64,000 nucleotides of DNA from Platanthera guangdongensis. Lineage: Eukaryota > Streptophyta > Magnoliopsida > Asparagales > Orchidaceae. Below are positions 1-64,000 of the stretch, piece by piece. Each line of letters begins with the position of its first letter. Position 1 is the first letter of the stretch. The notes beneath the pieces are model-generated. The model was not told the DNA's origin, searched no databases, and was given only the letters and a program-made list of their open reading frames with translations. Both the position numbers and the translations under genes were made by a program. The DNA is taken from assembly GCA_039583875.1 (NCBI GenBank), contig CM077162.1, forward strand, positions 56,881,675-56,945,674, given 5' to 3'.

Positions 1-155
1 ATGATTCATGCTTGTTATGTTTGTATCATATTTTGTGATGATATTATTTACTTGTTTTGTTTATATGTTTCACTATCATTGAATGTTTTTATACATCATA
101 TTGTTAATTTTATTATAAGTGATGTATATCATTGACTAAGAGTTATGACTTCTCC

Positions 156-169
156 AAATAGGGGGAGAT
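156..169 (+). promoter_or_regulatory. Polypurine tract of element A
   Basis: An AAATAGGGGGAGAT run lies directly before the 3' LTR, where plus-strand DNA priming occurs in LTR retrotransposons. The same run precedes the 3' LTRs of C and B. Confidence 0.85.
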
Positions 170-304
170 TATTGGGTACATTGAAAAATGTGTACCATAT
201 TTGGAGAAGCCTCACATAACTCAATGATATGCATCAAGTTGTATTTGATGTTGTGTTGAGTTATCATGTGCAGGTTAAGTAAATGGAAAGGAAAATTCTT
301 TAAG

Positions 305-790
305 TACAAGTGTCGACACTTGGGAATGGCTGTCTCGACACCAAGGGCCAGATTGTGTCGACACCCAGAATTTGTGTCGACACAACAGAAAATCTGTCGA
401 CAACGCTGTGTCGACACTAAGGGCCAGATTGTGTCGACACCCAGACTTTGTGTCGACATACAAAAAATCTATCGACAATACTGTGTCAACAATAAGGGCC
501 AGATTGTGTCGACATTATCATAAGTTGTGTCGACACACAGAGAAGCTGTCGACACATTCTAAAATTCTATCGACAACGACTATGTCGACACACAGAACTT
601 GTGTCGACACACACCAGAATTCTGTCGACACCAACTTTGTCAAGACAAAAGGTGTTTGTGTCGACATACATGACTTGTGTCGACATATTCCACAGAAGCT
701 CTGTCGAGAAGTAAAAGTGAAGCTGTGTCGACAATAACAAGACTTGTGTCGACACATGGACTATGTATGTCGACACATATGAAGTATTCA
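305..790. repeat. GTGTCGACAC palindrome array in LTR of A
   Basis: More than a dozen perfect or one-off copies of the self-complementary decamer GTGTCGACAC lie at irregular spacing of roughly 15-45 bp. The sequences between them differ, so this is not a simple tandem repeat. Several copies have decayed to forms such as GTCGACAA or GTGTCAACA, as expected for an older element. Confidence 0.9.
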
Positions 791-936
791 CTCGACATTC
801 TCTACTGCTGAGTCAAAGTCCAATGAAGGCTGAAGTAATACAACTGGAGACTTGATAGCTATCATTACTGACATTGCTGTCACATCTGTCAGAGGTGTCA
901 GAAGATTGGAACAGCCGGTTACCATGGATGAAGCCT

Positions 937-945
937 ATATATAGA
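937..945 (+). promoter_or_regulatory. TATA box of the LTR promoter of A
   Basis: TATATATAG follows GAAGCC at the place where element C has TATAAATA, just downstream of the palindrome array. Confidence 0.65.
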
Positions 946-1430
946 TATGCTCTCTCAACAATCAAGACAACTGATATACAATAAGACACACAGAATAGAG
1001 AAAAGTTATTCAAACTAATCATTTATAATCTCTGAAGGATTGAGAATCCAGAAGAAGAAAAAGAAAAAACAGTCAACAAATTTTGGAGAGAGAAAAATAA
1101 GAAGGAGAGAAGTTCTCATCCAGTGAAGGCCGATTCTGAACAGTCTGCCTGAAGAATTCAGATCAAGTCTGAAGAAGAATTCAGATTAATTTCTAAAGGA
1201 AACTGATTGAAGATCAACTCAAACACCAAGAAGATCAGCCCTACTTTGTTCAGATTCAAGAAGCTTTGAAGAAAGCTAAGACTGGTTGATCCTTAAGAAA
1301 CAGTTCTATCAAGAACTGATCAAGAAACCTTCAACCAATTATCTCTCCATCTGGTTAAATATATCATCATCTTTTCATCAATAATTGTTGTAGGATCTGT
1401 ACTAGATCTGAGTGTAGGATATTTTCATCT

Positions 1431-1690
1431 CTGAGTTATAAGCCTAAATTATAAAGGCTAAGGTAGGGCTGAGTGCCTGAGGTAGGGAAATCTGTTCCCT
1501 GAGTTGTAGGCCTGTGAAAGAGGTTGAGGTAGGGCTTTTGCCTGAGTTGTAGGCGTAGGGTGACACTCTGAGTTGTAGGCCTGTGGAAGAGGCTGAGGTA
1601 GGGCTTGTGCCTGAGTTGTAGGAGTGTGGATTCACTCTAAGTTGTAGGAACCAGTCTTGGTTCTGAGCTGTAAGATCTGTGGATCTGAGA
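1431..1690. repeat. Tandem CTGAGTTGTAGGCCTG-type units in LTR of A
   Basis: Degenerate repeats built on CTGAGTTGTAGG and GAGGTAGGGCTT run through the transcribed part of the LTR, downstream of the TATA box. A shorter CTGAGTGTAGG version occupies the same place in the C LTRs (about 47030-47125 and 58120-58215). No coding function is seen. Confidence 0.75.
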
Positions 1691-1942
1691 AGAAGGAAGT
1701 TAGGCCGAATCTAGTACATTGCTAGATAGGCGAAGGGGGAAAGTGGATGTACCTATCATTTGGGGAACCACTGTAAATGTGGTGTGCAATTTGTTAATGC
1801 TATGTATATGTGAATGTTGTGCTGTGTTTTCTGCTAAGTAAATTGCTAAACTAGATTGAATTATCTATCTAAGTTTTAAAAAGAATTGAACCTATTCAAC
1901 CCCCCTCTAGGTGTTTAGAACATCTTGAAACCAATTCTTTCA

Positions 1943-2911
1943 ATATGCATTTATTTGAATCAACGACATAATTGTATGTGTGCCCAACCAAGGATTGGTG
2001 AGTGCCACCTCCATCAGAAAAGGACAAAGCAGCTTTCGGCGCCACTACAGCTTTCCCGCAACAGCTACATGTGAGTTGACTTTGATGATGTCAGTAATGC
2101 TCATCACCATCTGGAATTAGAAAATATTTCAAAAATTCATAAAGCATTGAGTGATATTAAGTCACTCAACACCATCTGTCTTGGCTCTCAGCACTTCTGG
2201 ACATGTGAATTTTCTCTGGATTTGTCTCAACGGTTCTTTCTCAGCGTTCTCAGCGGTTTCTTCTTAACAGCTATGACAAGATTTTGTCTCAACGCTTTCT
2301 TCTTATCAGCTGAGACAAGTTTCTATCTCAGCGGTTTCTTCATAGTGGTCTCAACGCTTCCTTCTAAACAACTGAGACATGTTTCTGTCTTAGCGCTTTC
2401 TTCTCAGCGGTCTCAACACTTTTTTCTCAATGCTCTCAGCAGTTCTTGCCTTAGTCAATTTTTCTAGATTTAGCTCACCAAGTGTTGTATTGCGTTCGAT
2501 GATATGTGGGCTGAGCTCGATGAACTCTGATCTTCTCAGCAGTCTCCGTGCTTTTTGACTTAGTCAATTTTTCTTGCTTTAGCTCGACAATTATTGAGCT
2601 GAGCTCGACGATCTGTAAGCTGAGGTCGATGAGCTGTAAGCTGAGCTTGACAAACTTCAAGCTGAGCTCGACAAATTTTGAATCCTGAGCTCTTGAGCTT
2701 ATCCCAAGGAATGTTGAGCTGAGCTCGATGACTAGCGAGCTGAGCTCGATGAATTTGAGTTTACTACCAAACTCATTTTTCTTCACCTGTCCAATCATGG
2801 ACTACCTGCATGCATGAACTAGAGCACTCATCAAATACATTATGCCCCTTAGCATGATTTGTGATGCCTCTTCAAATCATGAGGAACATTGTAGTGCACA
2901 ATTCCCAACAT
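1943..2911 (-). repeat. Element E: partial SIRE-like LTR, minus strand
   Basis: Read on the minus strand from 2911 the sequence begins TGTTGGGAATTGTGCAC and continues with a SIRE-like LTR start (GAAGAGGCATCAC, TGTATTTGATG). The other end is cut by insertion of A at 1943 and continues beyond the window. E abuts J1 LTR sequence at 2912, so E inserted into the J1 LTR. It is a third SIRE-like family with its own palindrome. Confidence 0.7.
2150..2780. repeat. GAGCTCGA and TCTCAGCG repeat arrays in LTR of E
   Basis: From 2480 to 2770 the unit GCTGAGCTCGAYGA, containing the palindrome GAGCTC, recurs about eight times with variants. From 2150 to 2460 the related motif TCTCAGCG recurs. The array occupies the same LTR region as GTGTCGACAC in A and C. 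Confidence 0.8.
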
Positions 2912-2946
2912 TTATCTAATTTAAAGGGGGCACAGTAAAGGGTTAA
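2912..2946 (-). repeat. Left piece of J1 gypsy LTR
   Basis: These 35 bases match the uninterrupted copy in J2 near 29382-29417. The matching sequence resumes at 20384 after element F. The last five bases, GTTAA, are the F target duplication. Confidence 0.85.
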
Positions 2947-4257
2947 TAAAAGTGAGGATAGATCTTAACTTTACACTAGAAATATATATATGTATATATT
3001 AGGAAATAAAATCACAGTACATAAAATAAAGAAGGCAAAGAAAGCAACACAAAAGTCACAAGGATTATAGTGGTTCCCCAATTACCTGGGTACATCCACT
3101 CTTCTACCACCCTGGTAGGAATACACTACAAGTTTTTGATCGGGTGTCTTGCCACCACAAGATCTATTTCAAGAGAGATCTCACAACCCTTTGAGCTTTT
3201 GATCAGGTGCCAAAAAACCAACACACAGGTTTTTGATCAGGTGCCCTGCCACTAAGAGTTTACTTTTGAAGGAAGTAAAAAACCATGTACGTAGGCATGG
3301 GAAAAGAAATGATATCGTCTTCTCTGTCTCAAATAACTGAGAGAACACTAGTGGATTTGATGATGTCAAAGCTCCCCCTGAGATGTTGAATGGTTCAGGA
3401 AAAAAGGAAGCTTTATTTCAGGGTGTAGGCCTTTAAAGTGATGTTCCTCTTCAGAAGCTTCTTGGACTGATTTTTAGTAGTTGTCCCTTGGAAGCCTGAA
3501 GCAAAAGATGAAGAACTCTGTGAGTATAAGAGCTATGTTGTTCTTCACTGATTCAATGATTTGTTGTTGTTGTCTCTTTCTTCTCTCTTACTGCTTCATC
3601 TTCTTCTTCTTCTGTACTGCATAAATATCTCTATATATTATCTGAATGTAATTCAAACATTTGAATTTACTTTGACTGCAATGGCTAAAACATTCCCGAG
3701 AATGGTAATTGCTTTGGGAATCAATTAGCATTAAATCATGATTTAATCCATATTTAATGCAGCCTCCGAACGACTATATTCATAAGAATATATAACATTA
3801 AATCTGATAGCTGTAATGGACTTTAATTAAGCCTTAATTAATTCGGTCAGGTGTAAATAATTCCGCCTGTATACTGCAAAAAAAATCATCAAACTGAATT
3901 TTAAAGCTTTCTTCAAACTGGGCTCGGAGTTCGTTGATCTCAGCTCGGAGTTCGTCGAGCTCAGCTCGGAGTTCGTCGAGCTGAGCTCAGAGAATGTGAA
4001 CTGTATAATCATTGAACTGAGTTTTACAGCTTTATTTGAGCTGAGCTCAGAGTTCGTTGAACTGAGCTCAGAGTTCGTTGAACTGAGCTCCGAGAATTTC
4101 TTTGAGCTGAATTTCTGAACTTCAAATCTGAACTTCTCTCAAATTTTTCTGAAGGAGCAAACCTGTAAATAATCCTATGACACATGACTATACATTTTGG
4201 GTCAATGTAATCATCCTAATAGTGATCTTTGCCCAAATATGAATTAGGGTCCCAACA
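2947..4257 (-). repeat. 3' LTR of element F (1311 bp)
   Basis: On the minus strand it runs from TGTTGGGACCCTAATTC at 4257 to CTCACTTTTA at 2947. It pairs with 19104-20383, with scattered substitutions and small indels. An array of GAGCTGAGCTC and GTTCGTCGAGCTC-like dyads lies at about 3925-4115. A minus-strand TATATAGAGA box lies near 3628-3640. Confidence 0.88.
3925..4115. repeat. Dyad array (GAGTTCGTCGAGCTC type) in LTR of F
   Basis: Closely packed copies of GCTCGGAGTTCGTCGAGCTC and GAGCTGAGCTCAGAG variants are present. The 15-mer GAGTTCGTCGAGCTC at 3948-3962 recurs exactly inside F at 14511-14525. The matching array in the other LTR is at about 20065-20235. Confidence 0.8.
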
Positions 4258-4449
4258 ATCTCCCCCTATTTGGGTGAGGACACTATTTACACAAAACAAA
4301 TTAAATAAAAAGCAAAAAAAATCTGCCTGAATTATAAATTTTTTTAGCAGATCTACAAGGGTGCTTTGAAAAATAAAATAAATACAACAAATCTACTGCT
4401 GTAAGCTCTTAAGAAATTTCCTCTTTATAAAATAAAGAATCTCCCCCTA
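4258..4449 (-). other. F internal tail with polypurine tract
   Basis: Directly right of the 3' LTR is ATCTCCCCCTATTTGGG, the minus-strand form of the CAAATAGGGGGAGAT tract used by SIRE-like elements. The rest is A/T-rich without coding potential, and the second CTCCCCCTAT run at 4441-4450 is where G inserted. Confidence 0.7.
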
Positions 4450-5489
4450 TGTAATGACTCCATCCATTCATATAGTATATACTAGAAGGTCCGGCCGGTG
4501 CCCCACAACATATACCACAAAATAAGCGGCGAAGTCACGTAGTGATACCAGAGTTGTGCGTCCTAACACAAAACATTCTAAGAGAAGCTTATAACACAAC
4601 ACTGAACTCCAAACATGAATGTCCACCATATAAAGATCCATATTTATATATAACAGGAATGTTCGCCAAAAACAAAGTCAGTTGGCCTTATAGCCTTACA
4701 AGTCAATGACTTCCAAACATTGGTGCGCAGGCCAGCCACATATAAACAAAACACAGCATTTTAAGCTTAGCCTTCAAGGGCTAGTGGCAGCAGCAGCAAC
4801 AACAGTAGAGACTTCGCCTTTATATGTCACGCTTGGCTCTCCAGCACCTATACAAGGACATTAAACCCAACGGTGGCAAACAAGGCAACCGTCATCATTC
4901 AGCTGACCAATTTTATAATGACCCTACCACTTTCCAGGGGCAGTGGTATTCCTTCCCTGCAGGCATAGTATTTCACAGGCAGATACATATATATTCATAC
5001 ATTGTGCTCTCACGCACATACATTCCATCACAACTGTCAGCCACGCGGCCCGACGATCCGTGCACTCAGGGCATATTCTTGGTGTACCGACGAACTAGTT
5101 ACCCACCACCGTATCAGGGTCGCAACCCAAGAGTAAAATAACTGAGCATTTACTCCATGGTGTGCAGCCGGAGATTTTAGTATTAATGACCAGGGATTGT
5201 CCCGTAGCCCCCCATGGTTTAGTGGCGCGCAGGCCTAAGACTCTCTCTATACGTTTCTGCCAAATGCCAATTCATCCAGACAGCCATGGCAGACAAACAT
5301 AACGCGGATACAGTTCATCCTTTGCCCATTGCTCAAATCGTTAGTTTTATAACCAGACTAACGTGGGTCGGCATCCCCTTGTCCGTTCAGCAAATAGCCA
5401 TAGTGTACTAACAGGACAAGATTCACAATCATAGGTTAGCAAGGTGCCACACTCAATGGTAGTGACAGAAATCATTTTCCATCCCTAGC

Positions 5490-5810
5490 TTTAACCATTT
5501 GTTGATATTTTCCTGGGCTTTCCTACCAGTACTTCCTGCTACTACCCTTCACAGGAACAACACAGCAAGCAACACAAGCATCAAGGGTATTTTCTTGACT
5601 TACCACGCCAGTACTTCCTACTACTACCCTTCACAGGTACCACCCATGAACATCAAGCATTACAAGGGTATTTCCTGGACTTCCCATCAAGTACTTTCTG
5701 TTACTACCCTTCACTGGTATAACCCATTCAGCACAAGCATTATACGGGTATTTCCTGGACTACCACTCCAGTACTTCCTGCTACTGCCCTTCACAGGTTT
5801 AACCCGTCGA
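5490..5810. repeat. About 80-bp tandem repeats in LTR of G
   Basis: Four degenerate units share GGTATTTYCYTGGACT, CCAGTACTTCC and ACTACCCTTCACAGG in the same order. The other LTR carries the same array at about 12805-13110. Confidence 0.8.
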
Positions 5811-6364
5811 CTCCTAAACTACACGTTTCATCACGGAGTCTTCTCCGATGCGTATATGCAACATCACCAATCCAGACCAACCTGTCTAGATGGGCTTCAC
5901 ACATCATGCCTATTCCGTACTCCATTTCCGGATCTATATGCCAAATTAGTGGGGGATTCCATGAATCAACCTAAGGGACTCCCGTAACAAGCCACTCTCT
6001 AGTGGGGGAATCGTATGCATATGCCAGAAAGGAAGCCTTCACATGGCTAGGAAGAAAGGTCGTTACCCTTGAAGATCGCTTCGGAGCCATGGATTCCTAG
6101 TTGGCTGGAAAGCACCGCAGCGACTTTGCCTTCACAACGCTAGCCTCATATTGTGAACAGGAACTCCGTAGCTCCACCGGTGGCCGACTCCTTCCCTCCT
6201 TCTCCTTCTTCCCCTCTCTAGCTTTTAGAAAGAGTATGGCCTAACTCAAATGAGAATTTCCTTCTCATTTTTCGGCCTTAAGGAAACAGGGAGGGCTCTC
6301 AGCCATCAAATCTCAGCTGAGTGAATGAACGGCCACGATTTTGCCACAAAAGGATAAATCTTGC

Positions 6365-6800
6365 CTGACACGGCCTGTGTCACGCCCATGTCATTGGCTG
6401 TGTACCTTAAGCGGTACACAACTGACTTAACTAGACTAGTACATGCCCATGTGACACGCCCGTGTCATGGGACATGTCACCTGACACGCCCTCAGACACG
6501 CCCGTGTCTGTGGCCGTGTACTTCAGGCTGCAAAAAACCAACTTCAACCCGATCGGGACACGACCAGTGACATCACAGGTCGTGTACCCTAAGATACACC
6601 CGTGTCATGCCCGTGTTTACCTGGCCTCTATGCCTTGGGCATATCCAGCAAAGGACATGGCATGTGACACGCCCATGTCCCAGGCCGTGTGCCCATACAC
6701 GGTAGCAGACACACCCCAGCTCAACTTCGTCAAGCTGACTTCATTGACCCGAGCAGGACACGCCCTGGGACACGCCCGTGTCCCAGGCCGTATCACCCAA
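6365..6800. repeat. GACACGCCCGTGTC dyad array in LTR of G
   Basis: Repeated GACACGCCCGTGTC and GGCCGTGT/ACACGGCC variants give many overlapping inverted repeats with ACACG/CGTGT arms. In the element's orientation they lie in the first 450 bases of the LTR, upstream of the promoter region. The right LTR carries the same at 13665-14110. Confidence 0.85.
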
Positions 6801-6852
6801 CTTTTTCCCAATCCTGGGATTTGGGGTGTTACAACCCTCCCCTCCTTATAAT

Positions 6853-7258
6853 AAATTTCATCCCTGAAATTTGCACATAGGAAGGTAATCAACCACAAGA
6901 TGTTGTAGTCCAGAATCGTTTAATACAATATGACACGCACTGCATAACAATTACACAAAGAGTTCGGGAAATTTAGCTCGCATGGTCTGCTCTCGCTCCC
7001 ATGTTAGCTCCTCACGACCAAAATTGTCCCACCGGACTTTGACCATCCCGATTGTCATGTTCCACAACTATTTATCGACACGATTCTCTATCCGAATGGG
7101 CCGAACTTTCGTCGTTAGCCCATACTCCACCGGCACACAATCATTTTTGATCACTTGAGCGGGATCGCTGACGACTTTCTGAAGCACCAAGATATGAAAC
7201 ACATCATATAAGTCACCCAAGTCCGCCGAAAGAGCTAGCTGATATGCAGCTTCCCTAA
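6853..7258 (-). pseudogene. G integrase C-terminus and chromodomain-like region (broken)
   Basis: Minus-strand conceptual translation, interrupted by stops, continues the integrase tail through LGDLYDVFH (normally DVFHVS) and ends in a block containing VKVRWDNFGREELTWERE and MRAKFPELF. That block matches the chromodomain-type tail of Tekay chromoviruses, which is thought to guide integration to particular chromatin. Stops lie between it and the integrase ORF. Confidence 0.7.
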
Positions 7259-7259
7259 C

Positions 7260-8528
7260 TCACTCTACCACTTCAAATAGACCAAGGTATCGTGGACTCA
7301 ACTTTTTCAGACGTTGAATCCTGGATACGCCTTTGAAGGGTTTGATCTTCAAATATACCCAATCACCTACCGCGAACTTCATGTTCCGGTGCTTGGCGTT
7401 GTAGTATTTTGCTTGTCGATCCTGGGCTATCAGTAGCCTCTCTCGAATAGTGCGTATCGTTGAGTTCACTTCATCGACTTCGTTACGCCTATATACTTTG
7501 GATTCGCCTGCTTCTGCCCAAGCCAACGGTGTACGACACTTCCGACCATACAGAGTTTCAAATGGTGTCATACCGATGCTTGCTTGGTAGCTGTTGTTGT
7601 AGGAAAACTCCACCAAATAAAGTTGATCTTCCCATCTCTTCCCAAAGTCCAGAGCACACATTCAGAGCATATCTTCCATGGTTTTGTTGGCCCTCTCAGT
7701 TTGGCCATCTGTTTGGGGATGAAGGGCCGTACTAAATGTCAATTTCGTGCCCAACAGCTGATGTACTAACCTCTAATCATTTGAAGTAAAGCGCCTATCA
7801 CAATCGCTCACAATGCTACGAGGAACACCATGTAGCCGTACAATCTTCTCCACATAGAGCTTTGCCAAACTCTTCACTGAATCGTCCCGTTTGTTCGGAA
7901 GGAAGTGCGCTACTTTTGTCAGCCGGTCTATAATCACCCAGATTGGATCATTCCCGTTTTGAGATCTCGACAACCCGTGCACAAAATCCATTGAAATATC
8001 ATCTAACTTCCATTCCGGAATCGACAATGACTTCAAGAAACCACCAGGCTTCTGGCATTCCGCCTTTACCAAAGCACAAATCTGGCATTTGGCTACATAA
8101 TGAGCGATATCGTTCTTCAGTCCTGGCCACCAGAACACCTTCTTCATGTCCCTGAACGTCTTTGTGCTCCCAGGGTGAATTGAGTACTTCGTATAGTGAG
8201 CTTCGTACATCAACTCTTCTCGTAACTTACTCACACTTGGGACGCATAAACAACCATCTTTTCGCAAAAGGCCATCATCCCAGGAGAATTTACCCTCTGG
8301 CCCGTCCTTGGCATAGCGTTGGAGACTCTCATCCAACTCCGTTGCTCGTTGAACCTTGTCCGCAAGGTCACACTGCACCTCTGTCCAGTTCAAACATGCA
8401 TCGGCTATAGAATTCTTGTCAACACAAGAAATCTCTAACGCTTCCAACTCCTGGATTAGACATTCATCGTGCCTCTGCAACCAACTTGCCCTTACCGGAG
8501 CTCTCATACTCAAGGCATCAACGACCAC
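7260..8528 (-). pseudogene. G integrase (broken)
   Basis: Integrase inserts the cDNA into the genome. The zinc-binding H-H-C-C region is visible (HYTKYSIHPG followed by CQIC). The catalytic core has the first Asp in ISMDFVHGL and the second in IVSDCDRRFTS. A stop in place of the expected Trp follows at about 7787 (FTSND then TAG). The segment with [13 protein letters not shown] resumes in the minus-strand translation of 7660-7780, and the rest is in the piece ending at 7260 (GDWVYLKIKPF). Lineage features fit Tekay chromoviruses. Confidence 0.85.
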
Positions 8529-8895
8529 ATTTCCTTTTCTGGAGTATAATGAATCTCAAAGATGTAGTCCCCAAGGAACTTCAACCACCTTCGCTGTCGC
8601 ATATTCAAGTCCTTCTGCTCCAACAAATACTTTAGGCTCTTGTGGTCTGTATAGATTTCCAATTTCACGCCATACAGATAATGTCTCCATAACTTCAGTG
8701 CAAAGATCACCGCCGCCAACTCTAAGTCATGGACGGGATAATTTCGCTCATGCACCTTCAGTTGGCGAGAGCCATAAGCAATCACTTTCCGATTTTGCAG
8801 AAGAACGCAGCCTAAGCCGCTCTCTGAAGCATCACTGTAGATTTCTAGTCCGTCAGTACCACATGGCGACGTCAACACAGGCGCCATGGTCAATC
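8510..8895 (-). pseudogene. G RNase H domain
   Basis: The conserved block starts with [14 protein letters not shown] (catalytic Asp), followed by [20 protein letters not shown] and [11 protein letters not shown], typical of Ty3/gypsy RNase H, which removes RNA from the RNA-DNA hybrid. It is separated from the reverse transcriptase part by stops and frame changes around 8900-9150. Confidence 0.82.
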
Positions 8896-8899
8896 GACA

Positions 8900-9849
8900 C
8901 TTCAGATCTTCAAAATCTCGTGCGCACTATGACGTCCAAACAAACTTCTGATCCTTTCATGTCAGTGTGGTTAGAGGCAAAGCGATCCGCGAGAAGTTTG
9001 CAACAAACCGTCTGCAGTAGCCCGCCAGTCCAAGGAAGCTCCTGACTTCGGCCTCCGAAGACAACACCGGCCACTCCTGTATGGCCCTGATCTTTGCTGG
9101 ATCCACTACTATGCCTTCTCCGCTTACTACATGGCCAAGAAAAGCCACCGACGATAGCCAAAACTCGTACTTCGAGAACTTGGCATAGAGCTATTCTTCC
9201 TCAAAGCATGCAACACCAACCACAAGTGATTTTCGTGATCGGCTTTCGATTGCGAGTACACCAGGATACCATCAATGCACACAATCACGAACAAGTCCAG
9301 GTACTCTCGGAATGTTCAGTGCATCAAGTCCATAAACACCGATGGAGCATTTCATAGTCCAAACGACATTACCGTGAACTCATAATGCACGTAACATGTT
9401 CCAAATGCGGTCTTGGGAATGTCACCTTCCCGAATCCTCAACTGGTAATAACCATACTTCACATCCAATTTCGAGTAGACAGTTGATCCCTCTAGCTGAT
9501 CTAAAAACTCATCAATCCGAGTAATCAGATTCTTGTTCTTCTCGGTCAGCTTATTCAGTTCGCGGTAGTCAATACATAACAGCAAACCACCATCTTTCTT
9601 TTTCACAAACAGAACAGGCGCGCTCCAAGGTGACATGCTTGGGCGTATATAACCCTGCTCTAGCAACTCTTGCAATTGGATTTTCAACTCCGCCATTTCT
9701 TTTGGCGCAACGCGATATGGCGAGCGGTCCACAGGTTTCGCACCTGGCACCAACTCGATCATGAAGTCAACCTCTCGCTGGGGTGGTAGCCCAGGGAGAT
9801 CCTTGGGAAACACATCTGCAAATTCGGATACCACCTGAACATCGCTCAC
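8900..9849 (-). pseudogene. G reverse transcriptase (broken, catalytic site mutated)
   Basis: Gypsy-type motifs occur in order: [57 protein letters not shown] and [20 protein letters not shown]. Beyond a stop at 9352 the block continues in the same sense with FVIVCIDGILVYS. Known family members have two adjacent Asp residues here; the second is Gly (codon at 9268-9270). With the stop, this makes the enzyme inactive. The N-terminal side ([10 protein letters not shown]) joins it to the protease region. Confidence 0.87.
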
Positions 9850-9862
9850 ACCGTTCTTTGGC

Positions 9863-10310
9863 TCAACAGCCTGAATTAGCGTGAAGTATCACTCCGCGCC
9901 CTTCAGAATAGCCTTGACGACTTGGAGTGCATACATCAACGTCCCGCCCACTCCGCGCATACCCGCAAACTTCATCTCCTGCTCGGTATTTCTGGCCCAA
10001 CGTGATCTCTTTGGCATTACAATCAATTATGACATGCTGCTTCGCAAGCCAATCCATACCAAAGATCACGTCAAATTCTGATATCGGCAATACAGATGCA
10101 GTCAAACAGAAATCCTGACTTCCTATTTACACCGCCACATCGCAAGCCTTATCAGCAAGCATCAAGCAACCATTCGGTAACACCACCCTGACGCTATCTG
10201 TCTTCACATGACTAAGTATCCCAAGTCGAGCTATGAATTATTTAGGCAGAAAAGAATGTGAAGCACCCGTATCAAACAGTGCTCGCGCTAGCATGTTCCG
10301 AATCATCACA
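9863..10310 (-). pseudogene. G aspartic protease region (broken)
   Basis: Minus-strand translation contains LFDTGASHSFLP near 10270-10300, the retropepsin catalytic motif, then ISEFDVIFGMDWLAKQHVIIDC, the usual end of gypsy proteases. An in-frame stop follows the DTGASHSF motif. It lies between the gag zinc knuckle and the reverse transcriptase, as expected. Confidence 0.8.
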
Positions 10311-10389
10311 AAGCCTGTGACAACCATGTCACACACACAAACCTCGTACAAGTATGCAATAAACAAAGCATGGAATATGCAAAACAATA

Positions 10390-11530
10390 TAATAACTTAA
10401 CTAATACCTGTGACGACGTCACTCTGCTTAATGTCCTCCTGTAGGCCAAGGTTGTAGACTCGGGGCTGCGCCTGGGAGGCAGAGGACTCCACCACTGCCT
10501 TTTCTTTCTTAGCATACAACGCTCCCGCCTTCTTCTCACCCTTTGGTGGGCCACTCCGGCAATGACGGGCGATATGCCCCACTTTTCCACATGTAAAGCA
10601 GGTACGAGTCTCTGGCCTTGAAGAGGCCCCCGACGTTGCACCCGATGTAACCGTTGAAGGAGCTTGTCCAACCGACTTGGACCTCTTACCCCATTTCTTT
10701 TTGTAATATGACTTCCCAGGTCGGGGCACTTTGAACTCTGGCTATGTCACATCCAAGGCCCTCTTCCCTTACACCCTCTTCATGTCCTTTTCCAGCGCGC
10801 ACGCAGTGTCCACCAACGCCTAGAATCCTTGGTTCACTGAAATTGAAAGCAGGAACTGCAACTCGTCCCGTAATCCTTCATAGAACCTATTCTTTTTCCG
10901 CTGCTCGTTGGCGAAGATTGAACCTGCATACCATCCCAACCTCGTGAACTCATGCAGGTAAGTTTCAACACTGCCTTCTCCTTGCATCAACCTTTAGAAC
11001 TCGATTTCCATGGCAATGTGCTGTGCCGCCGGGAGGTTCATTTCCAGGAAGAGTCGGGAGAATTCTTCAATCGACACTTGTGTTAATGGCCTCCCCGCTA
11101 AGTGGTGTAGTTCCATCTCATCCCACCATAAACGTGCCTCTCCTTCCAGTAAGAAGGTAGCTAAGATGACCTTCTGATCTTCCTCCATCCCGATCGCCAT
11201 CATTATCCGCTTGACGCACGTCAACCAGTCCTCTGCCTGCATTGGGGATCCCATGCCCGTAAACGTAGGCGGATTAAAGCTCACAAACTATTTTAACTGT
11301 CTCTCAGCTGCTCGAGGGGCCACAACCGCAATAGGTTCTAACCTCAATGTCGGCTGCGCCTGCCCTTACGCATGCCTAGTAGAATGTGCTTGAATCATCG
11401 CAAATAAGGCCTCAGCAACTAATCGAACAGTTTCCGCAGAAGGGGGAGGTGTAGGCACCTCAGCTGGTGTCGTACTCTCTTCAGAACACCGGGGCTCCGA
11501 CTGCCCAGCACCACTTTGAGTCACCTATAG
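10390..11530 (-). pseudogene. G gag (broken)
   Basis: Gag forms the particle shell. The capsid-like part includes NPPTFTGMGSPMQAEDWL, MEEDQKVILATFLLEGEA and RLWWDEM (10994-11284). The C-terminal part has one CCHC zinc knuckle, CFTCGKVGHIARHC (about 10555-10600). Stops divide the frame near 10990, 11290 and 11390. The upstream limit is approximate because no clean ATG is seen. Confidence 0.82.
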
Positions 11531-11744
11531 GTGAACAAGACACGCACATTAGCGACCTTACACTAGCAATAACCACAAAATAGGAATGCGCAGGTTCCTC
11601 AAACATATGTATTTGCATTTCTAAAGTGGACATTCAAGAGTTCAATAGCGTTAACGCGGTTCGCACAAACACGTGCTCGCCACCCCACAAAAGAATTCGA
11701 CCACGAATTCGAAAGGGAAAAACTGAGATAGCTGATACCAAAAA

Positions 11745-14147
11745 TATAACGACTCCATCCGTTCATATAGTATATACTAGAAGGTCCGACCGGGGCCCCA
11801 CAACATATACCACAAAATAGGCGACGAAGTCACAGAGTGATACCAGAGTTGTGCATCCTAACACAAAACATTCTAGCGGAAGCTTATAACACGACACTGA
11901 ACTCCAAACATGAATGTCCACCATATAAAGATCCACATTTATATATAACAGGAATGTTCGCCAAATACAATGTCACTTGGCCTTATGGCCTTATAAGTCA
12001 GTGGATTCCAAACATTGGCGTGCAGGCTTGCCACACATATACAAAACACAACATTTTAAGCTTAGACTTCAAGGGATAGCAGCAGCAACAACAACAGCAG
12101 CAGGGACTTCAGCCTTTATATGTCCCGCTTGGATCTCCAGCACCTGTACAAGGACATTCCACCCAATGGTGGCAAACAAGGCAACGGTCAGCATTCAGCT
12201 GACCAATTTTATAACAACTCTACCCCTTTCCGGGGGCAGTGGTAATCCTTCCCTGCAGGCACAACATTTCACAGGCAGATACATATATATATTCATACAT
12301 TATGCTCTCACGCACATAAATTACATCACAACGGTCAGCCACGTAACCCGACGATCCGTGCACTCAGGGCACATTCTTAGTGTACCGGCAAACCAGTTAC
12401 CCACCACCGTATCAGGGTCTCAACCCAACTGCAAAACAATTGAGCATTTACTCCATGGCGTGCAGCCAGAGATTTTAGTCTTAACGAACCGAGATTGTCC
12501 TGTAGCCCCCCCCCCCCCATGGTGTCGTGGCACGCAGGCCTAAGACTCTCGCTACGCGTTTCTGCCAAATGCTAATTCATCAAGACACCCATGGCACACA
12601 ACCATAACGTGGATATAGTTCAGCCTTTGCCTGTTGCTCAAATCGTTAGTTTTATAACCATACTAATGCGGGTCGGCATCCCCTTATCCGTTCAGCAAAT
12701 AGCCATTGTGTCCTCATAGGACAAGCTTCACAATCGCAGGTTAGCTAGGTGCCACACTCAACGGTAGCAACAAAACTCATTTTCCATCCATAGCTTTAAC
12801 CATTTGCGGGTATTTTCCTGGGCTTTCCTACCAGTACTTACTTCTACTACCCTTCACAGGCACAACCCAGCAATCAGCACAAGCATCAAGGGTATTTTCC
12901 TGACTTACCACGCCAGTACTTCCGGCTACTACCCTTCATATGTACCACCCATGAACATCAAGCATTATAAGGGTATTTCCTGGACTTCCCATCCAGTCTT
13001 CATGTTACTACCCTTCACAGGTACAACCCATTCAGCACAAGCATTATACAGGTATTTCCTGGACTACCATTCCAGTACTTCCTGCTACTGCCATTCACAT
13101 GTTTAACCCGTCGACTCCTAAACTACACGTTTCATCACGGAGTCTTCTCCAATGCATATATGCAACATCACCAATCTAGACCAACCTGTCTAGATGGGCT
13201 TCACACAACATGCCTATTCCATACTCCATTTCCGGATCTATATGCCAAATTAGTGGGGGATTCCATGAACCAACCTAAGGGAATCCTGTAACAAGCCACC
13301 CTCTGATGGGGGAATCGTATGCATATGCCAAAAAGGAAGCCTTCACATGGCTAGGAAGAAAGGTCGTTACCCTTGAAGATCGCTTCAGAGCCATGGATTC
13401 CTAGTTGGCTGGAAAGCACTGCTGCGGCTTTGCCTTCACAACGCTAGCCTTAGATTGTGAACAGGAACTCCCCAACTCCATCGGTGGCCGGTTCCTTCCC
13501 TCCTTCTCATTCTTCCCCTCTCCCTAGCTTTTATAAAGAGTATGGCCTAACTCAAATGAGAATTTACTTCTCATTTTTCGGCCTTAAGAAAACAGGGAGG
13601 GCTCTCAGCCATCAAATCTTAGCTTAGGAAATGGATGGCCATGATTTTGCCACAAAAGGATAAATCTTGCCTGACACGACCTGTGACACGCCCGTATCAC
13701 AGGTCGTGTACCTTAAGCGGCACACAACTGACTCAACCAAACCAGTACATGCCCATGTGACACGGCCGTGTCACGGGACGTATCACCTAATACGCCCTCA
13801 GACACGCCCGTGTCTGTGGCCGTGTACTTCAGGCTGCACAAAACCAACTTCAACCCGATCAGAGCACGGCCAGTGACACGCCCGTGTCACAGGACGTGTA
13901 CCCTAAGACACACCCATGTCATGCCTGTGTTTACCCGGTCTCTATGCCTTGGGCACATCCAGCAAAGGACACGGCCTATGACACACTTGTGTCACAGGCC
14001 ATGTGCCCATATACGGCAGCAGACACGCCCCAACTCAACTTTGTCGAACTGACTTCATCGACCCGAGTAGGACATGCCCTGGGACACGCCCATGTCTCAG
14101 GCCGTGTCACCCAACGTTTTCCCAATCCTGGGATTTGGGGTGTTATA
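11745..14147 (-). repeat. 5' LTR of element G (2403 bp)
   Basis: It pairs with 4450-6833. The left edge has decayed to TATAACGACTCC and the right edge to GGGGTGTTATA. Just left of it, AGCTGATACCA (about 11730-11740) is the minus-strand form of a TGGTATCAGCT primer site, close to the tRNA-iMet type. A run of about 13 C at 12508-12520 is shorter in the other LTR. Confidence 0.9.
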
Positions 14148-14720
14148 ACCTATACAGCCACTGATGTATCCTCCGTATTGGCTGAGACTATAGCTTTTTA
14201 TTATTATCAAATACCACTGCTCCTTTGTGGTAAAACAGGTCTTTTCCTGCAAAGAGAGGTTAGGAGTTCTGGACCCAGATTACCTTGGGTCCTATTTTTC
14301 TTTCACAATAATAATTTGAAATGAAAGAGCATTCAGGTTGATCCTTGTATCCAAGTGGATGATATTTCCTAGGAGAGATTATCCACTGGGTAAAAGGATT
14401 TATAAAATGTTGATTTTGATTATGATTTTGAAATAAGTTAAAATTTCTGCTCTGAAATTTTGTGTTCGACGAAAAATAATTTCGTCGATCTGAGTTCGAC
14501 GAATGGTATTGAGTTCGTCGAGCTCTATTCACAGAATTATAATAGTTGTTTTCTATGTTCCATTTTCATTGATCTCGGATAGACTAAGTGTATTTATTTC
14601 GTCAAGCAAAGATTCCTAAACAGTTAAAATCAAAATCTCTGTTCATAGTTCGTCGATCTGAGTTCGACGAATAGTGTTGATTTGGTCGAGCTTGGTTCGT
14701 CGAATTATTGTGAACAAAAC
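14148..14720 (-). repeat. F internal region with TTCGTCGA/TCGACGAA dyads
   Basis: This stretch between G and the gag remnant carries about eight copies of GTTCGTCGATCT, GAGTTCGACGAAT and GTTCGTCGAGCT. These resemble the array in F's own LTR, including a shared 15-mer at 14511-14525. It occupies the position of the pol-env spacer of B and C if pol was deleted, which is inference. Part translates as a Ser/Asn/Arg-rich peptide, which may be fortuitous. Confidence 0.65.
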
Positions 14721-15107
14721 TTTTCAGAAGATTTTTAGATTGATTTGATTTATTCTTTTGTAAATCTTCAGTAATTTTATCTATGTCATCTAACTTTTCT
14801 TTTTCTTTAATTAATTCTAAAGAAATTATCTGTTCAAGAGCATTCTTTAAATCTTCATTGAGTTTTATATTTTTAGAAGATACCTCATTTAATTTCTCTC
14901 TGAGAAATTTAATTTACTTCTCAGATTGAATTAAATCTTTACACAATAATTTAAAATCAGTTTTAAATTCTTCTAATGAAAATCAAGGGTAGAGATTACC
15001 TGATCTTCTTCTAATTCATTCTGATTCTTCATCAGAGTTGCTATAAGATCCATTTATTGCCATCAGGCAAAAGTATTTTGCTCTTGACTCTTCTTCATCT
15101 TCAGTTG
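14720..15107 (-). pseudogene. F gag C-terminal remnant
   Basis: Minus-strand translation from 15107 gives an acidic stretch, then YFCLMAINGSYSNSDEE, followed by a lysine/glutamate-rich probable coiled coil (LREKLNEVSSKNIKLNEDL). This resembles the coiled-coil part of SIRE gag in B and C (40366-40623 and around 48950-49200). Two or three stops interrupt it. It is the continuation of 18612-19020, split by K. Confidence 0.6.
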
Positions 15108-15355
15108 TGTTGAGAACAAAGGTCCAGCGGGATTGGGTGTGTGTGGGACCGCATATTTGGGCTTCCCCATCGCGTTCCAGGTCTGGGTGTTGACCCCGGT
15201 GGGCCCCCCGTGTGGCGGAATATCCCCGCCATCCCGTGGATGGATTAGTCCCACATTGCCTGCAGCGGGTGGTCCTTGGTGTTTATGTACCCCCGTCCCC
15301 CCTTACCATTACCTCGGGGTTTTGGGAAGATGTGTGGTGACGGGTGGTTTCCACA
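15108..15355 (+). repeat. K LTR1 (248 bp)
   Basis: It runs from TGTTGAGAAC to GGTTTCCACA and is followed immediately by TGGTATCAGAGC (15356-15367), the tRNA-iMet primer site. It is unrelated by eye to the LTR of D although the sequence after it is D-like. Confidence 0.93.
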
Positions 15356-15367
15356 TGGTATCAGAGC

Positions 15368-16090
15368 ACACGGTCTTTTCCTCCTGATTCTGTGCGCTCT
15401 CTGCTTCTAGCGGCTTGTTTTCCTCTATCCGCGACCTCTTTCGCGACTTGCCTTCTCTTCTGTTCGCCGCCCTGTTCGAGCGGCTTGTTTCTGTCCGCTG
15501 CCCTGTTCGCGCGGCTTGCTTCTTGTTCTCTTCTCCTGGTGCCTTTTCGCAGCGACCTGTTTCCTTGTCGCCGCGTTCCTTGCTCTTTCTTGCCTCTCCG
15601 AGTCTTTGCGGCTTGTGTCTACCCGCTGCGGACTTCTTCTCCCTGTCCGCTTCTGCTTTCCCCATATCCGCTTGCCCCTATACTCGCGGTTTGCTGCTGT
15701 GATCTGCCTGACCGTGCGGGTTGTTCCTTTCTCACCCGCATCTTGGTCGCGGTCACCTGCCCTTCTCCTCTCTTCTGTTCGCTCGGCCTTTTCAGTCCGC
15801 GCGACCTCTTCCCCGCTGTGCCTTTGACCTCTTGCTAGACGCTGCTGTTCGCGCTACTTGATTATTCCCCTCTACCCGTTCCTGCTTGCTAGTCGCGCCG
15901 GCCTCATCTTTTGCCGTGCGACCTGTTCTCCTCTGTTCGCCCGACTTTTTCAAGCCGTGCGACTTCTTTCTCTCTGCTTCTTGGTAGCGGCCTTCCTAGC
16001 CGCCCGACCTGTTGCTGTTCGCCCGGCTTGGTGCTCTTTTCTCTTCTTGCGGCTTGTTCTTATCGTCGCGGCCTGCTCCTCTCTTGCCTC
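15368..16090 (+). repeat. GC-rich leader with CGCGGCTTGTTTCT-type repeats (K)
   Basis: The stretch is built of degenerate units of GCGGCTTGTTTC alternating with CGCGACCTGTTC. The leader of D (minus strand, about 39030-38600) has the same composition and the same first bases after the primer site (CCTCCTGATT). Long open frames here are low-complexity artefacts. A full gag, present in D, is missing. Confidence 0.75.
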
Positions 16091-17551
16091 CATGGCTTTT
16101 CCCTCCACAGGCCTGTCCGCCTCCGTGGTCACCTCTTCTGGTAGTGCTCATGTTGTTACTCACGGCAGATGGCTCATCGATTCTGGTGCCACCAATCATA
16201 TGACAGGAAATCCTCAATATTTCTCTCTTCTTGACACACATGCTCGGTTGCCCCCGGTCATTGTTGCTGATGGATCTCCCTCCCCGGTCTATGGGACGGG
16301 CATGGTTCAAGTCACTCCCTCTCTCTGCCTGGCTGATACCTTCTATGTGCCCAAGTTTCCGTGCAACTTATTATCGGTTACTTCTTTATGCAAGCAACTA
16401 CGGTGTTCTGTCATATTCACCCCTAGCTCTTGTACTTTTCAGGATCCGGATTCCCAACGGACGATTGCTACCGGGACTGAGAGTGGTGGCCTCTACTTCC
16501 TCGACAACGTTTCTGCTTTCTCTGCCTTCTCCTCCTCCTCTACAGATCTTCTCCAATGGCATCTTCGCATTGGACATGCTCCTCCCCGAATTCTCCGCCA
16601 GCTCTTCCCGCACCTCCCTCCTCATCATCCTCCACTAAACTGTGATGCATGTCAACTTGGCAAACATCACCGCTCATCCTTCCCCCCCAACGCAAAGTCG
16701 AGGCTCTTCCCGTCCGTTCGACCTCGTTCACTCTGACATATGGGGACCCGCTCCTAACCTCACCATCGGTCGGGGTAGTTCCTATTTTGTCACCTTCATT
16801 GATGATTTCTCTCGCTGTACGTGGGTATATCTTCTCAAAGATTGCTCCGAGCTGTTCTCTGTTTGGACCTCCTTTTATTCTATGGTTAAGACTCAGTTTG
16901 ATACGTCTATTAAACTCCTTCGTTCTGACAATGCTAAGGAGTATCTTAGCCACGACTTCTCCTCCTTTTGTCTTCACCATGGTGTTATTCATCAAACAAG
17001 TTGTGTCTACACCTCCCAACAAAATGGGGTGGCGGAACGCAAAAACCGTCACCTCCTTGATGTTGCTCGCACTATGATGACTCACATGCATGTTCCTCGC
17101 TCCTATTGGGGATATGCTGTCCTCCTCTCCTGCTATCTCATCAATCGCCTTCCCTCCACAGTTCTCCACGGTGCTACCCCCTTCTCCATTCTTTATCCAG
17201 ACAAGGATCCCTTTCCTCTTCCTCTACACATCTTTGGGTGCACCGCTTTTGTGCACTCTCCCGCTGCCACCCGTGACAAACTCTCACCACGTGCCACCAA
17301 ATGTGTCTTTCTGGGCTACTCTCCCACTCAGAAAGGCTATTGCTGCTTTGACCCTGTTACCCGCAAGCAATTTGTCTCTGCGGATGTCACCTTCTTTGCC
17401 AATGCCTCTTACTTCTCTCCCGCTTCCTCTTCTGCCCCTCCTACTCCTACTTCTCATACCAACCCATCCCTTCCCTCTGCTCCCACTACTGTTCCGCCCG
17501 CTCCACCCACTCCACCGTCTTCCCCATCCTCCTCCTCTCCACCCTCTAATA
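16091..17551 (+). pseudogene. K captured copia protease-integrase, truncated before reverse transcriptase
   Basis: Translation shows the protease motif WLIDSGATNHMTGN (catalytic Asp near 16179), then a pre-integrase zinc region (LQWHLRIGHAPP, CDACQLGKHH). The integrase core has FVTFIDDFSRCTWVYLL, RSDNAKEYL and QQNGVAERKNRHLL. One frame change near 16690 separates protease from integrase. A proline/serine-rich tail ends abruptly where the inverted primer site and LTR2 begin. It aligns residue by residue with D (36037-37477), so both come from one copia family. Confidence 0.88.
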
Positions 17552-17774
17552 CCATGTGGAAACCACCCGTCACCACACATCTTCCCAAAACCCCGAGGTA
17601 ATGGTAAGGGGGGACGGGGGTACATAAACACCAAGGACCACCCGCTGCAGGCAATGTGGGACTAATCCATCCACGGGATGGCGGGGATATTCCGCCACAC
17701 GGGGGGCCCACCGGGGTCAACACCCAGACCTGGAACGCGATGGGGAAGCCCAAATATGCGGTCCCACACACACC
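17546..17774 (-). repeat. K LTR2, inverted, with inward-facing primer site
   Basis: CTAATACCA (17546-17554) is the minus-strand form of a primer site TGGTATTAG. The LTR follows in reverse from 17555 and lacks its first bases, running straight into LTR3 at 17775. LTR2 and LTR3 therefore form an inverted repeat with arms of about 220 bp and a loop of about 30 bp. Confidence 0.92.
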
Positions 17775-18022
17775 TGTTGAGAACAAAGGTCCAGCGGGAT
17801 TGGGTGTGTGTGGGACCGCATATTTGGGCTTCCCCATCGCGTTCCAGGTCTGGGTGTTGACCCCGGTGGGCCCCCCGTGTGGCGGAATATCCCCGCCATC
17901 CCGTGGATGGATTAGTCCCACATTGCCTGCAGTGGGTGGTCCTTGGTGTTTATGTACCCCCGTCCCCCCTTACCATTACCTCGGGGTTTTGGGAAGATGT
18001 GTGGTGACGGGTGGTTTCCACA
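17775..18022 (+). repeat. K LTR3 (248 bp)
   Basis: A full forward copy, nearly identical to LTR1. Confidence 0.93.
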
Positions 18023-18052
18023 TGGTATCAGAGCCAGCCCGCTGCGGGGGTG
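18023..18052 (+). other. 30-bp minimal internal region (primer site plus G-run)
   Basis: The whole sequence between LTR3 and the next LTR start is TGGTATCAGAGC, a short linker CAGCCCGC, then TGCGGGGGTG. This provides a tRNA-iMet primer site and a short purine run but nothing else. The identical 30 bp recurs at 18334-18363. Confidence 0.9.
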
Positions 18053-18085
18053 TGTTGAGAACAAAGGTCCAGCGGGATTGGGTGT
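18053..18085 (+). repeat. Partial LTR start (33 bp) in K
   Basis: This is the first 33 bases of the K LTR, directly followed by a full LTR starting again at 18086. It looks like a slippage or template-jump product. Confidence 0.9.
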
Positions 18086-18333
18086 TGTTGAGAACAAAGG
18101 TCCAGCGGGATTGGGTGTGTGTGGGACCGCATATTTGGGCTTCCCCATCGCGTTCCAGGTCTGGGTGTTGACCCCGGTGGGCCCCCCGTGTGGCGGAATA
18201 TCCCCGCCATCCCGTGGATGGATTAGTCCCACATTGCCTGCAGCGGGTGGTCCTTGGTGTTTATGTACCCCCGTCCCCCCTTACCATTACCTCGGGGTTT
18301 TGGGAAGATGTGTGGTGACGGGTGGTTTCCACA
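18086..18333 (+). repeat. K LTR4 (248 bp)
   Basis: A full forward copy, followed by the second 30-bp primer-site/G-run spacer (18334-18363). Confidence 0.93.
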
Positions 18334-18363
18334 TGGTATCAGAGCCAGCCCGCTGCGGGGGTG

Positions 18364-18611
18364 TGTTGAGAACAAAGATCCAGCGGGATTGGGTGTGTGT
18401 GGGACCGCATATTTGGGCTTCCCCATCGCGTTCCAGGTCTGGGTGTTGACCCCGGTCGGCCCCCCGTGTGGCGGAATATCCCCGCCATCCCGTGGATGGA
18501 TTAGTCCCACATTGCCTGCAGCGGGTGGTCCTTGGTGTTTATGTACCCCCGTCCCCCCTTACCATTACCTCGGGGTTTTGGGAAGATGTGTGGTGACGGG
18601 TGGTTTCCACA
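18364..18611 (+). repeat. K LTR5 (248 bp)
   Basis: The last full forward copy, ending TTTCCACA next to the AGTTG duplication. F gag resumes after it. Confidence 0.93.
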
Positions 18612-18616
18612 AGTTG

Positions 18617-19020
18617 TACAGGATGAAGCTTCAGAGTCACTCCATGTTTCAGCTTCAAAGTTTCTTACTTTAGCTGATCCAGCAACCATTGCTGTGAGGG
18701 AGTCCCACATATCTTTTGCTGATGAACATTCCACAATTTCCTGAAAAATGTCATCAGACATTGATTGTGCAAGTATGTTCATTGCTTGTGCAACAGTAAT
18801 TTTTAGCTTATTCTATGCATCTGTCCATTGAGATGATGGAACAACATTGATGCTTATTGTTTCCACTGATTGTTAAGGACCTGTCAAAATGGAATTGTAG
18901 ATGGCTTCATCAATAGAGTTCATAAAAAGGCTAATCCTTGCCTTCCATAGTACAAGCTTATCTAGATCGCACATAGGAGGTCTTGTGCTTGAAAACTCTT
19001 CATTTTGTGCCATGATAAAC
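18617..19020 (-). pseudogene. F gag N-terminal remnant
   Basis: The minus-strand frame starts MAQNEEFSS near 19013 and shows PPMCDLDKLVLWKARISLFMNS, the usual SIRE-type gag opening. After two stops it continues with MNILAQSMSDDIFQEIVECSSAKDMWDSLTAM, the UBN2-like gag core. It lies directly downstream of the primer site in F's orientation. K interrupts it at 18616. Confidence 0.8.
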
Positions 19021-19090
19021 TCTTAAGAACTATAAGATCTATCAGATCGTTTTGGTTCAGGTGTTAGCCTGTACAACCAAGAAAACAACC

Positions 19091-19103
19091 CTCTGATACC
19101 AAT
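19091..19103 (-). promoter_or_regulatory. Primer-binding site of F
   Basis: CTCTGATACCAAT read in reverse is ATTGGTATCAGAG, complementary to the 3' end of initiator Met tRNA. It adjoins the 5' LTR and fixes the orientation of F. Confidence 0.88.
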
Positions 19104-20383
19104 TAAAAGTGAGGATAGATCTTAACTTTACACTAGAAATATATATGTATATATTAGGAAAAGAAAATCACAGCACATAAAATAAATAAGGCAAAGCAAG
19201 TAACACAGAAGACACAAGGATTATAGTGGTTCCCTAATAACCTGGGTACATCCACTCTTCTACCACCCTGGTAGGAATCCAATACAGGTTTTTGATCAGG
19301 TGCCCTGCCATCATAAGATCTATTTCAAGGGAGATCTCCCAACCCTTTGAGCTTTTTATCAGGTGCCCAAAAACCAACACACAGGTTTTTGATCAGGTGC
19401 CCTGCCACTAAGAGTTTGCTTTTGAAGTGAGTAAAAACCATGTAGACAGGAAAGGGAAAAGAAATGATGTTGTCTTCTCTGTCTCATATCACTAAGAGAA
19501 GACTAGTGGATTTGATGATGTCAAAGCTTCCTCTGAGATGTTTAATGGTTTAGGAAATAAGGAAGATTTGCTTCAGGGTGTAGGCCTTCAAAGTGATGTT
19601 GCTCTTCAGAAGCTTCTAGGACTGATTTTGAGTAGTTGTCCCTTGGAAGCCTGAAGCAAAAGATGAAGAACTCTGGAGTTTGAGAGCTGTGTTATTCTTC
19701 ACTGATTTGTTGTTATTGTTTCTCTTTCTTCTCTCTTACTGCTTCATCTTCTTCTTCTTCTGTACTGCATAAATATCTCTATATATTGTCTGAATATAAT
19801 TCAAATATTTGAATTTACTTTGACTGCAATGGCTAAAACATTCCCGAGAATGGTAATTGCTTTGGGAATCAATTAGCATTAAATCCTGATTTAATCCATA
19901 ATTAATGCAGCCTCCAAATGACTATATTCATAAGAACATATAACATTAAATCTGATAGCTATAATAGCCTTTAATTAAGCCTTAATTAATTCAGCCAGGT
20001 GTAAATAATTCTGACTGCATACTGCAAAGAAATCGTCAAATTGAATTTTAAAGCTTTCTTAAAACTGGGCTCGGAGTTCGTTGATCTCAGCTCGGAGTTC
20101 GTTGAGCTCAGCTCGAAGTTCGTCGAGCTGAGCTAGAAGAATATGAACTGCATAATCGTTGAACTGAGTTTTACAGCTTTCTTTGAGCTGAGCTCAGAGT
20201 TCGTTGAACTGAGCTCGGAGAATTTCTTTGAGCTAAATTTCTGAACTTCAAATCTGAACTTCTCTGGAATTTTTCTGAAGGAGCAAACCTGAAAATAATC
20301 CTATGACCCATGACTATACATTTTCGGTCAATCTAATCATCCTATTAGTGATCCTTGCCCAAATATAAACTAGGGTTCCAACA
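19104..20383 (-). repeat. 5' LTR of element F (1280 bp)
   Basis: It pairs with 2947-4257. Its dyad array is at about 20065-20235. The minus-strand start is TGTTGGAACCCTAGTT at 20383. Confidence 0.88.
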
Positions 20384-21893
20384 GTTAAAAATGTAAAACC
20401 TTAATAATCTTTAAAACCTGCTCTACAGATCTAATACGACGGTGATCAGATCGTCTTCAACCTCCAGCCGACCGCCGTGATTTCATCGACCTGTAGCAAC
20501 TTTCACACCTTTTTGTCGGCCATCCGGCCACCTCCCTGGCCGGCGACCACCGCCACCACCTCCGTTGAGGTAAGGGCCATCGCCGGAGGGCGGCATGGAT
20601 GCCGGAGAGGCGGTTTTCGGTGAACTCGTGAGGTGAAAAAACCATGGAAATCTAGATTTTTCCCTCCCAATCGGGCTCAATTGAGCCCGATTTCTCTCCT
20701 ATATGATCTAAGATTCTAGCCCACGAAGAAAGGAGTAGAGGAGGACCTGTTGGGAGAGCTGGAGTCGGGCCGACCGCCGTGCCACCATCGTCGGATTTTG
20801 TGATTTCTAGTGCTCTGCAACATCACTACAAAATGGCTCGAAATCTTCAGGGAAGATGTGGAAACGACTACTCTGGTCCTATGGAAGCTTTTAAGATTGT
20901 AAAATGGGGGAGAGGAGGGGACAATCATCAATTGCCATTAATGGCCTTGAAGGTGAATTTCGGCAAATGAAGAGCCCACTGAATCCAGCCCTTGTACAGC
21001 CTGGTCAACCTCTTGATCTTCTCAGAACTGATGGGGGAGATGAATCATGCAATTTGAGGTGACGAGAGGAGGCCTCTTGGCCTTCCAAACCATGCATGTC
21101 CCTCTTTCTGTCTCTTCCTCTCTCCTCCATTAAAGGGAAATGAGTTTTCTCTCTCCTAGTCACCATTTTCAGAATATGAGAGGCATTTTGGACTATTCTA
21201 AACCTTATGAGGCTAGTGGGCCACCCTATTTGGGCTTAGCCCAAGTGGATTGGGCTAGTTCGGTCAACTTGAGATAATTTGACATAAACTAAGGTTGAGT
21301 TGACTTTGGTCAATTTGACCTTTTGGGTTGACCCCAATGGGCCCTTGGTGACCCATTGGCCTCCTCTAAGGTCTAGGGGGACCTGGATGGGGTTGGTTTG
21401 ACACCTTGTAGGCCACTTGCCCTTATTTAGGGCACTTTGACAATTTTAGGTTTATGTTGACTTTGGTCAACTTGACCACTTGGGTAGACCCAAATGGGTC
21501 CTTAGTGACCCAATTAACCTTCTAAAGGGTTAGGGAGGTTTAAGCGGGGTCAAATTAGCTAAGGGAAGGTCCATTGGCCCTAGATAGGGTACTTTGACCA
21601 CTTTAGGGTTAGGGTTGACTTTGGTCAACTTGACCTTTTTAGTTGACCCTAATGGGTCACAATGGCTCTAATGGACCCTTTAATAGGTTAGTGATGTTGT
21701 GGTGGGGTCATGGAGTCATGGTGAAGCCCTATGGTCATCCTTAAGCTAGTAATTATAATTCTACTATTTGCAGACCATGGTCGTTCACACTTTCATGCCC
21801 AAGTTCATTTAGTCTTCTTGGGTTCATAGGGGTTGTCATGACCTAGTCATGACAAAACCACTTTTAGGGTATAGTTGTCTGAGGGATGTTACA
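20384..21893 (-). repeat. J1 gypsy LTR, right part
   Basis: It continues the piece at 2912-2946 and matches J2 (about 29418-30925) throughout. The right edge, GGGATGTTACA, is the minus-strand LTR start TGTAACATCCC. At 21270-21660 it has several TTGACTTTGGTCAA and TTGACC units. Short open frames here (for example 20457-20680) lie in a GC-rich part of the LTR and are not convincing genes. Confidence 0.85.
21270..21660. repeat. TTGACTTTGGTCAA array in LTR of J1
   Basis: Three copies of GTTGACTTTGGTCAA plus many TTGACC or GGTTGACC units occur at roughly 40-150-bp intervals. TTGAC is the W-box core bound by plant WRKY factors (established); use here is inferred. J2 has the same at about 30300-30680. 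Confidence 0.75.
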
Positions 21894-22572
21894 AATCCCA
21901 AAACATAAAAAAAAAAATTCATTCCCGAAATTCAGGTTAGGCCTACAGGGTTTCAGGTACGAAGAGTAAAATGTAATATCCCGAGAGATTAAAGGGGATA
22001 CCTGACATGAAAGGTTCCGGGTACTTTTGCTACATCAAGTCCTGCGACTCCCACGTGTGCTCCTTTTGTCCATAATTCCTCCACAAGACTTTGACCAGCG
22101 GAACCTTCTTACGTAGCAAGACCCGCATCCCAGCATCGTCTATCCGGATCAGCTCCAGGTGCACCGATCGATCAGAAGCTATAAGCCCATCTATAGTCAT
22201 AATTTGCTGCTCTGGCCAAAGTAGAGCTATCCTGAGGGAGGAGACGTAGAAGACATCGTGCAAACCCACTAGCTCTGGCAGCAGCTCTAGTCTGTAAGCC
22301 AAGGGACCAATCCTTTCCAGGATCCTGTAAGGCCCCATGTATCTCAAACTAAGCTTCTTACGACCACGCAACCGCTAGACTCCATGAATCGGTCGTATCT
22401 TTAGAAACACCCGGTATCCTACCTGAAACTCTACATGACCTCGATGAACTCCGAGCTAAGTGCATTCGGATACCTATCCTGGATCCAAGACAAAGGATTC
22501 CTGCATCTCCGCCCGTATAAAGCCTCATAAGGGTCCATGCCGATGCTGGACTGATGGCTGTTGTTGTACGAG
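21894..22572 (-). pseudogene. J1 gypsy integrase C-terminus with chromodomain-like tail
   Basis: On the minus strand, 22371-22030 contains LSLRYMGPYRILERIGPLAYRLEL, GLHDVFYVSSLR and VKVLWRNYGQKEHTWESQDLM, the integrase tail and chromodomain-type end of Tekay-like gypsy elements. A decayed SSIGMDPYEALYGRRCRNPL block lies upstream (22490-22570). Element L cuts it at 22573. Gag, protease and most of pol are absent. Confidence 0.82.
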
Positions 22573-22819
22573 TGTACAAACCGAATTCGCGAATAGGGGG
22601 GCCCCAACTAAGGCGTGGGACCTAGTGGGCATTTTTTAGATTTTTGGGATTTTTGTACTCCTGGAGGCCAATTTTGGTGGATCTGCAGGATATACTAGTA
22701 GGGGAGAAAAACTCTACCTCCCCCTTGACCGCTTTTACAAGGTGGGTGTGGAGAGTTGGCCGGCACCTGCCCCAGCTTGCTAGGTGTGGGGTAGGTGCAG
22801 CGGGACCGACTGGAAGCCG

Positions 22820-23075
22820 GGGTCCCGCCCCCGGCACCCTAGACCTGTGCGAGGAGAGACCGGTCGGAGGCTGCAGTCTCGCCCCTGCACCCCGGCCTGG
22901 CGGGGCGAGACCGGCTGGAGGCTGCTGTCTCGCCCCTGCACTTTAGCATGTCAGGGCGAGACCAGCCGGAGGCCGCGGTCTCGCCCTTGCACCTCAGCCT
23001 GGTGGGGAGAGACCGGCCGGAGGCCACGATCTTGCCTCCTGCACCCCGGCCTGGTGGGGTGAGATCGGCCGGAGG
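22820..23075. repeat. 51-bp GC-rich tandem repeats with dyad symmetry (L)
   Basis: About five units of roughly 51 bp each contain GCGAGACCGG followed, about 15 bases on, by the complementary arm GTCTCGCC. Each unit can therefore fold as a hairpin. Open frames across it reflect repetition, not a gene. Confidence 0.8.
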
Positions 23076-23228
23076 AATAGGGCCTCACCCCCAGCTCTCG
23101 GTTCTTCTACGGGACTCGCTCGCTCGCCCGGTACCTAGTTGAGGAGCATGGTTTAGCCTCTTTTCACCCCAAGACCTCTTTGGGCCATGTTTTTACCGTT
23201 GTGCCCCCGGGGGTGGAATTTCCTCTTT

Positions 23229-23836
23229 CCCCCCAGGTGTGAATGTTTTCTATTGGCCCAGGACCTATTTATCTTGGGGGTATTTCTGACCTATTGGTCC
23301 CTAGGTTTGGGAAAACTATAAATATACCCTTAGGGGTGCCTTGGAGGGCATGACTTCTTGATCCTCTTTCTTCATCCTACAAGGCACCTAGCTCAGCATT
23401 GGCTACGGAGGGGGAGACCACCAAAGTCTTTCGGGTGTGAGGACGGACCTCCACGTTATATCCAAGGGTCTATTCCTAGTTTCCTGAGCCTTTGGTCCGT
23501 GACATTCGCCTCAGTGCAGTAAGTGTGAGGTCCCCTCTGCTGTGAATGTTTTCTATTGGCCTAGGACCTATTTGTCTTGGGGGTATTTCTGACCTTTTGG
23601 TCCCTAGGTTTGGGAAAACTATATATAGACCCTTAGGGGTGCCTTGAAGGGCATGACTTCTTGATCCTCTATCTTCATCCTCCAAGGCACCTAGCTCAGC
23701 ATTGGCTAGGGACAGGGAGACAACCAAAGTCTTTTGGGTAGGGACCTCCACGCTAGAGCCGAGGCTCTATTCCTAGTTTCACGAGCCTTTGGTCTGTGAC
23801 ATTTTCCTGAGTGCAGTAAGTGTGAGGTCACCACTT
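23229..23836. repeat. Tandem duplication of about 300 bp in L
   Basis: The block starting GTGAATGTTTTCTATTGGCC and ending CAGTAAGTGTGAGGTC is present twice (about 23229-23530 and 23541-23836) with modest differences. It spans the presumed promoter (AACTATAAATATACCC near 23304; AACTATATATAGACCC near 23617) so the leader has two TATA-like sites. Confidence 0.82.
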
Positions 23837-23961
23837 TTTAGGGACCCCGAACTGCACAGAGACCGATTTCGCGGTTTTAACATCTTGGTGCGGTGAGTGT
23901 GGACAGTGACCAGCATAAAAGATCCCAGGAGAGTGTCATGGTAGAAGACTAGGGAGGTAGC

Positions 23962-25409
23962 GATGACTCCCACGAGACCCCCAATCCAACACCCTATGTA
24001 GGGAGGGAAGAGTTCATGGCATCCATCCAAGGCATCATGAAGATGCTGCGAAGTATTGATCCTTGGGGGAGGGGGGGGCATCTTCACTCCAATCCTCCAA
24101 GAGCTAGCTCCCCCCGTCTCGATGAGTCAACTCCTAGGGGTCTAGGAGTTATGACCACAGGTGGGGTAGAGGGAAGCGTACCAGGAAGAATGTCAGGGAA
24201 GGAGAGGATGGGAGAAGGGGTTGAGTGAGACCTCACCGGCCTGGAGTTGTTCTCCAGCCGGAGAGTGCCAGCCTCCTAGGCGAGCAGGTCACGCGAGTTG
24301 AGCACGCAAGACCGCCAAGCAAGGGATCACCTTTCAGCGAGCTGATTGTCTCAGCCCCAGTTCCCGAGGGGTTCAGGGAACCTGACATGACCTACTATAT
24401 CGGGAAAGACGACCCTCTCCAGTACCTGCAGTGGTTCTAGGATACGGTCTTTATCAGGCCGATGACAGATGCGTTCAAGTGTCGCCTCTTCACGATTACC
24501 TTGAAAGATAAATCTAGGGACTGGTTCCATCAACTCCCAATGGGATCTATCTACAGGTTCGAAGACTTGAGCCGAAGCTTTCAGTTTCTCTTATCTACCT
24601 ATAAGAAGAGAAAGAAGAGTCCCAAGTCCATCTTCCTGATAAGACAGAGGGCGAAGGAGTCATTGGCCCAATATATGGACAGGTTCCAAGAAGAGATCCT
24701 GGACATCCAGGAAATGTCGGGGTATGCCCTTCAGATGGTGTTTATAGTGGGGTTGCGTGAGGGGTTCTTCACGATGAGTCTGACCCGTAAGGCCCCCTTA
24801 TCCTTCGAGGAACTGATGGAAAGGACGGATGAGGAGATAGCAACTGAGGCGGCCAACCCGACATTTGTCAAGAAGTTGACAAGGTTAACAAAGGCAGAGT
24901 CGAAGGAGCAAGGTGGCTCAAGGCATCAGGAAGGGAGAAGGAGAGAAGAGCAGAGAGCTCAGGGGCTCTAGGGACCTCAAGAAGGTCAAGAGCCAGGTTG
25001 GAGGCAACAGGGAGGACCTGTTCAGGGTCCAGGAAGTGGTATCATCCATGGTGGGTGGGATTTTCATGGAGGCCAAGGGAGTTTCAACTTCCAAAGGCAA
25101 GCCCCTAGGCAGCTCCTACCCCCACCACAACAAGAAATGGTGATTGGTCGAAGGGAGAGGAGGAACCGCGCGGGAAGAAGAAGAGTCAGAGTAGAGTTAC
25201 CATACTATGAGCTCCACCAGGAAGAGGGTCATGCAACAGCCACATGCCCCGAATTCCTGGAGTTGAGAAGGACAAGAGCTCCGACACCACATCATCAACA
25301 GCCTCAACAATTGCAAGACCCAGTGCGGATTGAAGAAGTCCAACCCGAGGTGGTAGGGGAGAGATTTGAGGATAGGGTTGATGTGGGTACCCGGGGAGGG
25401 ATCCAATGA
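23962..25409 (+). pseudogene. L gag, Tat type (broken)
   Basis: Translation shows PFSELIVSAPVPEGFREPDM, YYIGKDDPLQYLQWF, CRLFTITLKDKSRDWFHQLP, FEDLSRSFQFLLSTY and ESLAQYMDRFQEEILDI, the standard capsid order of Tat-lineage gypsy gags. A possible nucleocapsid segment, YYELHQEEGHATATCPEFLEL, follows at about 25200-25265 and resembles the FHxxxGHxTExC motif of this lineage. Stops at about 23997, 24226, 24438 (in place of the residue after QWF) and 24969 break it. Confidence 0.8.
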
Positions 25410-25530
25410 CGTACGAGGGAAGAGGGAGGTAGGGAAGAAGTCGATCATCTCTTGTAATGAACTTTGCTTGCATTGTATGAACTATGATTGATGAGAGGGA
25501 ACGCCAGAAAACATTTGTGATCCATGAAAA

Positions 25531-25806
25531 GCCCCAAGATGATTCCGTTGAATAGGCTCCCACTAGCTGGCAGGGCAGGTGGATCTCTCGGAGAGGGTGA
25601 GTAGACCTTACCCCGAGATGATTCCGCTGATCAGGCTCCCACTAGCTGGCAGGGCAGGTTGATCTATCAGAGGGGGTGAGTAGACCTTAACCCGAGATGA
25701 TTCTGCTGACCAGGCTCCCACTAGCTGGCAGGGCAGGTTGATCTCTCGGAGGCGTGAGTAGACCTTACCCCGAGATGATTTCGCTGACCAGGCTCCCACT
25801 AGCTAG
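25531..25806. repeat. 79-bp tandem repeats, about 3.5 copies (L)
   Basis: Units begin CCCGAGATGATTCCGCTGA and include GGCTCCCACTAGCTGGCAGG and GTGAGTAGACCTTA. Starts are about 79, 79 and 78 bases apart. Untranslated tandem repeats are common near the 3' end of non-autonomous Tat-type elements. The last copy stops at the H boundary. Confidence 0.88.
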
Positions 25807-26717
25807 GTAATGGAAACCATCCTTCCAATAACCAACGTCCTACACAGAGTACATTCTAGCGGAAGCAATTTAAAAGTTGCAAATTAAGAACCCAGCCAAC
25901 AACATGAATGTCCACTACAAAAACCCAACAGGAATGAACGTACAAATACACAAGTACTTGACCTTATGGCCTTACAATAGTTTACTTAAATACTAGTGTC
26001 TTCCAAACCTCGGCACGCATGCCGGTCACACATGAGAAACAAAGTAAACATTCAAATAAAGGCCTTCGAGGGACGGCTCAACAACAAGGGCTTTTTCCCG
26101 CTATTTGCCACTTGGCTCCGCAGCACCTGCAAGCAACAATCCACCGAAGCGGTGGAAAACAAAAGCAACGGTCAGCTAAAGCTGACCAAATTATAATGAC
26201 CCCGCCCCTAAAATCAGGGCGGCGATGATCCTTCCCTGCACTATATTAGTATAGTCATATAATAGAGAATTTACACATCATCACAGGCGTAGGCTCGCAT
26301 GGTCACACACCCCGTGCTCTCAGGGCACATTCTCGATGAAACTGGTCAAAGTTCGCGGCCTCACCACCGCCCCTTGGACGGAAAATCCTCGTGAGCATTA
26401 TGATCTTTCTGGCCTAAGCCCAAGACCCTCCATCTATGCCAACGACAAGTCCAACATACTTTAGATTTCTTGTACCGAACGACATAGAGCAGTTACGATT
26501 ACGCCTAACCCGTTATTCACACTACAATGTCAATTTAAGCCATATGCGCTGGTCAACCTTTCCCGAGTCCCAAATCGATCACACACTTTACATAACCCAG
26601 TTATGTGCACGATACGGCCCTGGGATACGCCAGTGTCCCAGGCCGTGTGACCCCTACCAAGTCCCAAACTTGGCTCAAAATGTTACTAGTCCCTCTTTTG
26701 AGTTTCGGGGCGTTATA
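25807..26717 (-). repeat. Element H: lone gypsy LTR related to G
   Basis: It shares ordered blocks with the G LTR: CATTCTAGCGGAAGC, ACATGAATGTCCAC, GACCTTATGGCCTTACA, CTTCCAAACCTCGGC, GGTCAGCTAAAGCTGACCAA, CTCAGGGCACATTCT, and a CGTGT/ACACG end followed by GGGGCGTTATA. It is shorter (911 bp) and no internal sequence adjoins either side. I see no clear target duplication, so edges are approximate. Confidence 0.65.
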
Positions 26718-29700
26718 CCACGATCCCCTAAAATGAATTGGTCAATGACCGTTAGTCTAAAAGACTAAGTCCTATCATCCCGCATCCCTCCCCCATGGAA
26801 CCTAGGCACCGAGTGGGGTGAAGGAAATGGAAGGTAATGAAGGTGGAGAGCAACAAGAGGATGCAGGTGACAGCGGAACAAGTCTAACATGAGCATAAAA
26901 TCACAACAAGTATAAGTAAGCAGTATGAGTATACACATGATCAAGGTGAGCAGGTAAAGTATAAGAAGGTAAACTAAGTAAGTAACCATGACCTATAGGA
27001 ATGCCCATACAAACCTATAGACCAAGGGGTCGTTTTGCAAGGCCTATTGTATAAAGAGTCTCATACCAATTTATACAATAGGTGTCAAAGGTTATATGAA
27101 ATGACTATGCTATGTCATGCAGGTATGCTTTGATTAGAACATGCAAGTTCAACTCACACACCCGACTCTGTGCACACAGACCTTTAGTTCCCCCTTTCTG
27201 GATCCTAACCTCCATAGTGGAAAACAGAAGCGGTGGCTTGGGCCTCGCCCACCTCTAAACCGCTATCAGTACTACCAGTCAGACCTATTGTATGCCTCAA
27301 TGCTGGTGCACTAAGCGGAGCTCCTATGTACTTTTGCCAGTTGGCACACCAGACTTCATTTGGCTAAGTGTTATACCACACCTGCTGAGTCAACGTATTG
27401 GTGTTGGTGCGAAGACTCTCCAATATCGAAAGCCCACCACCTTATATCTTATGCACATGCAACCTTAATATACTTTCGCACCGAGCCAAAGCTCCCCGAA
27501 CTATCCCATCCGTCACAAATATCTACCGAGCCATCGGCTCGCCGGGCTAACCTACCCATCACGAAAACCACCGACCCTACCGCTCGTAAGACCCAACCTA
27601 ACTCCCACAACACGGAGTGTGAGTGTAAGTGTAATCCTAGAATATTTCTAATTACTCCTATATTCCATTTAGTCTTATGACTTACATTAACCTTGGACTG
27701 CCCATGACATTCCCCGTGAATGGCTATCGAGGGCACTCAGAATTACGATGGGCTGATGCCCAAAACTCCCTTTCACAAGGTACTTATTATTATTGGTATC
27801 TACCCATAACAAACCCCATTTTAATCTAACACTAGTGAGTTTGACTCTCTCTCCACAGGAAAGATGTCGATCCCGAGCAACTCTTAACACTAGTCAATCC
27901 AACACCCTCCTCATCATGACTTCCTATGTCTATTCCACATATTATCAAAATTTTGCAGTTTTACTAAATGTAGACAAATCTAAGTTATATGATTTACATG
28001 ACAGGTGGTACTCCAAATTTTCATCCAAAGGCCCTAATATAATTATTGTGGGTCTATCTTGACTCATATTTCTTAAATCCAGAATCTTATAAATTTCCTA
28101 ACTAATTTGACATTTATTAAATTTTCCAAAATTTTGTCCAGGGGTAATTTTGAACATGAAGTACTAGATTTCCTTAAGTTATGGCCACCCAAAAATTATG
28201 ATCACTATATAATGCTAAAATAACAGATAATACTAAGTTTCATAAATTTTCATAAAAGTAACTGCCCCTAAATAATTAATTCAATATAAATACAATAAAT
28301 AGAATTATAGAGAGAAGTACCTCAAAATATTATCCAAAAAATACACAAAATTTACCCAGGCTTTAATATGATCATAAATCATCACTAACTAAGTTTCATA
28401 ACATTCTAAGTTAGTCTAACCATGATTTTATCAAAATCATCCTTAGGGGCAACATAAAGGTTATAACTACAAGTATGAGCTAATATCTTCCAAACATCCT
28501 ACAATAATTTTTAGAGACTCATATTGTTATAAACACTCTTCATCCAAATTTTCATAGGGATCCAAGGTCATATGTATCTTCAATATTTTCCTAAAAGGTA
28601 TAAGCCTCAACTATCCATAATTGGTTTAAGTTGTGTGCCTAAGTCTAAATGTCACGAAATTCCTTCCTAGGGCAATTTACCATCCTAGGATTACATGAAA
28701 TAATCCCCAAGTCCACACATGGACATATCACATCATGTCATTCACAAACCCCCAAAGTTCAACCTTAGAGTTTGAACTAGGGTCCTAGGGAAAATCCACC
28801 CTAATTTACCCTAAACTCCATGTGAGAGTGTTTAAACTTACCATGGAGCTCTGGCCCAAGTCCTAACCCCTTTGGGTGAGAATTGGCCCTTCTATGCCCC
28901 AAACACTCTTTGCCCTAAATTAACCCATTAAGGGGCATACTTTGGTCTCACCAAAACATATCCAAATCAAACCCAATTGGGCTGAAATTTTAACATAGTC
29001 ATGCCATGACCCTAAGAGACAGTTACCAAAATTTTGGTTGGTTTAGAAGTCGTTAAACCACTTAAATAATTCATGAAAAATTTATTAATTTTCTACAAAA
29101 ACTTTAGGAAAATATTTTCCAAAAATTCCTATTTTTGGATATATTATAGGTATAAATAAGAGGGACCCCAAGCCAAAATTTCAAGTCATTTGGATTTATG
29201 GATTGATGGGGGCACTCAATTTAGTCTTTGGTCAAGCCTATGTATAGGTTGCACCATTTTTAGTGTTGTGGTCAAATCACTTACCCAAATGGGTTGAAAT
29301 CAATTTTAAATTAAAGTAGACTTGAAGGGTACAATTTTCATGTTGGCCACTCTTTAAGGTTTAGCACCTAAGGGTCTCCTTTATCTAATTTAAAGGGGGA
29401 ACAGTAAAGGGTTAAAAATGTAAAACCTTAACAATCTTTAAAACCTGCTGTACAGATATAATCTGACGGTGATCGGATCGTCTTCAACCTCCAGCCGACT
29501 GCCGTGATTTCACCGATCTGGAGCAACTTTAAAACCTTTTTGCCGGCCATCCGGCCACCTGGCTGGCCAGCCACCACCGCCACCACCTCCGTCGAGGTGG
29601 GGGCCATCGTCGGAGGGTGGCACGGTCGCCGGAGGGGCGGTTTCCAATGAACCCGTGAGGTGGAAAAACCATGGAAATCGGGAATTTTTCGCTCGCAATA

Positions 29701-30925
29701 GGGCTCAATTGAGCCCGATTTCTCTCCTAAATGATCTAAGATTCTAGCCCGCGAATAAAATAGTAGAGGAGGACCTATTGGGAGAGCCGGAGTCGGACCG
29801 CCACGCCACCATCGTCGGATTTTGCAATTTTTGGTGCTCTGCAACAGCACTACCAAATGGCTTGAAATCTTTAGGGAAGATGTGGAAACGAGTCCTCTGG
29901 TCCTAAGGAAGCTTTTAAGATTGTAAAATGGGGGAGAGGAGGGGCTAATCATCAATTGCCATTAATGGCCTTGAAGGTGATTTTCGGCCAATGAAGAGCC
30001 CAATGAATCCAGCACCTCTACAGACTGATCAACCTCTTGATCTTCTCAAGACTGATGAGGGGGATGAATCATGTCATTGGAGGTGAAGAGAGGAGGCCCC
30101 TTGGCCTTCCAAGCAATGAATGACCCTCTTTATCTCTCTTCCTCTCTCTCATACAATAAAAAGAAATGAGTTTTCTCTCTCCTAGTCACCATTTCCAGAA
30201 AATGAGAGGCATTTTGGACTATTATAAACCTCATGAGGCTAGTGGGCCACCCTAGTTGGGCTTAGCACAAGTGGATTGGGCTAGGTTTGGTCAACTTGAG
30301 CTAATTTGACCTAAACTAAGGTTGAGTTGACTTTGGTCAATTTGACCTTTTGAGTTGACCCCAATGGGTCCTTGGTGACCCATTGGCCTCCCCTAAGGTC
30401 TAGGGGGGATTTGGATGGGGTTGGTTTGACAGCTTGTTGGCCACTTGGCCCTAATTTAGGGCACTTTGACCATTCTAGGGTTTATGTTGACTTTGGTCAA
30501 CTTGACCACTTGGGTTGACCCAAATGTGTCCTTAGTGACCCAATGAACCTCCTAAAGGGTTTGGGAGGTTTAGGTGGGTTCAAATTGGCTAAGGGAAGGT
30601 CCACTGGCCCTAGATAGAACACTTTGACCACTTTAGGATTAGGGTTGACTTTGGTCCACTTGACCTTTTTAGTTGACCCTAATGAGTCCCTATGGCTCTA
30701 ATGGACCCTTTAATAGGTCTGTGATCTTGTGGTGGGGTCATGGAGTCATGGTGAAGCCCTATGGTAATCCTTAAGCTAGTAATTGTAATTCTACTATTTG
30801 CAGACCAAGGTGGTTCACACTTTCATGCCTAAGTTCATTTGGTCTTCTTGGGTCCCTAGGGTTTTGTCATGACCTAGTCATGACAAAACCACTCTTAGGG
30901 GTCTAGTTGTCTGAGAGATATTACA
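26718..30925 (-). repeat. J2 gypsy LTR, left copy (about 4.2 kb)
   Basis: The right edge, AGATATTACA, is a decayed TGTAACATCTC-type LTR start on the minus strand. The last 1.5 kb matches J1. The first 430 bp matches 63557-64000, where a second copy begins and leaves the window. The left edge is defined only by the change to H. From 27150 to 29380 it is A/T-rich with no recognisable gene; the open frames at 27360-27680 and 27793-28062 have no known motifs. Confidence 0.72.
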
Positions 30926-31387
30926 AATCCCAATACATTAAAAAAATTTAGTTCCCAAAATTCTGGTTAGGCCTATGGGGTTTCAGGTACGAAGAGTAAA
31001 ATGTAACATCCCGAGAGATTAAAGGGGATACCTGACGTGAAAGGTTCCGGGTACTTTTGCTGCATCAAGTCCTGTGACTCCCATATGCGCTCCTCTTGTC
31101 CTTGTTTCCTCCACAAGATCTTGACTAGTAGAACCTTCTTACGCCGCAAGACACGCATCCCAGTATCGTCTATCTGGATCGGCTCCAGGTGCCCCAATCG
31201 ATCAGAAGTTATAATCCCATCTGTAGTGGTAATCTGCTGCTCCGGCCAAAGTAGTGCTCTCTTGAGGGAGGAGACGTGGAAGACTTCATGCAAACCCGCT
31301 AGCTCTGGCGGCAGCTCCAGCATGTAAGTCAAGGGACAGATTCATTCCAGGATCCTGTAAGGCCCCGTGTTTCTCGGACTGAACTTC
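30926..31387 (-). pseudogene. J2 integrase C-terminus with chromodomain-like tail, left piece
   Basis: Minus-strand translation contains YMLELPPELAGLHEVFHVSS and VKILWRKQGQEERIWESQDLM, as in J1. It is cut at 31387 by element B and continues at 62702 after B's ACTTC duplication. Confidence 0.82.
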
Positions 31388-31714
31388 TGTTGGGTATTGA
31401 ATCCACAATAACCCAGATTGTGTGAAGTAGCCCTTGAACTAATTTGAATTATGTTTGTATTTGATGCTCTTTTTAATTGAGTGTTTGCAGGATAAAATTG
31501 CCAAGTGTAGAACAATGTTAGTCTACAATGAGTCACCAAACACAAGACCATATAATGTAATCTCTCAATGTGTGATCCATGATGTTGACTCATGCGTAGC
31601 CTCTCTATTGGGTCACACTTCGTTTTCAAGCACTAAAGACATGGGAGAAGAGTTGGCAACTGTATTTCTTGAAGAAATTAAGTTTACAGATTTTCAGAAA
31701 AATTCTAAGTCTTT

Positions 31715-32420
31715 TTCTCGAGTAGAAACGTTTATACTCAAGAAGAACTTTTGTTTATTCTCGAGTGAGACTTGTCATGAACTCGAGTTGCAGAAGTAGT
31801 TCTCGAGAAAGCTTAGTGATGTTCTCGAGAAAGACATGTGTTCTCGAGTACTCCATGACTTTCTTTCTCGAGTTACTTCTTTTCCAGACAGAATATTTTT
31901 CTAAGTCTTTTTCTCAAGAAGCTACATGTTATTTCTCGAGAAGGTCAGTATTACTTCTCGAGAACCAGAAGACATTTCTCGAGTAACAGATTCTCTTCTC
32001 GATTAACAGAATAATTTTCTCAAGAACAGAAGTTCATTTTTATTGAGTACTTATTTTCTTTCTCGAGATGCCTAAATTCCACCTTTATATTTTTCTAAGT
32101 CTTTTTCTCTAGAAGCAAAATATTTTTCTCGAGAAGGCCATGTTTAGTTCTCGTGAAACAGAAAACTTTTCTCGAGAACAAGAATATTTTTCTCGAGAGC
32201 CGGACATCTTTTCTCGAGATACTTCTTTGTTCTCGAGTACCAGAGTACTTCTTCTCAAGAACAAAACTAATTCTTCTCGAGTACTTTCCTTCATTCTTGA
32301 GATTGCTGATTTCCACCTCCACATTTTTTTCTAAGTGTTTTTCTCGAGATCCTCATCATTCTTCTCGAAAATCAGAAAATCTTTTCTCGAGTACTATTAT
32401 TCTTCTCGAGAAATGCTATA
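31715..32420. repeat. TTCTCGAGAA / TTCTCGAGTA palindrome array in LTR of B
   Basis: About 20 CTCGAG cores, mostly as TTTCTCGAGAA or TTCTCGAGTAC, lie in about 700 bp at irregular spacing. The same array is at about 61225-61890 in the other LTR. It replaces the GTGTCGACAC array of A and C. Confidence 0.92.
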
Positions 32421-32529
32421 CTATTTTCTGATTTTTTTAAGTTTCGACAGACGTGATTTCAAATGTGATTAGCGCTTGATTAGTCCACGTGTCAAGCATT
32501 TATTTTGATTATGACTGTTAGGCTAGTCC

Positions 32530-32537
32530 TATAAAAG
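32530..32537 (+). promoter_or_regulatory. TATA box of the B LTR promoter
   Basis: TATAAAAG lies about 110 bases after the palindrome array. The same octamer is at 62002-62009 in the 3' LTR. Confidence 0.75.
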
Positions 32538-33235
32538 GTCTTATCATAATCGACCAACCCAAAGAAGAAAACCTAAGCATTTTGAATCAAAAATTCTCTT
32601 TCTAAAATCAGAAGCCGCCGCTATTCATCATCTTCATCGCCGATCTGCTTTCAATCTAGAGATTCAGAGCAAGTGATTCAACATATCAAGATCTTCTACA
32701 TCGACAGATTCTTTTCTTGATCGTGTTGAGTCCAGAATTTTCAGATCGAGAGATTTAGCCGTGTCTTCTTCAATCTATTTCTGAAAAAGCTTCAAAGTTC
32801 AAGGAAGAAGAAGGGCTGAAGTTTTTAGATTTGAGATCAATACTGTTTGTATTTCTTTGTATTCATTTTACTCTTATAGGAGATTATTCTCCGAGTATAG
32901 GAGCTTTGTTCTCCGAGTTATTTATAGGAAGTTTCTCTTCCTAGTGTAGATCCTATTTTGAGGGATCGAGTTGCAGGAACTTTGTTCCAAGTGGTAGGAT
33001 TGTTTTCAATCCGAGAATAGTGGAGTAGCCAAGTCTAGTGAGTTGCTAGGTTGATGAGGTGGAAATTGGATGTACCCAAGGTTTGGGAACCACTATAATT
33101 CTTGGTGTCATCTGTTAATGCTTGCTTATTTTTTCTGTGCATTGCTCGTTCAATTTTTATTCCGCAAAAAGATGCAGAACTCACCTATTCACCCCCTCTA
33201 GGTGATTTAGGCAGACAACTTAAATATTTTTCAAT

Positions 33236-33248
33236 TGGTATCAGAGCG
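33236..33248 (+). promoter_or_regulatory. Primer-binding site of B
   Basis: TTGGTATCAGAGC, complementary to initiator Met tRNA, follows the 5' LTR by two bases. Confidence 0.9.
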
Positions 33249-33316
33249 AGGTTGTTCATCACAAGGTTAACATCTTGAACAGATCTGCCCCTAGTTGTCT
33301 TTTAAGTGATACAAGC

Positions 33317-33788
33317 ATGGACAAAGCCAAGGATTTGATAGGCTTCCTTTGTGCACAAAGACCAACTTTCCCATGTGGAAAGAAAGAATTAAATTTTTCA
33401 TGGAAGCTTTGTATCCAAAGATTTTTATGATTGTTGAAGAAGGACCCTTTGTTCCCATGACCGTATACATTATTGATCCCACCAAGAAAGTTCCTAAGAA
33501 GCTGATGGATCTTGATAAGGATGAGATTGCACTTGTCTCCTTAGACAAGAAAGCCAAAAATATCATCGCAAGTGTAGTCGATGATTCTATGCTGCAGAAC
33601 ATGATTCACTGCCAATCTGCCAAGGAAATGTGACAGCCTCTCATCATCTTGATGGAAGGTACTTAAGAGGTTAGGGATGACAGAAGATCCCTTCTGAATC
33701 AAAAACATGAAGCATTCAGACAAGGCCCAAGGACTCAATTGTAGATACTTTTGAAAGCTTCTTCAGGATTGTTAACGACCTAAGGGTA
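33317..33788 (+). pseudogene. B gag, first part
   Basis: It starts MDKAKDLIGF, then after a frame change shows NFPMWKERIKFFMEA, GPFVPMTVY and NIIASVVDDSMLQNMIHCQSAKEM. It aligns with C gag (47529-47960). A TGA at 33631-33633 replaces the Trp expected after KEM, and a TAA follows at about 33663. D inserted at 33789 with a GGGTA/GAGTA duplication. Confidence 0.85.
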
Positions 33789-34219
33789 TGTGCGAACAAG
33801 AAAAAGCAGACCAAAAATTTGGAGTAATGTAAACTTTATTATCAAAAAAAGGTATAAATTACAATGGTATAGCCTCCCTTTTATAGAATGGAGGAGATGA
33901 GAGAGATTACAATTAAGCAATGTGGGACTAAAAATTTACAAGTATATGCGGCTTTACAAATAGACAAACCGGACAGGTCGTGCGGTTAAACAGGCCGGCT
34001 AATCACCTGACAACCAACAGGAGGAGAGAACAAGCGCCACAGAGAGCAAGCCGTCATAGGAGACCGCTAGACCGCCCAGTCTCCAAGTCATCTAAGATAA
34101 ACCGCCAGACCGCTGGGATACCAAACAGTAACAGCCCAGCATGCAGGCCGGCTAAGATAAACCGCCAGGCCGCCCGGCCTCCTAACGATAACAGACCGCC
34201 CGACCTCCATACTGCAACA
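33789..34219 (-). repeat. 3' LTR of element D (431 bp)
   Basis: It pairs with 39043-39472. It ends on the plus strand with CTGCAACA, next to CTCCCCCTCAAG, the inverted polypurine tract. Confidence 0.92.
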
Positions 34220-34339
34220 CTCCCCCTCAAGCTGGAGCATAGATATCAATCATGCACAGCTTGTCGCAAATGTGGAAAATGGAAGCGGACACCGGCTTGG
34301 TGAAAACGTCTGCCAACTCGTTGTCGGAAGTGACGAACA

Positions 34340-34615
34340 GAGTATAAATCTATTTCTTCAAGGTCTCTTCCCGAATAAAATGATAGTCGACTTCTATGTG
34401 TTTTGTTCTCTCATGAAAGACCGAATTTTTGGAGATGTATATCGCGGCCTTGTTGTCAAAGAACATAGGAAGAGGATAGTTGTAGACCTCTCCTAAGTCA
34501 AGCATGAGAGCCCGTAACCATTTCAACTCACACGTGGTCGATGCCATACTGCGATATTTCGCTTCTGCACTAGACCTGGAGACCACAGACTGTTTCTTGC
34601 TCTTCTAACTCACAA
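34340..34615 (-). pseudogene. D RNase H end
   Basis: Minus-strand translation has VSRSSAEAKYRSMASTTCELKWL, FFDNKAAIYISKN and ERTKHIEVDYHFIREE, the conserved copia RNase H tail. A TAG before KSKKQ at about 34604 separates it from the reverse transcriptase frame, at a usual Trp position. Confidence 0.87.
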
Positions 34616-35861
34616 GATCGCCTCCAACAAATGTGCAGAAACCTGATGTTGACTTGCGGTCACCTTTGTCATCAACATAGCTCGAATCTGAGTACGCTTC
34701 AACTCTTAAGTGACCATTCTTATGAAAAAGGAGTCCTTTCTCTGGTGCTTCTTTAATATACTCCAATTTCCTTAGGGCATATTGTAGATGACACTCCCTA
34801 GGAGCTTGCATGAACTGGCTCACCTTGCCAAAAACATAAGAGATGTCGGGTCTGGTTATCGTGAGATAAATGAGTTTGCCAACCAGGCGCCGGTACCTCG
34901 TAAGATCAGATAGAAGAGGGGAGTCATCTGTCCAAGTTTTATCTTCTCCAGCAGCCATGGGACAACGGGCAGGTTTAGCACCAGTCAATCCTGCCTCCTT
35001 TAGAAGATCAAGAGCATACTTCCGTTGGGAAAGGACCATGGAGTTGGGCTTCCTAGAGATTTCAATCCCTAGAAAGTATTTCATGGATCCCATATCGTTT
35101 GTGACCAGGTGCTGATAGAGGTGTTTCTTTGTCAAAGTTACCCCATCCTGGTCATCACCAGTAAGAAGGATGTCATCAACATAAACCGCAAGAACTACCA
35201 GACCAGAGGTAGTTTTTCGAATGAACAAGGAGTGATCGACTGAACTTCTTGCAAAACCAATGGCCGCATCAATGCCGCTAAACTTGTCAAACCAGGCATG
35301 AGGGCTCTGCTTGAGGTCATAGATAGCCTTCTTTAGCCAGCATACTCGTGTCTCCCCTTGAGCAACATACTCAGGAGGTTGCTCCATGTAAACATATTCC
35401 TGCAGATCACCGTAGAGAAAAGCATTCTTAACATCCAGCTACGAAATGGGCCAATCCCTGTTGACAACGACAGAGAGAAGGACCCGAATGGTGCAAAGAT
35501 GAGCAACAAGAGAGAAGGTGTCGAAGTAATCAACACCATAGGTCTGAGTGAAGCCTTTGGCCACCAGGCAGGCCTTGTAGCGATCCGCACTACCATCTGG
35601 ATGGCATTTGACAAAAAAGACCCATCGATAGCCAACTATATTAGTGCCTAAAGGTGGGGGAACCAGGGTCCAGGTGCCCCGTTCAGTAAGGGTAGCATTT
35701 TCCTCATCCATGACGGCCTTCCAATGAGGAATAGTGAGAGATTCCTGGTAGGTGCGGGGAGTGGTAGTCGCAGAGATAGCCAATGCAAACGCCCCGTGAG
35801 AAGGAGTGAGATGATCATATGAAATAATAGCAGCCAACGGGTGCTGGGTACACGTCTGCAT
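34605..35861 (-). pseudogene. D reverse transcriptase (broken)
   Basis: It contains RWVFFVKCHPDGSADRYKACL, VAKGFTQTYGVDYFDTF, MEQPPEYVAQGE and the intact catalytic motif VYVDDILLTGDD, then GSMKYFLGIEISR and SDSSYVDDKGDRKSTSGFC at the RNase H start. A stop near 35439 replaces a Gln before LDVKNAF, and a frame change occurs near 35390. Confidence 0.9.
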
Positions 35862-36036
35862 CCCATTGCGAAGAGCAATGGGAAGATCCAGGTCGGCATG
35901 TTCCTTAGTAACCGGAGCATCCTTGGAGGATAGAGCTGGCCCGGGAGAGGAGAGAGAAGGTCGCGGAGAAGGGAGAGGGCGATGGTGATGTGGAAGAGAG
36001 GGAAGGAGGAGACGGTGGGGGTGATGGTGGGAAAAT

Positions 36037-37500
36037 CTAGATGAGATTATACGGGGTGGAGGGGACGGTGGGAGAAGGAGAAAGAGCTAGAGGCTGGTCA
36101 GAGGAGAAATATGACACATTCTCGAAGAAGGTCACATCTGCGGAGACGTATTGTTTGCGAAGAACGGGATCAAAACAACAGTAGCCTTTTTGAGTAGTTG
36201 AGTAACCCAAAAAGATACATTTTGTGGCACATGAGTCAAGTTTGTCACGTATGGCGGAAGGATTGTGCACAAAGGCCATGCACCCAAAGATACGTAGAGG
36301 AAGAGGAAACACATCCTTGCCTGGATAGAGAAGAGAGAAGGGAGTTTTTCCGTGGAAGAACTGTGGATGGAATGAGATTAATGAGGCAACAGGAGATGAG
36401 CATAGGGTAGCCCCAATAGGGGCGAGGAACATGCATCTATGTCATCAGAGTGCGGGCGACATCGAGAAGGTGACGGTTCTTGCGTTCCGCCACCCCATTT
36501 TGTTGGGAGGTATAAACACAGTAGTTTTATGAAGAATATCATTTTGCATACAAAAAGAAGAGAACATTGGTAAGATATTCATTAGCGTTGTCAAAATGAA
36601 AAATTTTAATAGACATATCAAACTGATTCTCAACCATATTAAAAAAAGATGTCCATACAGAAAAACGTTCAGAGCGATCCTTTAAAAGATACACCCATGT
36701 ACATCTAGATAAATCATCAATAAACGTTACAAAATATGAACTACCCCGACCTATAGTGAGGGTAGGAGCAGGACCCCAGATGTTAGAGTGAACATGTTCA
36801 AACAGCCGGGAAGATCCACGACCTTGCTTTGGTGGAAAGGAGGAGCGGTGATGCATGCCAAGCTGACATGCTTCACAGTTGAGGGGTGGGCCTTGCGGAG
36901 GAAGATGTGGTAGAAGCCGATGAATAAGACGTGGAGGAGTATGAGCAAGACAAAGGTGCCACTGGAGAAGATCGGTAGAAGATGTGGAGAAGGTGGAGAG
37001 TGCAGAAACATTGTTGAGGAAGTAGAGGCCGCCGCCCTCAGTCCCAGTAGCAATCGTCCGTTTGGTGCCCGGATCCTGAAAAGAACAAGTAGTAGAAGTG
37101 AATGTGACAGAACATTGTAGTTGTTTGCAAAGTGAAGTAACAGATAACAAGTTGCAAGGGAACTTGGGCAGGTAGAGGGTATCCGCCGGGCGAAGAGACG
37201 GAGTGACTTGAATAATACTCGTTCCATTGACCGGTGAGGGAGAGCCATCCGCAACAAGGATTGGGGGCAACCGGTCATGCTGTTCTAGGAGAGAAAAACA
37301 TTGCGGATTGCCGATCATATGATTGTTAGCACCAGAGTCGATCAACCATTTACCTTGAGTAGCAACGTGGGCACTGCCTGAAGACGTGACCACAGAGGCG
37401 GATGGCTTCGAAGAGGAAGTGGAAGCGTCGCCAGATGGTCGAAGATGAGGATTATTCTTCCAACAGCGATCAACCATGTGGCTGGTGCGTCCACAGTGAG
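36037..37500 (-). pseudogene. D protease and integrase (broken)
   Basis: A CCHC knuckle, CSHCGRTSHMVDRC, stands at about 37460-37505. It is followed by the protease motif WLIDSGANNHMIGN, the zinc region (CEACQLGMHH) and the integrase core: FVTFIDDLSRCTWVYLL, FHFDNANEYL and, after frame changes, the NGVAERKN block (about 36470-36500). The C-terminal GKTPFSLLYPGKDVF and CIFLGYSTTQKGYCCF block runs to about 36040. It is nearly colinear with K 16091-17551. Confidence 0.9.
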
Positions 37501-38330
37501 AGCAAAGAAAGCGGGAAGCACCACGGTCGATGTAGGGGAGGTGGCGGCCACCAGAGCCACTTTGCTAAGTATGGTGAGCGGAGTTGTCTGATTGAGGAGG
37601 GGAGGATAACAACGGACATTCGACCAAAGATGTAACAGCGACAATGCGGGCAGTGGTGGCATCTAAGGTGGGAGACTCCGCCTCACAAAGGATCTGTTGA
37701 CGGATCATGTCCTATGACTCAAGAAGTCATAGAAGATAACACACAACCAGTAACTCCTAGAAGTGTTTGTGTTGCTCAGCGAGATCAGCAGTGAAGGGGC
37801 GATTTTGTAAAATTTTGGCTTCGAGAGCTTCAACTTGCTGGTAAGCAGCAGCTGGAGACATGGATGGATGGGCAAAGAGGTCCGCATATTAAGTATAAAT
37901 GTGAGATGTCTGAGCCCCATTTGAGTAGAGAGCGACAAGATGTAGCCAAGCTGCCTTGATGGTTTCATCATGAAGGATGATAAGGAGGCATTCATCAGAG
38001 AGGCTGTTAGCCAGCCATGTGCGGACAAGAGCATCGATGGCATCCCAGTTGTCAAAGAGAGGGGAATCATACAGAGGAGGGTCATCTGTAGATGATGATG
38101 TTTGCGTTGAGAGCAGAGAAGGAAAGTGAAGGAGACACTCCAATCCGGATAGTTGGGACCAATAAGCTTGGAAGCGGTGCCAAGATTACCAAAAGGAGTG
38201 GGAGGTGTAGGGGGATGAGCGGCAATGGGAGTAGTGGCAGTGGAGATATTGAAGATGGAGAAGTGTAGACCAGATCAGATCAGACATAGCTCTCATCAAA
38301 ATTACAGTAAAGCCCCTTTATGTTGTGTTT
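37480..38330 (-). pseudogene. D gag (broken)
   Basis: Two overlapping minus-strand frames show copia gag features: LYDSPLFDNWDAIDALVRTWL, CLLIILHDETIKAAWLHLVALYS, then sequence leading to the CCHC knuckle at 37505. Frame changes near 37890 and 37700 break it. K lacks this region. Confidence 0.72.
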
Positions 38331-38559
38331 CACCATCTTCGTATATTCATGACAGATGTAATAGGGTGGGGTCATAGTTGGTCCATCTCCACCATCTCAA
38401 TGACAAGGTTGTGGGAGGAAGTGGCACCGCTACCAATCGTCGGGCCTATCCGGTTGTAGTAGGTGATCGCAAATCTGCGTCAAGCTCATTGTAATGAGGT
38501 TAGTTGGACTCTCAAACTCATCATTCAAGCGAAGACGCTCTTCGAGTTGGCCATAGGAG

Positions 38560-39030
38560 AAGAAAGCAGCGAGAGAAACAAGCCACGGCTAGAATAAGAA
38601 GTCGCTAGAAGGACAGCGGCTAAAAGGGTCGCGACGACGAAAGAACAAGTCGCAGTGACAAAGAAGAGTAGCGGCTAGAACAGGGCGCGATGACTTGAGA
38701 ACACATCGCGGCGACAAAGAAGATGAGCGGCTAGAACAGGTTGTTGCGACTTAAGAATAGGTCACAACGATAAAGAAGAGGAGTAACTAGAAAAAGGGGA
38801 GCCGACGACTAAGCAAAGTGCGCGATAAGAAAGAGGAAGCAAGAGGCCGCAAACACAAAAGGGCAGTAGCAGGGAGAAACAAGCCGCGCGAATAGGGCAA
38901 GGGCCAGAGGAAGAAACAAGCTGCAAAGACAGGTTGCGGTAAGAAGAAACAAGCCGCGAGAACAGGTCGCAGGAAGAAACAAGCCGCGAGGACAAAGAGC
39001 GCTCACACAATCAGGAGGAAAGTACCGAGT
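38560..39030 (-). repeat. GC-rich leader repeats of D
   Basis: Read on the minus strand it is built of GCGGCTTGTTTCTTC and GCGACCTGTTCTC units following the primer site, as in K 15368-16090. No gene is supported. Confidence 0.7.
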
Positions 39031-39042
39031 GCTCTGATACCA

Positions 39043-39472
39043 TGTGCGAACAAGAAAAAGCAGACCAAAAATTTGGAGTAATGTAAACTTTATTTTCCAA
39101 AAAAGCTATCAATTACAATGGTATAGCCTCCCTTTTATAGAATGGAGGAGATGAGAGAGATTACAATTAAGTAATGTGGACTAAAAATTTACAAGTATAT
39201 GCGGCTTTACAAATAGACAAACCAGAATGTTCGTACGGTTAGACAGGACAGCTAACTGTCCGACAACCAACAGGAGGAGAGAACAAGCGCCATAGAGAGC
39301 AAGCCGCCAGAGGAGATCGCTAGACCACCCAGTCTCCAAGTCGTCTGAGACAAACTGCCAGACTGTTGTGATACCAAACAGCAACAGCCTGGCAGACAGG
39401 CTGACTAGGATAAACCACCAGACCGCCCGGTCTCCGAACAGCAATAGACCTCCCGGCCTCCATACTACAACA
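39043..39472 (-). repeat. 5' LTR of element D (430 bp)
   Basis: It pairs with 33789-34219. The GAGTA after it matches the GGGTA before D except for one base. Confidence 0.92.
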
Positions 39473-39477
39473 GAGTA

Positions 39478-41307
39478 TATGACCGGGTCTTCACTAATGG
39501 AAAATTGAATGATAAATTCCTGAGGTCCCTGACTAAGGAATGGGATAACAAAATCTGTGTTATTCGGGAGTTTGGTAAGCTGGCAGAGATTGACCCTCAA
39601 AATCTCTTCGGGAAGCTTATGTCATATGGGATGCAAATCAATTCAAGAAAAGCTGAAGAAGAGAAGAGTTGGTCTTCATCCAAGGAGAAGTCTGTCATAC
39701 TGAAGGCAGACAGCTTAAGGAAAGTCAAAGCTACATCACCTGCTCCTGCACAGGAAGATAGGGAAGAAGCATCATCAGAGCCAAGTACCTCAAGCTCAGT
39801 GCTATCAGAAGTAGAGTTTTATCTTCTTTCAAGGTAGTTCAAGAAATTCTTGAACAAGAAGAAATAGTGGAGAGGCAAAGATGCCTCGTTCAGAAGATCA
39901 CATCATGATGGTGGTCGCCACAATAAAGGCTCAAGTAGCTAAGACAGGTATCATTCTAAACAGAACAAACATATTTCTTCTGACATTATTTGTTATTATT
40001 GCAATAAGCCAAGACATGTCATAGCTGACTACACTCACAAGTAGAAGGAGGGTGGAAGAAGAGAGAAGAAGAAGTCTTCTTATAATAAGAAGAAAACTGA
40101 AAGAAGCCTCGTAGACAAGAAGGGCAAGACTCTTAGCGACTCTGACTCATCCGAGTCAAGTAAAGAAGAGGAATCCTACTTTGGTCTAATGGCACAAACA
40201 TATGAGGAAGAAGAACCCCAGTACACTGGGAAGGTAAACTCTTATACTCTCTCTGAATCAGATGCTTCTGACCATGATCATGAGTACTTCTCTTCTGACG
40301 ATGAGTCTGAACTTATGGCTTAATATAAAGAGTTAATCAAGTCTTACGACAAATGTCAAAAAGTTGTGAAAACCCATGCCAAGGAGATTAAATCTCTCAA
40401 GGTTGAAGAGAGCACTCTGAGAGAGGAAGTCGCCAAGACGGACTCACTCAAAGAGAATTTCAATGCTGCAATTGAAGAGTATAATAAAGCTCTCGAGCAC
40501 CTAGATCTGAAGGAGAAAATCATCAAAGAATTTGAAGAACAACTTGTAGCTGAAAAGAAACTTGTTGAAAGTTTCTCCAAGCCCAAGACTGTCCTTCCAT
40601 TTGTTGTTGAATTCTCAACTTAGGCCAAAGGTGCTGGCTTAGGCCATATGGATGCTCCTAGTAAATATTCTAGGAGAAATAAGGCTCGACGAAAGAATAA
40701 GATTACCAAGAAAGCTTTGGCCAAGGAGAAGGGGAAAGCTCCTCAAGATCAAACTTCATTCAAGAAGGTTATCTTTCCAACTAACGAGTTTGATCTTGAT
40801 TCCTCCTACGGTCACTTTGCTAGGCCTACTTATGTAGAGCCCAAGTCTCCATACCAAGGATGGACCTGTCCCCGGAACTTTGGCGAAAGTGTCTTCAAGG
40901 CACCTTATGAGGAGATCACTCTTCAGAGCTATGTCCCTTATAGTCATGGTCACGACATCAAGAAATCACAAAAAGTAAAACCTATTGTGGAAAAGCCTCT
41001 TAAGGAGAAGAAGTCATGTGAATGCCATCACCATGAAGCTTCTATCTCCAAGTATGCTTCCCCTGCTAGACGACACTCTCGAAAGGTCAAGCAGGAGAAA
41101 TTTAGGCAAAGATACTAAAGGTTTGACTGTTAGTGCTGCTGCAAAGTTGGTCACTTTACTATAGATTGCTGGTTTAACTCCAGAAATTATGTAACTCCTT
41201 AAGTTAATAATGTGAGAAAGACCACTCACCATGTTAACACACATAGGGGGAGTATGCTAACTAGAGACCAAGGACCCAAACGATTTTGGGTTCCTAAGGC
41301 AAACTGA
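39478..41307 (+). pseudogene. B gag, second part
   Basis: It resumes as KLNDKFLRSLTKEWDNKICVIREF, aligned with C. A TAG at 39865-39867 after NKKK replaces a Trp position. Two zinc knuckles are visible though damaged: CYYCNKPRHVIADY (about 39985) and a second near 41120-41160 with TAG at 41131. Between them is a coiled coil (40366-40623). A TGA at 41305-41307 lies just before the protease region, at the same place as TAA in C. Confidence 0.85.
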
Positions 41308-42640
41308 TTTGTGAATGCAAGTATGTCCAAAGGCCACCAAAAATCCTATCTAGTATTTGGACAGTAGATGCTCTCGGCATATGACCGATACTAGAAGCCT
41401 ACTCTAGAATTATTCTCCAGTCATGAATAGGCCAAAGGTCATCTTTGGAGGTTCTGATAGAGGGATTACTAAAGGCTACAATATGATTAGTAATGGTAGT
41501 GTATTCTTCTCAAATGTGGCTTATGTTGATGGATTGGAACACAATTTTATAAGAATAAGTCAGCTCTGTGGTAAAGGATACATATTAGAATTTAATGCAG
41601 ACAAGTGCTTGATAAAATCAGTAGACAATTTGGAAACGGTTCTATCAGGCACTCATAGTAGAAATATATTTTGCTTAAATTTTATTTGCATAGACTCTTC
41701 TACGCTAGTGTGCTTTTTGGCTAAAGATAGTTCATCTCTTGGTGATCAATGGCACAAGAGATTAGCACTTATTAATTTCAAAATTATTAATAAATTATTT
41801 TCTCTTAATTTAGTACGTGATGCCCCAAATGTCAAGTGCGCTAAAGATAGACCTTGTCATGCATGTGTAAAAGGCAAGCAAACAAGGGCTACCTTTAAAA
41901 GCATTATTGACAAAGACTCTAAAAGGCATTTACACCTACTTCATATGGACTTGTTCGGTACACTACAAGTTAGAAGTTTGGGAGGTAAGGATTATACATT
42001 GGTTATTATTGATGATTACTCTCGCATTGCGTGAGTGTTCTTTCTAAAACACAAGTTAGATGCATTTGATATCTGCACTAATTTTGTCAGGCAGATCCAT
42101 AATGAATATAACTGTTCCATAGTCAAAATCAGAAGTGACAATGGAACAGAGTTCAAGTCTGTGCCCATGACAGAATTCAGTGAAAGCCTAGGTATCTTTC
42201 ATGAGTTTTCCTCTCCTCGTACTCCTCAATAGAATGGAGTTACTGAGAGAAGGAATAGAACATTCACAGAGGCCTGCAGGTTTATGTTGAGTGATGCCTC
42301 ACTACTCGAATATTTCTGGGCTGAAGCCGCCAACACTACATGCCACGTGCAAAATTGAGCACTCATGAACAAGAACCATAATAAGACACCTTATGAACTA
42401 CTAAAGGGCAGGGAACCGACTATTTTATATTTTAGAATCTTTGGTTGTAAATGCTTCGTCCTTAACAATGGTAAGTATCACACCACTTAATTTAGTGAAA
42501 AGAGTTTTGAATGTAATTTCGTAGGTTTTAGTAGCCATAGTAAGGAATATAGGATATTTAATAAGAAGACCCTGGTTGTAGAAGAATCTATTCATGTTGA
42601 ATTTGATGAGATGAGCTTGCTGCAAGGAAGCTCTTCTAGT
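41308..42640 (+). pseudogene. B protease and integrase (broken)
   Basis: The protease motif survives as YLDSRCSRHMTD (about 41355-41390). The pre-integrase region has DQWHKRLALINFKIINKLF and CHACVKGKQTRATF. The core has HMDLFGTL, VIIDDYSRIA with TGA at 42032 in place of Trp, RSDNGTEFKS, and a decayed QNGVTERRNRTF block. Further stops occur near 42232, 42358 and 42489. Confidence 0.88.
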
Positions 42641-42829
42641 GTGTTTATTGAAGATGCAGGTTCAAGAATAAAAGAATTAAACTTGGATGAGCCGACTGAA
42701 GAAAAAGATCAAACGTTCATCAAGATCACCACTCAAACCCCAATTGGGGAGGTTGAAGACCATGATGAAGACATCATTCAAGTTGATGAAGTCACTCCTG
42801 TGGTTGATGAAGCTCCAGATGCAAGGTCT

Positions 42830-44460
42830 CTAGAGCTCAGACACTTGAAGGATCACCCAATGGATCAAATCATAGGAGATCCACGGGATGGTGTCAGAAC
42901 TCGTAGAGGTATAGCTAATGAAAATTTATATTTGAGTTTTCTCTCACAGGTTAAACCGAATAAGTTTGAGGAAGCAAACTCAGACGCATCTTGGATAATG
43001 GCAATGGAAGAAGAACTGAATCAATTCAAGGTTGCGAAGTTTGAAAGCTTGTTCCAAGATCCAAAGGCAAAAACATTATCATAACAAAGTGGGTCTACAT
43101 GAACAAGATGGACGAGGATGGGACAATTATAAAGAACAAGGCCAGACTCATCGCTAAGGGATACAGACAAGAAGAAGGAATCGACTTTGATCAGACGTAT
43201 GCACTAGTGGCAATGCTGGAGGCAATCAGGTTGTTCCTAGCATATGCAACACTTAAGTGCTTCACTGTATATCAGATGGACGTGAAGTCGGCCTTCCTTA
43301 ATGGTGACATAAAAGAAGAGGTGTATGTGGAACAACCTCCAGGTTTCGTTGATCCTAACTATCTTGAACATGTTTATCTTTTATTTAAGCTTTATATGAT
43401 TTGAAACAAGCTCCTCGAGCTTGCTACGAGACGCTGTCTAACTTTATTCTTGAGATTAAATTCACAAGAGGAAAGATAGATAAGACATTATTTCTTAGGG
43501 AAATAAAAAGCAAGATTTTGCTAGTGCAAATCTATGTCGATGACATCATATTTGACTCTACTGACGACAACCTCTGCAAAAGTTTTTCCAAACTTATGCA
43601 TGGGAAGTTTGAAATAAGCAGTATGGGAGAGCTGAAGTATTTCTTAGGACATCAGGTGAAATAATCTGAAGATGGAATTTTTATCTCTCAGATGAAATTC
43701 ACCAAGGTGTTAATTAAGAAATTATGAATGGAGAACACAACCTCTATGAGGACTCCAATGGGTTCAACTATGTCTCCGGACATGGATGAGAAAGAGAAAC
43801 CTTTTGATGAAACCAAGTACGGAAGCATAATTCGATCCTTGCTCTATCTTACTGCTAGTAGACCAGACATAATGTTTTCGACATGCGTGTGTTCTAGATT
43901 TCAAGTGAAATCTAAGGAATCTCACTACGTTGCTCCAAATAGATTTTGAGATACCTTAAGGGTACACCAAATCTTGGATTATGATACCCAAGAAGAAATG
44001 ATACCGAACTAATTGGTTTTTCAGACGCAGATTTTGTAGGAAACAAAGATGATAGAAAGAGCACTTCCGAGACTTACCAATTCCTTGGAAAGAGGCTCAT
44101 TTCATAGAGCAGCAAAAAGAAAAATTATGTAGCAATCTCAACAGCCGAGTCAGAATACATTTTTGTCGGCAGTTGTTGTGCACAATTGCTATGGATAAAG
44201 AACCAACTTGAAGATTACAACCTAAAGGTCAATGACATTCCCTTATTTTGAGAGTCCTCCAGTGCGATTGCAATAGCCAACAACCTAGTCTCTCATAGCT
44301 GTACAAAGAACATAGAGCTGCGGTACCACTTCATCCAAGAGCATGTGGAGCATGGTGACATAAATCTCCAATATATCCCAACTGACAGGTAGATTTTCAG
44401 ATATATTCACGAAGCTGCTAGATGAGGCCAAGTTCTAATTATTCAAAATAGAACTTGGCA
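42830..44460 (+). pseudogene. B reverse transcriptase and RNase H (broken)
   Basis: Reverse transcriptase motifs include [61 protein letters not shown] and the intact [11 protein letters not shown]. RNase H has GFSDADFVGNKDDRKST, VAISTAESEYIFVGSCCAQLLWI and CTKNIELRYHFI. Stops at Trp positions are TGA 43982-43984 and TAG 44105-44107. Several frame changes (near 43080, 43400, 43950) are also present. Confidence 0.9.
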
Positions 44461-44549
44461 TGCTCAACAAGGATGAATAGGAATGAAGAAAAAGATCTCA
44501 AGCATGTTCAATATCGGGTTATACCTCAAAATCAAGAAAATTTCAAAGT

Positions 44550-44975
44550 ATGGATTTCATTTCTCGAGTACATCACTTGTACTCGAGAATGGCGGAATTA
44601 TTTCTCGAGAACAAAAGCTCTACTCGAGAATGACAAAATTAGTTCTCGAGAACAAAAGCTCTACTTGAGAACGAGGATTGCTCAAATCAAGAACTTGGAC
44701 ATTTCTACTCGAGAACAAGAAGAATTCTACTCGAGTGCTAACTATCCTCTTCTCGAGAACAGTAATCCACTCGAGAAATCTGATTGGAAATTTTTTCTTC
44801 AAGTTCAAATTTTTCATACTGGCACCCAGGCACTTCACCGCCATATTTTAGGTATTTTTAACGTTATTTATATCATTTATCATCAAAATTAAAGGAAAAT
44901 ATAAATAGACTTAGGTCTAAGAAATTTTATTCCCGATTTCAAAACCCTTTCTCTCGAGAAAAGACTCTTCACCTT
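44550..44975. repeat. CTCGAG palindromes in the pol-env spacer of B
   Basis: Nine CTCGAG cores, as TTTCTCGAGAAC, TACTCGAGAAT and similar, lie at 44562-44790 and one more at about 44954, between RNase H and the env-like start at 45052. These match the palindromes in B's LTR. Confidence 0.9.
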
Positions 44976-45051
44976 CTCCGTCTCTGCCAACTGCCGAAAT
45001 CAAGCCCATTTCTCCATTCGCCGGCCGGCCAGCATCTCTTTCTCCACATCA

Positions 45052-45308
45052 ATGGCGTCGTCTTCCAAGCTCGAAATCGGCAGCAAACTGGTTTCAACAG
45101 GGATTGGCGAAATTTCAGATGATTTCAGGAATCTTATAATCTTACTCGATACTGCCAGCTTATCCTTTATTCTGGAACACCCATGCTGTATTTTAATTTC
45201 TGATGTCGAAGAATTCTTTCAACATGCCAAAGTCAAGCGTAATGGCAAGGTGCTCAAATCAAGGGTTCGAGATGTCAAGGTAAAGATGACCTCTCTCTCT
45301 CTATTTTC
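45052..45308 (+). pseudogene. B env-like gene, first part
   Basis: It starts MASSSKLEIGSKLVSTGIGE and aligns with the env-like ORF of C: LIILLDTASLSFILEHPCC, DVEEFFQHAKV and KVLKSRVRDVKVKMTSLSL parallel C's VITLVTDSGLEYLVSEP, EVLEFLAGASV and YNIKSRVHGTKVKVSPKSL. A frame change occurs in a CT-rich run (about 45288-45300). C inserted after 45313. The ancestor resumes at 58508. Confidence 0.8.
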
Positions 45309-45457
45309 AAATGTGTTGGGTACATTGGTCAAATGTACCTGATTTGAAGAAGCCTCACCTAACTCAATGATATACATCATAATGTATTTGATGTTTGTTT
45401 GAGTTACTTATGCAGGTTAGGTACTCACTGGACTGAAGCTAAAAGTTTCTAAGTCCA

Positions 45458-46395
45458 TGTGTCGACACCCAGAGGGAAAGTGTCGACACTTGAGAAAGCT
45501 TGTGTCGACACCCAGACAAGCAGTGTCGACACTTGGAGTCATTGTGTCGACACCTGGGATGAAGAGTCGACACCAGACAGAAAGTGTCGACACTTGGAGC
45601 TGTGTCGACACTCAGTGAAGAAGAATGCAGAAAAGCTGTGTCGACACTTAGCAGAAGTGTCGACACCTAGAAGAGCTGAGTCTACATCAGAAAGTGTCGA
45701 CACTTGGAGTTGTGTCGACACTCAGCAAAATTCTGCAGAGACTAAGGACAAGTGTCGACACTCAACATAATGTGTCGACACTCAATCAGCAGAGTCAACA
45801 TATGAAGAATGTGTCGACACTCAGCACAATGTGTCGACACACAAACAGAAGAATCAGTAATTGAAGTAAGTGTCGACACTCAACACAATGTGTCGACACT
45901 ATGCAGAAGAGTCAACACTTGAAGAAAGTGTCGACACCCAGCACAATGTGTCGACACTTAGTTGAAGAGTCTACACTTGAAGAAAGTGTCGACACAAGGA
46001 GCTGTGTCGACACTTAGCAAAGAACAGAAAAGTTTACAAAATATTCTAAGTACAAGTGTCGACACTAAGGGAATGTGTCGACACTCAGCTGAAGAAATAA
46101 AATTGAAGACTGGTGTCGACACCAAGAAGCAGTGTCGACACTTGACAGTTTCAACACATGAAGATGTGTCGACACAAAGAAGATGTGTCGACACTTAGAA
46201 GAATACAGTTAAAGAATGAAGAACAAGTACTTGTGTCGACACTCAATTTCAGTGTCGACACATGCAGAAGAATCTGGGTCGAGACATACAAGGAATTGTG
46301 TCGACATCTTGTAGACTTGAGTCGACACTTACACAACATGTGTCGACACTTGGTCTATAAGTGTCGACACTTAAGAACAGAAAGTCTCGACACTA
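45458..46395. repeat. GTGTCGACAC palindrome array in 5' LTR of C
   Basis: I count about 31 perfect copies of the self-complementary decamer in about 940 bp, plus variants such as GAGTCGACAC. Spacing is irregular, mostly 15-45 bp, with differing flanks. The 3' LTR has the same array at about 56547-57484. Every core contains an intact CG, although methylated CG tends to be lost in plant transposons. Confidence 0.95.
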
Positions 46396-46526
46396 TCTGA
46401 CAGTTAGAGAATTTCAAGAAGTGACTGGTTGACATGACAGCTGCCGATCCAGCCGGTCTACAACAACTGTCAGAGAAATCAGAAGTCTGTTATGAACCGG
46501 ACCAGCCGGTTACCATGAAGGAAGCC

Positions 46527-46534
46527 TATAAATA
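46527..46534 (+). promoter_or_regulatory. TATA box of the C LTR promoter
   Basis: TATAAATA stands about 130 bases after the last palindrome, in CCGGTTACCATG...GAAGCC context shared with A. The copy in the 3' LTR is at 57616-57623. Confidence 0.78.
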
Positions 46535-47414
46535 GGCACCCATAGTTTACAGAAACAGATTGATTATTGTTATTACAAGTAGTGAGAATAATTGAAGTGT
46601 TTGATCAGATTAAATCAGAAAAGTGATACACAGAGGATCAACACAAGAAGATCTGGCAGTCCAACTGCAAATCTAAGAAGTTGGAGAGAGAGAGCTCCAA
46701 TCAAGAATTCAGTCTTTGGAACTAAGGCTGAGAAGAAGGATTCAGAATCATCTGGATCTCAAGAAGCAGAGGTCAAGGATTAACTGCAGAGGATTCAGAC
46801 TAATTCAGTTCTACTCAAGAAGCTTTGAAGGAAGCTAAGTCAGTTTGGATCTAGCTGAGTTCTTCCAAGAACTCTTCAAGAAACTCTCAACTCCTCTCTT
46901 ATTTTCTGAGTTGTAGAGTTAATTATTGTATTTCAATTTTAACTTGTAGGATCCATTGGATCTGAGAGAATTGTAAGCCTATATTATAAAGGCTGAGGGT
47001 AGGGCTTGGTTGCCTGAGTGTAGGAGTTGAAGAACTCTGAGTGTAGGCCTTGATTGGCTGAGTGTAGGCCTGGGTGGCTGAGTGTAGGCCTTGGTGGCTG
47101 AGTGTAAGGCTTTGGGCCTGAGGTGTAGGAACCTTGTTGGGTTCTGAGATAGTGGAGAAGTTTGGCCGAATCTAGTACACTGCTAGATAGGCGAAGGGGG
47201 AAAGTGGATGTACCCAAAGATTGGGGAACCACTATAAATTTGTGTGTCTGCTGTGCTGTGATGTGCTGTGCATTAACTGTTTATATTCTGTTATTGCTGT
47301 TAGCTGTAGAAATCTGTGAGATAACTGTTTTGCTGCCAACAAAGTTTTAATAAGGTTTAGGTCACCTATTCACCCCCCCCCCCCTCTAGGTGTTTAGGTA
47401 CCATATCTTTCAAG

Positions 47415-47425
47415 TGGTATCAGAG
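47415..47425 (+). promoter_or_regulatory. Primer-binding site of C
   Basis: TGGTATCAGAG, complementary to initiator Met tRNA, begins two bases after the LTR. Confidence 0.93.
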
Positions 47426-47528
47426 GGAGGTTCCTCAAAACAAGGACTAACAGTCTAAGGAGATCCTGTTTGGCAGAAACAGTCTAAGTCAGAAAACAGA
47501 TTCAAGAAATTCAAGAACTTCAAGAAAC

Positions 47529-49568
47529 ATGGGTTCTTATGAGAATCACAAAGAGTTGGGTTCCATGAAGTTACCCATATGCAGGAAGGAGATTTTTGGA
47601 ATCTAGAAAGAAAGGGTTAGGCTATTTATGGAGGCCTCTGACCCTAGAATCTACATCACAGTCAAAGAGGGGCCATATGTGCCCATGAAGATCTCAGTAT
47701 TGGATGCAAATCAGAGGACTCCAAAGGATTTCTCTGAGATGACCAAGGATGAAATTGTCCTAGCCACTATGGACAAAAGGGCACAAAACATAATAGTAAG
47801 TGCCATTGATGATGCAACTTTTCAGAACCTAATTCACTGTAAAACAGCAAAAGAAATGTGAGATACCCTCATTGTCTATATGGAAGGTTCTGAAGAAGTT
47901 AGGCAAGATAGGAAGTCCTTACTTAATCAAGAGTATGAGAGCTTTAGGCAAGGAAGAGGAGATAGCATCACTGAATGCTACAAAAAGTTCTATAGAATTG
48001 TTAATGAACTCATGTCCTATGGAAGAGAGTTCACTAACTATGAATTGAATGATAAGTTCTTAAGGTCCCTAACCAAAGATTGGGACACCAAGATCTATGC
48101 CATCAGAGAAATGGCAAAGTTGGGAGAAATTCCTCCTTCCACACTGTTTGGCAAGTTGCTGTCTTATGAGATGCAGCTGTCTGTGAGAAAAGAGGAGGAA
48201 AAATCAACAAGGACTGAGCACAGGGAAAGGACTGTTGCCTTCAAGTCAGAAGTACCTAGAAAGGGCAGGACTAAGTCATCAACTCCTCCTTCAGAGGTAG
48301 TTGAATCAGAATCTGATGAATCTGTTAGCACAAAGTCTACAAGCAGTGAAAGTGATGAAGACTTTGCTGCATTCACCAGACATTTTCAGAAATTTCTGAA
48401 GAAGAAATAGTGGAGGTCCAGACCTTCATTTTCCAAAGGGAAAGAAGTCCAGTATCAGGAGAAGAAGCCTTCAAAGAAGGACAAGAAAAAGACAAAGACT
48501 AGCAAGGCAACTGGGTCTAAGATAGTGTGTTACTGCTGCAATAGACAGGGTCATGTTATTGCGGATTGTCCTGAGAGAAGAAAAGAATCCAGTGACAAAA
48601 AGAAGACTCACTTCAAAGGAAAGAAGGAGAAGTCCTTTGTTGCAAAGAATGAGAAGACTCTTTCAGACATTTCTTCTTCAGACACTGAGACAGATGCTGA
48701 AGCCTATATAGGGCTATTTGCTGAAGAAGAAGAGGAGTTTATGCAGATCATGGAATCAATCTATGAACAAGAAGAGTGTCAGTGCCAAGGACTGATGACA
48801 TTGACTGAAAGTACCAAAATCCTGGAGCAGCCAGGACCTAGTCAGGTACAAAGTCCAACTCAAAGTTCAGATTTCAGTTCTAGTTCAGAGTCAGATTCAT
48901 CTTCATCAAGTGATGGAAGTGTTTCTGAATCTGAGGGAGATATTCATCAGCTCTTAGATGAATATAAAGTACTGTTGCAAGCCTATAAGAAAAGCAAGTC
49001 CCTTGCCAAAAGTCAGGCAAAGGAAATTGCTGATCTAAAGGCAGCTGCAACAGACTTTGAGAAGGAAGTTGATCAAAAGCTCAATGAGGTAGCCAGGCTG
49101 AAACACATTACTGTGATTCAGATGGGAACTATCACTTATAAAAATGATCAAATTAAGTTACTGGAGATCAATCTCCAGAAGGAAAGAGAGCTAGTTGCTA
49201 GGTTTTCAAAACCTAAATCAGTGCTACCCTTGATTGATGAATTTGTTCATCATAAAGGAAAGGCTGGATTGGGTTTTATTAAACCAGCTAGGACTGTTAA
49301 GGATCAGTCCAAGTCCAAGGGCAAAGCCCCAACATTCAACAAGCCTGCTGTAGTCAAGACAGCAAAGGTTGTACCTAAGCAAAGGTACAACAAGTTTGAA
49401 TGCTGGTGTTGTGGCAAGGTTGGCCACTTTGCCTTGGATTGTTGGCACAATGCCAGTGCCAAGTTGAGTAGCAAGTTACCTGGTGGAAAGCCAGCAGGTA
49501 GCTATGTCAAGTTGCAAACTAACAATCACCAAGGACCCAAGTTTACTTTGGGTTCTAAGGTTCATTAA
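47529..49568 (+). pseudogene. C gag with three internal stops and a terminal TAA
   Basis: Gag forms the virus-like particle. The frame starts MGSYENHKELGSMKLP. Core motifs are FMEASDPRIYITVKEGPYVPM, NIIVSAIDDATFQNLIHCKTAKEM, KSLLNQEYESFRQGRGDSI and ELNDKFLRSLTKDWDTKIYAI. An acidic stretch is followed by two CCHC knuckles, CYCCNRQGHVIADC (about 48531) and CWCCGKVGHFALDC (about 49402), with a coiled coil between. Stops are TAG 47604, TGA 47859 and TAG 48408, each consistent with a former Trp codon, and TAA 49566 just before protease. No frame change is present. Confidence 0.92.
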
Positions 49569-52500
49569 TTTGTTTTGCAGGTGAATCCAAGTGGCCATAC
49601 CCCAACATGGTACTTGGATAGTGGATGTTCCAGACATATGACTGGAACAAGGGGACTACTGAAGGACTACATTCCAATCAAAAATGGTCCTAAAGTGACC
49701 TTTGGTGGTTCTGAAAAAGGAATCATCAAAGGGTTTGGTAACATCTCTTCAAACCTTGTTACCATTACTCAAGTGGCTTATGTTAAAGGGTTGAAACACA
49801 ACCTTATAAGCATAAGTCAGTTAAGTGATGTAGAGTATGACATCTCATTTGTTAAAAATGGTTGTCATATCAAGAGGTCAAGTGATCAAGAGATCATTTT
49901 GACAGGATATAGAAAGAGGAATGTCTACTGTCTAGACATCATGATTGAGAACAATGGTTCTCCTGTTTATCTTGTAGCTGATGAGACAGTCTCTCATTGT
50001 GTCAAGTGGCACAAGAGGCTAGCTCATCTTAACTACAAGACTATTAGCAAACTCTTTAGCAAAGAGTTAGTGAGGAATGGTCCTCAAGTTAAGTGTGTCA
50101 AAGATGGCATTTGCTCAGCTTGTCAAAAGGGCAAGCATACTAAATCCACCTTTAGAAGCTTAGACAACAAAGATGCTGTGAGGTGTTTATACCTCTTGCA
50201 TATGGATCTCTTTGGTCCAATGCCAGTTCACAGCTTAGGTAGGAAAGTCTATACCTTTGTAGTTGTTGATGACTACTCAAGGTTTTCCTGGGTGTTCTTC
50301 TTAAGGCAGAAATCTGAAACACCTAGTGTCTTCTACAGCTTTGTTAAGCAAATTCAGAATGAATTGAACTGTACAGTGGTCAAAATTAGAAGTGACCATG
50401 GTACTGAGTTTCAGTCTGAAAGCATGACAAAACTGTGTGAAGACTTTGGGATATTTCAAGAATTCTCTTCACCTAGAACACCTCAGCAAAATGGCATTGC
50501 TGAGAGGAAGAATAGAACCTTGATAGAGGCTGGTAGAACCCTACTTAGTGATACATCACTGCCTGAGTATTTCTGGGCTGAAGCAGTTAACACTGCATGC
50601 CATGTGATAAATAGGGCTACCATCACTAAAAGGTTAAACAAGACCCCCTATGAAGTTGTGAAAGGCAGGAAACCAAATCTATCCTATTTCAGGATTTTTG
50701 GTTGCAAATGCTTCATACTTAACAATGGAAAGTCTTACCTAACTAAGTTTGCTGCCAAGTCCCAAGAGGGAGTGTTTGTTGGGTACAGCAATAATAGTAA
50801 GGCTTATAGAGTCTACAACTTGACTACACAAGTTGTAGAGGAGTCTGTGCATGTAGTTTTTGATGAGACACAACTAATTAACAATGAGTTGTCTAGCAAT
50901 GTATGCAGCCCCACAGGTCTTACTAAGAAGATGGACAAGCTAACCATAGAAGATGTACCTGCTGCAAGACAGCAAGTAGAAGAAGATGGCTTATGTCCAG
51001 GGGGAGAACTACATGTACCAGGAACTGAAGAAGTACAAGGAACTCAGCTTGATGAAGATGCTGAAGAAGTTCAACCAGGAGTAAGGATGCCTCCAGCCAA
51101 CAGGCATCTAAGAGATCATCCAGTAGAGCTGATTATTGGAGATCCAAGACAAGGTGTTCAAACAAGGAGCAGAAATCAGAATGCTGTAGTATATTCAAGT
51201 TTTCTGTCTCAAATAGAACCAAAGAAATTTGAAGAAGCTATACAAGATCCACAGTGGACTGAAGCAATGCAGGAAGAACTTAATCAGTTCAAAAGGTGCA
51301 AGGTTTGGGACTTGGTTCCTAAACCTAAAGATCACAATGTGATAGGAACAAAGTGGATCTATAGGAATAAGTTAGATGAACAAGGAGTCATCATTAAGAA
51401 TAAAGCAAGATTGGTTGCAAAAGGATATAGGCAAGAAGAAGGTATTGATTTTGATCAAACCTTTGCCCCAGTAGCCAGACTGGAGGCCATAAGGATGTTC
51501 TTGGCCTATGCAACCTATCAAGGATTCAAGGTATACCAAATGGATGTCAAGTCAGCATTCCTAAATGGTAATCTAAAGGAAGAAGTATATGTGGAGCAGC
51601 CTTCAGGTTTTGTTGATCCTACTCTTCCACATTATGTCTATAGACTTAGGAAAGCATTGTATGGGTTAAAGCAAGCTCCTAGAGCTTGGTATGAAACCCT
51701 ATCTAGTTTCCTCATTGAGAACAAGTTCACAAGGGGGAAAATAGATAAGACTCTATTCCTTAGGGAATCTAGAGGCAAAGTCATACTTGTCCAAATATAT
51801 GTAGATGACATTATATTTGGGTCTACTGAAAGTAGCCTTTGCAAAAAGTTTGCAAAGCTTATGCAAAGTCAATTTGAGATGAGTAGTATGGGAGAGCTAA
51901 AGTTTTTCTTGGGTCTCCAAGTCAAACAGACTGAAAGTGGCTTGTCCATATGTCAGTCCAAGTTCACCCTAGAACTCATAAGGAAATATGGTATGGATTC
52001 ATCCAGTACCATGAAGACTCCTATGGGGTCAAGTATGTCTCTTAGCAAGGATGATGCAGGGAAACCTGTAGATGAAACCTTGTATAGAGGGATAGTTGGC
52101 TCCCTACTATACTTGACTGCTAGTAGGCCTGACATTATGTATGCTACATGTGTTTGTGCCAGGTATCAAGCCTGCCCTAAAGAGTCTCACTTGACTGCAG
52201 TCAAGAGAATTTTGAGATATCTAAAGGGCACTCCCTATCTAGGCCTCTAGTACCCTAGGAATGGAGATTTTGATCTAACAGGCTATTCAGATGCAGACTT
52301 TGCAGGATGCAAAGAAGATAGAAAGAGCACTACTGGATCCTGTCAATTCCTAGGTGGAAGAATAATTTCATGGAGCAGCAAAAAGCAGACTAGTGTGGCT
52401 ATCTCCACAGCTGAGTCAGAATATGTAGCTGCAGGAAGTTGCTGTGCTCAACTTCTATGGATTCAACATCAGCTAGAAGACTATGGATTTCAGGTAAGTA

Positions 52501-52742
52501 GAACTCCACTTTTCTGTGATTCTACAAGTGCTATTTCAATAGCTAATAATCCTGTATCACATAGTAGAACTAAACATATTGAGATTAAATATCACTTTCT
52601 TAGGGAGCATGTAGAAAGAAATGATATTGCACTTGAATATGTTAAAACTGATAATCAGATAGCTGATATGTTTACTAAGCCTTTAGAAGAAGCTAAGTTC
52701 AATAGGTTCAAAATTGAACTAGGTATGATAAACTTAGACTAA
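49569..52742 (+). pseudogene. C pol: protease, integrase, reverse transcriptase, RNase H (one stop)
   Basis: The frame continues directly from gag. Protease has [13 protein letters not shown]. The pre-integrase region has [19 protein letters not shown] and CSACQKGKH. The integrase core has [18 protein letters not shown] and [13 protein letters not shown]. Reverse transcriptase has [22 protein letters not shown] and the catalytic [11 protein letters not shown] (about 51797). RNase H starts SDADFAGCKEDRKSTTG and holds VAISTAESEYVAAGSCCAQLLWI. TAG 52248-52250 replaces a Trp codon between GL and YPR. The gene ends TAA at 52740-52742. Confidence 0.95.
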
Positions 52743-52772
52743 GTTTACAGAACTAAAAATTGGCTAAGTAAA

Positions 52773-53222
52773 AAGGTGTCGACACATAGACAAGTCTATG
52801 TCGACACAGAATAGTAAGTGTCGACACTTCAGAAAAATGGTGTCGACACATCTAGGATGTTGGTGTCGACACTTCAGATTGTTAGTGTCGACACATGTCG
52901 AGTAGGTGTCGACACATCCAATGTGGTGTCGACACTTAAGTTTTACTCAGAATTTTCTAAGTAAAGTCTCGACGATTAGTCGAGTAGAGTGGTGTCGACA
53001 CATAAACATGTGTCGACACATAAAATCTGTTGACTAAACCTGTGTCGACACATGAGTGTCGAGACATTATAAGTCAGTGTCGACACTTATTGCCAGTGTC
53101 GACACATCTTTAGTAATCCATCCCGCCTGTTCGTCTTCAAACCAGAAAGGTATAAATAGGATTCTGTCTTTGTTTGTCGACACACTTTCAGAGTTTCGAG
53201 ACCAAAACTGCTGTGTCGACAT
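52773..53222. repeat. GTGTCGACAC palindromes in the pol-env spacer of C
   Basis: About 12 perfect copies of the LTR palindrome plus variants fill the 514-bp gap between pol and the env-like ATG. The spacing and flanks differ from the LTR array, so this is not a simple copy of LTR sequence. A TATAAATAGG box at 53151-53160 lies about 100 bases before the env-like ATG. Confidence 0.93.
53151..53160 (+). promoter_or_regulatory. Possible internal promoter (TATA box) for the env-like ORF
   Basis: TATAAATAGG, nearly the same as the LTR TATA box (TATAAATAGGC), follows the spacer palindromes and precedes the ATG at 53257 by about 100 bases. This arrangement repeats that of the LTR: array, TATA box, transcript. 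Function is inferred. Confidence 0.55.
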
Positions 53223-53256
53223 TTCTCTTTTCTCTAGACTAAATCTCTAAACCCTA

Positions 53257-56100
53257 ATGGCTCCCAAGCTCGAGGAGAATGTTAACGAAGGCTATGAGCT
53301 GGTTCGTGGCGCATTCGACGATGGCGATCAAGAAATCAAATCGGTGATAACCCTAGTCACCGATTCTGGATTGGAGTATCTGGTTTCAGAACCAACTAAA
53401 ATATGGAAGAAGGAAGTACTCGAATTCCTTGCTGGAGCTTCTGTAGATGACTCAGGTTACAACATCAAATCAAGAGTGCATGGAACCAAGGTCAAGGTAT
53501 CACCCAAAAGTCTGAGAAAGGTACTTCAACTACCTAAGACTCAAGAAGAAGAAGAAGTTTCTACATCCAAGACCAGGGAAGCTTTGGTCTGGTGTGGTCT
53601 TGACTCTAAGATGAAGATAGGTTCTGTCTTTAACAGAAAAGGCATGAACAGTCAAGGTAAATTTCTGTCAGAAATAGTGGGAAAAGTCATTCTCAGAAAA
53701 CCTGGAGGGCATGACAGGGTGTCAGCCTCCATGTTCAGTATTATGACCAGAATTATCTTCAACCTAAAAACAGACTGGTCATTGGTTGTCTATGAGAAAG
53801 TTAAGGAGAGTCTGAAGAAGCCCAATCTGGGCAGAATACTAAGTCTCTACCTGGCTGGTATAATACCAGAGGTAATGAGCAATGCTGCTGGTACTAAAAT
53901 CAATCACATGAGAAGGATGCATATGAGGATATTTTCAAGATGGGAAAGAGTGCTGTCTAAGGAAGTTCCTACCCCAGAAAATCAAGTTTCTAAGAAAGAT
54001 TCACCTCCAAAGAAGAAGAGGAAGATAGCTCCTGTGACACAGGAGTCCTCCAGCAGTTCAGGTAGTGAAGAACAGGTTGTTTTCACTCCTGATAGTCAAA
54101 TAGAAGTGGCTGCAGAGAAGTCTACTGCTCCTCAAGAGCCAGCTGAAATCCAGGGGGAGCTGTCTACAGCTAGCCCCATGCAAAAGGATCCAAGCCAGGG
54201 GGAGCCTCCAGCTGTAGAACAACCCTCTACACTGGAGAGTGAGCAAGCTACACTTATTATCCAAGAGGTACTTTCTGACCTCAATACTTTAGATTTTTCT
54301 ATAATAGATTCTGATTTGTCTGATGTCCATCAGCAAACTCAGCAAGCAAATCAAGTACCAGATGTTGTTCTCCAAGACACATCAGTAGTACATGAAGTTG
54401 TTCCTGATAAAGTAATTGATGAACCCAGTACTTCTCCTGCACAGTCTCCAGCTGAATACACAATGGAAGATCTATTTCTTAATTTAGATCAAGAGGATTT
54501 TGACATGGACAAGAATGCTGCTGAAGAGAAAGGTGCAGCTGTTGAGGGGGAGAACTTGGAAGTTCAGGATGAGCCTTTAAGGCTAGACACTGAGAAGGCA
54601 CTGGATGTGCAAGCTGAAAAACCATCAAGCCCTAAGGATAGGGTAAATATAGCCAGTACTTCAGAGTCTGAGGAAGATGAGACTGAACAAGCTAAAAAGA
54701 AGAAATTCTTTGTATTCAAAAGAAGGAGTCAGAGCTACAAGAAGGCTCTACAAACTGTTGCTCAACACTCTTTAGTCCAACAAGCTCCATCAACTGATTA
54801 CAGCGGCTTAATGGTAGCAATGCAAGTTAAGCTGGATGAGCACAGGAGGGCTATAGAGAAGTATATTGATGAAGGCCACAAGTCTTTACAATTTGATTTA
54901 GCTCAAGATATAAAATCAATCAGGTTTGAGATGAACCTGAACAAGAAAGAGATGAATGAATGCTTCCACAAGGGTGGAAATGCAGTGGTATTTCTGGCAA
55001 CTCATCAGGAAAAGATCAAAACTCAAGTAGATGATATAGCACTAAAGCAAGGCTATGTGCTGGAGAATCAATTAAGAATGAATGATAATTTAACTGCCTC
55101 CCACAATGCTATAGTCACAGAACTAAAGAATAAGACTGCTGAACCTTCAACATCATCTGCTGCTGCAAAGGCTGAATTTGATAAAGCTTTTCAAGATGAA
55201 ATTGCTGCTGTCAAGACTGCCATCAAGGATTCACAGAAGGTCATTTCTGAACAGCTTACAAAGCTTAGACCTTATTTTAAGGATGGAATCAGGTACTTGG
55301 ACAGCCAAATCAGGTTCCAAAAGGATGATGTAAGAGACCATGTAGCCCAAGAAGTCATAAAGGGGGAGAGAGTGTTAGTCAAGGCCAGTTCTGAGCATGC
55401 AAAATGGATTTCAAATTCAATCAGGGCTACACTTGGATATCCTCCCCTGTGTGATGACAATGAAGTTGCTGAATCTGGACTGAACCCTGCCTATTTTGGA
55501 GGTGAGCCACAAGAAGTAGCTCAAGTCATTTATCCACCTCCAGATTTTGAAATGATTCATGCAGAGGTGAGCACTATGTATAGCCCATCTGGGGGCAAGG
55601 ACAATGTCCATTTAGAAAAGGTTACTCAACCTATAACAACAGCTATGCAAGAGGCTATGGACAAAGAAGAAGAGACAAGGCTGTCAAAGAAGAAGTTCAG
55701 GGAACTAGCTGAGCAAAAACCTGATTTTGAACAGTGGAGCCCTACTTCTAGGAACATCATTCTCACAGCCTGGAAAGCAGCCAAGGACAATGCACATGAG
55801 AGGAACAAATGGTTCTCAGAAGCAGAATGGAGGAAGCATGAGATTAGGCAGGAAGCCATTGTCCAGTATAGAAGAAAGGCTAAGTTAGGAAAGCTACCTC
55901 CTACAGCTGTGGAGCCTAGCAAGTACTTTCCTAAGCCCTATCATTACTTTGAGAGACAGAAAATCAAGGCTGAAGAACTAAAGAAGAAGGACTCCAGAGG
56001 AAAGAAGATTGCTGATACTGAGCCTGCTGCTGCTGCTGCTGTAAAAGCCAAAGTGCAAGCTGGGAAAGGAATAGTCATAAAAGAACCTGATCAGAATTAG
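53257..56100 (+). CDS. C env-like ORF, 947 codons, intact; probable nuclear protein
   Basis: This is the third ORF typical of SIRE/Maximus elements, often called env-like; its function is not established. Residues 1-230 (including VLEFLAGASVDDSGYNIKSRVHG and VSPKSLRKVLQLPK) resemble a domain common in plant transposon proteins. Residues 235-480 are acidic and Ser/Pro/Gln-rich. PPKKKRK at 250-256 is a classical nuclear localisation signal, and KKKK/KRR at 480-490 is a second basic cluster. Residues about 500-720 are probably coiled coil. The basic C-terminus holds KYFPKPYHYFERQ, conserved in B. I see no signal peptide and no clear membrane segment, which argues against a true envelope protein. 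The ATG is the first in the frame after the spacer. Confidence 0.87.
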   Translation: MAPKLEENVNEGYELVRGAFDDGDQEIKSVITLVTDSGLEYLVSEPTKIWKKEVLEFLAGASVDDSGYNIKSRVHGTKVKVSPKSLRKVLQLPKTQEEEEVSTSKTREALVWCGLDSKMKIGSVFNRKGMNSQGKFLSEIVGKVILRKPGGHDRVSASMFSIMTRIIFNLKTDWSLVVYEKVKESLKKPNLGRILSLYLAGIIPEVMSNAAGTKINHMRRMHMRIFSRWERVLSKEVPTPENQVSKKDSPPKKKRKIAPVTQESSSSSGSEEQVVFTPDSQIEVAAEKSTAPQEPAEIQGELSTASPMQKDPSQGEPPAVEQPSTLESEQATLIIQEVLSDLNTLDFSIIDSDLSDVHQQTQQANQVPDVVLQDTSVVHEVVPDKVIDEPSTSPAQSPAEYTMEDLFLNLDQEDFDMDKNAAEEKGAAVEGENLEVQDEPLRLDTEKALDVQAEKPSSPKDRVNIASTSESEEDETEQAKKKKFFVFKRRSQSYKKALQTVAQHSLVQQAPSTDYSGLMVAMQVKLDEHRRAIEKYIDEGHKSLQFDLAQDIKSIRFEMNLNKKEMNECFHKGGNAVVFLATHQEKIKTQVDDIALKQGYVLENQLRMNDNLTASHNAIVTELKNKTAEPSTSSAAAKAEFDKAFQDEIAAVKTAIKDSQKVISEQLTKLRPYFKDGIRYLDSQIRFQKDDVRDHVAQEVIKGERVLVKASSEHAKWISNSIRATLGYPPLCDDNEVAESGLNPAYFGGEPQEVAQVIYPPPDFEMIHAEVSTMYSPSGGKDNVHLEKVTQPITTAMQEAMDKEEETRLSKKKFRELAEQKPDFEQWSPTSRNIILTAWKAAKDNAHERNKWFSEAEWRKHEIRQEAIVQYRRKAKLGKLPPTAVEPSKYFPKPYHYFERQKIKAEELKKKDSRGKKIADTEPAAAAAVKAKVQAGKGIVIKEPDQN

Positions 56101-56388
56101 ACTAAGATTAGACTAAGACACATTGTTGTAATCTTTTACATATGCAATATTTTTGTAAAACAATGGAAATGTATTAAAACAATGTAAGAACAATTTTTGA
56201 TAAATATATTTCATGATTGTTCAGTAGAATGTGTCTAATTCTTGTTTGTTATGTAATGCTGAATGAGTATACATGTGTGCTTTATTACATGTTTAAGTTT
56301 ACCCTGTTGATATATACCTGCTTTACATCATTCTCTAATTTTTAATTATGAGTGGTGTATATCATTGACTAAGGGTTATGACTTCTCC
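56101..56388 (+). other. Untranslated tail of C internal region
   Basis: A/T-rich sequence between the env-like stop and the polypurine tract. It parallels the tail of A at 1-155. No gene or motif is seen. Confidence 0.7.
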
Positions 56389-56402
56389 AAATAGGGGGAG
56401 AT
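56389..56402 (+). promoter_or_regulatory. Polypurine tract of C
   Basis: AAATAGGGGGAGAT directly precedes the 3' LTR. Confidence 0.92.
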
Positions 56403-58502
56403 TGTTGGGTACATTGGTCAAATGTACCTGATTTGAAGAAGCCTCACCTAACTCAATGATATACATCATAATGTATTTGATGTTTATTTGAGTTACTTAT
56501 GCAGGTTAGGTACTCACTGGACTGAAGCTAAAGGTTTCTAAGTCCATGTGTCGACACCCAGAGGGAAAGTGTCGACACTTGAGAAAGCTTGTGTCGACAC
56601 CCAGACAAGCAGTGTCGACACTTGGAGTCATTGTGTCGACACCTCGGATGAAAAGTCGACACCAGACAAAAAGTGTCGACACTTGGAGCTGTGTCGACAC
56701 TCAGTGAAGAAGAATGCAGAAAAGCTGTGTCGACACTTAGCAGAAGTGTCGACACCTAGAAGAGCTGAGTCTACATCAGAAAGTGTCGACACTTGGAGTT
56801 GTGTCGACACTCAGTAAAATTCTGCAGAGACTAAGGACAAGTGTCGACACTCAACACAATGTGTCGACACTCAATCAGCAGAGTCAACATATGAAGAATG
56901 TGTCGACACTCAGCACAATGTGTCGACACACAAACAGAAGAATCAGTAATTGAAGTAAGTGTCGACACTCAACACAATGTGTCGACACTATGTAGAAGAG
57001 TCAACACTTGAAGAAAGTGTCGACACCCAGCACAATGTGTCGACACTTAGTTGAAGAGTCTACACTTGAAGAAAGTGTCGACACAAGGAGTTGTGTCGAC
57101 ACTTAGCAAAGAACAGAAAAGTTTACAAAATATTCTAAGTACAAGTGTCGACACTAAGGGAATGTGTCGACACTCAGCTGAAGAAATAAAATTGAAGACT
57201 TGTGTCGACACCAAGAAGCAGTGTCGACACTTGACAGTTTCAACACATGAAGATGTGTCGACACAAAGAAGATGTGTCGACACTTAGAAGAATACAGTTA
57301 AAGAATGAAGAACAAGTACTTGTGTCGACACTCAATTTCAGTGTCGACACATGCAGAAGAATCTGGGTCGAGACATACAAGGAATTGTGTCGACATCTTG
57401 TAGACTTGAGTCGACACTTACACAACATGTGTCGACACTTGGTCTATAAGTGTCGACACTTAAGAACAGAAAGTCTCGACACTATCTGACAGTTAGAGAA
57501 TTTCAAGAAGTGACTGGTTGACATGACAGCTGCCGATCCAGCCGGTCTACAGCAACTGTCAGAGAAATCAGAAGTCTGTTATGAACCGGACCAGCCGGTT
57601 ACCATGAAGGAAGCCTATAAATAGGCACCCATAGTTTACAGAAATAGATTGATTGTTGTTATTACAAGTAGTGAGAATAATTGAAGTGTTTGATCAGATT
57701 AAATCAGAAAAGTGATACACAGAGGATCAACACAAGAAGATCTGGCAGTCCAACTGCAGATCTAAGAAGTTGGAGAGAGAGAGAGCTCCAATCAAGAATT
57801 CAGTCTTTGGAACTAAGGCTGAGAAGAAGGATTCAGAATCATCTGGATCTCAAGAAGCAGAGGTCAAGGATTAACTGCAGAGGATTCAGACTAATTCAGT
57901 TCTACTCAAGAAGCTTTGAAGGAAGCTAAGTCAGTTTGGATCTAGCTGAGTTCTTCCAAGAACTCTTCAAGAAACTCTCAACTCCTCTCTTATTTTCTGA
58001 GTTGTAGAGTTAATTATTGTATTTCAATTTTAACTTGTAGGATCCATTGGATCTGAGAGAATTGTAAGCCTATATTATAAAGGCTGAGGGTAGGGCTTGG
58101 TTGCCTGAGTGTAGGAGTTGAAGAACTCTGAGTGTAGGCCTTGATTGGCTGAGTGTAGGCCTGGGTGGCTGAGTGTAGGCCTTGGTGGCTGAGTGTAAGG
58201 CTTTGGGCCTGAGGTGTAGGAACCTTGTTGGGTTCTGAGATAGTGGAGAAGTTTGGCCGAATCTAGTACACTGCTAGATAGGCGAAGGGGGAAAGTGGAT
58301 GTACCCAAAGATTGGGGAACCACTATAAATTTGTGTGTCTGCTGTGTTGTGCTGTGCTGTGCATTAACTGTTTATATTCTGTTATTGTTGTTAGCTGTAG
58401 AAATCTGTGAGATAACTGTTTTGCTGCCAACAAAGTTTTAATAGGGTTTAGGTCACCTATTCACCCCCCCCCCCTCTAGGTGTTTAGGTACCATATCTTT
58501 CA
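56403..58502 (+). repeat. 3' LTR of element C (2100 bp)
   Basis: Nearly identical to 45314-47412, with mostly transition differences, one extra GA in a GA run near 57781 and a shorter C-run near 58470. Confidence 0.95.
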
Positions 58503-58507
58503 AAATG

Positions 58508-60681
58508 TTTGCAGCTACCTGAGATAGATGAAGAAGAGGACCTAGTAGTGACAGATTATGAAAGGGCCTTCAGTTTCTGTGCCCTTCCCCAATCTACGCA
58601 CACTGTTCGCCGACAGTTCATGAATGCTGAAAGTAAGTTGCTGGCAGATATTCTCGGAAATGTCCTCGTCTACAGGACAAGCTCTATAAGTTATATCACA
58701 CCAGAATTCTTTGATATGATGACTGCAGTTATTTGTAGAAAGAAATATCAGTGGGGTATAATGCTCTTTGAAAAAATTAAGGCATGTATTAAGAGCCCTA
58801 GTTATGGTAGGATCATTTCTTTGTACCTGAACCAGATGGACCCAGAAATATTTTCCATAAAAAAGGGAAGGACACTCCACCATATGAAGAAATTTTCCAT
58901 CATATCCATCCAGAGATGGGAAGTCAAAGTTCAGAAGTCTGACAAAGCTACAAAGGAAATTGAAGATGTGGTAGGGACTTCATCTCCACTTCTCATCAGA
59001 TAATTGATCCAGTTATTGAGGGGGAGCCTGGCCCATCTGATCAAGCTCAGCCCTCTCCAACTCTAGCCCCTTTTGCTGCCAATATTGTTACAGAAGAAAA
59101 TTCAACTTCTTCTGTTGCTGCCACTTCCACCTTGTTTCATACAGAACATATAGATCTTACTACTGTAGATATACCAAATACAGAAAACCTGATTGATGCC
59201 CAGGTTCAAGAACAGATTTTTTTCTACTAATGAAGATATCAACAGGATGATAGAGGATCTCTCCTCTAAAGAGCCTCTTTTCACTGTTCCTGAAGAACAT
59301 TCTTCTACTCTAGCCAAGTCACTAGAACAACAACCAACACAGTTCGCAGAACCTGGAAAGTCTCCTTTACCAGATCCAGCAAATTCTCCATTTGAAGATG
59401 AACATAATGAAGAGGTTGTTTATATTCATGGCTCAGAATATGATTTATCTGTTGAAGATGCTGATCCACCTCTCCACAGTCTCCATTTTAAGATTCCCTT
59501 CATACTTCCCATAGATGCAAAAGATGAACAAAGTACAATCAACAGAAAGCAAACCTCTACGTCCACTATCATCATTGAAGAGATTGCTCCATGGACATCC
59601 CCAGTTCTTCATCCTGAAGGTAATATCTTAAGCAAGATTGAAGCAATGCTAGCTGAGCAGAGAAATTATTTTGATACTTCTCGTAAAATTGTAACAGATA
59701 AAGTCACTGCCTTGGAAAAGGAATTGAGCCGTGAATTTGCTGAAATCCAGAATAACACTGATGAATTTAAAAGGCTGTTACAAATTGGAGGAAAAGCAAT
59801 TGATCATACCATTACCAGCATTGGTGAGGTAATGGAACAATCAGTTACTCTTGCAAACAATCAGATTCAACTTGAAAAGAAAGCCCAAGAACGCAACTTC
59901 AAAACTTGTGAAGAAGTTGGGCAGTTCAAAGAAGAAGTAATTAGCACTCTCTCTAGAAGTCAGAAAGGGGAGGATAAAGTGCAAGAACAACTTGAAAAAC
60001 AAGTTCAAACAATGAAAAATCAGTGGGATGACCAACTGAAAGAGATCCAGACATCGGTTCTGAAAGAAGTCAAAAGTACAAAGTTATACACTTATGATAC
60101 TACCATTTGAATGCATAATCAACTTTTCCCTGATCTGGCAATGGATCCTTCTGCACCCCTCCTGCACACTTGGATGTGAACAGGCCAACATTCTCTCCAC
60201 ATCCTAAATACTTTGAAGGACCATCTCCTGAATATTTTGAAGGACCATCTCCTGAAATTTATGAGGAAGTTTGAGAATCAGAACAAGCAAATGTTCCTCC
60301 TCAAGCACCTCCAGAGATACAGAAAGCCAAAAGAAGGAAATAAGGTGATGGTTCCTCAGCCAGTAGATCAACTCCTCATCCTGAAGCTGAAAGGAGAAGA
60401 CCTTAAGAATTCTCTGAAGTTTGGAGTCATACCTCCAAAGCTCTGATTCTAGATACTCTGAAACTTATGGTTGATTTAATGAAGACAGGAACATCCATTA
60501 CAGCTCCTATGAATGGGATTTATATGAAAAATATCTTACCAAAGGAAGTTTGTATGATAGAGAATATGGAAGGAATAATCCCAAGGCTCCACCCAGACCA
60601 CCAAAATATTTTCCAAAACCCTACAACTACCAGAAGAGACAACAAGAAAAGCAAGAAAGACAACAACAACAAAACCAGTAG
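58508..60681 (+). pseudogene. B env-like gene, second part (broken)
   Basis: It resumes with LQLPEIDEEEDL, aligned to C's LQLPKTQEEEEV. The N-terminal domain continues to RTLHHMKKFSIISIQRWE (parallel to C's INHMRRMHMRIFSRWE) and stops at 59001-59003. After frame changes an acidic linker and a long coiled coil follow (59193-60110). The C-terminal motif KYFPKPYNYQKRQ (about 60604) matches C. I see no PKKKRK signal in what remains. Stops and frame changes lie at 59003, 59230, 60110 and beyond. Confidence 0.82.
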
Positions 60682-60884
60682 ATATCACTGATGAGCAAAA
60701 AATTCAATTTTTGAAATCTTGTGGAATTGAATTTCTCTTGGACAATTTTTATGAATATAAACCTTTAAGTTTTGATAATCTGATTTTTCTTTATTACTGC
60801 ATTTCTTCCAGTTATTATGGTTATTAGTTTAACTATTTGTTTATTTTGATGTAATTCACCTTAGTGTAGAGGGTTCTGACTTCT

Positions 60885-60900
60885 ACAAATAGGGGGAGAT
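60885..60900 (+). promoter_or_regulatory. Polypurine tract of B
   Basis: CAAATAGGGGGAGATT directly precedes the 3' LTR. Confidence 0.9.
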
Positions 60901-62701
60901 TGTTGGGCATTGCATCCATAATAACTCAGATTTGTATGAAGTCACCCTTGAACTAAGTTGAATTAAATTTGTATTTGATGCTCTTTTTAGTTGAGTGTTT
61001 GCAGGATAAAATTGCCAAGTGTAGATCAATGTCAGTCTACAATGAGTCACCAAACACAGGATCATACAATGTAATCCCTCATTGTGTGATCTATGATGTT
61101 GACTCATGTGTAGCCTCTCTATTGGGACACACTTCTTTTTCAAACACTAAAGGCATGGGAGAAGAGTTGGCAGCTCTATTTCTTGAAGAAATTAAGTTTA
61201 CAGATTTTCAGAAAAATTCTAAGTCTTTTTCTCGAGTAGGAACTTTTATACTTGAGAAGAACTTTTGTTTATTCTCGAGTGAGACTTGTCATGAACTCGA
61301 GTTGCAAAAGCAGTTCTCAAGAAAGCTTAGTGTTATTCTCGAGAAAGCCATGTATTCTCGAGTACTCCATGACTTTCCTTCTCGAGTTACTTCTTTTCCA
61401 GATAGAATATTTTTCTAAGCCTTTTTCTCGAGAAGCCACATGTTATTTCTCGAGAAGGTCAGTATTAGTTCTCGAGAACCAAAAGTCATTTCTTGAGTAA
61501 TAGATTCTCTTCTCAAGTAACATAATAATTTTCTCGAGAATAGAAGTTCATTTTTCTCGAGTACTTCTTTTCTTTCTCGAGATGCCTAAATTCCACCTTT
61601 ATATTTTTCTATGTCTTTTTCTCGAGAAGCAAAATATTTTTCTCGAGAAGGCTAGGTTTAGTTCTCGAGAGCCAGACATCTTTTCTCGAGATACTTCTTT
61701 GTTTTCGAGTACCATAGTACTTCTTCTCGAGAATAAAAATAATTCTTCTCGAGTACTTTCCTTCATTCTCGAGATTGCTGATTTCCACCTCCACATTTTT
61801 TTCTAAATGTTTTTCTCGAGATTCTCATCATTCTTCTCGAAAATCAGAAAACTTTTCTCGAGTACTATTATTCTTCTCGAGAAATGTTGTACTGTTTTTT
61901 GAATTTTTCTAAGTTTCGATAGACGTGATTTCAAATGTGATTAGCGCTTGATTGATCCACATGTCAAGCATTTATTGTGATTATGACCACTAGGCTAGTC
62001 CTATAAAAGGTCTTATCATAATCGACCAACCCTAAGAAGAAAACCTAAGCATTCTGAATCAGAAATTCTCTTTCCAAAATCGGAAGCAGCCGCTATTCAT
62101 CGACTTCATTGCCGATCTGCTTTCGATCCAGAGATTCAGAGCAAGTGATTCAATAGATCAAGATCTTCTACATCGACAGATTCTTTTCTTGATCGTGCTG
62201 AGACAAAAATTTTCAGATCCAGAGATTTAGCTGTGTCTTCTTCAATCTATTTCTGACAGAGCTTCAAAGTTCAAGGAAGAAGAAGAGATAAAGTTTTAAG
62301 ATCTGAGATCAATACTGTTTGTATTTCTTTGTATTTCATTTTACTCTTGTAGGAGATTATTCTTCGAGTGTAGGAGCTTTGTTCTCCAAGTTATTTGTAG
62401 GAATTTTATCTTCTGAGTTAGATCCTATTTTGAGGGATCGAGTTATAGGAACTTTGTTCCGAGTGGTAGGATTGTTTTCAATCCGAGAACAGTGGAGTAG
62501 CTGAGTCTAGTGCGTTGCTAGATCGGTGAGGTGGAAAGTCGATATACCCAATGTTGGGAAACCACTATAATTCTTGGTATCGTCTGTGTATGCCTGATTA
62601 TTTTCTGTACATCGCTCATTCAAATTTTATTCCACAAAAAAATGCAGAACTCACATATTCACCCCTCTAAGTGATTTAGGCAGACAACTTAAACATTTTC
62701 A
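60901..62701 (+). repeat. 3' LTR of element B (1801 bp)
   Basis: It pairs with 31388-33233. It starts TGTTGGGCATTGCATCC and ends AACATTTTCA. The CTCGAG array runs about 61225-61890 and the TATA box is at 62002-62009. Confidence 0.92.
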
Positions 62702-63135
62702 ACTTCTTCCGACCACACACCCGTGAGACTCCATGCATCGGTCGTATCTTCAGAAACACCCGGTCTCCTACCTGAAACTCTACCTGACAATGCCGAGCAT
62801 CGTGATACTTGGCCTGTCTGCTCTGGGCTTCCAAAATCCTGTCTCAAATCAACCGCACCTAAGCATCCATATCCTCAACGAACTCTGAGGCAAGTGACTT
62901 CAGATCCTCAACTTAGATCCAAGTCAAAGGATTCATGCATCTCTGTCCGTATAAAGCCTAATATGGGGCCATGCCGATGCTGGACTGGTGGCTGTTGTTC
63001 TACGAGAACCCGATCAATGATAGTTGCCTCTCTCATGGATCTCCACAGTCCAATATGCAAAGACGCAATAAATCCTCCAGTGTCCGATAAATCCTATGGC
63101 AAATCCTGTAAGGCCCCATGTATCCGATAAATGAA
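62702..63135 (-). pseudogene. J2 gypsy pol fragment, right piece
   Basis: It continues the J2 integrase tail after element B. It matches J1 22355-22570 (blocks around CATCGGTCGTATCTT, AACACCCGG, CCTACCTGAAACTCTAC, GCCGATGCTGGACTG). A short block at 63107-63125 (CTGTAAGGCCCCATGTATC) repeats sequence found at the left piece near 31355, suggesting rearrangement. Confidence 0.7.
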
Positions 63136-63556
63136 CTGAGGAGGTGATGGTGGTGGCCGACCAAGGAGGTTTCACTCTGATAGTTGGAAAAACTCTGATT
63201 TACCCGGGAAGGTCGTCACTACAAATCACTGATCCTGCCGAGCATACCGATCGCAGAAGTGTAGAATAAAGAAAAGAGTATATGAGTAAAATACTCTCAA
63301 ATTCTGGTCCACCAGAATCACATATATATAAATCTCCGTGAAGAGAGAGTCCACAGTAGAGATAAATCCAAGTACTAATAAAAAAGGGCTCCTGCCCGAT
63401 ACATCATAATCCTCACTACAAGTCACTCAATGCGGAAGCAAATCTATAGTAAGTACTAGTGATCGGGACTCACTGTCACTGCTTCTTGAACTCCAGTGCT
63501 AGATTATCCCGTCTCCAAGCGCATCGAACTCTGGGGCTGTATCTACTAGTTCGGCT
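63136..63556. other. Unassigned sequence between J2 pol and its second LTR
   Basis: I see no protein motif, primer site or repeat here. It may be J2 internal or LTR sequence whose left counterpart was lost at the H boundary. Confidence 0.4.
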
Positions 63557-64000
63557 CCACGATCCCCTAAAATGATTTAGTCAATGACCATTAGTCTAAA
63601 AGACTAAGTCCTATCATCCCCACCCCTCCCCCATGGCTCCTACGCACCGAGCTGGGAGAAGGAAATGGAAGGTAATGAAGGTGGAGGATAACAAGAGTAT
63701 ATAGGTGACGGCGGAACTAGTCAAACTTGAGCATAAAATCACAACAACTATAAGTAAGCAAATAGTAGGCAAACAGTTTGAATATACACATGATCAAGGT
63801 GAGCAGGTAAAGTATAAGAAGGTAAACTAAGTAAGTAACCATGACCTATAGGAATGCCCATACAAACCTATAGACCAATAGGTTATTTTGCAAGGCGTAT
63901 TGTATAAAGAGTCTCATACCAATTTATACAATAGGTGTTAAGGGTTATATGAAATGACTATGCTATGCCATGCAGGTATGCTATAATGAGAACATGCAAG
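63557..64000 (-). repeat. J2 gypsy LTR, right copy (start only)
   Basis: From CCACGATCCCC onwards it matches 26718-27149 with small differences, including AGACTAAGTCCTATCATCC and GGTGAGCAGGTAAAGTATAA. It runs off the window. Confidence 0.78.

Follow-up and report, generated by a model that had tools for sequence, protein, structure and literature searches.

An env-like gene of an orchid Sirevirus codes for a candidate palindrome-binding protein with a predicted VANC21-like fold

The window analyzed here, a 64,000-nucleotide stretch of the 4.25-Gb genome of Platanthera guangdongensis, contains a Sirevirus (Ty1/copia), E1, which carries the env-like open reading frame under study (Table 1). The two LTRs of E1 are 99.0% identical (self-BLAST), indicating that the element is young. 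E1 is recognizable as a Sirevirus by a copia-type pol with RVT_2, by a polypurine tract AGGGGGAG that is followed by AT and the TG of the 3' LTR, and by palindromic boxes repeated both within the LTR and ahead of env; the accessible text of PMC2829016 (Bousios et al. 2010) gives the AGGGGGAG/AT-TG junction as the Sirevirus signature and reports such boxes in 13 of 21 elements. The env-like gene is an uninterrupted frame opening with ATG on the + strand, and the 947 residues attributed to it in a preliminary description of the sequence are confirmed.

Table 1. Positions within the window of features of E1 and of the outer element E2
Feature	Position	Strand	Basis
5' LTR of E2	31388..33234	+	self-BLAST
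CTCGAG array in E2 5' LTR	31717-32410		
E2 palindrome array 5' of E2 env, 9 CTCGAG cores, another at 44953	44563..44775	.	
E2 env-like gene start, left of E1 insertion	45079..45303	+	tblastn, 31% to residues 12-86
Target-site duplication AAATG	left copy 45309..45313, right copy 58503-58507	.	from sequence
5' LTR of E1	45314..47412	+	self-BLAST; ends refined from sequence
Array of 31 exact GTGTCGACAC, E1 5' LTR	45459..46370	.	
gag ORFs of E1	47880..49568	+	Pfam
gag ORF with Retrotran_gag_2	47880-48410	+	Pfam
gag ORF with weak zinc knuckle	48525-49568	+	Pfam
pol ORF of E1: gag_pre-integrs, rve, SH3, RVT_2	49575..52250	+	Pfam
Array of 12 exact GTGTCGACAC, immediately 5' of env	52776..53105	.	15 GTCGAC cores extend to 53220
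env-like ORF of E1 (P0001), 947 aa, ATG start	53257..56100	+	
N-terminal domain, residues 1-240: divergent Transposase_32, predicted VANC21 fold	53257..53976	+	
PPKKKRK, residues 250-256, SV40-type NLS-like motif, lineage-limited	54004..54024	+	
EYTxxxLF acidic-hydrophobic island, residues 399-412	54451..54492	+	
Second basic cluster AKKKKFFVFKRRS, residues ~479-491, conserved	54691..54729	+	
Sirevirus polypurine tract AGGGGGAG then AT, directly 5' of 3' LTR	56393..56402	+	sequence
3' LTR of E1	56403..58502	+	self-BLAST; ends from sequence
Array of 31 exact GTGTCGACAC, E1 3' LTR	56548..57459	.	
E2 env-like gene remainder, right of E1, with stops	58497..60675	+	tblastn pieces, 32-33%
3' LTR of E2	60901..62702	+	self-BLAST
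CTCGAG array in E2 3' LTR	61231-61881		

E1 is inserted inside the env gene of E2, an older Sirevirus whose LTRs are 90-92% identical. E2 is organized like E1 and has another palindrome, TTCTCGAGAA, whose 19 copies (expectation, 0.07) lie in both LTRs and upstream of env. Insertions are deeply nested in the window, which also contains a piece of a further Sirevirus that, like E1, has a GTGTCGACAC array (92-785 and 1521-1785; 92-281 is 84.5% identical to E1 56324-56512), further LTR-like direct pairs with 89-90% identity (4449-6836/11744-14150, 20384-22358/29411-31388, and 2947-4257/19104-20383), and, at 15106-18611, several copies of 220-315 bp that are ~99% alike, both direct and inverted.

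Exact copies of GTGTCGACAC number 82 in the window, whereas 100 shuffles yield none; each E1 LTR has 31, another 12 lie just 5' of env, and 8 are in the LTR fragment of another element (310-755). An exact-motif count over the window finds none inside E1 gag, pol, or env, and the palindromes noted earlier as flanking the env-like frame are borne out. The arrays are regularly spaced, with gaps of 18-24 bp making up 21/33, 9/14, 11/19, 7/9, and 13/21 of the gaps in the five arrays tested (15-21% expected at random; p<=0.0005 for each), a spacing of about two helical turns irrespective of the motif. The palindromes also account for 34 of the 42 CpGs in the E1 5' LTR, and CpG elsewhere in that LTR is at 0.12 of expectation. 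That palindromes differing from element to element occur in the LTR as well as ahead of env is already published (PMC2829016), in a paper whose accessible text names no factor that binds them; a candidate element-encoded binder is the new proposal.

The env-like protein, P0001, is hydrophilic, and a hydropathy scan finds neither a signal-peptide-like hydrophobic N-terminus nor a membrane helix, as described previously; over 19-residue windows the Kyte-Doolittle mean peaks at 1.27, under the usual membrane-helix threshold of 1.6. Both basic clusters of the preliminary description are present, PPKKKRK exactly as placed and the second, put at residues 480-490, as AKKKKFFVFKRRS. Taken alone the first is a weak nuclear localization signal, as shuffling the K-rich P0001 sequence produces a run of five basic residues in 4.4% of cases. 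PPKKKRK is exact in six of seven close copies (PPKKKRT in the seventh), and basic runs occur at this position in P0005 and P0011 and are absent from P0002, P0003, P0004, and P0006. The second cluster is kept in P0002, P0003, and P0004, and residues 474-500 have no nonsynonymous change among seven copies. The EYTxxxLF island, which has changed less than the variable linker on either side, is speculatively a possible activation motif. Coiled coils, also claimed earlier, did not emerge from a crude heptad test compatible with their presence, in which 1 of 65 windows reached p<0.02, the chance level.

The gene is maintained by selection, as seen from dN/dS among seven env copies, which is 0.13 overall, 0.11 in the N-terminal domain, as low as 0.07 across residues 517-760, and as high as 0.29 in the linker. 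Of 48 env-like copies, 32 have no internal stop, although these are the best-scoring 48 of 137,286 genome candidates and the sample is therefore biased toward intact copies. Platanthera gene models P0003, P0005, and P0011 have env-like pieces fused to host genes, with a polyamine oxidase, a protein kinase domain, and an SPT5-like protein as named partners, such that the env-like domain is carried under other names in public annotations.

Residues 39-169 of P0001 match Transposase_32 (PF20167; E 1.8e-4, and down to 2.1e-7 in relatives), with bit scores of 21.9, 25.9, and 31.4 for P0001, P0002, and P0003, all under the curated cut-off of 45. HHalign aligns the env N-terminal domain with Athila-type Transposase_32 proteins over 149 columns (E 1.3e-4, probability 54; three column-shuffle controls give 0.3, 0.6, and 2.3), and together with HMMER supports its assignment as a divergent Transposase_32 relative. 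Athila-type env-like frames with this domain, mostly ~400 aa or less, are present at 30 loci (L021-L050; e.g., L021:1333-2544), and are so labeled because PMC11728184 ties PF20167 to a sunflower Athila ORF, which also has a predicted nuclear signal, and because a neighboring ORF at L046 looks by eye like a Ty3/gypsy integrase tail. No palindrome array lies within 1.5 kb of these frames at 29 of the 30 loci; L039 is the sole locus with a repeated palindrome, TGAGCTCA, present six times.

Structure prediction, proposed in the preliminary description as a check, gives the N-terminal domain a fold for which VANC21 in complex with its target DNA ranks first among 350,542 chains, in a comparison run free of the VANC hypothesis. 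A model of the Athila-type protein P0016, built from other sequences, has a similar predicted topology and the same top match among the 350,542 chains. The env N-terminal domain thus very probably has the fold of the crystallized DNA-bound fragment of VANC21, as judged from these models. Spt5 and other PDB matches from alignment A3 came through P0011, the gene model fused to host SPT5, and were discarded; other PDB sequence searches returned nothing relevant.

Palindromes and spacers were compared between E1 and a sister family, 12 copies of which were used out of 37 scored, with env 54-60% and its N-terminal domain 68-72% identical to those of E1. GTGTCGACAC is present on both sides of env in all 8 E1-family copies (of 48 scored) and in all 12 sister-family copies (of 37). 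With palindrome, spacer, and flank bases scored separately, the pre-env array is 89% identical at palindromes, 77% at flanks, and 56% at spacers (shuffled spacers, 39%); the 3' LTR array, which is out of register between the families, gives 66%, 62%, and 48% (shuffled, 45%). Spacer identity within the E1 family is 92-94%. The palindromes are better kept than the spacers between families, most clearly 5' of env.

The divergent env of E2 adjoins a different palindrome, and five of six E2-type env upstream stretches (of 150 places) carry 5 to 11 CTCGAG in an array whose gaps are mostly 19-22 bp or about double; the sixth, L052, has no palindrome array in its upstream 900 bp, unlike the other five. 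The suggestion that the N-terminal domain varies with the family motif agrees with this pairing, but the covariation involves two palindrome clades only, and the idea that env evolved more rapidly where the palindrome changed was considered and dropped. The env/RT-RH distance ratio, calculated by hand from identities with a standard protein-distance formula, is ~3.5 between the clades and 2.2-3.4 within one (four relatives), so env has not clearly diverged more, relative to pol, from one clade to the other than inside a single clade.

CpG decay was compared in four aged LTR pairs, those of E2 and three sister-family copies, with the LTRs presumed identical at insertion. Conversion to TG or CA is seen at 12 of 80 palindrome CpGs and 28 of 57 others (Cochran-Mantel-Haenszel p 1e-4, odds ratio 5.5; 4 pairs). 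The three sister-family pairs are the usable ones of nine copies tried, with L010, L011, L013, and L016 dropped for a 5' stretch without the palindrome, L018 for arrays that gave no alignment, and L014 for 449 aligned bp, below the 600-bp cut. The E1 pair has zero CpG decay, and when the motif is defined more loosely the counts for the E2 pair are 8/26 versus 15/26. Copy-against-copy counts are 3/388 versus 18/195 and 37/320 versus 54/251, both confounded by selection in the source copies. Nonpalindrome TCGA sites decayed at 7 of 21 positions, and the TCGA context may account for part of the difference. The lower palindrome decay hints at, and fits, a bound factor keeping methylation off, and is not decisive given that context.

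The env-like gene probably codes for a nuclear, sequence-specific DNA-binding protein that reads the palindromes and counteracts silencing, rather than for an envelope. Nuclear location is very likely. The VANC21-like fold and the array layout suggest that the protein acts like VANC21 on its own palindrome, and binding of that palindrome is favored with somewhat better than even confidence; the N-terminal domain would most likely contact the copies in the element's LTRs and those immediately 5' of env. Binding would keep these control regions open, by anti-silencing and possibly by activation too, and open control regions would promote transcription both of env and of the element as a whole. 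The least secure of these steps, put slightly below even, is that the protein counters silencing and does not simply activate. The VANC-like nuclear palindrome binder first proposed for this gene is partly supported, in that it fits the fold, the arrays, palindrome conservation, the different palindrome beside the divergent env of E2, and purifying selection, while the first nuclear localization signal is unconserved and coiled coils are unconfirmed.

Several observations count against this reading, including the two palindrome clades with no clear excess of env divergence and the Athila-type loci, which have a related domain yet mostly no nearby array. The latter speak for a rival reading in which a host stress-type transcription factor binds the palindromes and the env-like protein has some other nuclear job, such as aiding the preintegration complex or tethering integration, with its VANC21 fold coincidental. 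The accessible text of PMC2829016 also reports palindromes kept in the LTRs of env-less Sireviruses, which likewise counts against palindrome reading by the env-like protein, and mainly stress-factor sites were recovered there with no common binding factor found. A host factor is nonetheless unlikely, as the linker palindromes are restricted to env-bearing Sireviruses in the same source and the best structural match is a DNA-bound factor, itself encoded by a transposon and a binder of arrays within that transposon's noncoding DNA. If the protein does bind the palindromes, it could be a plain transactivator of the LTR and env promoter, recruiting transcription machinery through its acidic motif. 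The arrays are positioned like promoter elements and the EYTxxxLF island lies within an acidic linker, but the island is short and its activation role only putative, the lower palindrome CpG decay hints at less methylation, and VANC21, the fold match, works by removing silencing (PMC5735166), making this improbable.

Palindromes in maize Sirevirus LTRs are small-RNA hotspots (PMC5311732, accessible text), and the arrays could analogously be templates for hairpins or small RNAs and hotspots of RdDM, with the env-like protein unrelated. This is quite improbable, as the palindromes are just 10 bp and better kept than their spacers, and palindrome CpGs in the aged LTR pairs decay less, not more, than other CpGs of the same LTRs. 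That the protein is a genuine envelope or serves movement from cell to cell, as the location between pol and the 3' LTR and the historical name would have it, is very improbable indeed, given the hydropathy profile, the basic clusters, and a search of a viral structure library that gave no convincing match to the N-terminal domain (query TM <=0.19 among the 50 matches listed).

The favored palindrome-reading protein resembles VANC of the Arabidopsis VANDAL (Mutator-like) elements in being element-encoded, in its predicted fold, and in having a short motif arrayed in its own noncoding DNA, with arrays that turn over and a motif that differs between families. VANC21 binds a short motif dense in the noncoding DNA of its own element and causes methylation loss (PMC5735166, PMC10398659), activities that are demonstrated for VANC21 and proposed for the env-like protein. 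Unlike VANC, the env-like protein belongs to a monocot LTR retrotransposon, and its motif is palindromic whereas the YAGTATTAY of VANC21 is not. An hmmscan, whose filters drop most matches above 0.1, finds no DUF1985 or DUF287 in P0001 at E<=10 or in 16 Athila-type proteins. The palindromes are like the RM boxes of Sireviruses (PMC2829016) in occupying the upper part of the LTR and the stretch immediately before env, and in being element-specific and CpG-rich, but have a TCGA core (GTGTCGACAC, TTCTCGAGAA) and not the CGG-CCG signature of 12 of the 13 described there. The Athila-type proteins share the related N-terminal domain and VANC21 match with E1 env, but mostly lack its long C-terminal half and an adjoining palindrome array.

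No published link between VANC and LTR-retrotransposon env-like proteins was found in literature coverage lying mostly outside subscription journals and preprints, including the accessible text of PMC11728184, PMC7264820, PMC5311732, PMC12844716, PMC13317346, PMC12859917, and PMC8756742. Two of these are meeting reports that mention unpublished VANC structures (PMC12859917, PMC8756742), and PMC12844716 states that whether Tork and Athila retrotransposon ORFs modulate their own epigenetic landscape remains to be investigated. Tentatively, and with less confidence than for E1 itself, the env-like genes found in plant LTR retrotransposons, whether of the Sirevirus (Ty1/copia) or the Athila (Ty3/gypsy) type, may form a retrotransposon branch of a superfamily of VANC-fold, sequence-specific anti-silencing proteins shared with Mutator-like DNA transposons, the Sirevirus protein and its palindrome array coevolving in each family.

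Two papers describe the function of these env-like genes in plants as unproven or controversial (PMC2829016, PMC7264820, accessible text). If correct, the proposal would provide one testable answer and a reader for the Sirevirus palindromes, and would explain both the silencing resistance of very abundant plant retrotransposons and why palindrome and env travel together. Sequence-specific anti-silencing would extend from one DNA-transposon group to two LTR-retrotransposon superfamilies, and the motif bound by each env-like protein would become predictable.
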